Positions 1 through 64,000 of a stretch of DNA of 64,000 nucleotides are shown in pieces; positions within the stretch are counted from its first letter, which is position 1; each line of letters opens with the position of its first letter. This DNA comes from Nitrospirota bacterium (GTDB lineage Bacteria > Nitrospirota > Nitrospiria > Nitrospirales > UBA8639). The notes beneath the pieces are model-generated. The model was not told where the DNA came from, searched no databases, and was given only the letters and a program-made list of their open reading frames with translations. Position numbers and translations under genes: made by a program. The stretch spans positions 1 through 64,000 of the forward strand of contig JAOTTP010000007.1 in NCBI GenBank assembly GCA_029864405.1. The letters are read 5' to 3'.

Positions 1-131
1 ACCATTCCGGGCGCCACCAGTGCAAGTTATACGACCCCACCAACGACGACCGCCCAGAGCGGAGATACGTTTGCTGTGGTGGTGAACAATGCGGTAGGGC
101 CGCCCGTGACGAGTGCCCAGGCGACGCTGAC
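1..131 (+). repeat. Direct repeat encoding an Ig-domain segment (partner 799-929)
   Basis: Bases 1-131 match 799-929 at 129 of 131 positions (mismatches at 96 and 123), in the same reading frame, 798 bp apart. The spacing of 266 codons equals one Ig domain plus the intervening unrecognised domain, so the gene is probably built from repeats of this two-domain unit continuing left of the window. Confidence 0.9.
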
Positions 132-1617
132 GGTGAACGCCAGTGGTGGCGGGGGTACGCCAGTGATGGCCTGGTCGGCGGCAGCCCAAATGCCGGGGGG
201 CAGCTGGTCGAATTCGGGGTTTGACAATCGGACGTTCCGGGTCTTGTTGAAGGGGTCGGCCATCACCGCAACCGGCGCGCCGGTGCAGGTGACCTTCCGG
301 GGCCGGACCTCCGGCAATTACACGGTGCAGAATGTCAAGCTGGTCCAACGAGATGGGGCCACGCTCAATGGCCTGGATAGTACCTTGCAGACGGTAACCT
401 TCAATGGCGGGGCGTCGAGCGTGACGGTACCCGCCGGAGGGACGGTCACGAGTGATCCCATTGCCTTTACTCTGACGGCGGGCCAGGATGTGTTTCTGAC
501 CTTCTGGGCACCGCCGGGGCAAGGCGGGGTCTATCGAACCGGCGGGACAAGTATCACAACGTGGTTCATTACGGGAACGGATCAAAGCGGTGTGATTGAC
601 TGGGGGGGGCTGACGATTACCGACACGCGCCCCTATATTTATGATACCGAACTGATGACGGTGGGGGCGACGTCGGGGGCACCGGCAATCACCACGCAGC
701 CGAGCAATGTGACGGTGACGGCGCCGGCGACCGCCACGTTTACCGTGGGGGCGACGGGCACTGCGCCCCTGACCTACCAATGGCGGCGCAATGGGACCAC
801 CATTCCGGGCGCCACCAGTGCAAGTTATACGACCCCACCAACGACGACCGCCCAGAGCGGAGATACGTTTGCTGTGGTGGTGAACAATGCGGTGGGGCCG
901 CCCGTGACGAGTGCCCAGGCAACGCTGACCGTCCAGCCCCCAGGAGGTGGCTTTACCGCCTACAACGACCTGGCCTGGGGCACCGGTCAGCTCGAAACGA
1001 ATATTACGAAGATCACCTCACCCGTTGGCGGCTCTGGCTTGCCCAGTACCGGCCTACTAAAAGATTTCACCACCGGCCTCGATACTGGCGTGACCATGAC
1101 CGTGGCTGGGGGCTCATTTGACCCCATCAATACTGATGCAGAAATTGTGGGTGCAAACCCGACCACTGGTGATGCCTTTACAATTTTTGACGGCAAGGTC
1201 AACGGGCAGGGCGTGCTTTCCTACATCAATGATGTGAACAATTCCCTCGTGTTGACCTTCACCGGTCTCACTCCGAGCAAAAGGTATGATCTCGCATTTT
1301 TTGCTCATCGAGACGCTAATGGTTGGGATCGAGCCTCCCTCGTGACCCTCTCCAAGCAGGTGGGCTTTACGAACACGAGTTCGGTCGCGGCCGATAATCC
1401 TGATACGGTGAATTACCCAGGCGGGGTCTTGTTTACGGGACCGACGAGTCCCTCAACCCGGCTACCGGCGGACAATGACAATGGCTACGTGGCGCGGTTT
1501 AGTAATATTGATCCTGGTAGTGATGGTACAGTGGTGCTGACCATCAGTTTTGCCGGAAACGTCCCCAGTCAATACCTTGGCAAGTATGGCAGCGCGATCC
1601 GGCTGATGGAACAATAA
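1..1617 (+). CDS. Partial secreted Ig-like-domain surface protein
   Basis: The frame is open from base 1, so the start lies outside the window; 538 residues are visible. In order: the end of an Ig-like beta-sandwich (about residues 1-45); a Ser/Thr/Gly-rich domain of about 170 residues that I do not recognise; a complete Ig-like domain (about 222-311, with the Y-Q-W-R-R-N-G strand typical of bacterial Ig repeats); and a C-terminal domain of about 220 residues beginning at FTAYNDLAWG. That last domain recurs almost unchanged in the minus-strand gene at 6966-8327. Its composition (few Cys, many Thr/Gly/Val) suits an exported adhesin or surface-layer protein. The visible Ig copies are near-identical at the DNA level, which suggests recent tandem expansion. 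Ligand and function are unknown. Confidence 0.75.
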   Translation, partial: TIPGATSASYTTPPTTTAQSGDTFAVVVNNAVGPPVTSAQATLTVNASGGGGTPVMAWSAAAQMPGGSWSNSGFDNRTFRVLLKGSAITATGAPVQVTFRGRTSGNYTVQNVKLVQRDGATLNGLDSTLQTVTFNGGASSVTVPAGGTVTSDPIAFTLTAGQDVFLTFWAPPGQGGVYRTGGTSITTWFITGTDQSGVIDWGGLTITDTRPYIYDTELMTVGATSGAPAITTQPSNVTVTAPATATFTVGATGTAPLTYQWRRNGTTIPGATSASYTTPPTTTAQSGDTFAVVVNNAVGPPVTSAQATLTVQPPGGGFTAYNDLAWGTGQLETNITKITSPVGGSGLPSTGLLKDFTTGLDTGVTMTVAGGSFDPINTDAEIVGANPTTGDAFTIFDGKVNGQGVLSYINDVNNSLVLTFTGLTPSKRYDLAFFAHRDANGWDRASLVTLSKQVGFTNTSSVAADNPDTVNYPGGVLFTGPTSPSTRLPADNDNGYVARFSNIDPGSDGTVVLTISFAGNVPSQYLGKYGSAIRLMEQ

Positions 1618-1794
1618 GAAATAGAGGGCAGCTTCAAGTTTTTTTTTGGTAGGTGAGGTGAGTGAGTCTTCCCATATGTCTGCTGGAAAGTAGTGGGCTC
1701 GAGAATGCGCCTGTGACGCAATCACTGCATGAGGGCGATAGAGAACTACCTTACCATCATTTAAGATGAATGACGCTTGAATTCCCTAAACCCT

Positions 1795-1986
1795 GCAATG
1801 GCCTTGTCCGATTAGATGGGTGTCGTGAATGAACATTGCCGAATGCACGGTGTGAACAATCTGTACCTCGCTGGAAGTTCGGTCTTTCCCACTTCGGGCT
1901 TTGTAAATCACACCTTTACAATTATTGCTCTGGCTCTCCGATTGGCCGATCACCTGAATCTTCAGATGGAAGAAGAGAATTTTTAG
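1795..1986 (+). pseudogene. Degraded C-terminal remnant of a GMC-family oxidoreductase
   Basis: Bases 1816-1983 translate to a stretch containing NEHCRMHGVNNLYLAGSS, then VFPTSGFVNHTFTI and IALALRLADHL, ending at the stop 1984-1986. This is the hallmark C-terminal FAD-binding signature of glucose-methanol-choline oxidoreductases, with the conserved His and the N-x-T-x-T-I motif. A stop codon at 1813-1815 sits directly upstream, and the preceding 20 bases look like a corrupted version of the expected G-T-C-R-M-G motif. No other part of the enzyme is visible, so this is a relic lying about 120 bp from an IS30 element. Confidence 0.8.
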
Positions 1987-2104
1987 CTTTTCGTTCCTCT
2001 TCGTAAAAGATTTGAGAGATGACTATTTGGTTCACGAAAAACGTGAAAACCCTATTGCATTTTAGTGGGATTGTAAGGATGCCTCACGTCATTTTCTGAC
2101 GCGG

Positions 2105-3165
2105 ATTCAACTCACTAGTGCAACAAATGGGTTGATGCCAAAACATACTTGATTGGGTGTTTGCATGCCAAGGCATTTCCTGGGTCGGTTGTTGAGTTTG
2201 TGCATGACGTGGTCAAGATCCTTCTGGGTGATGGTCGTGAAATCACCGCTCTTCGGAAAATACTGGCGAATGAGGCCATTGGTGTTTTCGTTGAGGCCAC
2301 GCTCCCAGGAGGCGTACGGATGAGCAAAATAGAAATCGGCATTGAGGGCCTCGGCGATGGCTTCGTGCTGGGCAAACTCTTTTCCATTGTCAGCCGTGAG
2401 GGTATGGACGTGCTCAGACAGGGGCGCCAGAAGTTTCAAGATGGCATGAGTGACGCCCTCAGCTTCCTTATTGGGCACCTTTGCGATCAGCGCCAAGCGT
2501 GAAGTGCGTTCGGTCAGCGAGACGAGGACTTGCCGTCGGCCTTTGCCGATGATGGTATCGAGCTCCCAGTCACCGAGGCGCGTACGGTCGTCGACGATGC
2601 CGGGGCGTTCCTCGATAGAGACCCGATTACGCAGGTGGCCGCGGCGGTCATAGGCTCCGTACCGTTTCTTGCGGGCCTTCTGGCAGCGGAGATGTCGGTA
2701 GAGGGTGCCATCTTGGGCCTTATCTTGAAGAACATGCTGATAGATCCATTCGTGACTGATGGTGATAGCCCGCTGATCAGCCAACCACAGACTGATCTGT
2801 TCGGGACTCCAGTCCTCCTGCAGCAGACGCTCGATCAGGCTCCAGTGCTCCGGGGTAAGACGGCATTGAGCCTTGGTCTGGCGACGGTGAACCGCCAACT
2901 GGTGGGCCTGCAAGGGCCGATAGCCTCGCAAGCCTCTGTTGCGCCGCACCTCACGGCTGATCGTGGACTTATGGACCCCCACGACCGCAGCAATGTTGGT
3001 TTGGCGATGACCGGCTTTCATGAGTGCATAAATTTGGTAGCGTTGTTCTTCGGCAAGCTGTGTGTACCTCATCGGTGCTCCTCTTACTTGGCGGTGAGAA
3101 AAGCCACGATCCTACTGCAGCTTGCCTTCTATCCACCATGGTAGAGTTGCACTTACGAGTTGAAT
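2105..3165 (-). mobile_element. IS30-family insertion sequence, intact
   Basis: A single transposase gene is bounded by imperfect inverted repeats: 2105-2124 (ATTCAACTCACTAGTGCAAC) and 3146-3165 (reverse complement ATTCAACTCGTAAGTGCAAC), 17 of 20 identical. The length of about 1.06 kb is normal for the family. I could not define a target-site duplication confidently. The repeats closely resemble those of the second IS30 element at 9094-10172. Confidence 0.85.
2107..3072 (-). CDS. IS30-family transposase
   Basis: A 321-residue protein with the IS30 architecture. The N-terminal helix-turn-helix has the signature KSTISREVRRN (about residues 35-45). The C-terminal DDE integrase core shows LGDWELDTIIGK (first Asp), LTADNGKEF (second Asp) and ERGLNENTNGLIRQYFPK (catalytic Glu region). 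Length is typical and all catalytic motifs are present, so the protein is probably functional. The start ATG at 3072 follows an AAGAGGAG ribosome-binding site. The stop codon lies inside the left inverted repeat. Confidence 0.95.
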   Translation of the reverse strand: MRYTQLAEEQRYQIYALMKAGHRQTNIAAVVGVHKSTISREVRRNRGLRGYRPLQAHQLAVHRRQTKAQCRLTPEHWSLIERLLQEDWSPEQISLWLADQRAITISHEWIYQHVLQDKAQDGTLYRHLRCQKARKKRYGAYDRRGHLRNRVSIEERPGIVDDRTRLGDWELDTIIGKGRRQVLVSLTERTSRLALIAKVPNKEAEGVTHAILKLLAPLSEHVHTLTADNGKEFAQHEAIAEALNADFYFAHPYASWERGLNENTNGLIRQYFPKSGDFTTITQKDLDHVMHKLNNRPRKCLGMQTPNQVCFGINPFVALVS

Positions 3166-3325
3166 TCACCTGAGAAAATACTTCAATAGGGCAAAGTGAA
3201 TATCCAATTGTTGTTTTTCTAAGTTTTCCTCCTTCATCTCACAAAGAGGGACCAAAAACATCGATAGGACTCGATTTAATGCATTTCGCTCAGAGACCTA
3301 TTTGCCAACCCGATGATACCGTTGT

Positions 3326-5611
3326 CTATTGAATTTGCCAATCTAAAGGCGTACTCGCGGGATAGCCCGTAGAGCTTATGATCGCCCCATTCATCAACCA
3401 TACTGCTACTGTGGTACTATTCGTATTTCGCCAGATGAGGTCCGCCTTCCCATCGCCATTCAGATCGCCCACCTGCCGAATCACCCAATCTAACGAGACA
3501 CTACCTGGAAAACCAGTCGATGTGGTGGTCGCCCCATTCATGAACCACACCGACACTGCACCTGAGCTCGTATGGCGCCAAACAATGTCCCCTGTGCCAT
3601 TCCCATTCAGGTCTCCGACGCCCGCAATCTGCCACGCTAAAGGCGCACCACCGGGGAAGCCCGTGGACGTAATGGTGGCCCCATTCATCAGCCACACCGC
3701 CACTGCGCCTGTGCTGGTCTTACGCCAGACGAGATCTGCCTTCCCATCCCCATTGAGATCGCCTACCTGCCGAATCACCCAATCTAACGAGACACCAGCT
3801 GGAAAGCCAGTGGATGTGGTAGTCGCCCCATTCATCAGCCACACCGCCACTGCGCCACTGCTCGTATTTCGCCAAACGAGGTCCGCCTTCCCATCGCCAT
3901 TCAGATCGCCCACTCCGGTGATCTGCCAGGCTAAAGGTGCCCCACCCGGAAACCCGGTAGACGTAATAGTCGCCCCATTCATCAGCCACACCGCCACTGC
4001 GCCACTGCTCGCATTTCGCCAGACGAGGTCCGCCTTCCCATCGCCATTCAGATCGCCCACTCCGGCGATCTGCCAAGCTAAAGACGCCCCGCCCGGAAAC
4101 CCGGTAGACGCAATATTAACACCGTTCATGAGCCACACCGCCGAGGCCCCACTACTGGTATTCCGCCAAATAATGTCCGCCTTACCATCAGCATTGACAT
4201 CATGAGTGGTAATTGGACCAGTGGGATTTTTAACGATGCCCACGGTGTCGGTGATAGCGCCCCCCGATCGTAGATTTCGTAGCGTGAGGCTGGTGCCCGT
4301 GATATCCAGAATGACCGAACCATAGGCTAGGTCAAACACCGCCATGACCGGATGGTTCACGGGATGGCTGGAATCAAGACTATGTCCGCCGTGGCCGGCG
4401 ACCACATAGACCGTCCCGTCGTGCGATGTGCCCCCTGAACTTTTTTGGTAGGCCCCAGTGCCCGAAGGCTGGCCATTTCCTGCATCCAGAATACGGCCAT
4501 CGGCCTGTAGCGTGCCAAACGACGGCGTGGCGAAGTTGGGCGCCGTGCCATAGCCGTAGGCGCCATCAATCAGATAGGACCGCTCATAGACATGCGAATG
4601 CCCCGTGATAACCAAATCCACTCCGCCGGCCTCCAGAATGGGGAGAACCGTTTCCCGCATGTCGACCATGCGCCCCCCGGAGTCGGCGGCATTATCCGAG
4701 TCGTGGCCGCCTTTCGAATAGGGCGGATGATGCCAGAAGGCGATCACCCACTCTTGAACAGTCGAAGCCAGATCATTTTGTAACCAGGTCACCATCGGCG
4801 AGCCCGGGGCCCGGCTACTGTCCATGGAATCGAGCACAATAAAATGCACATTGGCGTAATCAAAGGCATAGTAGGCCTCGGTGCCGGAGGCTACCCCCCC
4901 CGCTTGGCCGCTGGTCGGAAGAACATGAGCCTCGTAGTAGGGCCCAATGCCCGAGGTCGTAACCGACATGGCCTCATGGTTGCCCAGCGTCGGCCAAAGG
5001 GGCGTCTGGCGGAGAATATCTTGATAGACCGCAAAATGCTTGGTGGTAAATTCCGCGTCGGTGCCGCTTTCATACGCGATGTCCCCCATGTGGAGGATAA
5101 AGTTGGGAGCCGGGGGATTCAACGTGGTCTCGGTCAGCATTGAATTGCGAACAAGAGCTTGGTTGCCCCCGGCGTCGCCGGAGTCGCCCAGCACCCACGC
5201 CCGCACCGGGGTGGCCGAACCGACCGTGGGCGCCGTGACAAAAAAGTGCTGAGTGGTCCCCCCTCCTTGCACGACATTGGGGGCCGTGCCGACATTGTAG
5301 AAATATTTAGTGGCAGCAGTCAGGCCCGTAACCGTAACAATGTGATCCTTGACGTTGAGCCCGGACCGCGTGACCGCCGTGCCGGTCGCCGTTTGGGTCA
5401 GGGAGCCGGACACCGTGCCGTATTTGACTTGGCTATTGTCGGCCGAATTCAGGTCCGTGCGCCACACAATCGTGATGGAGGTGGGGGTGACGAGCTGCAA
5501 GTAGGGTTGCCGCACAACAGCGGCGGCGGCTGGCGCTACAGAAGCCACCAGCATGGACAGCAAACAGCCCACGCTCACCATGCCAAGCTTCTTCTTTATA
5601 TCAATATTCAT
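3326..5611 (-). CDS. Secreted purple-acid-phosphatase-like metallophosphoesterase with FG-GAP repeats
   Basis: 761 residues. A signal peptide (about 1-31, ending A-P-A-A-A-A) precedes a fibronectin-like PAP N-domain (about 34-128) and a calcineurin-like metallophosphatase domain (about 135-360). Metal-site motifs are visible: GDSGDAGG (142-149), GDIAY (176-180), GNHE (210-213), WHHPPYS (293-299) and GHSHVYERS (337-345). The C-terminal 290 residues are six 49-residue FG-GAP/VCBS-like repeats of the D-x-N-x-D-G-K-A-D type, a probable Ca2+-binding beta-propeller. It likely hydrolyses phosphomonoesters outside the cytoplasm; the propeller may anchor it to the surface. No clear Shine-Dalgarno precedes the ATG. 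The gene sits between two IS30 elements. Confidence 0.85.
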   Translation of the reverse strand: MNIDIKKKLGMVSVGCLLSMLVASVAPAAAAVVRQPYLQLVTPTSITIVWRTDLNSADNSQVKYGTVSGSLTQTATGTAVTRSGLNVKDHIVTVTGLTAATKYFYNVGTAPNVVQGGGTTQHFFVTAPTVGSATPVRAWVLGDSGDAGGNQALVRNSMLTETTLNPPAPNFILHMGDIAYESGTDAEFTTKHFAVYQDILRQTPLWPTLGNHEAMSVTTSGIGPYYEAHVLPTSGQAGGVASGTEAYYAFDYANVHFIVLDSMDSSRAPGSPMVTWLQNDLASTVQEWVIAFWHHPPYSKGGHDSDNAADSGGRMVDMRETVLPILEAGGVDLVITGHSHVYERSYLIDGAYGYGTAPNFATPSFGTLQADGRILDAGNGQPSGTGAYQKSSGGTSHDGTVYVVAGHGGHSLDSSHPVNHPVMAVFDLAYGSVILDITGTSLTLRNLRSGGAITDTVGIVKNPTGPITTHDVNADGKADIIWRNTSSGASAVWLMNGVNIASTGFPGGASLAWQIAGVGDLNGDGKADLVWRNASSGAVAVWLMNGATITSTGFPGGAPLAWQITGVGDLNGDGKADLVWRNTSSGAVAVWLMNGATTTSTGFPAGVSLDWVIRQVGDLNGDGKADLVWRKTSTGAVAVWLMNGATITSTGFPGGAPLAWQIAGVGDLNGNGTGDIVWRHTSSGAVSVWFMNGATTTSTGFPGSVSLDWVIRQVGDLNGDGKADLIWRNTNSTTVAVWLMNGAIISSTGYPASTPLDWQIQ
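3329..4201 (-). repeat. Six tandem 147-bp repeats encoding FG-GAP units
   Basis: Six consecutive 49-residue units (the last one 46) occur without indels, each beginning D-(V/L)-N-(A/G)-(D/N)-G. There is also a higher-order two-unit pattern: units 3 and 5 end in SLDWVIRQVG, whereas units 2 and 4 end in APLAWQI(T/A)GVG. The DNA copies are similar enough to allow recombination. Confidence 0.9.
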
Positions 5612-6965
5612 AGGGAGGGAAAAGAATATCTGCGTCCAGATCGACTAGAATAAAAGGGAAACTTCCTGATTTGAGTTGAGGCACTTTCTAGGCAACCGAA
5701 CCGAGGTATTATTGTGATAATGCATCAAAGACACCAAAACCATATTATATTATTGCGCATCTGAATTCTGCGAGACAACATTGGCCTTTTCTTCTCCTAT
5801 TGCAATCTCCCACATCAAGGGCATGTTAGAAAGTGGAGAGACGGCACCAAGAAAATATAAGTAAAACTTGTTTTCTTAATCCTCTGAACCAAACCTACTA
5901 TGCATATAATGCTATGCAAATACCGAAATAAGACTATACATTCAAAGCATATGCATATCCTGTGCTAATAAAATTTCAATTGGAGGATTGGCGGTCGAGG
6001 GAATGATTAACATGGCTGGAGTCATGTTTTTAGAAATGAGTAGTTGCCGTAGAACCGACAGACACTGTAGGAACAGACCTTCAGGTTAAGCTTATGGATA
6101 GCCATAGAGCCCATAGATCGAGAAAGATCTCCTCCCCGGCACTCACCAGAATTGAAGGTTAGATCAATTTCCTATAAGGGAATCACCACTTCCCACCCGT
6201 CCAACCCTTCGCTCCAGACAGACCTCAGTTAGTTTCCTGTGTCCCATCTTTTCGAATCTTCCAGGCTTCTATTTCCTTAGGCCCTTTGACCCAAAGCTGT
6301 GATTTGGGCCATTTATTTACATCTCGTGTGATAGCCTTGCACCACATTCTGGACTTATAGATTTTCAGACAAATCTACGATGAAGCCCCCTCGTCACTCA
6401 GCACCAGGATCCTCCACGACATGGACCAAAGTTTTTTCGTGCACATCAATTCACATACTCCAATCCGATGCTGTCTCTTGGGCTACTACATTATACTCGA
6501 GCCAGATCATCCCCCTCTAACCGGCCAGATACCTCTACCCCAGGTGGCTCAACTGCTAGATGAGACGGCCATGCTCTAATGGACAAGTGGCCTGCGAAAA
6601 TTTCCGAGAACCAACAGTACCATCTAGGAGATAACTCCATAACAACTAAAAACAGAAGCATTTTTTCTCTCTCTTTGCCTCTTTATCTCAGGGCGGGATC
6701 TCAGGGCGGGGAAAAACCTGCTAGGCTTTCTCCTCTAAATAGCTTGTATCCAAGGAACACGCAACGAGGGGGGCACAGCCGGGAGAGGTGAAAGATTTTT
6801 CCCTCATTACCCCGCCATGCCCCCAGCTCTCAGATGAGATTCCCATTATCCGTGGCCTACTGAAGAGTTTCAGAAAGCCTTGAGCCTCCGCTTGACGTGA
6901 CCCCGTTTCTGGTGAGAAACGGGAATCACATTAAGCAGAACTCACTTTTCTGCAGGTAATTCAGA
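5612..6965. other. Gene-poor interval of about 1.35 kb
   Basis: No ORF with recognisable protein character was found on either strand. The first 400 bases are AT-rich with many short runs. The rest is interrupted by stops in all frames, although short stretches (for example 6225-6341 on the minus strand) look vaguely protein-like. The interval probably holds decayed sequence plus the promoter of the phosphatase gene at its left end. A perfect hairpin lies at 6902-6923. Confidence 0.5.
6902..6923 (-). terminator. Hairpin downstream of the FG-GAP protein gene
   Basis: A perfect 9-bp stem CCCGTTTCT / AGAAACGGG with a GGTG loop sits 43 bp beyond the stop codon at 6966. It lacks a T-tract, so it may be a 3' stabilising hairpin rather than a classical intrinsic terminator. 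Confidence 0.45.
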
Positions 6966-8327
6966 CTAATTTTGAATTTCCCATGACGTCGACGCGGTTC
7001 CGGGAAAGCCAGCGGAAATCAGGGTCCCCCCGTTCATCAGCCACACGGCCACCACGCCGCTTGTCGTATTGCGCCAGATGATATCCGCTTTGCCATCCCC
7101 ATCTGTATCGTCTACTTGTCTAATTTGCCACGCTGAGCCCACACCACCCAGAGAAACGGTGGAGGAGGGAGCCGACGTCCCATTCAGCAACCATACCGCG
7201 GCATTACCATTCGTGTGTCGCCAGACAAGGTCAGCCTTGCCGTCACCGTCCAGGTCCCCGACTCCCTTGATGGCCCAAGCCGTCGACGCAGTGCCGGGAA
7301 AACCAGCGGAAATCAAGGTCCCCCCGTTCATCAGCCACACGGCCACCGCCCCGCTCGTGGTATTGCGCCAGATGATATCCGCGTTGCCATCCGCATCCGT
7401 GTCACCCACCCCCGCGACCTCCCACGCGGAACTCACACCGCCTAGAGAGACCATGGAGGAGGGAGCCGCTGCCCCATTCAGCAACCATACCGCGGCATTA
7501 CCATTCGTGTGCCGCCAGACAAGGTCGGCTTTGCCATCCCCATCCAAATCATGCCTCACAGAACTAGATGACTCAATCAGCCGGACCGAACTGCCATACT
7601 TGCCGGTATATTGACTGGGAACATTTCCATCAAAACTGATGGTGAGCACCACGATACCATCGCTGCCGGGACTCACGTCGCTCCACCGCGCCACATAGCC
7701 ATTATCATTGTCCGCCGGTAACCGGGTTGAGGGACTCGTCGGTCCCGTAAACAAAACTCCACCTGGATAGGTCATGGTATCAGGGTTATCCGCCGCGACC
7801 GAACTCGTGTTCGTAAAGCCCACCTGCCCGGAGAGGGTGGCGAGGGAGGCCCGATCCCACCCGTAGAGGTTTCGATGAGCAAAGAAGCTCAGATCATATT
7901 TTTTGCTCGGTATAAGCCCGCTAAAGGTCAACACAAGCGAATTGCCAACATCATTGACGTAGCTAAGCGCGCCCTGCCCGCTGACTTTGCCATCAAAGAT
8001 CGTGAAGGCATCGCCGGTAGTCGGATTTGCCCCCACAATTTCTGCATCAGTATTGATGGGGTCAAATGAGCCCCCACTCACGGTCAGGGTGACGCCGGTA
8101 TCCAGTCCAGTGGCAAAATCCTTCAGGAGGCCGTTACTGGGCAAGCCAGAGCCGCCAACGGGTGAGGTGATCTTCGTAATATTCGTTTCCAGTTGGCCGG
8201 TGCCCCAGGCCAGGTCATTATAGGCCGTAAACCCCGCCGCCGAGGCCATAGACCCCGTCCCCATGACCAACATAGCCGCAAGTGAGCCCGCTACCCACCC
8301 TGAAGTCCGACACGTATCCCTTTTCAT
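6966..8327 (-). CDS. Secreted protein with conserved surface domain and FG-GAP repeats
   Basis: 453 residues. The signal peptide (about 1-31, ending M-A-S-A-A) is followed by a domain of about 220 residues beginning FTAYNDLAWG, nearly identical to the C-terminus of the protein at 1-1617. The last 194 residues are four 49-residue FG-GAP-type repeats. Two repeat types alternate: (D-L-D-G-D-G-K-A-D-L-V-W-R-H) and (D-T-D-x-D-G-x-A-D-I-I-W-R-N). The D-x-D-G-D-G loops are typical Ca2+ sites. The start ATG follows AAAGGCGG. Probably a surface-exposed or secreted binding protein; its partner is unknown. No catalytic motif is visible. Confidence 0.8.
   Translation of the reverse strand: MKRDTCRTSGWVAGSLAAMLVMGTGSMASAAGFTAYNDLAWGTGQLETNITKITSPVGGSGLPSNGLLKDFATGLDTGVTLTVSGGSFDPINTDAEIVGANPTTGDAFTIFDGKVSGQGALSYVNDVGNSLVLTFSGLIPSKKYDLSFFAHRNLYGWDRASLATLSGQVGFTNTSSVAADNPDTMTYPGGVLFTGPTSPSTRLPADNDNGYVARWSDVSPGSDGIVVLTISFDGNVPSQYTGKYGSSVRLIESSSSVRHDLDGDGKADLVWRHTNGNAAVWLLNGAAAPSSMVSLGGVSSAWEVAGVGDTDADGNADIIWRNTTSGAVAVWLMNGGTLISAGFPGTASTAWAIKGVGDLDGDGKADLVWRHTNGNAAVWLLNGTSAPSSTVSLGGVGSAWQIRQVDDTDGDGKADIIWRNTTSGVVAVWLMNGGTLISAGFPGTASTSWEIQN
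6969..7550 (-). repeat. Four tandem 147-bp FG-GAP repeats in alternating A/B order
   Basis: Units 1 and 3 are nearly the same as each other, as are 2 and 4, giving a 98-residue (294-bp) super-repeat. Unit length is exactly the same 49 codons as in the phosphatase gene at 3329-4201, indicating a common source. Confidence 0.9.
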
Positions 8328-9093
8328 AAATCCGCCTTTCTTTTTTTCCAGGAATTAGACCATATCTTTGATGGAAGCTGTTCGTTTCACTATACCTCCA
8401 CAAAAATATCCTTCCTGGACAATGTTTAGAACACACTTAAAAAGTATGCATATGACTGCATACTGTATGTATTGCATGCTTCCCGCTCGAACGTATTGAA
8501 ATGTTTAGGGGGATAAGAAATCAAAATACCCGATTTCACAGAACGCATCAAGGGTTCTCCCTGTAACCACCTCCTTTGTGTCTCTACAGAAATTGAGTCG
8601 TTTTTCATGACTGGACAATCCCGGAACAACCATGAGTTATATATGAATTGATGCTGGGTACCAAAAACGATGGCTACCTTCCGACTTAAGTACAGCAAAA
8701 CATCTGCCACGTTTGGCTCTACTACGATTATTTCCCTGGATTCCTTCTTTCCAAGTGCGTTATGTGAGGTAAGTGTCGAATAGAGCGGTTAGGAGCCCGG
8801 CTGTTTTTCGAAAATGGTAAAGGATTTTACAGAATAGGATGCCCAGTCGCTCCAGATTTGAAGAAACAAAAGACATCTTCCGACAACTGATGTAAAAGGA
8901 TTGTAACATAGACAAGTTTTTCGACGACGTTGAAAAATTCGATACCCATTGTTCCGATTCGGAATGCTGGTTTTTTGGCTATTTCGAGAATTTCAAATCC
9001 TTTCCAGATCTTTTTTTTAAATGTTTACGGATAACCACCTTTCCTATCCCTTATCTTATTATTCACTCCTTTATCATAGGCAAAGATGGCGAA
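8328..9093. other. Gene-poor interval upstream of the FG-GAP gene
   Basis: About 770 bp of AT-rich sequence with no ORF I can support. It presumably includes the promoter of the minus-strand gene at its left end and is bounded on the right by the inverted repeat of the second IS30 element. Confidence 0.5.
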
Positions 9094-10172
9094 TTCAACC
9101 CATAAGTGCACCACGGGCTCGTCCAGTTCTATTTGGTTGAGTCAGCTGCGTGAACACTTCCCATGGGGTTTGAAACCCCAAACACTTGCGGGGGCGATGA
9201 TTCATGGCCTCCACCGCGGCGAAGACCTCCTCCTTCGACACCTTGTTCAGCCTCATCCCCTTGGGGAAATATTGCCGTAGCAACCCATTACTATTCTCAT
9301 TTAAGCCCCGCTCCCAACTGTGGTACGGCCGGGCAAAGAATCCCTGGCAGTCTGACGCCTGGGCAATGGCGGCATGCCCGCTGAACTCCCGGCCATTGTC
9401 ATACGTGATGGTGTGGGTCCAGTCCTTCCACGCCGCTAAGAGAGGGTGGTGATGGCCTGGGTCGTCAACTCTGCGGTTTTTCGCAGGATCGGCAAGGCCA
9501 GAAAGAGTCGGGACCGCCGCTCCGCCAAGGTCACGATCGCTCCGTGGTGGTCCTTGCCGATGATCAAATCGGCTTCCCAATCCCCCACTCGCGACCGGGT
9601 GTCCACCCCGGCGGGACGGTCCGCAATATCCACTCGGCCGGGAATTGTCCCACGATAATCCTTGGCGCCATAGCGTTGGCGTCGAGGCTTCGCTTGGTGA
9701 CGTAAGCCACGATAGAGCTGTCCCCCTTGTTGCTTCTCCTTGAGTACGAACCGATAGACGGTTGCCGGGTTGATCGAGATGGCCTGTTCCAACCGTAACC
9801 GCCCACGAATGTGCTCCGGGCTCCACCAGGCTTGGAGTTTCTCTTGGATATACGCACATACCGTCTCCGTCAGTTTCATGGCTTTGGGCTTCTCCTGGTG
9901 CCGGTACTCAGCCAGGTGCTGGGCTTGTTGATAGCGATAGCCTTTCTGGCCGGTGTTCCGTTTGAGTTCCCGACTCAGGGTCGTGTGAGACCGCCCCATG
10001 GCCTTTGCCATGGCCCGAAGGGAGGTCGCTTGCTTGCTCATGGTGTACAAACAATACCGTTCTTCCTGGGTCAGCTGCGTATAACGCTGTGTCATTTTGG
10101 CACCTCCTCCTTGAGTTGGCCCAGGATTCTACCAGCGGGCCAACGGGTGAGGTGGTGCACTTATTATGTGAA
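9094..10172 (-). mobile_element. IS30-family insertion sequence with disrupted transposase
   Basis: Inverted repeats lie at 9094-9114 (TTCAACCCATAAGTGCACCAC) and 10152-10172 (reverse complement TTCACATAATAAGTGCACCAC), 17 of 21 identical, bounding one transposase reading frame. Size is about 1.08 kb. The right flank shows no obvious target duplication. The repeats share the TTCAAC...TAAGTGCA core with the IS30 element at 2105-3165 and the orientation is the same. Confidence 0.85.
9095..10095 (-). pseudogene. IS30-family transposase interrupted by a frameshift
   Basis: The first 219 residues (10095 down to 9436) carry the helix-turn-helix (SHTTLSRELKRN) and the first catalytic Asp (VGDWEADLIIGK), then hit a TAG. 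The rest of the DDE domain continues in the -1 frame: YDNGREFSGH, RGLNENSNGLLRQYFPKG and the conserved NHRPRKCLGFQTP tail. The shift lies near 9438-9450 at a CTCTCT tract, consistent with a 1-base deletion. No canonical slippery heptamer is present, so programmed frameshifting looks unlikely. The start ATG follows AAGGAGGAGG. Confidence 0.85.
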
Positions 10173-11163
10173 CTCAAGGATGATAATGATGGAGCGATCA
10201 TAGAATAAAACAAGCTCATGTTTATTGTTTTAGGAAATCATCTTTCCCTCACCAAATCCTGGTGAAAATTCTTCTGATTGGATATGTTGTTGAGTCAGAC
10301 GTTTGGGACACCTTTTTATTAAAATCAGAAATATACGCATTGTCTGTTTCCTTCCTTAAGACATCCACCAAATAGATAGAAAATATGAAGAGGTAGATCC
10401 AGATAATATAAGGGCTAAACCTCCGCCACCTCTCTCTTAGATCCAAATCAGGATGCGCCAGATTCAACCAACGTATAATATAGTTTTCTCGTATTCTCCT
10501 TTATCTAAATTGCCATCTACTGTGCGAATAAAATGAGACGACAGCACGTCATTCCCTTTCCACAACCTTCGGGTTGTTCTGTGAAAACAAACATTGAAAA
10601 CCTCTCCAGCGAAAAAGGTAATCTTAGGATGATGAACAGGGAAATGAGTGATAAAGAGAACCCGGAGACTCAATATAAAAATAACAAACTGATGCTGTGG
10701 CGTTTATCCGAAAAATGAAGCCGCGTTGAACCACTATTTTCGGTGCGGCTTAACACCGTAACTCCGCAGGTGGGGCTTCAACCCCAACGTTGGCTAGGGG
10801 ATACAGAAAATTCCACCTACATCTTCATGGGGTAATTTTTTTGACGAAATAGCAAGAAATCCAGCAGGAGGAAGTGACATTGTTGCAAATGAAGCGCGAC
10901 ATCTCAAGAAATTTGAAATACCCTTTATTGAGGGACTTTATCACCAGTATCAACGAAGCATTGAGTCATTGCGTAGCTCCATCGGAACTTGCCAATTCAG
11001 GGCAGATACACCTTCTTCAAACCGTCCCAAAAAAAATTGGGAAGGGCATCATGGAAAGAGGAGATGGAGAGGATTGTTGATCAAGCAACAAAATTGGAGT
11101 ACTTGCCACCCCCGCAATTCATCTAACCATCTCAATACGTTTACGAGTTAACGACTTCTATGC
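10173..11163. other. Gene-poor interval with small unconvincing ORFs
   Basis: About 1 kb with no recognisable gene. It contains a 6-bp hairpin closed by a TTCG tetraloop (10562-10577). A stretch near 10870-11000 on the plus strand reads as plausible peptide but has no start or family resemblance. Short minus-strand frames at 10249-10673 include one hydrophobic segment but rely on TTG starts. It may be decayed sequence next to the IS element. Confidence 0.4.
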
Positions 11164-12450
11164 CTACACAATTTGCTTTTCCACTCCTCTCCTGAGCTTC
11201 GAAAAAGCCACACTCGTCCCGACAAGTATCCAAAACAGATAGGAATGGCTGCCGCCGAAACTGTCATCGAAAAATATGCGAATCGAAAATCCAAGGACCA
11301 TCAGAAGAATTCCCATCTGCAACCACCGACTTTCAGGGGTTGTGGCTTTGGTAAATTCTTTATAGACGAATGTTCCCACTTTGGTTAACAACCAAAGAAA
11401 GAAGACCAATCCTGGCAGGCCGGTCCCGGTCGCCACCATGAGATACCAGTTATGTGGCTTTTCTGGAATATCTGGGATCCCTCGATTAGCAGCCTCCAAT
11501 TCAACAATGCGTTGTCCATGGCGCTTTTCTAAAATAGGCACGCCATAACCGACTCCAATGATTGGATGGTCCAGGAGATCTGCAGCACTGAGGTTCCATA
11601 CTGCCAACCGAGCCTTGACAGTCCAGGGATCAAAGGTCTCACGATGTAATCCCAATTGACCAAGGACGACTCCGAGGGTAAGGAATGCAGCGATTCCTAT
11701 GACCAGCAACCTGAATGTGTAACGCTTATGAACAAGAAACCCTCCAACAACTATTTGCGTCAGACATGCCAACCAGACACCACGACTATATGAAAGCACG
11801 AGGGCAGAGAGAGAGAGGAGCATTCCACAGACCAACATCAACCGTTTCCCTGAACCAGTCACCGCCAAGAATCCCGTGATGAACAGGGGGAAAACCATCA
11901 ACACATTGGTACTCAGCCAGGTAAAGTCTGCGCCGTCTACTTTGGGAAAACCCGCACGAATCGTGCGATCCAAAAGATTCCCTCCTCGTTCCAAAAAATC
12001 AAGAAGAGAATAGGCGTAACACGCGATGGCTCCCAACAGAAGAACGGGGAGAATTTTTTTTTGAAAATACTCTTCCCGTTGTTCCTGCACAATCAAACAA
12101 GTGCCATAGAACACGGCAAGCTGTGCCACAACTTTTTGCCATTCCCTCAAACTGATCCATGGATCAATTGAAAAAGGAATCGTGAACGCAATCCATCCCA
12201 CAAAAAAGAGAAATGGAGTAAGAAGCGAAGCATGGATCCAGAGAGGTTTTCGCTCAGATACGCAAAGGAGTACCGCCATACCGAGAAGAGGGAAAAAGAA
12301 ATACTCTTGGATATGAAACAGTCGGGGAGAAAATCCTAAGAGAATGACCGCACAAAGCCCCCACCCCAGAACCGTCCAAAGGCCAGAACTGGAAAAAAGC
12401 CTTGCATTTAAAGTATTGTTGGCTTGTCCCACGTCCAAGCGGATGCTCAT
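11164..12450 (-). CDS. O-antigen ligase/polymerase-like membrane protein
   Basis: 428 residues with about 10-12 hydrophobic segments throughout. Toward the C-terminus a large periplasmic loop contains the conserved P-H-N-W-Y-L motif followed by A-T-G-T-G-L-P-G-L, as in the Wzy_C (O-antigen ligase WaaL / polymerase Wzy) family. An S-R-G-x-W-L segment sits around residue 225, also typical. It should act in the inner membrane, either transferring a lipid-linked glycan to lipid A core or polymerising repeat units; sequence alone does not separate the two. The neighbour kdsD, 225 bp upstream on the same strand, makes a lipopolysaccharide sugar precursor, which supports an envelope role. Confidence 0.8.
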   Translation of the reverse strand: MSIRLDVGQANNTLNARLFSSSGLWTVLGWGLCAVILLGFSPRLFHIQEYFFFPLLGMAVLLCVSERKPLWIHASLLTPFLFFVGWIAFTIPFSIDPWISLREWQKVVAQLAVFYGTCLIVQEQREEYFQKKILPVLLLGAIACYAYSLLDFLERGGNLLDRTIRAGFPKVDGADFTWLSTNVLMVFPLFITGFLAVTGSGKRLMLVCGMLLSLSALVLSYSRGVWLACLTQIVVGGFLVHKRYTFRLLVIGIAAFLTLGVVLGQLGLHRETFDPWTVKARLAVWNLSAADLLDHPIIGVGYGVPILEKRHGQRIVELEAANRGIPDIPEKPHNWYLMVATGTGLPGLVFFLWLLTKVGTFVYKEFTKATTPESRWLQMGILLMVLGFSIRIFFDDSFGGSHSYLFWILVGTSVAFSKLRRGVEKQIV

Positions 12451-12675
12451 CGGATCAATTCATTTGAGACAAGTGGATCTGACCTTCAACCCAATCCTCA
12501 ATCGCCGTTCACGGGTGAGCAAAAGCACTTGAAACGTTTTGACAAACACGCAGGTGGTCAAACTTCCTGCATTCAAGGAATCTTCATGAATGCTAACCCC
12601 CGCGCCGTATCCTTCTTCGGACGACGCGCCCCTCGACCCAGAGCCAAAGCTCATCCCCTAGACTGCGAGTCTTTG

Positions 12676-13641
12676 TTACAAGCCACGGGAGATGAGATCG
12701 TGAATATGAATCATGCCGACGACTTTTTCCTGTCGATCAAGGACCGGAAGCACTGAGATGGGCTTTTCTCGTTTCTCCATAAATTGAAGAGCTTTGATGG
12801 CTTTTTCATCCTGGTACACCCAACTGGGCTTTGGATTCATTATCGCTCCAATCGTGAGTGAAAAGAGGTCTTGCCCCTCCTCCAACACTCGACGAATGTC
12901 AAAATCAGTGATCAATCCCAATAAACGACCTTCATCATCAATCACGGAAACCGCCCCTGCACGTTTACTCGTCATCTCACACAGCATGACCTGAATCGTG
13001 TGGGAGAGACGAATAATGGCGTTCCCTTCACCCGTTCGCATCAGATCCCCAACGTTCAAAAGCAGGCGTTTTCCCAATTGGCCCCCAGGGTGAAGCAAGG
13101 CAAAGTCTGCAGGTTGAAAGTTTCTCAATTTCATCAAAGCCATGGCCAGCGCATCCCCTAAGACCAAGGCTACAGTTGTGCTACAGGTTGGTGCCATATT
13201 GAGCGGACACGCTTCTTCTTGAATTGGCGTCACAAGAACAAGATCGCTCCCTCGGGCCAGGGTGGAGTTTGCCTGCGCCGTAATGGCAATAATTCGGGCG
13301 CCAATTTTTCGAATAAACGGAAGCAGTGCTAACAATTCTTCGCTTTCCCCTGACTTTCCCACCGCAATCACCATATCGTCTTTCGCCACGATCCCGATAT
13401 CCCCATGCATCCCCTCAGAGCCGTGCAAAAACACCGCAGGCGTGCCGGTGGACACCATCGTGGCCGAAATTTTGTTCGCAATCAGGCCGGATTTTCCTAC
13501 CCCTGTGAGAATCACTTTTCCCTGACAGGCCTGCAGCATCTTTACGGCCTCCTCGAAGGGAGGACCTAAGCTCTCCTCAAGGTGCGCAATAGCTTGGGCT
13601 TCTAGCCGGATCACCCGACGAAGTTCTTGAAGAATATCCAT
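12676..13641 (-). CDS. kdsD: D-arabinose 5-phosphate isomerase (KdsD/KpsF)
   Basis: 321 residues, the usual length. The N-terminal SIS domain (about 30-175) includes GVGKSGLIANKISATMVSTG and HGSEGMHGDIG, the sugar-phosphate-binding and catalytic regions of KdsD/KpsF/GutQ. Two CBS domains follow (about 205-260 and 270-321). The enzyme converts ribulose 5-phosphate to arabinose 5-phosphate in the cytoplasm, the first step toward Kdo for lipopolysaccharide. The S-E-G-M-H-G-D motif distinguishes it from generic SIS proteins. It is read toward the O-antigen ligase-like gene. Highly confident in family; kdsD versus a capsule-specific kpsF paralogue cannot be decided here. Confidence 0.92.
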   Translation of the reverse strand: MDILQELRRVIRLEAQAIAHLEESLGPPFEEAVKMLQACQGKVILTGVGKSGLIANKISATMVSTGTPAVFLHGSEGMHGDIGIVAKDDMVIAVGKSGESEELLALLPFIRKIGARIIAITAQANSTLARGSDLVLVTPIQEEACPLNMAPTCSTTVALVLGDALAMALMKLRNFQPADFALLHPGGQLGKRLLLNVGDLMRTGEGNAIIRLSHTIQVMLCEMTSKRAGAVSVIDDEGRLLGLITDFDIRRVLEEGQDLFSLTIGAIMNPKPSWVYQDEKAIKALQFMEKREKPISVLPVLDRQEKVVGMIHIHDLISRGL

Positions 13642-14078
13642 AAGAATCTGGGCTATTGGTCTCTAAGGAAACAGGCTATTCTGGCAACGAATTATTGGAG
13701 ATAAAACTACCATTAGATGAACAACTCCATATGTCGGTGTCATAGGAAAGGCGCAGGCTTCGTACCGTACCCGAGGAGCACCTTTGCCATACTGAAAAAC
13801 CTACAAACACATTTCCTAATGACACACAGTAAAGAGGAAGGGAATCGGTGATAGGAGGAACTCTTGTCCCTTTTGGGAATTGCCTCTTTCCCTGGGAGAT
13901 AGCCAATGAACATTCAAGTGTATCAATACACAAAATCGTGATTTTGGTCAAGTTGATGCAGGACGCAACTTCCTGAGTTGCATCAGTACAATGAACCTTC
14001 CTGTAAAAGCTGTTATCTCCTCCACCGAACCTGGTACAAAGAAGGAAACCGAGCCATTTTGAAAGGCCCACACAGGAT
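13642..14078. other. Divergent intergenic region
   Basis: 437 bp between kdsD (minus) and the hypothetical gene at 14079 (plus). It presumably holds both promoters; I could not assign -35/-10 elements with confidence. A 143-residue minus-strand frame crosses it but overlaps the downstream gene start and lacks protein character. Confidence 0.5.
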
Positions 14079-14774
14079 ATGAAAACCCCAAAATTATCAC
14101 CTGCCACGACTCAAGAAATTACCAGAATGTACAATGCTCTGGACTATGATCGGCTCGGACCGATTTATTGCGACGAAGGTGGAGACGCGTTTTGGCAGGA
14201 TCGCCGAGGACCCTGCAAAAAGCTGGGGATCGCGATTGCGAAAGCCCTCCGAGCCCGCTTACCACCCCTGGGTCGAAGTTTATATGTGGGCGCGGGAGTC
14301 CCAGAGATTCCCGTCTTGCTCATGGAACGCCTGGAATTGAATCGAACGGTATGCCCCTATAATCTTCGACAAGCAGAAGTGGATATCCTTAACCAGGCTG
14401 GAGGACACAATGAAATACCATTTTACTGCGGGTCGGCGGAGGCGGCGATAGGCAACGTTGATCATCTTTGGATCGTCAGCGTCTTGAATGACCCGGAAGA
14501 ATTCCCCAATCTCTCGGTCCTTTTTTCATACGGCCGTGCGGATCCTCTAGCATTTGACACATCGGCCTTTACCCACGAACGGGAGACGGGAATTCGCTTA
14601 TTCGCCAATTGCATGGCCAAACTGACCAAGCCAGGGTTGCTCACGACCTCGGTTGAGGAAATGCCCTGGGTTGATCACTGGTGTCGGTCACATAACATTC
14701 CGTATCAAGTCGAAGAGCGGACATATCCAACAGCATTGGTCGGCGATCCCGTATGTTTTATACGCATAGGATGA
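14079..14774 (+). CDS. Hypothetical protein with Rossmann-like segment
   Basis: 231 residues, not recognised. A glycine motif in a beta-turn-alpha context (about residues 64-80, LYVGAGVPEIPVLLMERL) resembles the SAM-binding strand of class I methyltransferases. The rest of the protein does not show further methyltransferase motifs clearly. No signal peptide or membrane segment; probably cytoplasmic. It lies 61 bp upstream of a Gfo/Idh/MocA oxidoreductase on the same strand, so the two may be cotranscribed. Confidence 0.7.
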   Translation: MKTPKLSPATTQEITRMYNALDYDRLGPIYCDEGGDAFWQDRRGPCKKLGIAIAKALRARLPPLGRSLYVGAGVPEIPVLLMERLELNRTVCPYNLRQAEVDILNQAGGHNEIPFYCGSAEAAIGNVDHLWIVSVLNDPEEFPNLSVLFSYGRADPLAFDTSAFTHERETGIRLFANCMAKLTKPGLLTTSVEEMPWVDHWCRSHNIPYQVEERTYPTALVGDPVCFIRIG

Positions 14775-14835
14775 GAACACCCTCTCTATATTTTTCCATC
14801 ACTCACGCAGGACAAGGGAGGGAACCAGCGCCATC

Positions 14836-15804
14836 ATGAAACCCATTCCCATCGGATTGATTGGCGTAGGACGACACGGCTCCCGTTACCTTCAACATTT
14901 GCTCTCCGTCGAGACGGGAGGAAGATTGATCGCCATCAGCCGAAGAAACATGGAAGAAGGCATCCGGCTTGCTACAGAACACTCCCTCCGTTTTTACCCG
15001 AACTATCACGATCTCTTGGCCGATTCGGCTATTCAAGCCGTTCTGATCGTGACTCCTCCCTCACTCAATCTCCCCATTGCCTTAGAAGCCATTCAACACG
15101 GCAAAGCCGTTCTTCTGGAAAAACCCCTCGCCCTTAACCAGTCCCAAGGTCGCCGGATCGTTGAGGCCGCCACCAAAGCTAAAATCCCCTTTATGACCGC
15201 TCACACTCTGCGGTACGAGCCAGCGATCCGACAATTGCAAGACATCGCCTCATCCTTAGGCCAATGGCAATATCTTGTTTGCACCATGCGATTCGAAACA
15301 CGCCCAGCGTCGCCTGAAAAAAACACGTCATGGAACAATTATGGGGCCCTCATGGAATTTGGAATTCACTTACTGGATCTAGTCCGCGTTCTCACTCAGG
15401 ATGAGGTCCATTCGGTATCCGCTGATATTGATCGGCCTACGGCCCAGGATCCGGAACATCGGGCGTATATTAAACTGATCACTCGTAGGGGACTTCCCTG
15501 TTATCTCGACATTTCACGTGTCAGCCAGGGACGAGTCACCCGCGCAGAAATCATGGGTGCGGAAGGACAAGCATTAGCCGACTGGACAACCGGCATCGTT
15601 CGAAAGATTTCCAGCGGCAACAAGATATCCGACTACCCCTGTCCTCCCTGTGCAACGTTGGTTGAGGTGCTTAGAGACTTTTGTCAGGCGATTCGAACCG
15701 GAAGTCCGATGCCGGTTACCGCAAAAGATGGGTTACAAGCAGTAGAACTTGCCGATGCGTGTTACCGATCGGCACAAACCGGAAAACCAGTTTTCCTCAA
15801 TTAA
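14836..15804 (+). CDS. Gfo/Idh/MocA-family NAD(P)-dependent oxidoreductase
   Basis: 322 residues, typical length. The N-terminal Rossmann fold has IGLIGVGRHGSRYLQHL (GxGxxG class). V-T-P-P-S-L-N follows strand 4, and the EKPLAL motif (about residues 95-100) carries the catalytic-site Lys of the family. The C-terminal alpha/beta domain runs from about residue 125. Family members oxidise or reduce sugars, inositols or sugar-nucleotides; the substrate cannot be read from the sequence. Its position near lipopolysaccharide genes makes a sugar-modifying role plausible. A GGGAGGG ribosome-binding-like sequence lies rather far (about 14 bases) from the ATG. Confidence 0.85.
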   Translation: MKPIPIGLIGVGRHGSRYLQHLLSVETGGRLIAISRRNMEEGIRLATEHSLRFYPNYHDLLADSAIQAVLIVTPPSLNLPIALEAIQHGKAVLLEKPLALNQSQGRRIVEAATKAKIPFMTAHTLRYEPAIRQLQDIASSLGQWQYLVCTMRFETRPASPEKNTSWNNYGALMEFGIHLLDLVRVLTQDEVHSVSADIDRPTAQDPEHRAYIKLITRRGLPCYLDISRVSQGRVTRAEIMGAEGQALADWTTGIVRKISSGNKISDYPCPPCATLVEVLRDFCQAIRTGSPMPVTAKDGLQAVELADACYRSAQTGKPVFLN

Positions 15805-15815
15805 TTCATGCATCT

Positions 15816-16613
15816 TCATGACCGGCCTCCCCGCATCTGTGATCGCCACTGCTCATAGGCATCATGGATGGAAGACCCTTTTCTACGATAGGCTGCGTCG
15901 GCTTGGGCAAAGACTTTCTCTATCAATTCCCAATCTAGTCGAGAAACATTGTAGCGTTGAAAGGTGTGAGCAATAGCAGGCTGATTCCAAATTGGCACTT
16001 TTTTGTCATAGCTCAGGAGAGCCTCTAACACCTTGGATGTCAGACCACTCTGGTGAATCGACGGCAAAAGCGCCGCATCTTCCATTTCAAACCGGTCATC
16101 AACCGCTTCTGATAGATAGTCACTCAACTCTGAAGCTTCCGATCTGACTAAGGCCGACTGCAATTGAATGAGGCCATGAATCAGTTGATTGGCCTGGGAG
16201 GTCCCATCAGGCGGGAGAACATTGACACCTTCAAACGTGGCTAAGAGGGCCATGACGGAACCAACCAAGACCGAACCAGTTCCCTTTGAAGAAAATTCTG
16301 GTGATGACTGGGGAGGGGCAACATCACGATGAACAAAAAATGTACGACTAAGGGCCCATTCTGTATTCATATAGGCTAATCGAGCGCTCATCTTCTCCTT
16401 CTGAATTGGCTCAAAATCCTCTAATCTCGCCAGGGACCGATTCTCCAGGTTTTCTTCACTTCCACTCACAGTGGAAAATCCTGCGAGCGTGAGAACCACC
16501 CCTACCCATAAAGTCAACCAGATCCGCGAGACTTTACTTTGGTCGCACTGGTGCATCACCTGACTCATGCCTGTCACATGTCTTTTGATTCTATGAATCA
16601 TTTGGCGTGTCAT
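15816..16613 (-). CDS. Hypothetical exported or membrane-anchored protein
   Basis: 265 residues, not recognised. A basic N-terminus is followed by one hydrophobic segment (about 29-49, W-L-T-L-W-V-G-V-V-L-T-L-A-G-F), which could be a long signal peptide or a membrane anchor. The rest is soluble, helix-prone and without cysteine pairs or known motifs. The ATG is preceded by AAAGGAAAT. It converges with the oxidoreductase gene (stops 11 bp apart). Confidence 0.65.
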   Translation of the reverse strand: MTRQMIHRIKRHVTGMSQVMHQCDQSKVSRIWLTLWVGVVLTLAGFSTVSGSEENLENRSLARLEDFEPIQKEKMSARLAYMNTEWALSRTFFVHRDVAPPQSSPEFSSKGTGSVLVGSVMALLATFEGVNVLPPDGTSQANQLIHGLIQLQSALVRSEASELSDYLSEAVDDRFEMEDAALLPSIHQSGLTSKVLEALLSYDKKVPIWNQPAIAHTFQRYNVSRLDWELIEKVFAQADAAYRRKGSSIHDAYEQWRSQMRGGRS

Positions 16614-16865
16614 ATTTCCTTTTTAGCCCAATCAATGTGCAAAGATCCGGCCTCCTGATGCCGAGAGGCAACCTGCAGATTTTTCCTCTTTCAGGAATTT
16701 TTTCCGATTTGGCGGAAGGACCTTCCCTTTCCTTACTTTCCATTTTCATGAAAACCCATAGCTTTCTTCCCCTCTCGGCCCAAACAGGATACCGGTACCA
16801 TATTTGCTTGGAGTGACTACTGAAGAGCCCACTTTTACCCTTCGCATCTTACCAGGAGCCACCCC

Positions 16866-17792
16866 ATGGACACCTCTCAACTGCCTTACCCCAAACAACC
16901 AATGAACTCGAACCTCGCCCGATCGCTTCGTTATTACCAAAAGGGCGCCTTAAACCCAGAAGCCTGGTTTTCAATTGTGGAAGACGATTACACAAAAATC
17001 TTGGGTGCCGTGAATTGGGATTCGCTGTTCCCGGAGCACAACTCAGACTATCAAGTATTAGACATTGGATGTGGAACCGGACGATTTCCAATGATGTTGC
17101 AGGCGCGTCTTCCGTCAACAATCTGTCTTCATTATGATTATTTGGACCCTTCCCGGTATTGTCTCTCCACCTGCAACCAGTCTCTCCATCAGCCCTTTCT
17201 TCCCAGAAATGCCTGGCAAACCACATGGGAGCATGCTGAAAATGTCCTGGCTCCAGGTTCCTACGATGTGGCATGGGCCATTCAGTCCCTCTATTGTTTG
17301 GATCATGCCTCCCTCCATGCTTCCTTGTCCCGGCTCATCGGAGCTCTACACCCCTTTCGGGGAACTGCATGCATTGTCCTCGCCAAACAAGAAGCCTTTT
17401 TTTCACAAGCGCATCAGACCTTCTTTCAAGAATTTTCCCCTCATGCCCCAATGCCCTATCTTTCTGCGGAATCGGTGGTTGCTGGTTTAGAAAAATTGGG
17501 AGCCATCTCCACCATTCGAGAAGTAGCCTGCACCCATAGCATTTCAATCCGCCATGATCGCCTCTTGGAACAATACCTCCAACAATCCGTCATGGATTCA
17601 ACCCCACTGCCAATCTGGATCCAGCAGCCCAGATTACGACAGCTTCTAGAGTCCTACCGTCATGGAGACACCTATCATTTTACCAATCCATATTGGCTCA
17701 TATTGTGTACTCCCCCATCAGCAGGAACCGGAGGGAAGCTCCGGTTACAGCGCTACCTTACCTCGGTGACATCTCGTAAACTCGCCTCCTAG
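16866..17792 (+). CDS. Class I SAM-dependent methyltransferase
   Basis: 308 residues. Motif I VLDIGCGTGRF (about 61-71) is the SAM-binding glycine loop. An acidic-turn region H-Y-D-Y-L-D-P follows, then motif IV-like YDVAWAIQSLYCLDH (about 132-146). No transmembrane segment. The ATG follows AGGAG with good spacing. The acceptor substrate is unknown; it is transcribed alone in front of ilvD with a 248-bp gap. Confidence 0.8.
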   Translation: MDTSQLPYPKQPMNSNLARSLRYYQKGALNPEAWFSIVEDDYTKILGAVNWDSLFPEHNSDYQVLDIGCGTGRFPMMLQARLPSTICLHYDYLDPSRYCLSTCNQSLHQPFLPRNAWQTTWEHAENVLAPGSYDVAWAIQSLYCLDHASLHASLSRLIGALHPFRGTACIVLAKQEAFFSQAHQTFFQEFSPHAPMPYLSAESVVAGLEKLGAISTIREVACTHSISIRHDRLLEQYLQQSVMDSTPLPIWIQQPRLRQLLESYRHGDTYHFTNPYWLILCTPPSAGTGGKLRLQRYLTSVTSRKLAS

Positions 17793-18040
17793 GAACTTCA
17801 CGAGCGAAGCCGCACTCCTTCCATTTCAGCAGACAAGCCTGCCTGTCTCGCCGTCCTCTATATTCCCTCCTCATGCTGATTGAGATGGAAATCATGATTG
17901 CTATGGCTGAAATTACTTGCCAATCTTTTGTCCCTCCAGCATTGACCCTTTTCCTAGAGTTATGAGACATTCAGGCATCGAATCATTGATTGACCCTATA
18001 TTCCATTCATAAACGGTTGTGATCGAAGGAGCGCTTTTTC

Positions 18041-19714
18041 ATGTCAAAAACGTTGAAGAACAATAGCCGGGCTCTCACTGAGGGACCGGACCGTGCCCCC
18101 GCGCGTGCGATGCTCCGGGCCGTCGGCTTGACCGACGACGACTTTACTCGGCCTCTCATCGCGGTCGCCAATACCTGGTCTGAGATCACCCCCTGTAATT
18201 ATCACCTCCGTGATCTTGCGGCGAGTGTAAAGCAAGGGATTCGTGAGGCGGGAGGGACCCCGATCGAATTCAACACGATCGTGGTCTCAGATGGGATCAG
18301 CATGGGGACGGAGGGCATGAAAGCCTCGCTGATTAGCCGAGAAGTGGTGGCGGATTCCATTGAGTTAGTGGTTCGAGGACATCTGTTTGACGGAGTCATT
18401 GCCTTATCGGGTTGCGACAAAACCATTCCGGGATGTGTGATGGCCTTGGCCCGGCTCAATCTTCCTTCAATCATGCTCTATGGGGGCTCCATCATGCCTG
18501 GAGAATTCCATGGGAAACCAGTGTCGATCCAAGATGTCTTTGAAGCTGTGGGATCCCACGCCAAAGGAAAAATGACGACGGAAGAGCTAATTGAGTTAGA
18601 ACGACGAGCCTGCCCAGGTGCCGGCGCCTGCGGTGGTCAATTTACGGCGAATACTATGTCGATTGCGTTTGAGTTTTTAGGAATTTCCCCCTTGGGATTC
18701 AATGGCGTGCCAGCCCTCGACCCCAGGAAACACCAGGTGGCGAAGGATTGCGGAAAAATCCTGATCAACCTCCTGAAAAATGATCTTCGGCCACGGAATA
18801 TCATCACTCGCTCAGCATTGGAAAATGCCATCGCGGCAATCGCCACAACCGGCGGATCCACCAATGGCGTCCTCCATCTCTTAGCCCTTGCCCATGAAAT
18901 GGGGCTCCCCTTAAATATTGACGATTTTGATGTCATTAACCGTCAAGTCCCGCTCCTAGCTGATCTGAAGCCAGGAGGTCAGTTCATGGCTGTGGATTTG
19001 TATCAAGCGGGAGGCACCCCACTGGTGGCAAAATGGCTTTTGGAAGCTGGGCATCTCCACGGAGACCAAATCACCGTCACGGGACGGACCTTGGCGGAAG
19101 AAGCTTCCACGGCCAAGGAAACCCCAGGTCAAAAAGTTCTCTTTCCCCCTTCTCATCCTATTAAACCAACAGGGGGACTTGTCATTCTGAAAGGCAATCT
19201 CGCCCCGGAAGGCTGTGTTGTAAAAGTGGCTGGTCATGCCAAATTAGCACACCACGGCCCGGCCAAAGTCTTCGATTGCGAAGAAGATGCGTTTCAGGCA
19301 GTCCAACAAGGAGGAATCGTGGCCGGGGATGTGGTCGTTATCCGCTATGAAGGACCACAAGGCGGACCAGGGATGCGGGAGATGTTGGGAGTGACGAGTG
19401 CCATTGTTGGTGCAGGATTGGGCGAATCCGTTGCCCTTCTGACGGACGGACGCTTTTCAGGAGCCACTCATGGCTTCATGGCTGGACACGTCGCCCCTGA
19501 AGCCGCAAAAGGCGGACCGATTGCGGCGATTCACAACGGAGATCTTATTCATATCGACATTACTGCGCGGCGATTGGATGTTGAACTTTCAGATCAGGAC
19601 ATTCAAGCCCGTTTGGCCACATGGACTCCACCAGCACCACGATATACAACTGGCGTCATGGCGAAATACGCCAAGCTGGTTTCTTCGGCATCCCTGGGAG
19701 CCGTGACTTCCTAA
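18041..19714 (+). CDS. ilvD: Dihydroxy-acid dehydratase
   Basis: 557 residues, normal for IlvD. Dehydrates 2,3-dihydroxy-isovalerate and 2,3-dihydroxy-3-methylvalerate to the keto acids for valine, isoleucine and leucine synthesis. Conserved Fe-S cluster cysteines are seen at 52 ([11 protein letters not shown]), 125 ([10 protein letters not shown]) and 197 ([15 protein letters not shown]). The C-terminal GGPGMREM and [16 protein letters not shown] signatures are intact. The ATG follows a GGAG site. It stands alone, convergent with the cytochrome gene at 19739-20998. Confidence 0.97.
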
Positions 19715-19738
19715 CGGCTCATCTTCACCCAGCCTCAG

Positions 19739-20998
19739 TCACTTTTTGAGAGGAACATTCATCTTCTTTTGGGCAATTTGGACGGATTGAAAGGCCTTAT
19801 CCTTTTTCCCAAGCGCCGCTCCTTGTTCAACCTTGTCAAGGAAATCCTGAGGTCCGTGGACAGGGGCATACGTGAGGGTCACTACCACATCCATGGAAGG
19901 CGCATCTTGTGGTGTGGGAAACGTGAAGACCTCTATCCGCATTTCTTCAGGTTTAAGAAGGGTATCGTGTAATACATTTTTTGCCTCAAAATCAAAAACC
20001 GACTCTTTTCCCTCCGCATTGCCAAATATCCGCTCATAAAAACGTTGTTCATTGTAAACCCTTTTGAGATTTTTCCCAAAAATAGAAAGATCAACGACCA
20101 CCCGAGACCACCCGGGATGCGGCAACGGCAAATTATGCGGGACGAGGCTCTGAATACTGACCTGGACTTGAGAGGTGGCAGCCGTGGCTTCGGTGGTAAA
20201 GTCCAAGGTAACAGCTTCCGCACGGACCTTTCCAAATCTCCCAGGGAAGCTATGATTGGCGACCTTCCTGACCTTCTCCCCATTAGCGGATTCATCGATC
20301 GCTTCTGGCATATGACAAGTTTGACAGGGCTTTCCACTGCTTTCAGCTTTGGTCTTTTCCCAAGATCCAAGCCAACCAGGGAGGTCTTTGGCAGAGGAGC
20401 TGGTCTTTGGGAGTGAATCGTGACAGGTCACGCAGAATTTGGACTCTCGATAGAGATCAAGCTTCTGCGATTGATGCGCCAAGTTCTGAGCGGCCTTATC
20501 ATATCCTCCGAAAATCGTCGTTCCCAATTGAAATGTTGGTATTGGAGGGTGCGATTTCATGTCCACATCCTGAATAAGATGGCATTGAGGGCATCCGACT
20601 CCATCCATCTGAGGATCCTTTGATTGGACCTCTTTAATAAAACGCGATAAGTGATCGCCATATTCGAGAATGTGCGGAGCATGACAACGAAAACACATTG
20701 CGTGATCTTTTTCATCGGTTGAAGCCAGAAACTGGTCCAAGGTCACTCGAAAGGGGGCGGTGACAATAGAACGCGATTGAGCTGAAGCTTCCCATTCTTC
20801 AAAGACCCGAAGATGACAGCGTTTACATTTTTCAGAATTAGGAAATGATTTTTCTAATGGTTTTTTGCTTGAAGCCGATTCACCTGCAACAGAGCTAAGA
20901 GGAGTCGCCGCCAGCAGAAAAATTCCCAACAACAAAAAGAACGTACCCCCCTTAATAGCTTCCCACCTGGGGGTTTTTGCATCGTAGCTTTTGCTCAT
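19739..20998 (-). CDS. Exported pentahaem c-type cytochrome
   Basis: 419 residues: signal/anchor segment (about 18-40), a haem domain with five CxxCH sites (58-62, 102-106, 136-140, 189-193, 224-228), then a C-terminal beta-rich domain of about 190 residues without cysteines. The spacing and the H-x-P and Y-x-G-x-H contexts resemble cytochrome c554/NrfA-superfamily small multihaem proteins, but I see no enzyme-specific signature. It should be a periplasmic electron carrier. It lies directly downstream of a second pentahaem paralogue with the same layout, and of PDZ and EB_dh-domain genes on the same strand, suggesting one redox operon. Confidence 0.85.
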   Translation of the reverse strand: MSKSYDAKTPRWEAIKGGTFFLLLGIFLLAATPLSSVAGESASSKKPLEKSFPNSEKCKRCHLRVFEEWEASAQSRSIVTAPFRVTLDQFLASTDEKDHAMCFRCHAPHILEYGDHLSRFIKEVQSKDPQMDGVGCPQCHLIQDVDMKSHPPIPTFQLGTTIFGGYDKAAQNLAHQSQKLDLYRESKFCVTCHDSLPKTSSSAKDLPGWLGSWEKTKAESSGKPCQTCHMPEAIDESANGEKVRKVANHSFPGRFGKVRAEAVTLDFTTEATAATSQVQVSIQSLVPHNLPLPHPGWSRVVVDLSIFGKNLKRVYNEQRFYERIFGNAEGKESVFDFEAKNVLHDTLLKPEEMRIEVFTFPTPQDAPSMDVVVTLTYAPVHGPQDFLDKVEQGAALGKKDKAFQSVQIAQKKMNVPLKK

Positions 20999-21048
20999 CA
21001 GACTACCCTTTTATGTTATTCAACAAAAAACCTGAACATTCCGCCTGC

Positions 21049-22383
21049 CTATAAATTCATCGTGCGAAATGTGAGGAGCCGTGGGGAAGAATAATCTTTG
21101 ATAATGCGTTCTGCAGCCTCTCGCTCTTTATCGGTGACCAGGCTTTCAAGGAACTTCGTGGCAAGATCCTTAGAGGGCTCAGGAATGAGGGAATAACTCA
21201 CGGAGGCTTCAATCAGGAAAGCCTCTGAATCTTGGGGAACTTTCAAGGTAAATGGAATATGTCTGGTGGTGCCTCCATTGACAAATGGTCGGGGGATCGG
21301 ACCGCGAAGCAGCTCCTCAAATGTACGGCCAAACCGTTCCTGATATTGATCGATAAGCTGTCCATTTTTATCTTTCAGGGTGATCGTGACAAAAAATTGT
21401 TTTAACACTGGATCGCCACCTGGAAAGGTATGAGGCAAGGCTCCATTCCGTACCAGCACTTCTCCCTCAACCTGCCCATTGACCTTTTTAGCCTCAATGT
21501 CCACCCTCGAGAACCATTCGGCTTGTAAATTTCTATTACTCAGCATAATCCCAGGAATCACAATACCTTGGAACCAATGCCGCCCGATCGGCCGATTGAG
21601 GGCTCCCCGTTGAGAGGTTGAGCTCCCTGTAGAGCGCTCCATATGACAATCCTGGCAAATGGTGCCCTTGAGAATGTCCCCAGGGATATCAGGGCGGGTT
21701 ACATCCTTCACCTTATCGAAATGGCAGGATGCACAGTAATGTGCCCCTCGATAAATATCCGCCTGACCAGATGCATGCACGAGGTTCTCTTCCGGTTCGG
21801 CATAAGATCCGTAAAAAGTGGCCCCGGCTTCAATTTTGAATGTGGGATGACCATACGCGTTTTCTTGAATGCCCGTAATGAGGTGACAGGCACTACAACT
21901 AATGCCTTCTATTTTGACCTGCTTTCCTCCTTTCATCACCTGATCAATAATGCGATCAGTGTGCTGTGGATACACGGTCACCGCAGGAGCATGGCAAGAA
22001 AGACAGCGAGTGCGTTGTTCCTGATTTGGCTTCGTGAGAAGCCAAAGACCTAAGACGGTTTTAAACACCGGAGAGGTGAGAGCCGTTCCATGAAGAAGAG
22101 CACCATCCACCCGGCCAAAGGTCTTCAAGTCCATGGTCTGCTCACGCATCCCTTTCCACTCTTCATAATGCCGGTCATGACATTGCTTGCATTGTTCAGA
22201 AGGGATAAAAACTTGCTCGATTTCCTCAATCCAGGAATCTTCTCCTTCACCAACCGTGCTTTGCTGTTGAGCAAACACGACCCCAGAAAAGCAAAAAACC
22301 CCTAGAATGGACGTTAGGATGCATCGGTTGCGAAGATGTGGCATATCCAACAACCGAAAGAAATTTCCCAATAGATTCTTCAT
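21049..22383 (-). CDS. Exported pentahaem c-type cytochrome (paralogue)
   Basis: 444 residues with a signal/anchor segment (about 22-39). Five CxxCH sites lie at 65-69, 127-131, 163-167, 217-221 and 243-247, followed by a cysteine-free beta domain. The motif order matches the neighbour at 19739-20998: CKxCH...EEW, CxxCHAP, C-x-x-CHLI, YxxxxxCxxCH, then CQxCHM. The two arose by duplication. It is probably periplasmic and may form a complex or relay with the EB_dh-type haem protein encoded upstream. Fifty base pairs separate the two cytochrome genes. Confidence 0.85.
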   Translation of the reverse strand: MKNLLGNFFRLLDMPHLRNRCILTSILGVFCFSGVVFAQQQSTVGEGEDSWIEEIEQVFIPSEQCKQCHDRHYEEWKGMREQTMDLKTFGRVDGALLHGTALTSPVFKTVLGLWLLTKPNQEQRTRCLSCHAPAVTVYPQHTDRIIDQVMKGGKQVKIEGISCSACHLITGIQENAYGHPTFKIEAGATFYGSYAEPEENLVHASGQADIYRGAHYCASCHFDKVKDVTRPDIPGDILKGTICQDCHMERSTGSSTSQRGALNRPIGRHWFQGIVIPGIMLSNRNLQAEWFSRVDIEAKKVNGQVEGEVLVRNGALPHTFPGGDPVLKQFFVTITLKDKNGQLIDQYQERFGRTFEELLRGPIPRPFVNGGTTRHIPFTLKVPQDSEAFLIEASVSYSLIPEPSKDLATKFLESLVTDKEREAAERIIKDYSSPRLLTFRTMNL

Positions 22384-22392
22384 GCCGGTGAT

Positions 22393-22869
22393 TTAATCCT
22401 GAAGAACTCGCACAAAATGAAAATTGAGCCCTCCTGTGACCCCTTGGTTATTGGGATCAGCAGGTTCATACGTGGCAACGGTAAAATTCTTTGTGGGGAG
22501 GGTCTGTTCCAAGGCCGCTCCCAAATCTACGAGCGTTTTAATTTCATACTTATCAACTTCCTTAATGATCGCTTTCACTTTGATCCCTGATAATTCGGCA
22601 GGAGATCCCCCAATGACGGCAAACACCACCACACCTTCAACTTTGGTCAATCCAAGAATTTCCTTGATCTCCTCGTCCACTTCCCCCACATCGATCCCAA
22701 ATTTTTCCGCTAATACCATGGCTTTCTCATTGGTCATATTCTCATTTGGGGACTGACCACATGCTTCTGGTTGAAGAACAACCAGCCCAAGCCAAAGGAA
22801 CCAGAAACTTAAGAAAAATTGCATTCCGACTGTAGATCGAATCCTCTCCATTCTTAAGATCTTCATCAT
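22393..22869 (-). CDS. Small exported PDZ-domain protein
   Basis: 158 residues: N-terminal signal/anchor (about 17-38), then a PDZ-like domain (about 65-150) with V-V-x-x-V-I-G-G-S-P-A-E-L-S-G-I-K-V in the carboxylate-binding region. No protease domain is attached. It overlaps the upstream EB_dh gene by 4 bp (ATGA) and precedes the pentahaem cytochromes by 9 bp, indicating translational coupling. A role as periplasmic assembly factor or scaffold for this cytochrome set is an inference. Confidence 0.75.
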   Translation of the reverse strand: MMKILRMERIRSTVGMQFFLSFWFLWLGLVVLQPEACGQSPNENMTNEKAMVLAEKFGIDVGEVDEEIKEILGLTKVEGVVVFAVIGGSPAELSGIKVKAIIKEVDKYEIKTLVDLGAALEQTLPTKNFTVATYEPADPNNQGVTGGLNFHFVRVLQD

Positions 22870-23741
22870 GGTCGAGGTGTGGATCCAAACGCTTTTGCCC
22901 CATGTTGAGATGACGTCTGGACAGGATCAATGAGTAATTGCATCCAGGAGGCGACAGATTTTTGACCATTCCGCTCCTTATTTTCTCCATTCCAAACCGC
23001 AAAGGCTACCGCTTGCATTCGCCCAGGAACCAGCATCGCTTCATTGTCCAAGTCATCTCCCGTAGACGTCAACGGCCGTTTCATGACCACCCGCCACACG
23101 CCGCTTTTCCACTCGGCTTGCCCTTGGATTCGCCCCTGCTCTTCTTTGCTGGTTAAGGTGCTAAATCCCCCTCCCACAAGGTCTTCGACCGATGACGGCC
23201 GACGCGGTATGACTTCGAACCGACGAGGCCCCGATTGCCCACGTTTAGATTCCTTGGCTCGCTCGGCACGCCGATCCACGTCGCTTTGCCAGTCGGCTTT
23301 CCAATGCCAAATATTCACATAATGATCGAGTTGCCCCATGCAAAAAAAGGCCGGGGCATCTCCCAGAGGAAGGGCCACCGCAACCCCATCTCTGAAAACC
23401 CCAGGGGTCAAGGATTCATTGATAGTGGCATCCTGCCATTCCAACAAAAACGCAAGGTCTTGCCCGTTATGGATTGACCGGATGGAGAGGGCTCGCGCAC
23501 TGGGCTCTGGCCATACCGGCCTGGTAATGATTTGGCCGCTTAGTGGAACAGGGAGAGGAGCCACGGTCTCCCACGCCGGATCAGAAGGGTGAGTAGGCAC
23601 TTTCCCTTCTGAGAAATGAGCCCTAACAACCATGCCCTGAGAACTGACAAGGGGGATTTGATACCAAGTCAACCCGAATAATACTGCCAGGGCAAAAATC
23701 CCAAAAAGACTTATCCGTCTTCTGGCTCGTATTGTGTTCAA
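22866..23741 (-). CDS. NxrC-like / ethylbenzene-dehydrogenase-gamma-like haem b protein
   Basis: 291 residues with an N-terminal signal/anchor (about 10-34) and an EB_dh-type beta-sandwich. It shares with the NxrC protein at 29844-30800 the framework P-L-S-G-Q-I-I-T, F-R-D-x-V-A-V, FCMGQ..VNIW.W.A.WQ.D and VAFAVW.G.N.ERNG.K. In ethylbenzene dehydrogenase the haem b ligands are a Met and a Lys; by position M135 and K261 fit, which is inference. Family members are gamma subunits of type II DMSO-reductase enzymes. The start is TTG, supported by AAAGGA about 8 bases upstream. First gene of a likely four-gene redox operon with the PDZ protein and both pentahaem cytochromes. Confidence 0.75.
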   Translation of the reverse strand: MNTIRARRRISLFGIFALAVLFGLTWYQIPLVSSQGMVVRAHFSEGKVPTHPSDPAWETVAPLPVPLSGQIITRPVWPEPSARALSIRSIHNGQDLAFLLEWQDATINESLTPGVFRDGVAVALPLGDAPAFFCMGQLDHYVNIWHWKADWQSDVDRRAERAKESKRGQSGPRRFEVIPRRPSSVEDLVGGGFSTLTSKEEQGRIQGQAEWKSGVWRVVMKRPLTSTGDDLDNEAMLVPGRMQAVAFAVWNGENKERNGQKSVASWMQLLIDPVQTSSQHGAKAFGSTPRP

Positions 23742-24118
23742 TCGTCAGTTCCTTTGGAATTTTTAAAGATTCAACGCATTGATTCTTTAAGAATGATAGG
23801 AGGTCAGGCTAGCATTGCGGTAGATATTCATTCTAGAAAATAATTTTTTACGTGAATGCGTGTGTCTCAAATTACAGCATTCTATCATTTGGAATGCAGA
23901 GCGATGTGGAGTACAAACCGGGAAGAACGTTACAAGAGTTTCGACCGAAAATGGCCAAAAAGAAATAACAAAATCCCACCCTCTTGATGAAGGAAAAGGA
24001 GCAAAACGAGTGATACACTCCAAAACCAACAAGTGACGTAGCAATTTATTTAATCTCACTGGGGCAGGAATACCTATACCGAATACAGCCAATCCGTATT
24101 GAAAAATCAGATAGCCCG
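23742..24118. other. Intergenic region upstream of the redox operon
   Basis: 377 bp between the TTG start of the EB_dh gene and the stop of the NHL-repeat gene. AT-rich, probably containing the operon promoter. No ORF, RNA or strong hairpin was seen. Confidence 0.5.
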
Positions 24119-25372
24119 TTATCGTATTTTTACTCGACGAATTTTATTTTCATTCCGCTCACAAATGTATAAATTCCCATGAGAGTCCAAAGTCAATCCA
24201 GCTGGAGTGTTCACAATCGCCTCAATGGCAATGAGGCCATCACCATGTTTCAGCATCCCAGCGTCTTCTTTTGCCACAAAGCGAGCGGCACCACACCCAC
24301 CCATATTTTTATCATCATAGCCACTATCGCCATTTCCCGCGATGGTTGTAATCACACCGGTTTGGCTATCGACTTTTCGAACCCGGTGGTTCATCGAATC
24401 GGAAATATAAACATTCCCATCTGAGTCTACTACAGCGCCTTCCGGGACATTGAGCATGGATTTCACCGCTAATTTTCCATCACCGTCAAACCCATAGCGG
24501 CAGATCCCAGCCACGGTGGACATCATGCCCGTTTTCCTATCTAGTTTTCGAATGCGGTTTGTGCCCTTATCCGTGAGATACAGATCTCCATGTCGGTCCA
24601 CATCAATATCGACCACGTCGTACAACTTGCACTCCAACGCTGGCTTTCCATCGTCAAGATATAATGTCAAATCTAAGCCATCAGAACACCGCGGACGCAG
24701 TAAACCTTCATCGTTGCTAAAATCTATTCCAATCGCATCCCCAGAAAGGACGATAAGGTTTTGTGCAGTCAGAGGACTCACGCGTTCATCATCTTCTGCC
24801 GTCCAACACCCAGCAATCGTCGTGAGCATTCCTGTCTGAGGATCATAATGTCGAATACGATGGGCTTGTGTGTCTGCAATATAAAGATGATCCTGATCGT
24901 CGATTGCTATGGCGGCAGGATATGTTAAATTGCACTCCAGTGCCGGCCCATCCCCATTAAATCCCCACTGCCCCGTCCCAATAATGGTTGTAATAATTCC
25001 TGTGTCCGCGTCAATTTTTCGAATTCGATTACTACCTGAATCACAGACATAGATATGATTGTGTGAATCACACAAGACATCTAATGGAAGATAAAGCCCC
25101 GCCTCCCCACAAGGTCCGTAATCGCCGCTATAACATGTCTCACCGGTCCCCGCGAAGTTGTGCAAGAGACCTGTCTCCATGTCCACTCGCCTGATTCGGT
25201 CAGAACCGGATTCCGCAATGTAGAAAAACCGCCCATCCCGATCAACGGTGATATGGTTAGGCAGCGGAATTCCAGATTTCACGGCTCGCTTGCCATCACC
25301 TGTACTCCTGGATTTTCCATTGCCGGCAAAGGTTTCAATCACCCCAATTTCTAATGCGGTCTCTGTACTCAT
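24119..25372 (-). CDS. NHL-repeat beta-propeller protein
   Basis: 417 residues consisting of NHL repeats. Units contain P-x-x-I-x-x-D-x-x-G-x-x-Y-I-A-D-x-x-x-x-R-I-R-x-V/I-D followed by T-G-x-x-x-T-I-A-G-x-G, repeating every 50-60 residues; six are visible. No signal peptide, so presumably cytoplasmic or exported by another route. Such propellers are ligand or protein binding platforms; no catalytic residues are evident. It lies downstream of tatA on the same strand. Confidence 0.85.
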   Translation of the reverse strand: MSTETALEIGVIETFAGNGKSRSTGDGKRAVKSGIPLPNHITVDRDGRFFYIAESGSDRIRRVDMETGLLHNFAGTGETCYSGDYGPCGEAGLYLPLDVLCDSHNHIYVCDSGSNRIRKIDADTGIITTIIGTGQWGFNGDGPALECNLTYPAAIAIDDQDHLYIADTQAHRIRHYDPQTGMLTTIAGCWTAEDDERVSPLTAQNLIVLSGDAIGIDFSNDEGLLRPRCSDGLDLTLYLDDGKPALECKLYDVVDIDVDRHGDLYLTDKGTNRIRKLDRKTGMMSTVAGICRYGFDGDGKLAVKSMLNVPEGAVVDSDGNVYISDSMNHRVRKVDSQTGVITTIAGNGDSGYDDKNMGGCGAARFVAKEDAGMLKHGDGLIAIEAIVNTPAGLTLDSHGNLYICERNENKIRRVKIR

Positions 25373-25459
25373 AGAAAATTTACCCTTTAACGTTTATCTA
25401 TCCGATAAAACAACCACCACGACGGTGAAGACTTTGGCCTCATAACCGTTCAGACAGAA

Positions 25460-25783
25460 CTAGGCCTTAGAAGGCGCAGCCGCCTCTTCATGAGGAGCGG
25501 ACTGGACTGTTTCCGGTTGCGTTGGGGTGACCGGTTCCGCTGAGGCGGTATGCATAGGTTGTGAGATTTGCGGTTGAGCATTGCCCTGACCAGCCGATGC
25601 CGTATTTTCCGCCTGAGCCTGCGGATCCAGATCGTACGCCTCTGCCTCTTGGACAGATTTCTTGAACCCTTTTATCGCTTTTCCGACTCCTTCCCCCAAT
25701 TGCGGCAATTTCCCCGCGCCAAAAATAATCAGCACAATCATGAGGATGAGAATTAATTCTGTAAAACCTAAGCTTCCAAACAT
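25460..25783 (-). CDS. tatA: Sec-independent protein translocase subunit TatA
   Basis: 107 residues. Short periplasmic N-terminus, one transmembrane helix (about 6-24), the F-G-x-G-K-L-P hinge, then an amphipathic helix with [10 protein letters not shown], all diagnostic for TatA/E. The C-terminus is a Pro/Ala/Gln/Glu-rich tail. TatA forms the pore for folded Tat substrates. The nearby ferredoxin (32195-32806) carries a twin-arginine motif, and NXR catalytic subunits of Nitrospira are known as Tat substrates. No tatB or tatC lies in the window. Confidence 0.95.
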
Positions 25784-25805
25784 GGTACCTCTCCTTGTTG
25801 GGGTA

Positions 25806-26621
25806 TCACTTTTTTACCGTTTCCCGTGAACGCTTGCTAAACCGGTCCTTGAGACGATTCCTGGCCTCTTCCGCTTGCTCAAACATCTTACACTTTTCAT
25901 AGGTGTTAATCAGATTATAATAGGCCAATGGTTCATCAGGATTATTTTCAACGGCATCTTCCATGATCTTAACTGCCATATCAGGTTTCTTGAGGTTTAA
26001 GGCAATCTCCATAAGCTTAAAACTCGACTCAAGATGACTTGGATCAAACTGCAAGACCTTCATATAGGCCTGCATTGCCATGTCCAAGGTATTAAAATCA
26101 GAGACTTGCGGGTCATCCAATTTTTCATACACCCCTGCCAAGTTATACCAAGCAATCGGATCCTCAGGTGAAATTTCGATTAGGCGTTCAAAATACTCTT
26201 TGGCCTCCAGAAATGCATTTTTGTCATGGTAGAGTCGCCCGACATTAAAAAGAGCAAGGACATCATAGGGGTTTAATTCCAGGGCTCGTTTAAATTGAGC
26301 CGTGGCCTCATCCAACATCCCCTTCGTTCCATAGATCGTACCCAGATTCGAGTAGTACATAGCCAGAGACCGATCCATTTCTACCCGAATGCCTTCTGCC
26401 ATCTCAATCGATTTTTTTACCTCCGCCAAGGCTTCATCCATCCGCCCTTTATTGAAATAGAGCTCCCCTAACCGACACCGTGCTTGGAAGTCGTCCGGCT
26501 CCTCGCTCAGCAACTTTTCAATCTCAGCAATTTCCTCATCAACCGTTAATGGCCGTTCTACTGTGGTCGCCTCACCCGCCTGCGGTTCCATCGTTTGACT
26601 TCCAGCACTTTGTTCTTCCAT
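25806..26621 (-). CDS. Tetratricopeptide-repeat protein
   Basis: 271 residues with about six TPR units from residue 30 onward, e.g. [25 protein letters not shown] and [12 protein letters not shown]. No signal peptide or membrane span. A protein-protein interaction scaffold; partner unknown. It lies between a polytopic membrane protein gene (15 bp upstream) and tatA (22 bp downstream) and is probably cotranscribed with both. Confidence 0.85.
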
Positions 26622-26636
26622 TGCGTGTGTCCTAAC

Positions 26637-27749
26637 CTACTGTGTTTGCCCGTAAACGGGACGAATTGGTTGATAGGCTACCCCGTCTTGAATTTTCTTA
26701 CGAAGTTTCCCTAAAGTTCCTTTTTTATCGATGTTTAATAACATTAACCCAAGCACTACCATCAAGGTCAAATGTGATAATTGCAGCGCATAGCCCGCCA
26801 TAAACATAAGACCAAGCCCATATCCCGCTAAGCGGCCGATCAACACCAACTTAATCACGGTATAGGCCCAACAGGTAAAGCCCAACACATAAAATGCGAA
26901 GGGGAGGTAAAAGGTATAGCCCATCCCCATTTGAAAAATCCAGCCTATCCCCTCGCCAGCCTTTCTGACTTCTTTCGCCACCACAGGGTTCCAGAGAGAA
27001 AGGAAAAAATCCATGAAAAGTAGAGCTAGAAATGCACTGCCCCCGCTGATTAACAAGATAAAGCCCCACCGGCGTTGTTGCTTATTTTTGGTGATAATTG
27101 AGGTGCTCCCGTAAGCCCAAAACACCAAGATGCTTGAAAGAACCATTAAGGCTTCCCCTAACCTATTGGCTTCATGCACTAGGGGTGGGGCATCAAAAAT
27201 GTTGAGCCAGCCATAAGTCGTAGACATCGTTTGATAATACAGCCATCCGCTAATCCCCAGGAAAAAACTACCGACCATGAGCCTTTGGCTAAACACCCGG
27301 TGAGTAGCCCAAAATTCCATCACAAGGAAAACGAGCAACCCAAACGCCAAAATATTATAGACAATCGTGCCAACCATGACCGGAGGAAAGATTAAATAGC
27401 CCACCGTGCAGACTACCAACAAGGCTGACAAGGGGATAACGACCTTATCCCACTCTCCAACCCATAGGCTTGTCCGTACTTTTTGAACCAGCAAAATCCC
27501 TAAAATCAGAAAAACCAGAATGGCGGTCATATTCAACAGCACAAACCCCAAAGAGGAGAGTGTGCGAAATCCGATCCTGACCGCTTCATATTTTTCGGCT
27601 AACTTGCCAAGGTGCATACCCAACCGTGAAACCAGCCGATACAACACCAACTCAAAAAAGGCGGCAAACAGCAAACTCTTGAGACCCCATTCAAAAAGAA
27701 GTCCTGGGCCGTCTATTCTTTCCAGAGGTTTTTCAGTAGTAGAAATCAT
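26637..27749 (-). CDS. Polytopic membrane protein of unknown function
   Basis: 370 residues with about 8-9 hydrophobic helices. No family recognised. It is rich in aromatic residues near membrane boundaries, and histidines are few (T-H-R-V-F, H-E-A-N-R), so haem binding is not obvious. It sits in a close array with a TPR gene and tatA. A role in the assembly or electron transfer of the nitrite-oxidising system is possible from context only. Confidence 0.65.
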   Translation of the reverse strand: MISTTEKPLERIDGPGLLFEWGLKSLLFAAFFELVLYRLVSRLGMHLGKLAEKYEAVRIGFRTLSSLGFVLLNMTAILVFLILGILLVQKVRTSLWVGEWDKVVIPLSALLVVCTVGYLIFPPVMVGTIVYNILAFGLLVFLVMEFWATHRVFSQRLMVGSFFLGISGWLYYQTMSTTYGWLNIFDAPPLVHEANRLGEALMVLSSILVFWAYGSTSIITKNKQQRRWGFILLISGGSAFLALLFMDFFLSLWNPVVAKEVRKAGEGIGWIFQMGMGYTFYLPFAFYVLGFTCWAYTVIKLVLIGRLAGYGLGLMFMAGYALQLSHLTLMVVLGLMLLNIDKKGTLGKLRKKIQDGVAYQPIRPVYGQTQ

Positions 27750-27814
27750 TATTTAAAACTTCAGGTATTGAAGCACAGGCGGATGAGGTGACTAGATTCT
27801 CCAGGATACCTTAC

Positions 27815-29587
27815 TTAGACGCTAGATGGTTGTGCCGCAAGCTGTTTGTTATGACGGGTAATATATAACAAACCATCCGCCATGGAGTAATTAAATGGCA
27901 ATTCACAGACAACTTCGCTGATCTTTTCATACACATGTTGATACACTTTTTCAGCCTGCTCCGGAGTCATTCCTGATTTGACTTCATAAAAGAACCCTAA
28001 GCTCAAATCTTCCGAGGCTGGCCGCATAATCCGTTGAATTCCATACCCCCCTGGATCACTCATAATGGGGGCTTCCTTTTCTAGATCAAACAGACACGGT
28101 TGACAGGAAAACCCATAGGAAGAATGAAGTTTCGTATTTTTGACAATAAAATTCAACGTTTCCAAGGACTCTTCTTCCGTTTCAGTCGGAAATCCCACGA
28201 TCACATAGCAATGCACCGCAATCCCAAGATCAACACAATCTGAACAGATCCGATCAACATTTTCTTGGGTAATCCCCTTCACCATGAAATCCATCAACCG
28301 GGCATTATAGGTTTCCAACCCAAATACAATTTTCTGACATCCTGCCTCCCGCATTGAGGCTAGTAACTCGCGAGACAAATTTTTCTCAAATCGCAACTCG
28401 GCCGTCCACTGTAAATCCAACCCTCGATGAATCAGTTCCTTGCACAGTCGCTTGGTTGGCGAAAGGGCCAGGCATTCGTCGGTAAAGAAAAAATAGGGTG
28501 TTTCATATTTGCGGGAGAGCTCTTCTAATTCATCAACGACCTTCTTCGGATCTTTTTGCCGAAAATTCTGATGATCCAACGTCAGGGCACAAAAGGCACA
28601 GTCCTTGTAATAACATCCTCTAGAAAATTGCACCGGCAACACGGTATGAGGTGCTAAATATTCACCCAAGGGAAACCCATCATAATTTGGGGCCGGGTGC
28701 TCCGCCAGATTTTCAGAGTAAAAAGGCTGATTCACAATAATCTTTCCATCTTGCCGCCAGATGAGATTCGGTACTTTACTAAAGTCTTTTTTCCCGTCTA
28801 ACTGATTTATGAGTTCCAACAGGGCAGTTTCACCTTCAAATACAATGAAATCGTCGGTCAATTGAAATAATCGGTCACACCGTCTGAGATTATCCACCAA
28901 CCTCGTAAAAATACTTCCCCCGACCGTTACGTGAACCTCAGGATGGATTTCCTTAATTAATTTACAAAGAGTTAAACCAGGTATGATCTGTGATGTGGCA
29001 GTAATGGAAACCCCAACAAAGTCCGGAATATCTTGACCAAAGCCAGGAAGGAAGAATTTCCGATAAAGCTCAAGATACGGATTTTGATTTTCATCATATA
29101 TAGCTTGAAGAATTTCGCGGGAAGAATAAATTGAATACGCAAATTGGTTGTCTACCACCGTCATCCTCGTTGGGAAATATAAAGAAGAGACAACATCTAA
29201 CCACCGATCAATCAAAAACAGACATTCTCTGTACCGATCAAGATCGTAAAACTCTTCACCACGCAACGATTTTTTAACAGGCTCAATTTCATCTATCAAA
29301 TAAGGAAATCGGTCAAGCGATTCAACGACGCGAGCGTAGTGCTCCTTACTCCCGTGGCCGGTTTCTCCAGAAACCGACTGTTCGAGTCTTTTCACCAAAT
29401 CAACTAACCGAGGGTGAACATCTAACCCAAAGTCTTTAGTTAGAACTCTATCAAGTAATTCCATATTTAAATCACGTTGCTGATGAACTGGAACCCCGGA
29501 TTTCTCAAGAAAGGCGGAAAGACAGGGCACACTCAAATAAGGCTGAGAGGGGTGCCAACTCGGAGGAAATAAAAGAGAAATTTTCAC
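27815..29587 (-). CDS. B12-binding-domain radical SAM protein
   Basis: 590 residues from a GTG start at 29587, chosen because GGGAGC precedes it and the protein then begins V-K-I-S-L-L-F-P-P; the longer frame would need a TTG. The N-terminal half resembles a cobalamin-binding Rossmann domain (S-I-T-A-T-S-Q-I-I-P-G...V-T-V-G-G-S). The radical SAM core carries a [4Fe-4S] motif with CX4CX2C spacing (C325, C330, C333 in RGCYYKDCAFC), followed by a TIM-barrel with F-G-L-E-T-Y and V-G-F-P-T-E-T-E-E-E. These enzymes perform methylations or rearrangements; the substrate is unknown. It is separated from nxrC by a strong terminator, so it probably has its own promoter. Confidence 0.8.
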   Translation of the reverse strand: MKISLLFPPSWHPSQPYLSVPCLSAFLEKSGVPVHQQRDLNMELLDRVLTKDFGLDVHPRLVDLVKRLEQSVSGETGHGSKEHYARVVESLDRFPYLIDEIEPVKKSLRGEEFYDLDRYRECLFLIDRWLDVVSSLYFPTRMTVVDNQFAYSIYSSREILQAIYDENQNPYLELYRKFFLPGFGQDIPDFVGVSITATSQIIPGLTLCKLIKEIHPEVHVTVGGSIFTRLVDNLRRCDRLFQLTDDFIVFEGETALLELINQLDGKKDFSKVPNLIWRQDGKIIVNQPFYSENLAEHPAPNYDGFPLGEYLAPHTVLPVQFSRGCYYKDCAFCALTLDHQNFRQKDPKKVVDELEELSRKYETPYFFFTDECLALSPTKRLCKELIHRGLDLQWTAELRFEKNLSRELLASMREAGCQKIVFGLETYNARLMDFMVKGITQENVDRICSDCVDLGIAVHCYVIVGFPTETEEESLETLNFIVKNTKLHSSYGFSCQPCLFDLEKEAPIMSDPGGYGIQRIMRPASEDLSLGFFYEVKSGMTPEQAEKVYQHVYEKISEVVCELPFNYSMADGLLYITRHNKQLAAQPSSV

Positions 29588-29734
29588 AACGCGGCTCCCA
29601 GGTGATGGGGATAATAAGAAACGCAAATAATATCTATTCTAAATTTATACACGCCGGATTCTCTTCAATGCAACAATTTGCCATTTCTTGTCGCATAAAC
29701 CTTTATATCTTTTGACAAGGAATATGTATCCTGC

Positions 29735-29793
29735 AAAAAAAAACCTCCGGTAACTTCCCCCATTACTGGAGTCCATTACCGGAGGTTTTTTAA
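29735..29793 (-). terminator. Strong intrinsic terminator of nxrC
   Basis: A stem from 29738-29753 pairs with 29776-29791 (AACCTCCGGTAA / TTACCGGAGGTT core, extended by A:T pairs), with a 22-base loop. On the minus strand it is followed by a T-run. It lies about 50 bp downstream of the nxrC stop. The A/T symmetry could also terminate plus-strand transcription. Confidence 0.9.
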
Positions 29794-29843
29794 CTCAGTC
29801 AGAGTCCTGAATGATAAAGGACTTGCTCAGAAAAGGCTTGAAC

Positions 29844-30800
29844 CTAGTTTGGCATTTGAGCCGTAAACCAAGTCGAAATCCCTTTCATCCCGTTCCGTTC
29901 TACGTTGGAACCATCCCAGACCGCAAAAGCTACCGGGAAGCTGGCCCCTGCCGCAAATTGGACATCATTAGGATCCTGTGTCTTAAGGCTACGCTTCATC
30001 ACCACACGCCATGTTGGTCCGCTACAACAGCCACCTTTCAAGGAACCATATGGCTCCCATAATCCATTGCCGACCACGTCTTGTGATGCTTGCGTAGTTA
30101 ACGTACTAAACCCATTTGCATTTAAATCTTCGACCGATCCCACACGCATGTTAGGGTCTGACATGATGTTGCCCGACCAAATACCAGGGTTGAATGGCCC
30201 TAAGCTTCGGCCAATACGATCAGGATAAGTCACACCACCAGCTGGCTCCTCATAGTAATAATCCCAGGCAATTGAAGGATATTGATTATCCACATCCCAC
30301 ATACCTGCTACTCCGGCGCCCAGATCCTTTTGCCATTCCGCATTCCATCGCCAAATATTGACAGTCCCACCTGACTGACCCATACATTGGAATGGAGGAG
30401 CGCCTGCAGTTTGTACAGGAAATTGCACAGCCACTTGATCCCTGAAATCCTGCGGACCAATGGTGGTGTTATTTAATGTTTGATCACCCCAGTTGGCCCA
30501 AACGCCGATTTCCTCGCCATTTGTTGCCATTTTGATCATCACAGTTTTCACCGAGATGTTCGGGTGCATTGGGGTCGTTATCGTCTGCCCACTTAACGGA
30601 GCAACGATACCAGGCACGGATTCCCATACGGGATTGGCCGCATCCATTGGAATTGGGCCAGTGATTTTTCCAACCGGAATCGTTACCGGTTGCGAGACGG
30701 CTAACGGAATCTGTCCCATGGTCAACCCAACACATACCACAAGGACAGACAGAAGAACGCCAAACACCAGTCGTTTGTTACGCGTCTGCACCAATCTCAT
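29844..30800 (-). CDS. nxrC: Nitrite oxidoreductase gamma subunit candidate
   Basis: 318 residues. Signal peptide/anchor (about 10-36) followed by an EB_dh-type haem-b domain. Family landmarks are P-P-F-Q-C-M-G-Q (134-141), VNIWRWNAEWQ (147-157) and the C-terminal VAFAVWDGSNVERNGMKG. M140 and K306 are good candidates for the Met/Lys haem b ligands known from ethylbenzene dehydrogenase; that mapping is inference. In Nitrospira, proteins of this kind are annotated NxrC and thought to pass electrons from NxrAB in the periplasm. The ATG follows GGAGGA. A TorD-type chaperone gene lies just upstream and a strong terminator downstream. nxrA and nxrB are not in the window, so assignment to NXR is not proven. 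Confidence 0.7.
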   Translation of the reverse strand: MRLVQTRNKRLVFGVLLSVLVVCVGLTMGQIPLAVSQPVTIPVGKITGPIPMDAANPVWESVPGIVAPLSGQTITTPMHPNISVKTVMIKMATNGEEIGVWANWGDQTLNNTTIGPQDFRDQVAVQFPVQTAGAPPFQCMGQSGGTVNIWRWNAEWQKDLGAGVAGMWDVDNQYPSIAWDYYYEEPAGGVTYPDRIGRSLGPFNPGIWSGNIMSDPNMRVGSVEDLNANGFSTLTTQASQDVVGNGLWEPYGSLKGGCCSGPTWRVVMKRSLKTQDPNDVQFAAGASFPVAFAVWDGSNVERNGMKGISTWFTAQMPN

Positions 30801-30905
30801 AATGACGCATCCTCCTTTGATAAAAGATTAAAACCGAAAAGACTTCTAACAACCTGTCTCCTCAAACCTGTCACTCTCAAAAACAATTATTCAATATTAT
30901 CAATA

Positions 30906-31877
30906 TTATGCATTTCCAGATTGCCCTGAAGCTCCGCTTTCCTTATCCAAAAACGCATCAGCGCCTACTTCACTCATGAGTAGGCTTAATTCGTTACCTT
31001 GATCCTGAGCCCCACATTCAAAAGTCTGACCTTCCGGATTATTGTACGTCGCCGGTCGATAATCAGTCTCTGAATATGGCTGAGGAGTGACTCCCAAAAA
31101 CGCAATATCGAATGCCATCCATTGTGACGTGAAATCAGCTAAAATTTTATAAAAACCGTAATCGGCTTTTCTTTTTAACATCCCTGAAAATAACGGGACC
31201 CAACGACCGATATGCTCCTTAACAAATTTTTTCTCTGCTTCAATGACTGTTTTAAGTTTCTCTGCCCCATCATGAAGAATGGCATAGGATTCCTTATATG
31301 CCAAATAATGCATAAATTCTAATTCCACACTCAAATGATCAAGCCGCTCATGAATATCGGGAGAAAGCTGAAGGCCAAAGGCACTATAAAATCCGGCAAT
31401 GTCCCCCATTACGTATGACTGACCAAAGACATGATCATTTCCAAACAACGTTTCGTATGGCGGGCAATCCAATGCGATGACATTGCTAAACACCCGTCTA
31501 TGCTCATCACGTAAATCTTGGAGATTCCAGTTTTCCCCTTCCGATGATATCCAAGCTTCAATTGCATCAAAGTTGGACCCCAATGCATCAAGACGCTCTT
31601 GTGCCTCTTCTCCACCTATACCTTGTAATTCTTTTTTCAACCCTTCTAGGGCCGATTTTCCATCTTCGACAAACTCTCCACTCTGAAGGTAATCCAAAAA
31701 CTCTTCGTCTTCTGGATACAGATACCCCCATGACACCAAGAGATAGAGCTTACTTCGACAAAGCGCCCGATCAACAGCTGGGGCATCCTTTGGAGAAATC
31801 TTCACGGCCTTTTCTTCTCCAGAATTCGGGCTTCCGTTTATTCCTAATTTTTTACCCTCTTTAACTCCTGATGCCAT
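30906..31877 (-). CDS. TorD/NarJ-family molybdoenzyme chaperone
   Basis: 323 residues, cytoplasmic. All-helical with the family core Y-E-T-L-F-G...G-D-I-A-G-F-Y-x-A-F-G-L...R-x-D-H-L-S-V-E-L-E-F-M-H-Y-L (about 140-215), where the E-F-M motif is characteristic. Such chaperones bind the Tat signal or apoprotein of DMSO-reductase-family enzymes and help insert Mo-bisMGD before export. Longer than E. coli TorD/NarJ because of extensions at both ends. It precedes nxrC by about 105 bp and probably serves the nitrite oxidoreductase catalytic subunit. Confidence 0.88.
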   Translation of the reverse strand: MASGVKEGKKLGINGSPNSGEEKAVKISPKDAPAVDRALCRSKLYLLVSWGYLYPEDEEFLDYLQSGEFVEDGKSALEGLKKELQGIGGEEAQERLDALGSNFDAIEAWISSEGENWNLQDLRDEHRRVFSNVIALDCPPYETLFGNDHVFGQSYVMGDIAGFYSAFGLQLSPDIHERLDHLSVELEFMHYLAYKESYAILHDGAEKLKTVIEAEKKFVKEHIGRWVPLFSGMLKRKADYGFYKILADFTSQWMAFDIAFLGVTPQPYSETDYRPATYNNPEGQTFECGAQDQGNELSLLMSEVGADAFLDKESGASGQSGNA

Positions 31878-32194
31878 ATTTCACCTAACTTTTAAAAATT
31901 TTCATTTCACAAGCATTTGCTTCAATTAGGATCATCTCAGGACCATTAAGGATTCATGAAAAAGGGATCAGATAATAGGACAACAGCCCTATGAAGTCAA
32001 GACTTCAATATCCCTCATGGGCCTCCGGTCTCCATAACTTTCGAGCAATTGGAATCCACGACCTAAACACCGAAAATCCCCATTTTTCAGACCTCCATCC
32101 AATTCGCATACTCACCAACTAAATAGTCCATAATCCCACTCCCCCCACAGCCGCCATCCATCAACACAAATAAGCGTAAGACGCCCCCCAACTC
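31878..32194. other. Intergenic region between ferredoxin and TorD genes
   Basis: 317 bp without ORF or strong hairpin. It probably contains the promoter for the torD-like/nxrC pair; no element could be assigned. Confidence 0.5.
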
Positions 32195-32806
32195 CTATCT
32201 GGGAACAATCCGAATAGCTGTCCGGTCGTTCACCGTTCCACAGATATATTGGCAAACGCCACAACCCACGCACAGCGCGTCATCTACACGAATGTGATAT
32301 GAGGAAAAATCCATCGAGAGAGCCTCCGTAGGACATTTAGAAACACACGCATTGCAGCCAGTTCCTGCCGTACACATTTTTGCCCAAACTTTCGCCACTC
32401 CCATATTCACCTGAAAACGACTCGCAACAGGCAAAAGGGCGTCCGTTTCACACGCCCCAATACAAGGAAGATCTTCACATAATTTGCAGGGGGATTCTCC
32501 TGGATAGATGACGGGAGTGTCATTACTCGATAACGCTTGAATCGCATCGTGAGGACAAGCCTCCACGCAATCAGCGCATCCGGTACATCGCTCCAAAAAC
32601 AACTCCTCCTCAACGGCACCTGGCGGACGCAGCCACCCCGTTTTCTCAGAAACGGGCCGCTCCTTTTTTATCGGGGAAGGAGCATCACGATGCTTCACGA
32701 ATTCATGAACAGTCGCGCCAATAGAAATTGCCGAATGTCGAAGAAACATTCTTCGACCTAAGGATGGATTAGAGGAAGGCTGATTTGACAGATCGGAGTC
32801 AGACAT
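32195..32806 (-). CDS. Tat-exported NapG-like ferredoxin with four [4Fe-4S] motifs
   Basis: 203 residues from the ATG at 32806 (a GTG three codons earlier is equally possible; neither has a clear ribosome-binding site). A twin-arginine motif RRMFLRH begins near residue 19. Four Cys clusters follow: CTGCADCVEACP, CKLCEDLPCIGACE, CTAGTGCNACVSKCP and CVGCGVCQYIC. The order and sizes match NapG/NapF-type ferredoxins that mediate electron transfer at the periplasmic face. Expected to act in the periplasm, perhaps in NXR maturation or electron transfer; this is inferred from its position two genes upstream of nxrC. Confidence 0.85.
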   Translation of the reverse strand: MSDSDLSNQPSSNPSLGRRMFLRHSAISIGATVHEFVKHRDAPSPIKKERPVSEKTGWLRPPGAVEEELFLERCTGCADCVEACPHDAIQALSSNDTPVIYPGESPCKLCEDLPCIGACETDALLPVASRFQVNMGVAKVWAKMCTAGTGCNACVSKCPTEALSMDFSSYHIRVDDALCVGCGVCQYICGTVNDRTAIRIVPR

Positions 32807-32881
32807 TAACGACACTTTTAATAGTCAAAAAACCAAGTGAGTCAAATTGGGCGCAAGGGAACGTGTTTCTTTTACATACAT

Positions 32882-33880
32882 TTAAACCACTCCAGAGGCT
32901 CTGAGCTTATACACTTCCACGCATCTGTCACAGGCCCCATACTCCACATCCCATCCTGGGTGGTTTTCACGAATAAAATCTAAGACAAACCCTTCCAGGG
33001 TCTCATCCATATTTTCTACCCAGGTGTAGGTTGGGAATCGACAAAGAGGACAAGGAAAGCCTGGGAGCAGCATGGGCTTCGTTGGCACATCTGGAACTTC
33101 ACTCTCCTCAACCTCTATGGCTCTCTCAATAACTCGTATCGTATCCGAAGCCATTTCTACTAATTCAGCATGAGTAAGATACTCCGTCTGCCAGATCCCT
33201 TCAAACACGGATTCCACCTGACCGGGAAGAATCTTTCGATACCAAGAACGGAATTCACGAAACCGATATTCCCTGGAAAACATGGGTTCCTTGCCTGTTC
33301 GGGCAATCCGGCTATCGACATGCAGGTTCCACAGCACGCGATATCGGTTCAAGATCAAATGTTCTTCTCCGGGATTCAACCCCACTTTTGTGTCGGGATC
33401 ATATCCAAATGCCTCATCTAACATGTCAGAAATATGCGTTAACTCATGCCGTAAGTAACGCGTAATGGCTGGATCATAAAATCGCCGAGGGATCAATTTT
33501 ATCCCCACCCCTTTCTTCCCGGCCTCTTCAAACTGGCGAGCCAGTTTTTCCTCAACCACCCCCCATTTTCTAAGGACGTCAACCCCTTCCTGATCTTCCT
33601 TCAACACCCCCCTTACCAACACAATCCCAGTTTTATCTCGCAGAGCAGGGAAGTCATCGAAAGCATCACGAAGAATTTCGGCGAACCCCCATTTCGCAAA
33701 TAAATGCTGATAGAGCAGCTTAAACTCCGGCTCCCGATCATCGAGGGAAAATTTCTCGTAAATGGGATCGGCAAACTCGTGAAACTCATTATAATAAGTC
33801 GGATCCCCCTCGCGCTCTGTCTTTTCAGCAAATGAATCGATAACCTCCTGCAGGAGGGCGGGTTGAAAACGAATTTCCAT
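32882..33880 (-). CDS. Zincin-like protein with HExxH and C-terminal zinc ribbon
   Basis: 332 residues; start ATG 33880 chosen because GGAGG lies 7 bases upstream. A HELTH (HExxH) motif at about residues 145-149 in R-Y-L-R-H-E-L-T-H-I-S-D-M-L suggests a zinc metallopeptidase-type site. A downstream acidic helix (G-E-E-H-L-I-L-N-R-Y-R-V-L-W-N-L-H) could supply the third ligand. The C-terminus has paired C-P-L-C and C-D-R-C motifs, a likely structural zinc ribbon. No signal peptide. I do not recognise the family. Upstream of the ferredoxin, TorD and nxrC genes on the same strand, so it may process or mature a component of that system. Confidence 0.7.
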   Translation of the reverse strand: MEIRFQPALLQEVIDSFAEKTEREGDPTYYNEFHEFADPIYEKFSLDDREPEFKLLYQHLFAKWGFAEILRDAFDDFPALRDKTGIVLVRGVLKEDQEGVDVLRKWGVVEEKLARQFEEAGKKGVGIKLIPRRFYDPAITRYLRHELTHISDMLDEAFGYDPDTKVGLNPGEEHLILNRYRVLWNLHVDSRIARTGKEPMFSREYRFREFRSWYRKILPGQVESVFEGIWQTEYLTHAELVEMASDTIRVIERAIEVEESEVPDVPTKPMLLPGFPCPLCRFPTYTWVENMDETLEGFVLDFIRENHPGWDVEYGACDRCVEVYKLRASGVV

Positions 33881-34137
33881 GAGCAAACCTCCGTTTACTG
33901 CAAGATCACCACAAGTCGAGTTTTGTTTCTCGTAAGATGATCGCCGTAATAATAAATTCGCATTGATTTGGGAGGTAGCTACCTTGACTCCCTCGAAAAG
34001 CGCCGTTTAGTATCATAATCTGATTGAATTATAGGAATGAGTTTTCCCTTTTGGCAAGAGAATCCCATTGATCCCTTCACGAAGCCGTACAAACGACGAT
34101 TTTGTTTTGTCCATCTGTTTCTCAAGCGAGGAATTTT

Positions 34138-35235
34138 ATGACCCAGCCGACAAGCCCTGACACACTAAGCTCCAATCCCGGGTTCGCCCAACACTCTGAA
34201 TTGCCTGCTGTTACGCCAGTCATTGATTCATTGGCCTATTGGAAAGGCGGGGCCAAAGAACTGAAGTCCTTCCGTGGCCACACACAAGAAATTTGGTCTG
34301 TGGCCTTTTCTCCTGATGGTCTCACCCTCGCAAGCGGAGGGAACGATCGCTTCATTCGGATTTGGGATATTGAAACCGGCCGTCTTCTTCGTTCCTTACG
34401 AGGGCATACCCTTCTCGTTCGAGAAGTCAAGTATAGCCCAGATGGCCAAATGATCGCTTCCGCCAGTGAAGACCGGACCATTCGGCTCTGGAATCCTCAA
34501 ACCGGGGAAACCCTTCGATTGCTCTTTACTCGTTATGACCATGCCGTTTGCAGTATTTCCTATTCCCCAGATGGGCTCATGCTCGCCAGGGCCGGGCAGA
34601 ATAAAGACATTAAAATCTGGGAAGTAACCACAGGCACCGAACTCATGACTCTTCTTGGGAAAGACCAATACGACCACAATTGGAGTGTGTGCACCGCATT
34701 TTCCCCGGATGGCATTCACCTAGTGGCTGGCACCGACATTGGGAAAATCAAACTCTATGAGGTTCTGCCAAGCGGGGAAGAAAAAATTGTCATCAACGGC
34801 CATTGGAGAGATGAAGCCGATGACGAAGAGACTGAAAATCGTGGATTCTACGTAGATGACCAAGGCGGATTTCAAAAACCCATGGAATATTGGATTGGGG
34901 CCCTGACCTTCACTCCAGACGGGGGCACCATGATTTCCGGAAGTCGTGACTGTACGATTAAATTCTGGGACATGCCGACGCTAGAAGAACGCCGCACGCT
35001 GAAAGGGCATTCGGAATGGGTCAGGAACCTTCTTGTAACCCAGGACGGGCAAGTGCTTATCAGCGCCAGCGATGATGGAACCGTCAAGATGTGGGATATT
35101 CAAACTGGCCGTCAATTCCGTACGCTTCGGTCACACAAAGGACCCGTCAGGGGAATTGCCCTTTCATCTGATGGGAAATATCTCGCCACAGCTGGAAATG
35201 ACCGGATCATCACCCTCTGGGAAGGCGGAGAATAA
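34138..35235 (+). CDS. WD40-repeat beta-propeller protein
   Basis: 365 residues from the ATG at 34138, preceded by GAGGAA. Seven WD40 blades are visible, with clear G-H-x25-S-P-D-G-x-x-x-A-S-x-x-x-D-x-x-I-R-I-W-D signatures (e.g. FRGHTQEIWSVAFSPDG, IKIWEV, VKMWDI). A long acidic insertion interrupts blade 5 (about 226-255, D-E-A-D-D-E-E-T-E-N). Cytoplasmic, interaction scaffold; partner unknown. It is the only plus-strand gene between 20 and 54 kb and converges on the two-component genes. Confidence 0.9.
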   Translation: MTQPTSPDTLSSNPGFAQHSELPAVTPVIDSLAYWKGGAKELKSFRGHTQEIWSVAFSPDGLTLASGGNDRFIRIWDIETGRLLRSLRGHTLLVREVKYSPDGQMIASASEDRTIRLWNPQTGETLRLLFTRYDHAVCSISYSPDGLMLARAGQNKDIKIWEVTTGTELMTLLGKDQYDHNWSVCTAFSPDGIHLVAGTDIGKIKLYEVLPSGEEKIVINGHWRDEADDEETENRGFYVDDQGGFQKPMEYWIGALTFTPDGGTMISGSRDCTIKFWDMPTLEERRTLKGHSEWVRNLLVTQDGQVLISASDDGTVKMWDIQTGRQFRTLRSHKGPVRGIALSSDGKYLATAGNDRIITLWEGGE

Positions 35236-35277
35236 TTAATCTCTTTTTCCCTACAACTCTGACTGACAACCACTTCT

Positions 35278-35315
35278 GGCAGCTCTTTTCATTAAGTAGA
35301 GGGCTGCCCTTTCAT
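35278..35315 (+). terminator. Candidate terminator after WD40 gene
   Basis: GGCAGC at 35278-35283 pairs with GCTGCC at 35303-35308 (partially extended inward), followed by CTTTCATTTAT. It lies 43 bp beyond the WD40 stop and just before the convergent response-regulator stop. Moderate stem quality. Confidence 0.5.
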
Positions 35316-36772
35316 TTATCATCCTGATCGCTTCTCAACAAATCGGCGGCGTCGCCTGCCCGCACAATACCGTAACGTTTACATTTTTCCCAAAGCCCTT
35401 TTCGGGATAATCCCAAAACTTTCGACGCCGTCATCCGACTCCACCCAGTTCGATTGAGTATTTCAAGAATATGACTTCGTTCAAAGTGCTCTCTGGCTTC
35501 GGCCAATGTTTCCATCGCCCCATTTTTCAAGCCTTTTCTGGCTACCAGGTTCCCACAAAACCCGCATCCTTTTTGCGGTTCCCCCCCCGCATAGGGACAT
35601 CGACTCTGCCCACAGAGATCCCAAACCTGGATTTCTTGAGTGTGTTGCGCTAGGGCTAAGGCACGCTCAATGGTATTTTCTAATTCCCGGACATTCCCCG
35701 GAAACGAATACTGCAATAACACCTCACGAGCTTGCCGCGATAAAGCTTTGGTTTCTTGGTGGTTTCGACTCGCCATTGTCTCCAGAAAATGCTGGGCGAT
35801 CATAAAGATATCTTCTCGACGTTCTCGGAGAGGGGGAAGCTGAACCGGCACCACATTCAATCGATAATACAGATCTTCGCGGAATCGTCCTTGCTCGACT
35901 TCTTTCCGCAAGTCCTTCTGCGTCGCGCACACCAATCGCACATCCACTTCAATCGTGTCATTACCCCCGACTCGTTCAAATTGCCGTTCCTGTAACACAC
36001 GAAGCAACTTAATTTGTACCAACGGGGAAATTTCCCCGATTTCATCTAAGAAGAGAGTCCCCTGATGAGCGAGTTCAAATCGACCACGCCGTTGCCGAAG
36101 AGCACCCGTAAACGCTCCTTTCTCATGCCCAAACAGCTCGGCCTCCAAGAGAGTTTCCGGCAGCGCCGCACAGCTCACTTTAACCAACGCATGATTTCGG
36201 CGGGCGCTATTGGCATGAATGGCATTGGCGATCAACTCTTTTCCCGTTCCACTTTCACCAACCACTAAGACCGTCGCGTCAGTGACCGAGACTAACTTGA
36301 TTTTCTCCAGCACTTGTCGCATCCGCTCATTTTTCCCCACAATCCCTTGAAAACTAAATTTCTTTTCCAATTCATCCCGTAACACCCGATTCTCTTCCCG
36401 AAGAGCCACCACTGCGCACACCCGTTCCACACTCAGCAACAACTCATCCATGGAAAACGGTTTCGTGATGAAGTCGTAGGCCCCACTTTTCATCGCATCC
36501 ACGGCCGTATCAACAGAACCATGGGCAGTAATGACAATCACTTCCGTGCCAGGGCACTGCTCCCTGCACTGCTTCACAATATGAAGCCCGTCCACACCGG
36601 GTAATCGCAAATCAGTAATCACCAGATTGAACCGTGAAGCCTGCAACCGCTCCAGTCCTTCCAACCCGGTACTGGCTTCCTGTACCACGTACCCGACAGC
36701 CTTCAGCGCATCCACCATAGAGACTCGCATCAAGGGCTCATCATCAATTATCAGAACGGAACCGCGAATCAC
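35312..36772 (-). CDS. NtrC-family sigma-54-dependent response regulator
   Basis: 486 residues. Receiver domain (1-120) with D10/D11, phospho-acceptor D54 (V-I-T-D-L-R-L-P-G) and K104. AAA+ domain (about 140-380) with Walker A GESGTGKE (172-179), the sigma-54 contact loop GAFTGA (219-224) and Walker B F-L-D-E (241-244). C-terminal Fis-type HTH (about 435-470). Between AAA+ and HTH lies an unusual Cys-rich insert, C-x4-C-x10-C-x2-C (about 388-407). GTG start overlapping the kinase stop by 4 bp, so the pair is coupled. It should activate sigma-54 promoters; targets are not identifiable here. Confidence 0.93.
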   Translation of the reverse strand: MIRGSVLIIDDEPLMRVSMVDALKAVGYVVQEASTGLEGLERLQASRFNLVITDLRLPGVDGLHIVKQCREQCPGTEVIVITAHGSVDTAVDAMKSGAYDFITKPFSMDELLLSVERVCAVVALREENRVLRDELEKKFSFQGIVGKNERMRQVLEKIKLVSVTDATVLVVGESGTGKELIANAIHANSARRNHALVKVSCAALPETLLEAELFGHEKGAFTGALRQRRGRFELAHQGTLFLDEIGEISPLVQIKLLRVLQERQFERVGGNDTIEVDVRLVCATQKDLRKEVEQGRFREDLYYRLNVVPVQLPPLRERREDIFMIAQHFLETMASRNHQETKALSRQAREVLLQYSFPGNVRELENTIERALALAQHTQEIQVWDLCGQSRCPYAGGEPQKGCGFCGNLVARKGLKNGAMETLAEAREHFERSHILEILNRTGWSRMTASKVLGLSRKGLWEKCKRYGIVRAGDAADLLRSDQDDK

Positions 36773-39700
36773 GTGCCCACCTTCACCGAAGTGCCCGCAC
36801 GAGATCGGACCAATGGCAAGCGAATGGTAAAACGAGTGCCTTTTCCCTCTTCACTGTCCACCAACATCTCACCTGCATGTCGCTGCACAATTCCCAAACT
36901 CACCGACAACCCCAACCCGGTCCCCTCTCCAGTTCCTTTCGTCGTAAAAAAAGGATCAAAAATATGAGGACGAATCTCCGGAGGTATTCCGCACCCAGTG
37001 TCCTCAACCTCAATCTCACATACTTCTTCCTGTTTTCGAGTACGCAACGTCACCTGGCCCCCTTCCTTGAGTGCCTGAACCGCGTTCAGGACTAAGTTCA
37101 TCATCACCTGCTCAATCATATGCGCATCGACCATCACCGAAGGAAGTGTCTCGTCATAGACCTTACTCAACGTGGCCTGTTTGGTCAAAAACAGATGCTC
37201 GGTCAAGACCAGCACTCGGTCTAAAATTTGATGAAGATCTGTCATCACTAATTCCGGTTCGCGTTGCTGGGAAAAATCCAAGAGCTGACGGACGATGCGT
37301 TGAACCCGTCGCAACCCATCCTCCATGAAATGCAAATATTCCTGAGAACGCTCCGGCGTGAGGGTCCCCTTTCGAATATTGTATAAACAATTCAAAATGC
37401 CCCCTAACGGGTTGTTGATTTCATGGGCAACCCCGGCAGCCAGTTGACCGATGGACGCTAAACGCTCAGAATTTTGGACCTGTCGTTCCAAGTGCTTGCG
37501 CTCCGTGATATCCCTGGCAATGCCCAAGACGCCGTTGTAAACGCCTTCATCATTGAGAAGTGGGGCCACACTCACCAGCACCGACCGCAACTCTCCCTCT
37601 CGACTCACGATCTCGACTTCGTAGACTTGTTTTGTCCCAAGATCCAAGGTCTCTTTCAAATACCGGCCACGATACCGCTTGGAGAGTAACGAGAGATACC
37701 GCTTACCAATCAAATCTTCTTTTCGATACCCCCACGCATCAACTTTTCCATTGACATAGGTAAACCGTAAATCAACGTCCAAGGTATAAATCACGTCGTT
37801 CGCATTTTCCAGCAAACTTTCAATGTACAGTTTGGCCTGTTCAATTTCCCGAGTACGCTCAGAGACCTTCTCTTCCAGGACTTCATTGTATCGTTGCAGT
37901 TCAGCTTCAAGCTTTTTATGTTCGGTAATATCTCTCAACTGGACCATGATTGAGGCTCTTCCACCCATATCAATGCGAACCAGGTCCATCTCCATAGACT
38001 TCATGAGGCCTTGCCGATCATAGACTTCAATCTCTGTCGTGGGCACCTTCGGCTCCTCACCGCTGACTCGTTCCAACAAACTCTGACTGACGACCTGGAA
38101 GGCCGGTGGAACAAGCTTCACAAAGGAATCGCCTGCTAAATCGGAAGGGACATAGCCTAAAATATCCCGTTCACGGGCATTGACATCCAAGATCCGGCCT
38201 TCCGGATCAACCACAAAGATTGAATCGGCCGCCAAATTAAATAACGCCTTATATCCGGCCTCCGAGTCAGACAATTGTTGGGTCCGTTCCGCCACAATCC
38301 CTTCCAGTTGGGTGGTATAGCGTTCCACTTCACGCTCCAGAGCCTTTCGGGCAGTGATATCCCTCACAAATCCTCTCGAATACACCACCGAATGGGTTCC
38401 TGGATCCATGAGAGACGTCGAATGAATTTCCACATCCAGCACTTCATGCGATTGTGTCCGAAAGACGGTTTCTATGGAGCGAGACCCACCTAAGGCTAAT
38501 CCCTGGACATACGCTTGCACCCCTTCTTGTTGTTCTTCTGGAACAATATCCCAGAGCGACATTTCAAGCATGTCGGCTAGCGAATATCCCAGCTTCTGCA
38601 ATTCGGTCGTATTGACATGCACAAACCGCCCTGCGGGATCTAATTGATGAATCATTTCCGGAGCATTTTCAATAAGGTCACGATATTTCTGCTCCAATCG
38701 TCCAATTTCATCAACTTTCTGGTTCAACTCAGAAAACGAATGTTGAAGATTGTCCGCCATGGCATTGAACGTGTCAGCCAAGCGTTCAATTTCATCACCG
38801 GTACGGATCTCAATCTTTTCCGCAAGGTACCCGCCACCAAATTGCTCAACTCCTTTCGATAAGGCTTGAATGGGCTTCACAATGCGGCCGGCAACCACGA
38901 CTCCCGCTCCCCACAAGATGACAAGCACTGCGATGCCATAGAAGATCACCTTACTCAATAATTGATCCAGCGGAGCATACGTTTCTGCAGAATCTTGACT
39001 GGTCAACATATACCAGGACTTGCCCCCAAAACTTTCTGGAGCGAGCGGTATCCCCAAGTGCAAAGGCGCATAGCCAACAATGGCATTCGGCATACCATGC
39101 GAATCTGGATCAGCGACCAACCACCCCACGCCACCTTGTTGAAACGCACTGACCACACTGGGCGGCATTACATGTTCTTCCAAAGAAAACGCGGGGCAGA
39201 GAATCGGCATCCCATCGGAAGCGGTTAACATGGCATGACCTGTTTTCCCGGCGGCCACTTCAGAAATCGACCGAAACAACGAGTCCCTCCTCAGAAGAAT
39301 ACTAATGGCTCCCACCACATGCTGACGATGATCATCCCAAATAGGGACACCAACATTCAGGACATGAGTCCCAAACCCTGGATCAAATGACAGGTCGCTC
39401 ACAAACGCCTGGGCATCATGATGCTGAACGAGGGCCTCCCACCAGAGACTGTTTCCATGGAAAAAACTTACTTGTGGAAAGGAACTCAACACCAGCGCTC
39501 CTTGCGTATCGACCACGACAATGGCGAGATAATCCGATTTCCGAATCGCATGCCATTGAATCAGATAGTCAGTGGCATATTTGTTCAGAAAAACCGGAAA
39601 CTCATCCTTACTGGATTGAGCTCGCCAACTTTCCTGCCACTGCTGAATAAGGGCCTGAATTTCGTCTGCATTCTTATCAGCATAACTGCGGTTCGAATTC

Positions 39701-39954
39701 ATGACGGCACTTCGAATAAACGGAATGGTGGCGAGCTGTTGCGCTTCATTGATCCCACGAATGATCTGGGTCTCGACTTTACGGGCCACTTCCACGGCAA
39801 TCCCCTTCATCGTGATACCGGCAGCTTCCCTTAGAGCCCGTTTTTCTTCAAAATACGTGAGGAGGAGAGAGAGAATAAGGGGCAAAAGACCAACCAGCAC
39901 CATAGCCAGGATTGTCTTGCCCTTCAGTTGGAGGGGAAAACCAAAGCGTTTCAC
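36769..39954 (-). CDS. Multi-PAS sensor histidine kinase
   Basis: 1061 residues. TM1 (about 14-33), a large periplasmic Cache-type sensor domain (about 40-335), TM2 (about 338-356), HAMP, three PAS domains (about 425-550, 570-685, 710-830), then HisKA with V-A-H-E-I-N-N-P and HATPase_c with N-L-V-L-N-A-V-Q-A-L, D-T-G-C-G-I-P and G-T-G-L-G-L-S. Short coiled segments join the PAS domains. It senses an unknown periplasmic ligand and should phosphorylate the overlapping NtrC-type regulator. Start is GTG with no strong ribosome-binding site. Confidence 0.93.
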   Translation of the reverse strand: MKRFGFPLQLKGKTILAMVLVGLLPLILSLLLTYFEEKRALREAAGITMKGIAVEVARKVETQIIRGINEAQQLATIPFIRSAVMNSNRSYADKNADEIQALIQQWQESWRAQSSKDEFPVFLNKYATDYLIQWHAIRKSDYLAIVVVDTQGALVLSSFPQVSFFHGNSLWWEALVQHHDAQAFVSDLSFDPGFGTHVLNVGVPIWDDHRQHVVGAISILLRRDSLFRSISEVAAGKTGHAMLTASDGMPILCPAFSLEEHVMPPSVVSAFQQGGVGWLVADPDSHGMPNAIVGYAPLHLGIPLAPESFGGKSWYMLTSQDSAETYAPLDQLLSKVIFYGIAVLVILWGAGVVVAGRIVKPIQALSKGVEQFGGGYLAEKIEIRTGDEIERLADTFNAMADNLQHSFSELNQKVDEIGRLEQKYRDLIENAPEMIHQLDPAGRFVHVNTTELQKLGYSLADMLEMSLWDIVPEEQQEGVQAYVQGLALGGSRSIETVFRTQSHEVLDVEIHSTSLMDPGTHSVVYSRGFVRDITARKALEREVERYTTQLEGIVAERTQQLSDSEAGYKALFNLAADSIFVVDPEGRILDVNARERDILGYVPSDLAGDSFVKLVPPAFQVVSQSLLERVSGEEPKVPTTEIEVYDRQGLMKSMEMDLVRIDMGGRASIMVQLRDITEHKKLEAELQRYNEVLEEKVSERTREIEQAKLYIESLLENANDVIYTLDVDLRFTYVNGKVDAWGYRKEDLIGKRYLSLLSKRYRGRYLKETLDLGTKQVYEVEIVSREGELRSVLVSVAPLLNDEGVYNGVLGIARDITERKHLERQVQNSERLASIGQLAAGVAHEINNPLGGILNCLYNIRKGTLTPERSQEYLHFMEDGLRRVQRIVRQLLDFSQQREPELVMTDLHQILDRVLVLTEHLFLTKQATLSKVYDETLPSVMVDAHMIEQVMMNLVLNAVQALKEGGQVTLRTRKQEEVCEIEVEDTGCGIPPEIRPHIFDPFFTTKGTGEGTGLGLSVSLGIVQRHAGEMLVDSEEGKGTRFTIRLPLVRSRAGTSVKVGT

Positions 39955-40057
39955 TTTGGTAACATCGCAAAATCCATAAAGAATGTCTAACTCCTGTAAT
40001 TTTCTACATTTTGGTACTCCTTTTTCCTTGATGTCAAGAAACGGTAACAGAGGTGAC

Positions 40058-40978
40058 TTATTTACCTCGACTCAATAACTTGCCCTCTGCACCAGGCCAT
40101 AGCAAAAGAAGCGGACTCGCCACAAAAATGGAGGAATACGTCCCAACGATGACCCCTAACAATAAGGCCAAAGAAAAATCGTGCAACACTTCTCCTCCCC
40201 AAACGGTCAATGGTACCAGCACGAGAACAACAGTCAACGTCGTTATTAAGGTCCGGCTTAAGACCTGATTGATTCCATTATTAATAATTGTCGTCGTCGT
40301 TTCCCGTCTCCTCTGACGAAGATTTTCCCGAATCCGGTCAAACACAATCACGGTATCGGTCAAAGAATAGCCTGCCAGGGTCAACAGCGCGGTCACCACA
40401 AGCAACGTAATTTCTTTATTCAACAAAAAATAAATCCCCAACACCACAAGGACGTCATGAAACGTCGCAATGGCCGCAGCCACACCAAAGCGAAACTCAA
40501 AACGGACGGCGACATAGAGAATAATCCCTGCAAGCGAAAGGATGACCGCAATCAGGGCATCTGCCTGAAGCTTTTTCCCAATTGTGGGGCCGATTGAGGT
40601 ACTGGAGTCCACCACAAACCCATGATCAGGAAATTCAGCTTGAAAGGCCTGAATGATATTCTTACTGACTCCTTCTTCGATCGTGGTTTCTGTTTTCACG
40701 CGAATCAAGAGCTTTTGATCCTGGGGAAACTCCTGAAGTTCCGCGGCACCCAATCCATGCGCATCTAAGGCCTTCCTGGCTTCGGCAATCAAGAGCGGCT
40801 TATCAAACTTGAGCTGGACCGCCGTCCCTCCAGCAAAATCGATCCCCAAATTGGCCCATCCCACCAGAATCCCGATAACGGCCAACAATCCCAGAAAAGC
40901 CAGAAAGCCCGATACCATGAAGGCAATGTTCCGCTTTCCCATAAAATCAATATCTGTTTTCCCAAGAATTTCCATCAT
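40058..40978 (-). CDS. secF: Protein translocase subunit SecF
   Basis: 306 residues with six transmembrane helices. SecD/SecF signatures are visible: W-A-N-L-G-I-D-F-A-G-G-T-A-V-Q near the N-terminus and Y-S-L-T-D-T-V-I-V-F-D-R-I-R-E-N in TM4-TM5. With SecD it uses proton motive force to pull proteins through SecYEG. ATG at 40978 (or 40975) taken instead of an upstream TTG. Downstream of secD with a 158-bp gap, larger than usual. Confidence 0.95.
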   Translation of the reverse strand: MMEILGKTDIDFMGKRNIAFMVSGFLAFLGLLAVIGILVGWANLGIDFAGGTAVQLKFDKPLLIAEARKALDAHGLGAAELQEFPQDQKLLIRVKTETTIEEGVSKNIIQAFQAEFPDHGFVVDSSTSIGPTIGKKLQADALIAVILSLAGIILYVAVRFEFRFGVAAAIATFHDVLVVLGIYFLLNKEITLLVVTALLTLAGYSLTDTVIVFDRIRENLRQRRRETTTTIINNGINQVLSRTLITTLTVVLVLVPLTVWGGEVLHDFSLALLLGVIVGTYSSIFVASPLLLLWPGAEGKLLSRGK

Positions 40979-41136
40979 GACCAAAAAATTCTCCTCCCCA
41001 AAGAATATCCCATGTCTATGAGCATGCGCTGACGCCTTTCATCAAGCAATCCTCGTTTTTGAAAATGCCGCATGCCTACTCTCCGACCAACCACGGCGAT
41101 AAGGTTCCCCAAGCACTTCTCAAGCCAGGCAACCCG

Positions 41137-42771
41137 TTAGATACTGAGCGTATCCAACTTTCGTCGGTTCAGGAAATCAAACACCACCTTCGTCCCGACC
41201 AACGCCGTAAACAAGTTAATAGCAATTCCCAAACACAAGGTCACCGCAAACCCTTTTATGGGGCCGGTTCCAAATAAAAACAGCGCCAACCCCGTGATCA
41301 AGGTCGTAACATGAGAATCCACAATCGTCAAAAAGGCTTTATTGTACCCACTATCTACCGCCAAACGAACGGGACGGCCTTGGCGGAGTTCCTCTCTGAT
41401 CCGTTCAAATATCAACACATTGGAATCGACTCCCATTCCAATGGTCAAAATAATTCCGGCAATACCCGGTAAGGTTAAGGTGGCATTGAGCCCTGATAAA
41501 GCTCCCAGCAAACAGATTAAATTAAGAAAAACGGCCATATTGGCAATGAGGCCGGAGAGCCGGTAATACACAATCATAAAGATCAAGACCAGCGACCCGG
41601 CGATAATGGTTGTTCGTAAACCCTTGTCAATCGAATCCTGCCCCAGAGAAGGCCCCACCGTTAAGTCCTGCAAGGTTTTCAAGGGTGCCGGTAACGCACC
41701 CGCTCGAAGTACCACGGCCAGATCATTCGCCTCTGCCGTGGTAAATGTGCCTTCAATGATCGCGCGACCACCGCTAATGCGATCTCGAATGACGGGCGCC
41801 GAATACACCTTTCCATCCAAGACCACCGCCATCCGTTTACCGATATTGGCAGCCGTCAGCTCATCAAATTCTCGTGCCCCTTTGCTGTCAAAGGTGATGC
41901 TGACAATCGGCTCATTGAAATCACCAATCGTCACGCGCGCATCCTGCAGCACGTCCCCAATGAGGACCGCATCTTTTTTCACGAGATAAGGAATGCTATA
42001 TGCCCGCCCATCGGGTTCCGAGACCGCCGATTCAAATAGAATTTCTGCCCCTTCAGGAATTTTTCCTTCCAACGTCTTCCTCACCGTGTCCTCTTGGCCT
42101 TTTTCCACTTGAGGCGGTAAATCCAAGGCCGCCTTGGACTCCTCCAACAATTTAAATTCTAAGAGGGCCGTTTCTTGAATGAGATCTTTAGCTCGTTGAG
42201 GGTCTTTGACCCCTGGCAACTGAATCGCAATTTGATTGAGCCCCAACCGTTGGATGAGAGGTTCAGCCACCCCAAATTCATCAATCCGGTTTCTGAGGGT
42301 TTCAAGTGCCTGATTGATGGCTGAGGTTTTGACTCGCTCCACCTCAGTGGAGCGGAGTTCGTAGACCAAGCGCGTTCCTGATGGATTTTGCGACACAAAG
42401 TTCGGGAAAGCCTCATCGAGAAGCATTCGGACCTTCTCCCCATCGGCTTCTTGTTGAAGGGTGATGACAATCATCGTCGAGCCCTCACGACGAACACCCT
42501 CCACCACGATCGCCTTATCCTTCAGCAGATCGTCAACGGCCTTACGAATCCGATCAACGGCAATCTCCACCGCCCGCTCCTCTTCTACTTCCAAGACCAG
42601 GTGGATTCCGCCCTGAAGATCCAGACCCAAGGAGAGCCCACGATGGCTCAATACCCGCTTGACCCCATCAGGGAAGGACTGGAACAGCCCTGGAAACGAA
42701 GGAAGGGCCAGGATGACGGACACCACCGTGACCACAAAAAGGAGAAACAATCTCCCACGAAGCTTTTTCAT
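41137..42771 (-). CDS. secD: Protein translocase subunit SecD
   Basis: 544 residues. N-terminal TM, then the large periplasmic P1 region with G-L-D-L-Q-G-G-I-H-L-V-L-E-V, and five more TM helices at the C-terminus containing T-L-P-G-I-A-G-I-I-L-T-I-G-M-G-V-D-S-N-V-L-I-F-E-R-I-R-E-E. Length normal for shorter SecD forms. Sits in the conserved order tgt-yajC-secD-secF, 19 bp from yajC. Confidence 0.96.
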   Translation of the reverse strand: MKKLRGRLFLLFVVTVVSVILALPSFPGLFQSFPDGVKRVLSHRGLSLGLDLQGGIHLVLEVEEERAVEIAVDRIRKAVDDLLKDKAIVVEGVRREGSTMIVITLQQEADGEKVRMLLDEAFPNFVSQNPSGTRLVYELRSTEVERVKTSAINQALETLRNRIDEFGVAEPLIQRLGLNQIAIQLPGVKDPQRAKDLIQETALLEFKLLEESKAALDLPPQVEKGQEDTVRKTLEGKIPEGAEILFESAVSEPDGRAYSIPYLVKKDAVLIGDVLQDARVTIGDFNEPIVSITFDSKGAREFDELTAANIGKRMAVVLDGKVYSAPVIRDRISGGRAIIEGTFTTAEANDLAVVLRAGALPAPLKTLQDLTVGPSLGQDSIDKGLRTTIIAGSLVLIFMIVYYRLSGLIANMAVFLNLICLLGALSGLNATLTLPGIAGIILTIGMGVDSNVLIFERIREELRQGRPVRLAVDSGYNKAFLTIVDSHVTTLITGLALFLFGTGPIKGFAVTLCLGIAINLFTALVGTKVVFDFLNRRKLDTLSI

Positions 42772-42790
42772 TCATCTACCCCTTGATCCA

Positions 42791-43114
42791 TCATGTTTCA
42801 TTCGACGTGCGGATGCTCGCGACATGATCGCGTTGCAACCGAATTTTTGTATTATCCGCAACTTGTAGGGTAGCCGTTTCCTTATCCAAATTGGTGACGG
42901 TTCCCCAAATCCCCGAAGACGTGATCACCTTATCGCCTTTTTTCAGGCTATCCAACAATTCCCGTTGTTTTTTTTGCCGACGTTGCTGCGGCAAAATGAG
43001 CAAAAAATAAAACACCACAAAAATCAGGAGAAAAGGAATGAGTGATAATAATCCAGCCGATGAATCGGAACCGGCTCCCCCGGTTTGAGCCCACGCATAG
43101 GAATCTAGGTTCAT
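42791..43114 (-). CDS. yajC: Preprotein translocase accessory subunit YajC
   Basis: 107 residues with one N-terminal transmembrane helix (about 24-41) followed by P-Q-Q-R-R-Q-K-K and G-D-K-V-I-T-S-S-G-I-W-G-T-V, the YajC hallmark. Associates with SecDF. A Ser/Gly-rich periplasmic N-terminus precedes the helix. Confidence 0.95.
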   Translation of the reverse strand: MNLDSYAWAQTGGAGSDSSAGLLSLIPFLLIFVVFYFLLILPQQRRQKKQRELLDSLKKGDKVITSSGIWGTVTNLDKETATLQVADNTKIRLQRDHVASIRTSNET

Positions 43115-43155
43115 AGGTACCTCAATGTAAAAACGTCTTTGGCCAATCCATTCGA

Positions 43156-44361
43156 TCAGGTCGTCACGTCCTGAATGAGCGCTTCACGCGTGTCACATTC
43201 GCGTCGGCGGTAAAAATCTTTCCGGTAGTCGTCAAACCGATTCGCGCTGATTGCTTGGCGTAACCCATTCATGAGCGAGCCATAATACCAGAGATTATGA
43301 ACCGTATTCAGGCGCACGCCCAACATTTCATGCGATAAAAATAAGTGCCGTAAATAGGCCCTGGAAAACCGTTGGCATACCGGACACCCACATTCGGCAT
43401 CAATAGGATTAGGATCCCTGGCATAGCGGGCCTGTTTGATCAACACTTTCCCCGTCGAGGTAAACAGCCAACCGGTGCGTCCATGCCGGGTCGGAATGAC
43501 GCAATCAAATAAATCCAATCCCCGAGCTACCCCTTCCACAATATCTTCAGGAAGCCCGACTCCCATTAAGTAGCGCGGACGGCTGGGGGGAAGCTGATCT
43601 ATCACCGTCTCGATCATCGCCAACATCGCGGGCTTTTCTTCTCCCAAGGATAACCCACCCAAGGCATAGCCATCCATGTTCAAATTGACTAACTCCTGAG
43701 TCGACTCTTGTCTCAACTGGACAAAGACTCCACCCTGGACTATCCCAAACAGCCATTGATGATCTTTTCTCGGCACCACAGCACACCGCTTAGCCCACCT
43801 GGTCGTTCGCTGCACGGCTTCACGCGCTTGCTGTTCAGTACAAGGAAAGGTCGGACAATGGTCAAGAACCATCATAATGTCGGATCCAAGCGCGACTTGA
43901 ATGGCGAGGCTTTTTTCCGGTGAGAGCAAATGCCACGCACCGTCGATATGAGAACGAAAGCCGACTCCCTCCTCCGTCACCTCACAGAGATCGGCCAAGC
44001 TCACCATCTGGTAGCCACCACTATCGGTCAAAATCGTTCCAGGCCATTGCATAAAGGCATGAAGCCCTCCAAGAGATTCAATCAGTTCATGGCCAGGTCG
44101 CAAAAACAGATGATAGGCATTCGCCAAGATCATATGAAACCCGCATTCTCGGACTTCTTGCGGGTCAAGCCCCTTGACCGTCCCCTGTGAGCCAACCGGC
44201 ATGAAAGCCGGAGTGTCGATCTCCCCATGTGTGGTAGACAATCGTCCAACCCTCGCGCGTCCCGTTGGCAAGGTATGCTGAATATGAAAACGATTGAGAC
44301 CTGACTGTGGGATGGATGGTTCTTCAGACATTGGCTCTGCGTATACTTGACCTTGCTGCAC
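43156..44361 (-). CDS. tgt: Queuine/preQ1 tRNA-guanine transglycosylase
   Basis: 401 residues. Exchanges guanine 34 for preQ1 in tRNAs with GUN anticodons. Visible: the substrate-site region L-T-D-S-G-G-Y-Q-M-V-S, the catalytic-nucleophile region L-F-D-C-V-I-P-T-R-H-G-R-T-G, and the zinc site C-x-C-x2-C...H near the C-terminus (CGCPVCQRFSRAYLRHLF). A GTG start one base after the argS stop gives an unusual 20-residue N-terminal extension; an ATG ten codons later (44331) is possible but lacks a better ribosome-binding site. Confidence 0.95.
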   Translation of the reverse strand: MQQGQVYAEPMSEEPSIPQSGLNRFHIQHTLPTGRARVGRLSTTHGEIDTPAFMPVGSQGTVKGLDPQEVRECGFHMILANAYHLFLRPGHELIESLGGLHAFMQWPGTILTDSGGYQMVSLADLCEVTEEGVGFRSHIDGAWHLLSPEKSLAIQVALGSDIMMVLDHCPTFPCTEQQAREAVQRTTRWAKRCAVVPRKDHQWLFGIVQGGVFVQLRQESTQELVNLNMDGYALGGLSLGEEKPAMLAMIETVIDQLPPSRPRYLMGVGLPEDIVEGVARGLDLFDCVIPTRHGRTGWLFTSTGKVLIKQARYARDPNPIDAECGCPVCQRFSRAYLRHLFLSHEMLGVRLNTVHNLWYYGSLMNGLRQAISANRFDDYRKDFYRRRECDTREALIQDVTT

Positions 44362-44362
44362 G

Positions 44363-46144
44363 TTACATTTTCTCCGGCGCGGAAATTCCCAGGAGTGTCA
44401 GACCATTACTAATGACCGTCTGGACTTGCCGAAGCAGGGCTAGGCGAGCGGCAGTCAGATCAGGTGGAATACATTCGTACGTAGGTTCCTGACTCGACGC
44501 TGCAACGTTCCCATTTGTCCCTAATTCACCCTTGTCTCCTGTATCCCCAGTGGTTCTTTCAGAATCCAAAGAGGGGAGGACCCGATTTTTGTTGTAGTAG
44601 GCATGTAACTGCGCAGCAAGCTCTTGGAGATAAGACGTGAGCCGATGAGGCTCTAACGCCGTAGCGCTGCCTTCGACCACAAAAGGATACTGTGCCAAAG
44701 TCTTAATGAGTCCTAACTCTTCATTGTGAACCAACAACGCCTGATCAACCTCCTGGAGAGCTGGGAGGCGCACTTGCCGTTCATGAGCCACCCGAAAAAG
44801 ACTGGCCAAGCGAGCATGCGCATACTGAACATAATAGACAGGGTTGTCCGAAGACTGTTGTTTGGCCAATTCCAAATCAAAATCCAAATGCGTATCGGCT
44901 CGTCTCATCAAGAAAAAGAACTTGGCGGCATCAGGACCGACCTCATCAATCACCTCTCGTAAGGTCACAAATTCGCCGGCTCGCTTCGACATCTCAATTT
45001 TTTGCCCACCACGTCGCAGGCTCACCATTTGCACCAAAACGATTCGCAAAGCCTCCTTGGCAAAGCCAAAGGCTTGCACGGTGGCCTCCATCCGTGGAAT
45101 ATACCCATGATGGTCGGCACCCCAAATATTGATCAAGGTATCAAAGCCTCGTTCTAACTTTTGTCGATGGTAGGCCATATCGGCCGCTAAGTAGGTATAA
45201 CTTCCATCCTGTTTTTGAGCCACACGATCCTTTTCATCCCCGAATTGAGAAGAGCGAAACCACCAGGCTCCGTCCTCTTGTATTAACAGGTTCTTCTGCC
45301 GAAGTTCGTCCAACGCCTGTTGAATGAGGCCCGTCGCATGCAGGGATGTTTCGCTAAACCAGGTTTCAAATTCGACTCCAAATGTGGCCAAATCTTCCTT
45401 AATACCATCTAAGAGCATCTGGCTGGCCAATTGGGCACAGCGCATCTCGGCCTCATCCGATGGACCATCCAGTAAGGCTTGCCCATGGGTCTTCGCCACC
45501 GACTCAGCCACAATTTTTATATAGTCTCCATGATACCCATCCTCGGGAAACGATGACGGTTTCCCCCAATGCTCTCGATAGCGGGCATAGACGGAACGAC
45601 CCAATAACTGTAATTGGCGACCGGCATCGTTAATATAATATTCACGTGAAACCGTAAATCCGACAGATTCCAAGAGTCTAGCGATGGCTTGTCCCAGTGC
45701 AGCTCCCCGTCCATGTCCGACATGCAACGGCCCGGTCGGATTAGCACTCACGAATTCCAGTAAAATGCGTTTCCCTTTTCCAATGTGGCTGGTCCCATAT
45801 AACGATCCATTGTCCTGAATCATCTGAAGAACCTGGATCCACCGGAGGGGATGGAAAGTCAAATTCAAAAATCCTGGAGGGGCGACATCAACGCAGACGA
45901 ATACATCGGAAAACTGCGCACGAAGTCCTGTTGCCAACAATTCAGCCACTTTCAAAGGCGGTTGCCGAACTTGTGAGGCCAAAGTCATCGCAACACTAGA
46001 AGAAAAGTCTCCCCATTCCGGTCGTTTAGGAGGTTCCACAACAATGGTTGGAATCGTGGCCACCTTCAGCTCGCCCGATTTCTGTACCTTGCCTAAGACG
46101 ACAGCGATGGCTTTAATGGCTTGATTTTGGAGAAGTTCATCCAC
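44363..46144 (-). CDS. argS: Arginyl-tRNA synthetase
   Basis: 593 residues, normal length. N-terminal additional domain, HIGH motif as H-V-G-H-G-R in S-A-N-P-T-G-P-L-H-V-G-H, class Ia core, and the DALR anticodon-binding domain at the C-terminus. An insertion rich in Gly/Asp/Thr (about 540-565) breaks the last domain near its end. GTG start. Essential housekeeping enzyme, cytoplasmic. Confidence 0.97.
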   Translation of the reverse strand: MDELLQNQAIKAIAVVLGKVQKSGELKVATIPTIVVEPPKRPEWGDFSSSVAMTLASQVRQPPLKVAELLATGLRAQFSDVFVCVDVAPPGFLNLTFHPLRWIQVLQMIQDNGSLYGTSHIGKGKRILLEFVSANPTGPLHVGHGRGAALGQAIARLLESVGFTVSREYYINDAGRQLQLLGRSVYARYREHWGKPSSFPEDGYHGDYIKIVAESVAKTHGQALLDGPSDEAEMRCAQLASQMLLDGIKEDLATFGVEFETWFSETSLHATGLIQQALDELRQKNLLIQEDGAWWFRSSQFGDEKDRVAQKQDGSYTYLAADMAYHRQKLERGFDTLINIWGADHHGYIPRMEATVQAFGFAKEALRIVLVQMVSLRRGGQKIEMSKRAGEFVTLREVIDEVGPDAAKFFFLMRRADTHLDFDLELAKQQSSDNPVYYVQYAHARLASLFRVAHERQVRLPALQEVDQALLVHNEELGLIKTLAQYPFVVEGSATALEPHRLTSYLQELAAQLHAYYNKNRVLPSLDSERTTGDTGDKGELGTNGNVAASSQEPTYECIPPDLTAARLALLRQVQTVISNGLTLLGISAPEKM

Positions 46145-46213
46145 TCAGACAGATCCTATCTACGCAGAATATATGGGTTTTTTTAGTAGCCGCGGCGAAT
46201 GTAACACAGCATT

Positions 46214-47296
46214 CTAGCCAAGGCAAGGCACATTGAGAGCTTCATCAACACACCCGAACGTTGCCCCGTGAGTGGCGGATGCCTTTACTCCACATAACAC
46301 TTCTTCCACCTTGGCTAAGACTTCATGTGGTAGAATAGAAAGACACGGTCTATCCGTACAGTGCGCAATGGACGCCTTCCCTATGCAATGACAGGATTTT
46401 CGTATGACGGCTACATGTGTTCTTCGTGGCGCCCATTTTGCTGGATCAGTGGGACCAAACAACAACACCGAAGGAATACCCAAACTTGCAGCCAAATGCG
46501 AAAGTCCTGAATCATGCCCAATAAACAATCGGGCATGTTGTAAATATTGCCCTACTGAAAGCAGATCTATTCCCGTAAGAATGGTGTATTCAAGGTGAGT
46601 CAGGAGGCCTTGCACATTTCGAAGAGAGTCAGTATCTGCGGGTCCTCCCACAAGACAAATATTCCGATGTGGTTGCACCATCATCAGGCCATTGACAATA
46701 CTCGCCCATAACACTGGAGAAGCACATTTATATCTACTACCACTTCCAGCATGGAGAACGACAAGTGGCTCCTTAATTGAACAAGGTGTCCTCGCCGACT
46801 GTGATTTGGAGAGGACAAGGAGACGTGCAAGATTCACTTTCGTTTCTCTGTCAGAAATGACCTGTTTCGTCTGGACCCACGGTTGGAGTATTTCCATATA
46901 CCGATCAGCCATATGAGCATGGAGCAACGTCGGGTCATGAGGTGACCGAAGAATACAGTTTTGGATTCCCGCAGTCCTCAACCAATTTCGCCATATCCCC
47001 TCTGAGTCCTCCAACCAGCCTATGGCTCTTTCGCAGCGACCGAGAATTGACAGAATTTTTTCATAGTGGGAAACATTCGGCCCACGATACGCCAACAATT
47101 CCAGCCTATCAAAAGAATAGGACTGATGAACCTCTTGTGCATCAACAAGGACCTCCCCTAATTCCTTGTGGCCAAACCAAATCATGCGATGCCCGGGAAA
47201 TGTAGCCTGCAATACCCGAAGAGCGGGCAGAGCCAATAACCCATCCCCTAACGCACCAGGATGGACAATCAATAAGCTCGGAGGGGAAAGAGACAT
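46214..47296 (-). CDS. Glycosyltransferase family 9 (heptosyltransferase-like)
   Basis: 360 residues. N-terminal H-P-G-A-L-G-D-G-L-L-A-L-P-A-L fits the acceptor domain of GT9 enzymes. The C-terminal nucleotide-sugar domain has V-V-L-H-A-G-S-G-S-R-Y-K and the D-S-G-L-S-H-L-A-A motif followed by L-F-G-P-T-D-P. WaaC/WaaF-like enzymes add heptose to lipopolysaccharide core; a different sugar is possible. Four bases downstream of mobA, so probably cotranscribed with it. Confidence 0.85.
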   Translation of the reverse strand: MSLSPPSLLIVHPGALGDGLLALPALRVLQATFPGHRMIWFGHKELGEVLVDAQEVHQSYSFDRLELLAYRGPNVSHYEKILSILGRCERAIGWLEDSEGIWRNWLRTAGIQNCILRSPHDPTLLHAHMADRYMEILQPWVQTKQVISDRETKVNLARLLVLSKSQSARTPCSIKEPLVVLHAGSGSRYKCASPVLWASIVNGLMMVQPHRNICLVGGPADTDSLRNVQGLLTHLEYTILTGIDLLSVGQYLQHARLFIGHDSGLSHLAASLGIPSVLLFGPTDPAKWAPRRTHVAVIRKSCHCIGKASIAHCTDRPCLSILPHEVLAKVEEVLCGVKASATHGATFGCVDEALNVPCLG

Positions 47297-47300
47297 GCAA

Positions 47301-47912
47301 TTATTTCAAATGAGAAGCAGCTTTTCTGGCAAATTCATAATCAGAGGGAGTATTAATATTCAAAAAAGAATACCCATGTGGGTCGATGTCTTGGAATAGA
47401 GATTCCTCGACAATTTGCACGGAGAGAGATGGGTCATTGACCAGGCTTTGAATTCGAAGGTTCCCATCATGAATCATTTGCTCCATGATAAAGGAGCATC
47501 GTTTGGAATACCGTCCATGAAGAGGCTGGAATCCGGTAGAAAGCTTGACCATCAGGACATCACTTTCAGGGAGGGCGCAAAGCCGGGAAATGACCAAAGA
47601 ATTTAAAAATGGCATGTCGCAGGCCACAACAAAAACCCAAGAATGCGAGGCCTCCTTGAGCCCCGTAAACAACCCACCCAAAGAACCCTTTTGAGGAATA
47701 GCGTCAGTCACTAATCGGACAGGGAGATGTCCGCATGGGTAATCTTCCGTGGCAGTCACCAGTAATACCTCATCAAATAAATCCCCCATGATGAGACAAA
47801 CTTTATCCAGAAATGTCGTCCCCTCCCATTCAAGAACTCGTTTATCTTTTCCCATCCTCCGGCTTTGGCCGCCTGCCAAGACTACACCGGAAATGGTTGT
47901 AAATTTCATCAT
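47301..47912 (-). CDS. mobA: Molybdenum cofactor guanylyltransferase
   Basis: About 203 residues. The nucleotide-binding motif V-V-L-A-G-G-Q-S-R-R-M-G-K-D-K lies right at the N-terminus; A-C-D-M-P-F-L-N (metal-binding D) lies in the middle. Transfers GMP from GTP to Mo-molybdopterin to build MGD, required by DMSO-reductase-family enzymes such as nitrite oxidoreductase. The longest frame would start at 47954, but its first 11 codons are the stem-loop of the upstream terminator, so an ATG at 47912 (or 47921, 47909) is preferred. None has a good Shine-Dalgarno. Confidence 0.9.
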   Translation of the reverse strand: MMKFTTISGVVLAGGQSRRMGKDKRVLEWEGTTFLDKVCLIMGDLFDEVLLVTATEDYPCGHLPVRLVTDAIPQKGSLGGLFTGLKEASHSWVFVVACDMPFLNSLVISRLCALPESDVLMVKLSTGFQPLHGRYSKRCSFIMEQMIHDGNLRIQSLVNDPSLSVQIVEESLFQDIDPHGYSFLNINTPSDYEFARKAASHLK

Positions 47913-47921
47913 ATTCGGCAT

Positions 47922-47951
47922 AAAAAAAAGGGGGTGGTTGCCCACCCCCTT
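47922..47951 (-). terminator. Strong intrinsic terminator of the cytochrome operon
   Basis: Perfect 10-bp stem AAGGGGGTGG / CCACCCCCTT with a 4-base loop (938-941), followed on the minus strand by eight T. It lies 36 bp after the stop at 47987 and abuts the mobA start. The A/T runs on both sides would allow bidirectional action. Confidence 0.95.
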
Positions 47952-47986
47952 CATTTTTTCGGAGAATTCCGATGCTTACATCTTTG

Positions 47987-49858
47987 TTAGGCTTTACCCT
48001 TGCGACGATTGGCTCGCCTGGTCAAAATCCACCCCTCGACAAGGACCAAACCAATGGCTGCCACAGTTGGATAGATATATGTTTCTTTTTCAATTGGTGG
48101 CTCTAACACAAGATAATAGAAGGCGGAGACCGCCATCTTTCGTCCGACATCCCCATTGTGACCATCCCACACAAAGAAATTGATAGGAATGTATTTCCCC
48201 AACTCAATGTAGGTATCTTCTTCATAGTCACCTTTGAGGGGGCGGGTCACGATAACCGTCCATCTGCCATTTTTCCATTCCGCTTTCACCAATTTCATTT
48301 GTTCGGTGAAATCATCACGATCATCAAAATCTACATCCCAACCGGTGCCTTGATAGGCTTTCAGTTCGCCATCAGCCGTCCATTTCGTGATGTCTACCGG
48401 AAATCCCTCATCTCCCCAGAAATATCTTGGTTTACGAGGTGCAGGCAATTCCTGCCATTTTATAGGAAATTGGAAGGCAATCCCATCATTAAATACTTGA
48501 TAGGCCGTTTGTTTGGCAGCAATAGATTCGGGATGTTCCGGATCATCCGCAAACTTTGATCCTCCTGGTGCCTGTTCTTCGATTCCATAATCACCAAGAT
48601 TTACTTCATAGGGCTCCCAGTCAACACTGTCTTTCTGCACACTCTTGGTACGGTCATCCCAACGGAACATGAAGGTAATATCCGTTTCATTATAGAGAGA
48701 TTGCACCCAAACATCGTCAATTCGGTTCACGAAATTGCGCGGCTTATGGGTAATTTGTCCACCCATGGCGACAATTCTACGCTCAATAAGTTTCCACCGC
48801 TCATCATGTTCATCAGCCGGTAGCTCTCCTTCAACAAACTTTGAAGGAACAACAAAATTGACCTTCGGTTTATCTGAAAGAGGATCAATTCCCCTCGGTT
48901 GGGCTGCCACTAAGGCCGCAGCGATCTCATCAGTGACGTTACCGCCGGCAATATCCACATCCATATCACGCTCACACAATGAGGCAACGTAATTGGCAAT
49001 ATGCCACCTATTCTCAACGGTGGTATTATCGGCAAACGAAGGCATGGGCGTTCCACTCACCCCCGTAGAAAATGTCCTAAAAATATTCTTTACATTATAG
49101 GCATCCTGTCGGCTGCCTCTGAAGTTCCAACATTTATGCCAGTCCGCAGGTTGAATGGAAAAACCCCAGTCATCCTTAAGATTGAAAGCATTCCCATCTC
49201 CGCGACCTTCCAGTCCATGGCATTCAATACACTTCAATTCTTTCACCAGTTCAGAGCCGCGCTTAACCGATTCCACCGTAGGAGGAACGGGTTGGATGGT
49301 GTCCAACTGCAACACATGAAATTCTTCAAATTCAGTATCTTGCCAACTACGATCCTTGACTAACTCAGTGGAAACGAAGGCCAAAACATCCCTACGCTGG
49401 TCCTCTGATAAAATACCTTCCCATGATGGCATAGCCGAACCCGGCAAACCATGGGTCACGGTTTGGAACAAATCAACGTCAATGAGGGGCAATTCACCGC
49501 TTGCCGTATGACGGATTTTAAAGGTACCAGAATTAAAATTACGCGGTCTGGGCCATAGACGGTCTGCGCCGGGGCCATCTCCAGCCCCCCCAACGCCATG
49601 GCACCATACACATTTCGTAAAATACACTCGCTTGCCTGCTTCAACTTTTTCAGCAGATGGTGGAGCCGGGCGACTCCCTTCGGCAAATCCCTCCGCCATC
49701 TCGGCGTAGGACGTGGTAGCTATACCTAGACCGCCCATAAGGAGACTACAACTGAGGAGCCAGGCGCTGAGGCCACGCCCACCATATTCGGCTGGTGTCT
49801 TTTCGTTCATGACCATCCTCTTTTCAATATGTCCAATTTCTGAATGAATTTCGTGCAT
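47987..49858 (-). CDS. Membrane-anchored dihaem cytochrome c fused to an EB_dh/NxrC-like domain
   Basis: 623 residues from the ATG at 49858, preceded by AAGGAGG; the longer frame would run into the upstream gene. N-terminal signal/anchor (about 30-52); cytochrome c domain 1 with CVWCH (83-87) and a possible M143 ligand; domain 2 with CIECH (210-214) and S-G-T-P-M-P. The C-terminal half is a beta-rich EB_dh-like domain ending in F-F-V-W-D-G-H-N-G-D-V-G-R-K, then a single transmembrane helix and a basic tail. The Lys haem ligand of NxrC-like proteins is conserved, but the C-M-G-Q Met appears replaced (Y-F-W-G-D). Last gene of the bd-like oxidase operon. Likely electron carrier at the periplasmic face. 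Confidence 0.8.
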   Translation of the reverse strand: MHEIHSEIGHIEKRMVMNEKTPAEYGGRGLSAWLLSCSLLMGGLGIATTSYAEMAEGFAEGSRPAPPSAEKVEAGKRVYFTKCVWCHGVGGAGDGPGADRLWPRPRNFNSGTFKIRHTASGELPLIDVDLFQTVTHGLPGSAMPSWEGILSEDQRRDVLAFVSTELVKDRSWQDTEFEEFHVLQLDTIQPVPPTVESVKRGSELVKELKCIECHGLEGRGDGNAFNLKDDWGFSIQPADWHKCWNFRGSRQDAYNVKNIFRTFSTGVSGTPMPSFADNTTVENRWHIANYVASLCERDMDVDIAGGNVTDEIAAALVAAQPRGIDPLSDKPKVNFVVPSKFVEGELPADEHDERWKLIERRIVAMGGQITHKPRNFVNRIDDVWVQSLYNETDITFMFRWDDRTKSVQKDSVDWEPYEVNLGDYGIEEQAPGGSKFADDPEHPESIAAKQTAYQVFNDGIAFQFPIKWQELPAPRKPRYFWGDEGFPVDITKWTADGELKAYQGTGWDVDFDDRDDFTEQMKLVKAEWKNGRWTVIVTRPLKGDYEEDTYIELGKYIPINFFVWDGHNGDVGRKMAVSAFYYLVLEPPIEKETYIYPTVAAIGLVLVEGWILTRRANRRKGKA

Positions 49859-49871
49859 TTCCGCGTCCTCC

Positions 49872-50840
49872 TTATTCCCAGGTTCGCGGGTAATACCCGG
49901 TGTGCCAATATTCAAACATAACGACTTTCCAGATTTCATCGACGGTTAAATGCTGTTCCCACGGTGGCATGACGGATGCCCATGGGAAAGCTTCACCGGG
50001 TAGTCCGATTCCCCCTTTGGACACTCGCCAGAATACGAAGGTCTCCTGTAGCTGAGCGATAGTTCCCGCATCGGTGAAATTGGCAGGAATTGGATTGAAG
50101 GCAAAGGCCCAGAGGCCGCGACCGTTCAAATTATCCCCATGACAGAAATGACAATTTTGAAAGAATATCTCTCCACCTTCCCGCACATGCTTGATATACC
50201 CCTTGGCGTTGGGGTCCCATGGATTTTCTTCCGCACTATTCACATCCTTCATTAAACGACCCATGGACTGGTCAACAATGTGGGCATTGCTATAGGCCTG
50301 ATCGTATTTTCCCTCCGGATTAATACGATACGGGTTGGAAGCGGTTTGCAATACATAGGTTTTCCCATGCACTTTAGTCGTAGCGGGTGGGGCTGGATGC
50401 ACCGTTCTCAATTCAATGGGTTCGTCAAAATTTGGAAGGAATGAATTGTAAGCAAACCCCCATAGCCCGATTGGCAATAAGATCAAAAGTGCAGTTCTGA
50501 TGAACTTCGTCATTCCTGTTTTTGCGTCTAACACATTAATGATAGGACGCTTAAATTCTTCCCACTCCTGTTGTGATCCAGATACCCACATGAAAATACC
50601 GCACGCAGACACGGTGCCATAAATTGCCCGCACACTAAACGGAATGGGTGGGTAAATCCGGTATTTAAGATAAAACACATTCACAAATGCCCAGACAAAT
50701 ATTCCTGCCCAAAACTTTGGCAAACCCATACCGGCTCTCTTGAGAGAGTAATTAATAATAGAAAACACCAGGATGCAGATCACCAACTCGGAAATCATCT
50801 GCATCGGCATGTAGCCTTCGACTAGTTTAAGCCAAGTCAT
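49872..50840 (-). CDS. Membrane-bound monohaem cytochrome c
   Basis: 322 residues. Four hydrophobic helices (about 14-33, 43-58, 69-87, 113-132), then a periplasmic cytochrome c domain with CHFCH (230-234) and a likely Met ligand in S-V-M-P-P-W-E. ATG preceded by AAGGAG. The N-terminal membrane part is not a recognised family. Thirteen base pairs from the following cytochrome-EB_dh gene and 45 bp after the dihaem cytochrome gene: same operon. Confidence 0.82.
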   Translation of the reverse strand: MTWLKLVEGYMPMQMISELVICILVFSIINYSLKRAGMGLPKFWAGIFVWAFVNVFYLKYRIYPPIPFSVRAIYGTVSACGIFMWVSGSQQEWEEFKRPIINVLDAKTGMTKFIRTALLILLPIGLWGFAYNSFLPNFDEPIELRTVHPAPPATTKVHGKTYVLQTASNPYRINPEGKYDQAYSNAHIVDQSMGRLMKDVNSAEENPWDPNAKGYIKHVREGGEIFFQNCHFCHGDNLNGRGLWAFAFNPIPANFTDAGTIAQLQETFVFWRVSKGGIGLPGEAFPWASVMPPWEQHLTVDEIWKVVMFEYWHTGYYPRTWE

Positions 50841-50885
50841 TCTTCCTTACTCCTTATAAAGGGTTATCCCCTAAATTAATATTCC

Positions 50886-52196
50886 TTATTCTTTTGGAGG
50901 TAAAGGTTGGCCCTCTTTCAACTGCGCCAAATAATCGACAATTTTATTGAGAGCCCCTCCTGTCAACCTTACGCCAAAATCTTTTGGCATTTGATTGTCA
51001 GGGAAATCTTTCACGACATATGCGCTTGGGTTCAATATCGATTCAGTGATGTATTCCTTGGGTGATTTGGCTTTGCCTTTATAAGTCGGATCCTTCAAAC
51101 GGTTGGGGGCATTCGAGCCCTCCATGAGAAGAGGACCAACTTTCCCAACGGCATCTTGAATTCCTGGGATAGTATGACAGGCCGGACATCCAGCCTTCAT
51201 AAAGAGCTTGTCAGTTGGTTCGCTCCCGTCCGCCAATATATTACCCCCCGCACCCTTCTCTTCTTCCCCACCTGCGGCAGGACGATCAGCTTCAGGAATA
51301 AACTTTTCATATGAGGTAGCAATTACATCATAAGCCGGGGCTTCTTTCCCTTCCCTTGTATACATCCAGGTATCAACAGCAGCCAGTTCACCTATTGTTA
51401 GTGATATCGGTGGTTTGTGAATCTTTGGCATGGGACTTGTTCCATCGTTAGAACCTTTCACACCAAACCCTGTCACCACAAAACAACTCGGGCATGCATG
51501 AGACTCAGCGATATATTCTTGGGCGTTCGTAGCAGTACCCGAACCAGGGAATGCTTCCTTTTGTTCGGTGGTACGGGCAGCCACATTGTTCATGTGATAA
51601 TTTGGCTCCTTCAGCCTTTCAATTGCCCTATCAGGAATTCCATAGAGGTTAGGAGCCCGTTCACTTAAAAATCCCTGTTGAAATCCATGACACAATGGGC
51701 ATTGACCTTTTCCAATGGCCCCTTGGGTTTTACTTTGGCCAATTCCACCAAAAATAATTTTTTCTCCCTCATCACCTAACTGCTGGGATGACATACTTTG
51801 GAAGTCTAGCTTCACAACAGGAGGGGGGAATCCACCTTCAACCTGCGGCAACCAATTTCCGTATCCGGAAAGGGCGGCTGCCACAAAAAACATGAACCCT
51901 CCAATTTTCATCAGCGCGCTAATATTAGGAAAATAGAGACCCATAACAAATGACATGATCGTGATCATGACCAGAGAAACCGGCAATAAACGGCTTTCCC
52001 CTTCAAAATTATGCGTATAATTTGAAATAGCCATAAGGGCCAAAAATGCGCATAAAATTCCAATTAACGTCTGGAAGCTTGCCCGTTTCTTTTTTACCGG
52101 GTCCGAAATAGATACCTGGAAATACAGCAACAGCCCGACCAGCATGAGCAATACTGGCCACCCCATTCCTATTGCCCGTCCCATTAACTCAACCAC
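50886..52196 (-). CDS. Membrane-bound dihaem cytochrome c
   Basis: 436 residues. Three or four N-terminal helices (about 12-30, 41-60, 70-90, 97-113), then two cytochrome c domains: CPLCH (166-170) with M-P-K-I downstream, and CPACH (337-341) with Q-M-P-K-D. Both domains share E-Y-I-x-E-S and a P-S/V-V strand. A CPSCF sequence at 235-239 lacks the histidine and is not counted as haem site. GTG start supported by GGAGG 8 bases upstream. Immediately downstream of the bd-like oxidase gene; likely donates electrons to or accepts them from it. Confidence 0.83.
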   Translation of the reverse strand: MVELMGRAIGMGWPVLLMLVGLLLYFQVSISDPVKKKRASFQTLIGILCAFLALMAISNYTHNFEGESRLLPVSLVMITIMSFVMGLYFPNISALMKIGGFMFFVAAALSGYGNWLPQVEGGFPPPVVKLDFQSMSSQQLGDEGEKIIFGGIGQSKTQGAIGKGQCPLCHGFQQGFLSERAPNLYGIPDRAIERLKEPNYHMNNVAARTTEQKEAFPGSGTATNAQEYIAESHACPSCFVVTGFGVKGSNDGTSPMPKIHKPPISLTIGELAAVDTWMYTREGKEAPAYDVIATSYEKFIPEADRPAAGGEEEKGAGGNILADGSEPTDKLFMKAGCPACHTIPGIQDAVGKVGPLLMEGSNAPNRLKDPTYKGKAKSPKEYITESILNPSAYVVKDFPDNQMPKDFGVRLTGGALNKIVDYLAQLKEGQPLPPKE

Positions 52197-52263
52197 AGTT
52201 CAATCCTCCAACTTGGGGGCTGCCTATCGCAGCCCCACAATTGTTTGTAATTGTATTTTTCGT

Positions 52264-54231
52264 TTAATGACCAGTTGCAGGCTGAGGAGACGGAACTGGC
52301 TGTCCTGCTTGCGCAGGAACCGGTATTTTCTTCGCACCAAGAGTTCCTAACCAAAACACAAACATAATACTGATCCAGAAAAATAACACGTTAAACGAAA
52401 TAACATTAGCTGCAAAACCAATTGTATGGGTATAGGCCCAGGGGGAATTATCCCGCATCACCTCATTGACATGCCAGAACAATCTCACTGATGAACGGAT
52501 ATACCCCATCAATCCCATCATCCATGTGAAGGCTGTGGCCAACATGATAATCGCATACTGGGAACGTGGTGGAATTTGTCCCCATCTAATTGGTCCTAAC
52601 TGTCTTCCATTTTTCAACATAGCCAAATTTAACGGGGTCATTAAAAACAAACATGACAACGTTCCGGCCACTTGAGGCACAGACAGACCGATTCGCACGT
52701 TTGCCGGGATGAAGTATCCATAACAAGCCAACCAAATATTGTTTAGCTGCGCTATGACGAAAAAACACCCCATAAAAATATTACCAAACTTTGCCCAGCT
52801 AACCGTTGGGACCCTATTCCCTCGCTGGTACCAAATAAAGCTTATAATGGTTGTCATGATGATGGCGTTAATCCCACCATTTTTAGCTGACATGACACCA
52901 TAATTACCCAGAACCGGATGCTGCTGACCTCCCATTGCTTTCAATTCCGCCGGGGTCATCACGATCGTATGTGGTGTGATGAAAACTAACAAACCACACA
53001 CCAAAATAAACACGAGATACTTAATGTACTTTTGAAATCTTTCTCCACCAGTCATTCGTCCCAACGCTTGCCACAAATAGTAGTTTGTAGTGAGGAACAG
53101 AATTCCAATCATGGTGGCTTGAATAATGAACAACCAGGCCAACAAACCACCCATCAAGGTAATTCCCATTTGCTGACGGTAGGCATACACCTCCCGCATC
53201 AACCAATATCCGGCAAATGGCAAAGGAATTAAAAAGGCCACACCTAGACTCATTGCGATATAGCCCATCCAATCATAATGAGCTCGCTCTTCGTCTGTTT
53301 TTGAAGAAAGAAAGCGATAGGCTGCATAGGCTGCCACCACACCACCACCAAAAGCCATGTTCCCCAAAATCCTATGAACATTCAGCGGATTCCACAGTGC
53401 CGTATGTATCACGTGCCAAATATTTCCTAAATATCGCCCCTGTTCATCAACTCCTGCCGGCGACATCATAAAGGCAATCCATGAATTTGCGAGGAACATC
53501 AACACTGTTCCAATAACATTCAGAATAACGGACATGCTGAGGTGAACCCACTTTAGGACACCTTCCCTCATCTTGTCCCAACCGTAATAATAGATATAGA
53601 GGACTCCACTTTCCGCTACGAAGGTTAATGCATAAATGTGCATGACGGGACGGAAAATACTAGACAAATATCCAAAAAAGGCCGGATACAGAGTGAGGAA
53701 GGTAAAGATCAGAATCCCACCAAGGATCGCCGTTAAGGAATAGGCGGTCAGACTGATCTTGATAAAATCATAGGCCAGCTGATCGTACTTCTTAGCCATT
53801 GCCTTATCTTTGCTTACCATTCCGGCAAATTCGATGCACATACAAAAGATTGGCACCGCCAACACAAAACTTCCGTAATAAAGATGCTGCTGGTTAGCCA
53901 CCCAAAGAAGGACACGACTTTCGAAGTTGTACCGAGGATAAAACGTTTCGTTGTCGGCTGTTACGGGTGCGCCGTCTCCAATGGCTGGACCTTCGGTCTT
54001 GTAATAAATGTCCCGGCCCATTTCAACTTTTTCCGCCTCGCCCTCTTCCCCTGCCTTTTGTGCGGCAACGACATCCGCAGGAGGACCACCGGCTGGAGCC
54101 CCACCCCCACTTGCGACGGCTGTGACTGACAGGAAAATCGGCAACAAAAGCAGACCACCCATCACCATCAAGGCCGATACGGCCAACAACTTTTTCTTCC
54201 CCCGGGTCATTTGATTGAACAGGCGACCCAT
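52264..54231 (-). CDS. Cytochrome bd-like oxidase subunit I (Nitrospira type)
   Basis: 655 residues from the ATG at 54231 (AAGGAGGT upstream). Signal-like N-terminus, a soluble linker of about 60 residues, then about 13-14 transmembrane helices related to CydA. Conserved with the second copy at 57964-59832: Q-Q-H116, K-W-V-H230, the H273-x2-H276 pair, N-P-L-N-x-H286, T-P-H-T and Q-H-P-V-L/I-G. The canonical CydA quinol-loop GRQPW is not seen. Such proteins have been proposed as the terminal oxidases of Nitrospira, which often lack ordinary haem-copper oxidases. No CydB partner lies nearby; cytochrome c genes follow instead, so cytochrome c may be the donor. Small membrane peptides are encoded just upstream. 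Confidence 0.85.
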   Translation of the reverse strand: MGRLFNQMTRGKKKLLAVSALMVMGGLLLLPIFLSVTAVASGGGAPAGGPPADVVAAQKAGEEGEAEKVEMGRDIYYKTEGPAIGDGAPVTADNETFYPRYNFESRVLLWVANQQHLYYGSFVLAVPIFCMCIEFAGMVSKDKAMAKKYDQLAYDFIKISLTAYSLTAILGGILIFTFLTLYPAFFGYLSSIFRPVMHIYALTFVAESGVLYIYYYGWDKMREGVLKWVHLSMSVILNVIGTVLMFLANSWIAFMMSPAGVDEQGRYLGNIWHVIHTALWNPLNVHRILGNMAFGGGVVAAYAAYRFLSSKTDEERAHYDWMGYIAMSLGVAFLIPLPFAGYWLMREVYAYRQQMGITLMGGLLAWLFIIQATMIGILFLTTNYYLWQALGRMTGGERFQKYIKYLVFILVCGLLVFITPHTIVMTPAELKAMGGQQHPVLGNYGVMSAKNGGINAIIMTTIISFIWYQRGNRVPTVSWAKFGNIFMGCFFVIAQLNNIWLACYGYFIPANVRIGLSVPQVAGTLSCLFLMTPLNLAMLKNGRQLGPIRWGQIPPRSQYAIIMLATAFTWMMGLMGYIRSSVRLFWHVNEVMRDNSPWAYTHTIGFAANVISFNVLFFWISIMFVFWLGTLGAKKIPVPAQAGQPVPSPQPATGH

Positions 54232-54331
54232 TGACCTACCTCCTTGTGAAAACGTGTTGTGTTTATAACCATCAAATTTACCAACAAATTGTCGAATGCA
54301 AATGTTCAACTAAACGTTCGCTACACTTGCC

Positions 54332-54448
54332 TTAACGGAACATGTAAAAATAATCGAGTCCCTGTGCATCCATCAGCACATAATCTAATGCCTGGAAATA
54401 CACAAAACAAATGACCAATGAAACTATGACATACAGAATTGTCTGCAT
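54332..54448 (-). CDS. 38-residue single-pass membrane protein upstream of bd-like oxidase
   Basis: Sequence begins MQTILYVIVSLVICFVYF: a transmembrane helix from residue 3 to about 20, then a short acidic/aromatic tail (D-Y-V-L-M-D-A-Q-G-L-D-Y-F-Y-M-F-R). ATG at 54448 is preceded by AAGGAGGAG at ideal spacing; the stop is TAA at 54332-54334. It lies 100 bp upstream of the oxidase start. Size and topology recall CydX-type accessory peptides of cytochrome bd, but no sequence similarity is claimed. Confidence 0.75.
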   Translation of the reverse strand: MQTILYVIVSLVICFVYFQALDYVLMDAQGLDYFYMFR

Positions 54449-54508
54449 GCGCTCCTCCTTGGGTCTAAGAGAATTAAATGATTGATTGTCTTTTTGGAAA
54501 TCATGTTT

Positions 54509-54643
54509 TTAGCAGGGGCACTGAATACCAGCAAACCAATAGAAGAACCAGAAACTTACCGCGCAGGTCAGGTAGAAGATAGCCTTACCAATTTTAACCT
54601 CTAATTCAGTTGATTCTCTTATTACCGCCGTCGAATCACCCAT
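54509..54643 (-). CDS. 44-residue single-pass membrane protein
   Basis: Sequence begins MGDSTAVIRESTELEVKIGK, followed by a hydrophobic aromatic helix (A-I-F-Y-L-T-C-A-V-S-F-W-F-F-Y-W-F-A-G-I) and the C-terminus Q-C-P-C. ATG at 54643 is preceded by GGGAGGAA, and the stop is TAA at 54509-54511. The terminal C-P-C could bind metal or form a disulfide. First gene of the apparent bd-like oxidase operon, 60 bp upstream of the 38-residue protein gene. Confidence 0.7.
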   Translation of the reverse strand: MGDSTAVIRESTELEVKIGKAIFYLTCAVSFWFFYWFAGIQCPC

Positions 54644-54772
54644 TCTTAATTCCTCCCTGTGCTTAATTCACATCCAAAGTTTAGATGATTTTCCCTAATA
54701 AAGTTCATTGACACAATATAATTTTTCGTGGTATTCAAACATTCATTGATCACGTAAAAAGAGGGATTACTC

Positions 54773-54877
54773 ATGCGTACAAATGCAAAAGTGTTCGACA
54801 TTATAGTTTTGGCCGGAATGGTTGTCAATATTCTCCTGGCCGTCTTTCTCATCCTCTACTATTTTGATTTTCTTTAA
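54773..54877 (+). CDS. 34-residue hydrophobic peptide on the opposite strand
   Basis: ATG at 54773, stop TAA at 54875-54877. The sequence MRTNAKVFDIIVLAGMVVNI continues as a hydrophobic helix L-L-A-V-F-L-I-L-Y-Y-F-D-F-L. An AGAGGG lies about 8 bases before the ATG. It is divergent from the 44-residue gene, within the 280-bp interval. It is supported only by codon plausibility, ribosome-binding site and topology. Confidence 0.5.
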   Translation: MRTNAKVFDIIVLAGMVVNILLAVFLILYYFDFL

Positions 54878-54922
54878 TTTTTTCCGTTTCGCCCTATGAA
54901 AAATACTAAGGGTTTTTTGGTC

Positions 54923-55798
54923 TCAATTTATTGAACGCGCGCACCTGAAACCAATCGTCTCATCTCGAAAATCAGGAACCATAAAACTTCTATTGGTGAT
55001 CCGGAGATCGACCCCTTGGCTCGTATAGCCACTACCTCTCATGGTCTTATAAGTTGAAGGAGGCCGACCACCTTCCTGCGAAACAGTATTTTTTTGAAGG
55101 TAGAGATCCTCAATGTACCAATTATCCGTCCATTCCATCACATTTCCTGCGCCGTCATAGACCCCGAACACACTTTGATCAAGAGGAAACGATCCAACCG
55201 GAGCCGACACTTCAAACCCGTCGGCGTCTCCCGCAAAATTGGCAGGATGACCTGTCAGACCCTCACCCCACGGCCAGGTGCGTCCATCTGTCCCTCGCAT
55301 AGCCTTCTCCCATTCCTGTTCAGTCGGAAGACGCTTGCCTTTCCATTGACAATAGTCATTGGCATCGCTCCATGACACATAGGTAATCGGCTGATAAGGC
55401 CCTCGTAGCAATCCGAGCTTTGCGGCATATCGGGATGGCGGTCCTGGCTGCCGATGTCCGGTAGCTTCCACAAATTCCATATACCGTTTGTAGATAACTT
55501 CATACCGATCAATCCAGTACGCATTTAGATTAGCAACGTGAGCAGGCTTTTCATTGAATCCGCCTTGATTACTGCCAAGAATGAATTCCCCTGCAGGTAT
55601 TTCAACCATCTCGTTTCCAATTTCCGGATCAGGAACCACCGCATCGATGGACGGCTCCAATGTCGAGGAAGGCAGGGATTGATTATCGCGATCTGGAAGA
55701 GTCGGAGGAGAATCGGTTCCTCTCAAAATCCCCAACAACGGCAGGCCGGTCATAAACAACACCGCAATCAAAAAAATGAGTTTAAATCGGCCGTCCAT
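54923..55798 (-). CDS. FGE/SUMF1-fold protein, membrane-anchored, lacking catalytic Cys
   Basis: 291 residues. N-terminal transmembrane anchor (about 5-24), linker, then the FGE-sulfatase fold (about 63-290): M-V-E-I-P-A-G-E-F-I-L-G-S-N, N-A-Y-W-I-D-R-Y-E-V, V-S-W-S-D-A-N-D-Y-C-Q-W-K-G-K-R-L-P-T-E-Q-E-W-E-K-A, and G-N-V-M-E-W-T-D-N-W. The copper-binding C-x4-C of true formylglycine-generating enzymes is absent (M-R-G-S-G-Y-T-S-Q-G-V-D). No sulfatase is encoded nearby. A structural or binding role outside the membrane is more likely. Confidence 0.85.
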   Translation of the reverse strand: MDGRFKLIFLIAVLFMTGLPLLGILRGTDSPPTLPDRDNQSLPSSTLEPSIDAVVPDPEIGNEMVEIPAGEFILGSNQGGFNEKPAHVANLNAYWIDRYEVIYKRYMEFVEATGHRQPGPPSRYAAKLGLLRGPYQPITYVSWSDANDYCQWKGKRLPTEQEWEKAMRGTDGRTWPWGEGLTGHPANFAGDADGFEVSAPVGSFPLDQSVFGVYDGAGNVMEWTDNWYIEDLYLQKNTVSQEGGRPPSTYKTMRGSGYTSQGVDLRITNRSFMVPDFRDETIGFRCARSIN

Positions 55799-55883
55799 GT
55801 TTCCCTATTTCTGGTCCGTCATTGTTGCCTATACCGAGAAACCATGGGCGATTTTTCTCGCCGGTGAGAAGCCTGATTATCGC

Positions 55884-56801
55884 TTATGAGGATTGAAAAG
55901 TCTCAGTAGGAGGATCTTTTGCGCACCGGAATCCGACACTCGCATCGCTCCTCCACATTATAGCTGAAAAACGCTTGGTGACCCTGGCGCCTATACGAGA
56001 CTCACGCCATGACCCTCCACGAATGACTTTATTCTTATCTTCGTCTTTCGGACCAGGGGGATCCCGATATGGCGCTTGCTGATAATAGTCAGGGGAATAA
56101 CTATCCATGACCCACTCGGCCACATTGCCGGTAGCATCATAGAGCCCAAATGGGCTTCTCCCTACCTCGAAGGATCCCACGGGAGCTAAATACTGAAAGC
56201 CATCCTCCTCCCCGTCCACATTGGCAAACTGATATTCGAACTTATCACCCCAAGGATACCGCCGTTTCCCCTCTCCCCGTGCCGCTTTTTCCCACTCCGC
56301 TTCGGTCGGCAACCGCTTACCAGCCCACCGACAATACCCAAACGCGTCGTTCCAGGTCACAGCCACCACCGGATAATCCAGACCGACCAACTTGGCGACA
56401 TCATCTTCAAAGACCGGCACCTTAGGCTTGTCGCGTTTCGTCATCTTGATGTACCGCTCATAATCAGCCTGCGTCACTTCTTTCAGATCGATGTAAAACG
56501 TTTGGAGATATACCGGATGCGATGGCCCCTCATCGGGATCCCCATCGCCAATGCCCATGGTAAATGGCCCTTCAGGAATTTCGACCATTTTCCGATCATC
56601 ATCCCCGACAAGCGTTTTATACATAGAAAAATCTTGCGTGGGCATCGGCTGTAACACCCGGACTTTGGCCGATTGGCCAGCCGACAACTCTTCCAACTCT
56701 TTTTTCCCTTTATATGACATAAAAACCATCATCACGATCATCATGATGAAAGAGCCGAAGACAAACAGAATGGCCCCGATGAGGACCCGTTGATTTTCCA
56801 T
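55884..56801 (-). CDS. FGE/SUMF1-fold protein, membrane-anchored (paralogue)
   Basis: 305 residues: anchor helix (about 8-28) then the FGE fold with M-V-E-I-P-E-G-P-F-T-M-G, V-T-W-N-D-A-F-G-Y-C-R-W-A-G-K-R-L-P-T-E-A-E-W-E-K-A-A-R and G-N-V-A-E-W-V-M-D. At the active-site position the sequence reads R-G-G-S-W-R-E-S-R-I-G-A, again without the two cysteines. Paralogous to and cotranscribed with the gene at 54923-55798. Likely same topology: cytoplasmic N-terminus, periplasmic domain. Confidence 0.85.
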   Translation of the reverse strand: MENQRVLIGAILFVFGSFIMMIVMMVFMSYKGKKELEELSAGQSAKVRVLQPMPTQDFSMYKTLVGDDDRKMVEIPEGPFTMGIGDGDPDEGPSHPVYLQTFYIDLKEVTQADYERYIKMTKRDKPKVPVFEDDVAKLVGLDYPVVAVTWNDAFGYCRWAGKRLPTEAEWEKAARGEGKRRYPWGDKFEYQFANVDGEEDGFQYLAPVGSFEVGRSPFGLYDATGNVAEWVMDSYSPDYYQQAPYRDPPGPKDEDKNKVIRGGSWRESRIGARVTKRFSAIMWRSDASVGFRCAKDPPTETFQSS

Positions 56802-56860
56802 GACTACTTTGCCTCTCGCTTCGACACACGCATCACGATATTTTAGAGTGATTGCCGTTA

Positions 56861-57223
56861 TTAATGCCCATGATGCTTCACGTCTGACTCAGGAAGAGAC
56901 TGAGTACGTTGTTGCCACGTTTCCATAAGCATCGAAATCCAAATTCCCAAAAATCCACCCATCGCCGCCCCTGAAGCGGCGCCAACCGTCACCGATTCCG
57001 CTCCACCCAACCCCAAGGCCAACAATCCGCCTAAAATAGTGCCGACAAAGATGCTTAAAAAAAACCCTCGGCCACCAAAAAATCCTACCCCGGCGCCAAG
57101 AATGGCTCCCAATGCTAACGCGACAGGAAGCCACCCGTCTCCCATAAAGACTCCGATCAACAGGCCTACTGTGCCTAATCCTAGGATACCCAAGAGGACA
57201 TCAAAAATTTTCGATGGAGTCAC
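56861..57223 (-). CDS. Glycine-zipper membrane protein
   Basis: 120 residues, almost entirely hydrophobic and Gly-rich with repeated G-x3-G (G-A-I-L-G-A-G-V-G-F-F-G-G-R-G-F-F, G-A-A-S-G-A-A-M-G-G-F-L-G). Three or four helices. GTG start behind GAGGAGCG. Function unknown; lies 9 bp downstream of the DUF3047 gene and 60 bp upstream of the FGE-fold genes. Confidence 0.75.
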   Translation of the reverse strand: MTPSKIFDVLLGILGLGTVGLLIGVFMGDGWLPVALALGAILGAGVGFFGGRGFFLSIFVGTILGGLLALGLGGAESVTVGAASGAAMGGFLGIWISMLMETWQQRTQSLPESDVKHHGH

Positions 57224-57232
57224 CTTCGCTCC

Positions 57233-57964
57233 TCATTCCCGTCCAACATCACTTTGGGAAGAATCAGACTGTACCTGAATGGAGCCAAAGTCCACTTCCA
57301 CCCCTGGTCCCCCTAATAAGGAAATGCCCCAGGCATGTGGTGCCGGTTCATGGTCATGAATCTTTAGGAAATCTTTATACACATTCACCCGCTCCTCTAC
57401 CCACTCCCCAAGAGATTGAGTCCCGCTACGAATAATAATTTCTGTGGAGCTAAACATGCCTCCCTCTTTAACTGTGCCTACAGGAAGTGTTGCACTCCAC
57501 ACGTATTTCGTGTTCACCGGAATAAACATCAAGTCGACATCCAGGGACGGATAAATTGCGGCCAGAAAATCGGCATTATCGGGAACATGCTGTATTCGCC
57601 AACGCCAGGTCAGGATAGGGTGTTGCTTCGGATCCCACGTCATGCGTTTGGTATACACCCGTTGATTGGCGCTCTTCGCCGATAGAAAAAAACCCCCATC
57701 CTCCTCTTGAATCCTATAGGTTTCATGGGCTGTGACCGTACTCCGCTGCGCCTCCCATCCCTCAGGAAATCCTTTGGCATCAGGATGCTGGAAGTCCTCC
57801 AACACCATCGGACTACCGGAAGCCCTTGTGCTTGGGACCTCTTGGGCACACACGACACCATTCCCACTCACGACGATGCCCAATATCAAGCATGCCCAAA
57901 TAGGCCTTACCCTGTTTCGCTTCGCACACTCTATCCTATTATGTTCTCTACGACAGACTCTCAT
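57233..57964 (-). CDS. DUF3047-family exported protein
   Basis: 243 residues from the ATG at 57964, which overlaps the TAA of the bd-like oxidase gene by one base (TAATG), a coupling signal. Signal segment (about 20-41), then a beta-sandwich with P-I-L-T-W-R-W-R-I, S-L-D-V-D-L-M-F-I and the tail R-V-N-V-Y-K-D-F-L...H-A-W-G-I-S-L-L-G, which I recognise as DUF3047. Biochemical function not known. Confidence 0.8.
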   Translation of the reverse strand: MRVCRREHNRIECAKRNRVRPIWACLILGIVVSGNGVVCAQEVPSTRASGSPMVLEDFQHPDAKGFPEGWEAQRSTVTAHETYRIQEEDGGFFLSAKSANQRVYTKRMTWDPKQHPILTWRWRIQHVPDNADFLAAIYPSLDVDLMFIPVNTKYVWSATLPVGTVKEGGMFSSTEIIIRSGTQSLGEWVEERVNVYKDFLKIHDHEPAPHAWGISLLGGPGVEVDFGSIQVQSDSSQSDVGRE

Positions 57965-59832
57965 TACGCGGATTCCTCTTCTGAAAGAACCTGAACCACC
58001 GGAGAAGGCCGTGCTAATGCAGCCGTTCGCCGCTCGACCACTCGTTGATCCCATCGACTAAGCCAAAACACAAAAAACACCGCTGACCAAAATACAATCA
58101 TATTGACGGTCACCATTTTCGCGGCAAATCCCAACGAAGGGGTAAACGCCCACGAAGAACGATCAGGCATAAGTTCTGAAATATGCCACTCCAATCGACC
58201 AGCAGATCGGATATACCCCATCAATCCCATTACCCACGAAAACGCGGCAGCCACGACAAACAATGCCAGTATCCCACGCGGGGTAATTTGGCCCCAATGA
58301 ACCGGCCCGGTCATGTGAGCGCCCTTCAACAACCATCGGTTGAACCATAATCCCCCAACGACTATGGTGGCTGTCGTCATTCCTTGAGGCAAAGAAAGCC
58401 CCACTCGAACATTGGCCGGAATATAAAATCCGTAAATAGCCAACCACACAATGTTCGCAATTCCCATGAAAAATAACGACAGGAGAAAAACATTACCCAC
58501 TGTTGCCCATCGTACAACCATCACTCGATTGGCTCGTCGATATAGGACATAGCTCAACGCGGTTAAACAGATCATCACGTTGATGGCACCGTTCTTCGCG
58601 GACATCACACCAAATTGACCGATGACCGGATGCTGCGCCGCACCCATCGCTTTCATCTCTCCTGCACTCATCGCAATGGTGTGCGGCGTAAACCACACGA
58701 GAAAACACACCATCAAGGCAAAAAGGATCGCCTTAAAATACGGATGATAGCGTTCGCCACCTTGAAGGCGAGCCAATGATTGCCAGATATAATAATTAAT
58801 CCCCAAAAATAAGACCCCAACCATGATAGCTTGGAGCACAAACAACCACGACAGCATGCCTCCCATCATCGTGATGCCCATATGCTGTCTAAACTCAAAC
58901 ACCGCTCGCATCAACCAATATCCAGCAAGTGGCATGGGGAGCAAGGCGCACACCATGACCACAATAAACACATGGCCCACCCAATCATAATACGCCCGGT
59001 CTTCCAAGGTTTTTGCCATGAAAAACCGGTAGGCCGCGTAGGCGACAACCACCGCCCCGCCAGACATGATATCCGCCAAAAAACGATGTGCATTCAGCGG
59101 ATTCCATAAGGGAGAATGCAAAAGATGCCACACATTACCTAAAAAATGCCCTTGGCCATCCACGCCGGACGGGGCCATCATGAATGAAGCCCACGAATTC
59201 GCTAACAACAACAAAATCACTCCGGTTCCATTTGAAAGCACGCCAAGCGTCATATGCATCCACTTCCTTGACGGGGTTTTCATAAAATTCCAGGTGTAGT
59301 AATACAGAGCTAACAGGAAGGCTTCGCTCACAAACACCGCAGCATACACCGGCATCACCGGCTTAAAGGTCGCCCCCATATAGCTCATAAACCCTGGGTA
59401 CAGGGTCACAAAGGTCACGAGCATGAGCGTGCCCAACAAGGCGGTAATGGACATCGATAACAACCCGACGCGTAGAATATCACGGGCCAATCCATCGAAC
59501 TTTTGCTGAGATCCCTGTTGCTTACGTGTAAATCCCAAAAACTCTAACAACAGACTAAACAAGGGAAGGGATAAGACAAAGCCGCCAAAATACGTGTGCT
59601 GTTGGGTTACAAACCACACGACCAACCGGTTATCGATCAGAGGAAAAATGGAATAGCCCTCAACGCTTTCTTCCGCGGCCGGCCCTTCAATGGTTCCTGA
59701 AGTTTGGTAGAAAATATCCTGGCTTCTCTCTCCGTCATTCAACGGAAAAATCTCGGAATCCGCACCCAACGCGATTCCAGCCTGAAGCAGAAAGGCGACC
59801 ACCACACCCAATAATGGCGCTATACGTGGCAT
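57964..59832 (-). CDS. Cytochrome bd-like oxidase subunit I, second copy
   Basis: 622 residues; the ATG at 59832 is preferred to the preceding TTG. Signal peptide (about 1-24, A-L-G-A-D), then 13-14 helices collinear with the protein at 52264-54231. Shared positions: Q-Q-H-T-Y-F-G-G, K-W-M-H, G-N-V-W-H-L-L-H, N-P-L-N-A-H-R-F, T-P-H-T-I-A-M, Q-H-P-V-I-G-Q-F-G-V-M-S-A-K-N-G. It lacks the longer N-terminal linker of the first copy and has no GRQPW loop. No cytochrome c gene accompanies it; instead DUF420, PCP_red and polytopic proteins precede it. Electron donor unknown. Confidence 0.85.
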   Translation of the reverse strand: MPRIAPLLGVVVAFLLQAGIALGADSEIFPLNDGERSQDIFYQTSGTIEGPAAEESVEGYSIFPLIDNRLVVWFVTQQHTYFGGFVLSLPLFSLLLEFLGFTRKQQGSQQKFDGLARDILRVGLLSMSITALLGTLMLVTFVTLYPGFMSYMGATFKPVMPVYAAVFVSEAFLLALYYYTWNFMKTPSRKWMHMTLGVLSNGTGVILLLLANSWASFMMAPSGVDGQGHFLGNVWHLLHSPLWNPLNAHRFLADIMSGGAVVVAYAAYRFFMAKTLEDRAYYDWVGHVFIVVMVCALLPMPLAGYWLMRAVFEFRQHMGITMMGGMLSWLFVLQAIMVGVLFLGINYYIWQSLARLQGGERYHPYFKAILFALMVCFLVWFTPHTIAMSAGEMKAMGAAQHPVIGQFGVMSAKNGAINVMICLTALSYVLYRRANRVMVVRWATVGNVFLLSLFFMGIANIVWLAIYGFYIPANVRVGLSLPQGMTTATIVVGGLWFNRWLLKGAHMTGPVHWGQITPRGILALFVVAAAFSWVMGLMGYIRSAGRLEWHISELMPDRSSWAFTPSLGFAAKMVTVNMIVFWSAVFFVFWLSRWDQRVVERRTAALARPSPVVQVLSEEESA

Positions 59833-59836
59833 CAAT

Positions 59837-60913
59837 TCAATTCACCAAATCGACGTGCCCGACTTTGGCCTCAGCGAGAGAAGGAAGAGGCACAGTGGCT
59901 TTTGATTTTTGGAGAATTCCCATTACGAATGGACAACGTTGCAGGGATTCCGGAATAACGACGAGATGCTCTTCATAGGATTTACGCCAGCCCAGAAAGA
60001 GTGTATACGTTGTCATCAACGTGGCAGTGCAAGCCGCCATGGCCACAAATCCTGCCTGAGGGATCACCTCCACCCGGAACACAAACGCCGTCAATCCCAT
60101 AAGCACCAAATAATAGGTGGCAGAAAAGGTTAAACTGGGCCACACCCAAAACCACAGAGAGGAAAGCCAGGTCCTTGGCTTGCGCCCTTTCGTATGTTGA
60201 GCATATAACGCTTCCCCGCTAAAAAACGACCTCAACCCTATGGATGCAACAATAACGGGAACGAGTAATGATTGAATCATTGGTTGCAGTTCGATCGATC
60301 CCACCCGGAATAAGAGCCATGAACCGGCCATCCCTAAAAGGAAAGCCAAGGCTCCCCATTTCAATACGACCGCCATCTCCCGAGGAATCCATTTTCGGAA
60401 GACCTCTCCGTCAGGAAACGTGGGGACCACCACTCCTTCCTGCTGGGTCAATCGTTGCACATGACCAATTTCAAAGGCATCCCGGGTCACGGAGGTGCAT
60501 GAAATAATAATCGCCATCATGGCTGGACCTTCAGGGTGGAGCAGGAAATCATACCCGACAAACACTTGAAGAATCGCCAAAACCAAGAGGGATAATTGGA
60601 TCCCATAGACCAGACCAATCCATCCCACCAACCACACCCACCGCTGAACCCCATCCTGGCGCCAGGATTCCCTGAGAGTGACCCCACGCCCCTGTCGATA
60701 GGCCCAGATGGCAGCGAGCATTGAGATACACCCACTGAGTCCCAGCAGCACCAAGGGATCGGAAAGCGGCAAGACCTGCTTCAGAAGACGGTAAATCCCA
60801 AAAGCCACCAGACCGGGAGCCAGCATTACCAAACGTTTGCGCTTACGGACAGGTGGATCCGTCACAAACGCATTCAACTGTGGCAAGACTCGTAGGGACA
60901 GTCGATGCAACAT
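59837..60913 (-). CDS. Polytopic membrane protein upstream of bd-like oxidase
   Basis: 358 residues with about 8 hydrophobic helices. Not recognised. A cytosolic-looking loop (about 140-170, R-D-A-F-E-I-G-H-V-Q-R-L) lies mid-protein; a cluster of aromatic residues (W-L-S-S-L-W-F-W-V-W-P-S) is conspicuous near the C-terminal third. Stop TGA is 4 bp before the oxidase ATG, so the two are surely coupled and the product may be a second subunit or assembly factor. Confidence 0.75.
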   Translation of the reverse strand: MLHRLSLRVLPQLNAFVTDPPVRKRKRLVMLAPGLVAFGIYRLLKQVLPLSDPLVLLGLSGCISMLAAIWAYRQGRGVTLRESWRQDGVQRWVWLVGWIGLVYGIQLSLLVLAILQVFVGYDFLLHPEGPAMMAIIISCTSVTRDAFEIGHVQRLTQQEGVVVPTFPDGEVFRKWIPREMAVVLKWGALAFLLGMAGSWLLFRVGSIELQPMIQSLLVPVIVASIGLRSFFSGEALYAQHTKGRKPRTWLSSLWFWVWPSLTFSATYYLVLMGLTAFVFRVEVIPQAGFVAMAACTATLMTTYTLFLGWRKSYEEHLVVIPESLQRCPFVMGILQKSKATVPLPSLAEAKVGHVDLVN

Positions 60914-60979
60914 TCCGTTACTCGCTTCGAGGAAATTCCCAGAGTTTGATTGTTTGCGCCGATTCGCTCACAAGGAGTT

Positions 60980-61459
60980 TCATGTGCGCCCGGTCGCCAT
61001 ACCAAAGTAGCGGGCTTTAACCTCTTCCATCAAGGCAACCGTGACCACAGGCATCCCGCGATCCAGAGCCGTACGTTCCAACTCAATCCTAGCCATCGCC
61101 CGGATTCCGGACGGCACATTGTCTATACGACGCTCTGCGTCTGGACTCCACTCCACCATCCCCTTATTCCGCGCCGACCCAACACGCGCAAACGTCACAA
61201 CCCTTTGCGCCCTGCTAGAAACAAACCCCTCCACCTCTTCACACACGAGAGGAACTAAATAGGGGGGAAGCCGGCTTAATTGATACAAGGCCTCATCCGT
61301 CCATAGGGTGTGAGGAACCATCGGATCCAATTCTTTGGCACTCCCCTCTGCCCCAAGAGAAAATCCACACTGATCGCAATGAAATTTCGCAAACACAGAA
61401 TCGGAGGGTAACTCTTCAATATCAGTGATCCGCAAGGAATGGTGACAACCACATTGCAT
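60980..61459 (-). CDS. Zinc-ribbon protein with two PCP_red domains
   Basis: 159 residues from the ATG at 61459 (a TTG at 61474 would overlap the upstream stop). Zinc-ribbon-like C-G-C and C-D-Q-C-G near the N-terminus, then two copies of a short PCP_red-like helical domain, best seen in W-S-P-D-A-E-R-R-I-D-N-V-P-S-G-I-R and A-L-D-R-G-M-P-V-V-T-V-A-L-M-E-E-V. The domain is named from the C-terminus of the light-independent protochlorophyllide reductase B subunit, but standalone forms occur in non-phototrophs. Not a pigment enzyme; cytoplasmic, role unknown. Confidence 0.75.
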   Translation of the reverse strand: MQCGCHHSLRITDIEELPSDSVFAKFHCDQCGFSLGAEGSAKELDPMVPHTLWTDEALYQLSRLPPYLVPLVCEEVEGFVSSRAQRVVTFARVGSARNKGMVEWSPDAERRIDNVPSGIRAMARIELERTALDRGMPVVTVALMEEVKARYFGMATGRT

Positions 61460-61466
61460 GAACGGC

Positions 61467-62192
61467 CTACCCAATTTTTCCCGGATAGAGGATGTAGAGC
61501 ATAGTATACGTAAACGTTCCGGTCACAAACAGCACACAATAGATCACCATGGTGAATCTTCCGAGTACCCGATGTCGTCTGGCCCCATTGGGCCAAATCC
61601 GCTGAATAGCTATTTCAATGCCAAACACCATCGCGATGAGAATAATAAGACCAAGATACACACTGAATTTCCCCATGGAAAATCCAGACGTCATTACCCG
61701 TGACAGAAAAAACAAGAGGACAACAGTGGTAATCCCTCCCAGGATCGTCACAATACGTCGTCCAGAAGTCTTCAAAATGGCTTCCTTCAAGACTCGCTTC
61801 CCTTCCACGAAGGTTTGTGACCGAAATCCCAACACCATCATATAAATGGCCATGACGAGACCGGTTACCACCAAGAGAATATGAAGGGTCAAGACAGGGA
61901 CAAATACCTGATCGTATAACCATTGAGGACCGCCAAAGCCTTCCTTTCCCTCAAAAGCCAGGACGCCAAGATTGCGAAACAAATAATAACTGATAAAGAA
62001 GGCGAGCATGGCAATCATCCCACCGAACATCAGCCAATGGTGATGATCGGTTTTATGCTGTCTCGCCTGGATCCATCCGACAATAAACAATGTCGTAAAG
62101 AACGTCGCCATCAGTTGGCTCACATCGGCTCCAACCGTGGCATGGGTCCCGAAAAATCCTGGTGCTCTCAGCCATACTGCCATTTCATCCAT
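61467..62192 (-). CDS. DUF420-like membrane protein
   Basis: 241 residues with six hydrophobic helices. Conserved polar residues H-K-T-D-H-H-H-W-L-M-F-G-G and T-L-H-I-L-L-V-V, plus R-R-H-R-V-L-G-R-F-T at the last helix, match DUF420/YozB-type proteins, which elsewhere accompany oxidase genes. Several histidines could bind haem or copper, not demonstrated. Upstream of the PCP_red gene (7 bp) in the second oxidase module. Confidence 0.8.
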   Translation of the reverse strand: MDEMAVWLRAPGFFGTHATVGADVSQLMATFFTTLFIVGWIQARQHKTDHHHWLMFGGMIAMLAFFISYYLFRNLGVLAFEGKEGFGGPQWLYDQVFVPVLTLHILLVVTGLVMAIYMMVLGFRSQTFVEGKRVLKEAILKTSGRRIVTILGGITTVVLLFFLSRVMTSGFSMGKFSVYLGLIILIAMVFGIEIAIQRIWPNGARRHRVLGRFTMVIYCVLFVTGTFTYTMLYILYPGKIG

Positions 62193-62214
62193 AAGTGAGT
62201 GCCATGCCCTTCTG

Positions 62215-63192
62215 TTATTTCGTGCCTTGAATCATGGCACGCGGTTCTAATTCTTCTACTATTCGAAACCCGGCTTGTTCCATCCATTGGCGACTTTCTT
62301 GAATCGTAAAGCACTCGCCACATTCTGTGTTCACCAGAATATGGACGGCAAAGGCTGTCGTCCAGGCCGGACTCGTTTTAGCAGGATCTAAAAACCGGTC
62401 TTTAATGATCAGTCGTCCGCCCTCATTCAAAGACTCATAGACTTTCTTCACCAATGCCGCATTGGCCCTGCCATCCTGGTAATGCAAAATATCCGACATG
62501 AGGGCAAGATCATAAGGCCCCTCAAAGGCATCAACATGAAAGTTGCCGCCTTGCAAATGGATACGATCCGCTAAGCCCGCGCGTTCTACATGTTGCTTGG
62601 TCATCTTTAAGGTTTGCGGGAGATCAAAAACGGTGGCAGACAACCCGGGATGTTCCACGCAAAAGGCAATGGCATTGGTTCCCGCCCCACCACCAATATC
62701 CAGCAACCGCTTGGCTCCATGAAGTGGGACCCGTTCCGCTAATCCCTGCCCGCTTCCTTGCCCGATCCGATCTAATACGGTAAGCACATGGGCCCCCAGT
62801 TCTGGATTCGTTTCAAAAACATGTTGGGTCACGGGTGACCGTCCGGTTCTCACGGTCTGTTCCAACTGCCCCCAATGACTCCATTCAGCGTCATGCAACA
62901 GTAATAAATGGCCTACATAGTCGGAGCCGGATTGTACCAGATATCGATCAGCCACAGGGGTATTGGTATACAGCTTCTCTTCTTTCGTTAAAACACGCAT
63001 CGCCACTAAGGCGTTCATGACCAACTCCAAGGCCCGTGGGTTGAGCTTCCGGGCATCGGCGACCTCATTGACCGTGAGGGACTGTCCCTTGAGTGCGGTA
63101 AAGAGATCAAGCTTAACAGCGGTGAGGAGAATCTTGGTTTCCCAGTAGTATCCTATCTGAAAAATATCTGCGAGAGATGATTCGCGAGTCAC
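62215..63192 (-). CDS. SAM-dependent O-methyltransferase-like protein
   Basis: 325 residues from GTG 63192, preferred to TTG 63270 because TTTGAGGCC precedes it. N-terminal winged-helix dimerisation domain (L-T-V-N-E-V-A-D-A-R-K-L-N-P-R-A-L-E-L-V-M-N-A-L), then the SAM fold with L-L-D-I-G-G-G-A-G-T-N-A-I (motif I), V-F-D-L-P and D-I-L-H-Y-Q-D-G. This is the plant-COMT / bacterial hydroxyneurosporene-methyltransferase type. Substrate unknown. It starts the second oxidase module after a strong terminator. Confidence 0.85.
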   Translation of the reverse strand: MTRESSLADIFQIGYYWETKILLTAVKLDLFTALKGQSLTVNEVADARKLNPRALELVMNALVAMRVLTKEEKLYTNTPVADRYLVQSGSDYVGHLLLLHDAEWSHWGQLEQTVRTGRSPVTQHVFETNPELGAHVLTVLDRIGQGSGQGLAERVPLHGAKRLLDIGGGAGTNAIAFCVEHPGLSATVFDLPQTLKMTKQHVERAGLADRIHLQGGNFHVDAFEGPYDLALMSDILHYQDGRANAALVKKVYESLNEGGRLIIKDRFLDPAKTSPAWTTAFAVHILVNTECGECFTIQESRQWMEQAGFRIVEELEPRAMIQGTK

Positions 63193-63308
63193 ACGGGGCC
63201 TCAAACTCAAAATCCAACATGAAAAATCATTTTCGATGTCGATCTTAACGGGGTCATTTTGCGAGGTCAAATGCTTACCGATCAGGGAAATTGTCGAAGC
63301 TTCTCCAC

Positions 63309-63347
63309 AAAAAACAAGGGCAACTAGCCCATGGCTAGTTGCCCTTG
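63309..63347 (-). terminator. Strong intrinsic terminator of the rightmost gene
   Basis: Perfect 15-bp stem 63315-63329 / 63333-63347 (CAAGGGCAACTAGCC / GGCTAGTTGCCCTTG) with a 3-base loop, followed on the minus strand by T6. Lies 33 bp after the stop at 63380. Confidence 0.95.
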
Positions 63348-63379
63348 ACAGAAGAGCTATGCCCCCAATCGAAGGAGAC

Positions 63380-64000
63380 TTATTTAATCTCGAAATTGGC
63401 TTCGACGGTTCCCCCGTCCTTCACATCCACATCGGCTTCCACCTGGCCGGCAACAGGATGCCAGGCCATTACTTTGTGTTTCCCGGCAGGCACGTCCTTG
63501 ATTTCAAAGGTTCCATCCGCGCCGGCCGTACCATAATGGGCATTGGTCACGGGCAAATACCAGGCTTGCATGAATTCATGCTGGTCACATTGCAACCGCA
63601 AGACAGAACCCTTTTTGGACATTTTCAATTTGACACTTTTCTCCAACGAATCACCCTTCCTGGCTAATCCGATATTGAACTCCGTGCTGGACTTGGCACC
63701 CAGTTGATCGAAGCTATGCGGGTTGTGCAACACGCCTTCCGCCGACTTCGGGTCGCTTGGATCCGCATCCTCATTCACGACCTTAAACAGGCCCTTACTC
63801 ACGGCAATACCCGTATAGGGCTTAAACTCGCACAATTCGGCCTCCACCGTTTGCGGGGCCTCTTTATCGGCTTTGTCCGTAAAGGCCTTGTCTTGAATAT
63901 CACGAACCGACACCACTGCGTTTTTCAATCCTTTACTTCCATCCACTTCCACTTCTTTAAGCAAACGGGTATTCCCATCTGCGCTTTTGCTCTCATTTTT
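63380..64000 (-). CDS. Partial exported protein with carboxypeptidase-regulatory-like domain
   Basis: The frame is open to the right edge (visible N-terminal residues K-N-E-S-K-S-A-D-G-N-T-R-L), so the start is outside. About 206 residues are visible. The end is a CarboxypepD_reg-like beta-sandwich (G-T-F-E-I-K-D-V-P-A-G-K-H-K-V-M-A-W-H-P-V-A-G). Before it lies a cupredoxin-like stretch with C-D-Q-H-E-F-M-Q-A-W, where Cys/His/Met could be copper ligands (inference). Probably periplasmic. Its strong terminator separates it from the methyltransferase gene. Confidence 0.7.
   Translation of the reverse strand, partial: KNESKSADGNTRLLKEVEVDGSKGLKNAVVSVRDIQDKAFTDKADKEAPQTVEAELCEFKPYTGIAVSKGLFKVVNEDADPSDPKSAEGVLHNPHSFDQLGAKSSTEFNIGLARKGDSLEKSVKLKMSKKGSVLRLQCDQHEFMQAWYLPVTNAHYGTAGADGTFEIKDVPAGKHKVMAWHPVAGQVEADVDVKDGGTVEANFEIK

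Follow-up and report, generated by a model that had tools for sequence, protein, structure and literature searches.

The core of the operon described here is the published Nitrospira 'bd-like_3' cluster, consisting of a bd-like gene, two c-type cytochrome genes, and alt_NxrC; Nitrospina and anammox bacteria have been reported to have it as well. A bd-like protein common to Nitrospina, Nitrospira, and Kuenenia, with the Q-loop and quinol-binding residues missing, was described with the Nitrospina genome, where it was suggested that the protein may take part in reverse electron transport (PMC3578206, 2013). The cluster, the missing Q-loop, and the idea of reverse electron transport had already been published between 2013 and 2020 (PMC3578206, PMC6606698, PMC8026999), as had the conserved synteny and putative ligand positions occupied by Gln and Phe (PMC8026999), and the name OR-N is used for such bd-type proteins (PMC10839748, PMC12342949). 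A bd-like gene has also been published for the anammox nxr cluster, and the protein is reported as conserved in anaerobic anammox bacteria. According to the literature on the cluster, haem-copper oxidases are absent from most Nitrospira, and the bd-like enzymes proposed instead are biochemically uncharacterised; the operon bears on the route by which nitrite electrons reach oxygen in Nitrospira.

In the window (the whole 64,000-nt stretch of DNA analysed), the operon comprises six genes on the minus strand, encoding a 44-aa single-helix protein ending in CPC (nt. 54509–54643), a 38-aa single-helix protein with a QGLD motif (nt. 54332–54448), the 655-aa bd-like subunit (bd3, nt. 52264–54231), a membrane-anchored dihaem cytochrome c (c2, 436 aa, GTG start, four predicted helices, nt. 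50886–52196), a membrane-anchored monohaem cytochrome c (c1, 322 aa, recognised by its helices and haem motif, nt. 49872–50840), and a dihaem cytochrome–EB_dh fusion with a helix at both ends (alt_NxrC, nt. 47987–49858). For the last of these, a start at 49858, and hence a length of 623 aa, is most likely. The intergenic gaps measure 13–100 nt, a GGAG-like ribosome-binding site precedes every start, and the operon closes at a terminator with an 11-pair stem and a T tract (nt. 47952–47927). The earlier note had read these six genes, their sizes, strong ribosome-binding sites, and terminator correctly from the sequence, as it had the absence of CydB; there is none in the cluster, and searches gave no CydB match in 35 of 38 carrier genomes or in the host MAG (66% complete, four bd-like genes). 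Its inventory overlooked a divergent gene for a 34-aa single-helix protein on the plus strand (nt. 54773–54877) and a predicted sigma-70 promoter nested within it. A 68-aa minus-strand ORF (nt. 54646–54852), antisense to the 34-aa gene, was discarded as a gene, the antisense frames carrying stops in many or all relatives, and an Rfam search returned no RNA family. A paralogous bd-like gene (bd4, minus strand, nt. 57964–59835, 48% identity) lies outside the operon, about 5.4 kb upstream, a position retained in 69 loci.

The bd3 protein is a member of the cytochrome bd superfamily (CydA), as judged by its sequence family (Pfam PF01654, E 1.8e-19) and predicted fold, its AF2 model (pLDDT 68) aligning to ten CydA structures with Z 23.1–24.8 and an rmsd of 3.9–4.5 A over 342–357 residues. 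Membership of alternative complex III was rejected, given that matches to ActC/ActF (Z ~16) fell far under those to CydA, as was a likeness to haem-copper oxidases, where partial matches of residues 358–546 (Z 6–7) were no better than those to unrelated proteins. We aligned 53 bd-like proteins, 21 of them bd3, to an E. coli CydA reference matched to PDB 6rko. The equivalent of CydA H19 (H116) is present in 48 of the 53 proteins and in all 21 bd3, and those of E107 (E207) and H186 (H286) are present in every sequence. Neither Lys nor Glu aligned at Q-loop positions K252 or E257 in any of the 53. The quinol loop had previously been equated with GRQPW, which was a misidentification; in E. coli CydA, GRQPW directly follows Glu445 (EYGRQPW), and the Q-loop (Lys252, Glu257) is a separate insert. 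The claim that the loop is missing nevertheless stands, as the Q-loop residues are gone and GRQPW is not kept either. No equivalent of E99 was present in the alignment, E445 and M393 align to Leu and Thr in its poor C-terminal half, and E445 probably has no equivalent in bd3. Residues 437–438 are QH rather than HH, placing Gln at one putative copper ligand, and the three-His putative copper site of the NIDE0901-like oxidase is thus not found in bd3. The missing E99, the probable loss of E445, and the Gln all count against an oxygen reductase.

Pfam recognised Cytochrom_C in all three cytochromes and, in the product of the last gene, an additional EB_dh domain (PF09459, E 2.1e-17). The CXXCH sites number 2 + 1 + 2, which agrees with the five c-haem sites claimed earlier, and they are kept in relatives. 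For every one of the five c-haems, a single conserved Met is plausibly placed as axial ligand (M170, M299, M291, M256, and M403; residues of the EB_dh protein are numbered on the 650-aa ORF), and the c-haems are therefore likely to be of high potential. In addition, c2 is similar to Kustd1711 (PDB 7zs0, E 8.5e-6), which is encoded in the anammox nxr cluster and has haems near +350 mV (PMC11791136). The EB_dh fusion scored under the cut-off for TIGR03477 and matched 7b04_C weakly; it did match 6h5l_B, and K601, where the matched motif ends, is by sequence a candidate axial ligand of haem b. The AF2 model of the fusion had a pLDDT of 54. Genetic linkage, the His/Met haems, and the high-potential Kustd1711 homologue support the cytochrome-c coupling that the earlier note had proposed for this complex, the novelty of which did not survive comparison with the publications cited above.

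We favour a cytochrome-c-linked bd-type oxygen reductase over a link between NXR and quinone, and put its probability at about one half. The six operon products would form one membrane complex. On its periplasmic side, the membrane-anchored c1 and c2 and the dihaem/EB_dh protein, anchored at both ends, would gather electrons of high potential; NXR would supply these in nitrite oxidisers, and other donors would do so in relatives that lack NXR. Electrons would then pass via the His/Met c-haems to the CydA-type subunit without a quinol loop, where they would most likely reduce oxygen. Two or three of the single-helix microproteins would probably stabilise the complex, as CydX stabilises canonical cytochrome bd.

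Oxygen as the acceptor is favoured by the gene content of G248 and G331, two genomes from family f6 (96% and 95% complete) in which the bd3 orthologue, accompanied by its cytochromes, is the sole CydA-family gene. Searches of both for haem-copper oxidase (COX1), CydB, and AOX gave no match, nor did those for NxrA and dsrA. Given the lack of another oxidase match at this completeness, bd3 is the only recognised candidate oxidase in the two genomes, which offer a natural test of whether the cluster is an oxidase. Both encode HemF, an enzyme that needs oxygen; this is a sign of oxygen use and not of respiration, and two MAGs may miss genes. A Nitrospina-type strain without haem-copper oxidases or canonical bd also has the cluster (PMC8026999). 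An argument from anaerobes was abandoned: the distant carriers were expected to lack oxygen reductases, and most of them have haem-copper oxidases together with dsrA.

A possible, though less probable, alternative is that the complex connects NXR to the quinone pool in the membrane, driving nitrite electrons uphill to quinone in reverse electron transport or running in the opposite direction for nitrate reduction, with a quinone site in the bd-like subunit that has gone unrecognised. In its favour, seven genomes from two families have a bd3-type copy immediately 5′ of nxrA, and the adjoining nxrA in locus L155 carries GWKPSDPYYK and AIALDTGYQSNFR, both of them NxrA peptides that had been quantified for N. 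marina (PMC8115632). Neither cytochrome genes nor small ORFs were detected beside the NXR-adjacent copies; the lack of cytochromes there, like the published conservation in anaerobic anammox bacteria, is an observation against an oxygen reductase, and that conservation also fits a quinone link. Four distant genomes have a bd-like gene, a pair of cytochrome genes, and NxrA-like, NxrB-like, and EB_dh (NxrC-like) genes in a single run, which in three of the four includes TorD. In these four and one further relative, Met stands in for the equivalent of CydA H19 and Arg for H421, and this Met-type clade is consequently unlikely to reduce oxygen. The mobA gene, for the NXR-type cofactor, lies 3′ of the operon in 66 of 69 loci.

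Several points argue against a quinone link. The Met-type proteins form a clade separate from bd3 in our tree (a quick method, with some long branches), in which the window bd3 groups with N. moscoviensis and the NXR-adjacent copies. The Q-loop is lost, and searches of the f6 genomes discussed above gave no other oxygen reductase. Moreover, the entire cluster is present in the searched genomes of families f4–f13, in which NxrA gave no match at 1e-60. The cluster is therefore not specific to nitrite oxidation, and a function confined to NXR was rejected. The tie to nitrite oxidation drawn in the earlier note holds in part, through the NXR-adjacent copies and the published high transcription of the cluster, and is loosened by these families without NxrA. 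Families f1, f2, f3, and f4 are probably UBA8639, NS-4, Nitrospiraceae, and UBA2166 of PMC12342949, an assignment drawn from the presence of NXR.

All 147 sampled Nitrospirales genomes gave a bd-like match; phylum-wide, 196 of 396 genomes did so. The gene order of the operon recurs, as far as contigs reach, in 80 named loci; the order bd-c2-c1-EB_dh is shared by almost every locus of the class, and several distant families show it with shorter cytochromes. This recurrence is far beyond chance, and the gene order in relatives, which had been set beforehand as a check on the proposed complex, holds across the class. It is improbable, then, that the bd-like protein acts alone or with other partners, such as bd4 or NXR, and that the cytochromes and microproteins merely share its promoter: the NXR-adjacent bd3 copies do stand without either, but the order is strictly co-conserved over the class.

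On sequence evidence, the 44-, 38-, and 34-aa ORFs are conserved single-helix proteins under coding constraint. They occur in 117, 121, and 129 loci, respectively, with the 34-aa gene opposite the 44-aa gene in 102 of the 102 loci where both were placed, and counterparts of the 44- and 38-aa proteins lie at the same places in most other families of the class. Pfam and NCBIfam searches gave no significant match for any of the three. That these ORFs are chance frames over conserved regulatory DNA, as the conserved promoter inside the 34-aa ORF might suggest, is very improbable in view of the pN/pS of 0.086 in the 34-aa gene (variation of 0.236 at third vs. 0.006 at second positions), the dN/dS among closer pairs of 0.087 (44-aa ORF) and 0.096 (38-aa ORF), and the ribosome-binding sites ahead of all three. 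A CPC tail on the 44-aa protein was seen only in families f1, f2, and f3, which bear NXR; its counterparts in f4–f13 have other ends, often with His. This distribution may reflect a single evolutionary change and so provides no independent statistical test. The microproteins could help proteomic work to find the complex.

The promoter (TTGACA-17-TATAAT, minus strand, nt. 54828–54800) runs antisense within the 34-aa gene and is a perfect consensus. Of 108 loci, 106 carry it without a mismatch; the other two are one sequence present twice (TACAAT). Perfect promoters numbered 74 in 1.49 Mb of Nitrospirales loci, and every one falls inside this gene. The four degenerate third positions within its hexamers showed no variation over 83 distinct sequences, whereas elsewhere in the gene the mean was 0.288 (Mann-Whitney p 0.0009, only indicative as the sequences are related). 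The perfect form was seen only in NXR-bearing families, and the f4 and f5–f13 loci score 7–10 of 12 for the hexamers within the 34-aa gene. A strong operon promoter thus appears to be nested in the divergent gene in nitrite-oxidising families. The conserved promoter predicts strong expression, in agreement with PMC6606698, where the transcripts of the cluster in N. moscoviensis rank within the top 40. A fuller account, in which a cytochrome-c-oxidising bd-type oxygen reductase has three microprotein subunits and the perfect promoter within the gene of the third was gained when nitrite oxidation arose in Nitrospirales, with the CPC tail part of the same change, is possible but, taken whole, less likely than not. 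Descriptions of the microproteins, the nested promoter, and the adjacency of bd3 and nxrA were not found in the main texts on the cluster (supplements aside); we consider new the three conserved microproteins, the nested promoter, which like the CPC tail marks the NXR-bearing families, and bd3 beside nxrA in seven genomes.

Among known systems, the closest is the bd-like_3/alt_NxrC_2 cluster of N. moscoviensis (locus L078; PMC6606698), which has the same genes in the same order, including both small ORFs, and a bd4 counterpart (bd-like_4) ~5.3 kb upstream, as near the window operon. The window operon is its orthologue; the text passages of PMC6606698 on the cluster contain neither the microproteins nor the nested promoter. 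For the proposed Nitrospira terminal oxidase, NIDE0901/bd-like_2, the presumed counterpart (G000:C147:45690-47342, assigned by its HH pair) is a paralogue 43% identical to bd3, and the HH pair proposed for copper in that oxidase is QH in bd3. Like the OR-N type of CydA (Murali et al. 2021, as relayed in part by PMC10839748 and PMC12342949), which lacks the quinol site, occurs in Nitrospirota, and has cytochrome c as putative donor, bd3 lacks a quinol site and has c-type cytochrome partners, a likeness of features rather than of tree placement. The anammox nxr cluster with Kustd1711 (PMC11791136, PMC8387239) shares a dihaem cytochrome homologous to c2 and, unlike the window operon, adjoins nxrABC itself; the anammox and Nitrospina comparisons rest on published descriptions and PDB chains. 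The microproteins are candidate CydX-like small subunits by size, helix, and linkage, with no sequence family match. Finally, the predicted complex shares with canonical cytochrome bd (E. coli CydAB-CydX) the fold, the equivalents of H19, E107, and H186, and, putatively, small single-helix partners, but differs in lacking the Q-loop residues and CydB, in having three cytochrome subunits, and in the further helices that the bd-like protein carries at the site of the Q-loop (PMC3578206).

Within the operon, the 436-aa dihaem cytochrome (minus strand, 50886–52196) carries between its two haem sites a HACPSCF/HACPSCY motif at residues 233–239, one form or the other being conserved in 50 of 77 relatives; it may be what is left of a third haem site. 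Directly 3′ of the operon terminator lies a mobA-like gene, for a molybdenum cofactor guanylyltransferase (minus strand, 47301–47909), and such a gene occurs no more than 3 kb from the EB_dh gene in 66/69 Nitrospirales loci.

On the other side of the operon, we noted a conserved gene for a 34-aa protein (plus strand, 54773–54877), whose coding sequence contains a perfect promoter in antisense orientation (minus strand, 54800–54828); constraint acts on both the protein and this embedded promoter. Between the operon and bd4, the paralogous bd-like gene, two proteins with an FGE-sulfatase domain are encoded (minus strand, 54923–56801), relatives of which adjoin bd3, the operon's bd-like gene, in nearly all loci of the class containing Nitrospirales. 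Among the neighbors of bd4 (minus strand, 59837–63964) are genes for a protein with a PCP_red domain, a membrane protein of the DUF420 type, and a carboxypeptidase-regulatory-like protein, and genes of the latter two types also adjoin the sole bd3 cluster in family f6.

A conserved NxrC/TorD region (minus strand, 19739–33886) encodes a pair of multihaem cytochromes, two EB_dh proteins that are small and NxrC-like, a ferredoxin, and a type II DMSO reductase chaperone (TorD-like), with no accompanying nxrAB within the 64,000-nt window. In seven other genomes (L155, L156, L172–L176), nxrA is immediately preceded on its 5′ side by a bd3-type gene without its usual neighbors (cytochromes and small proteins). 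A distant clade of bd-like proteins (L148–L152), four of the five encoded in one run with NxrA/NxrB/NxrC-like genes, has Met at the position equivalent to H19, the active-site haem ligand of E. coli CydA.
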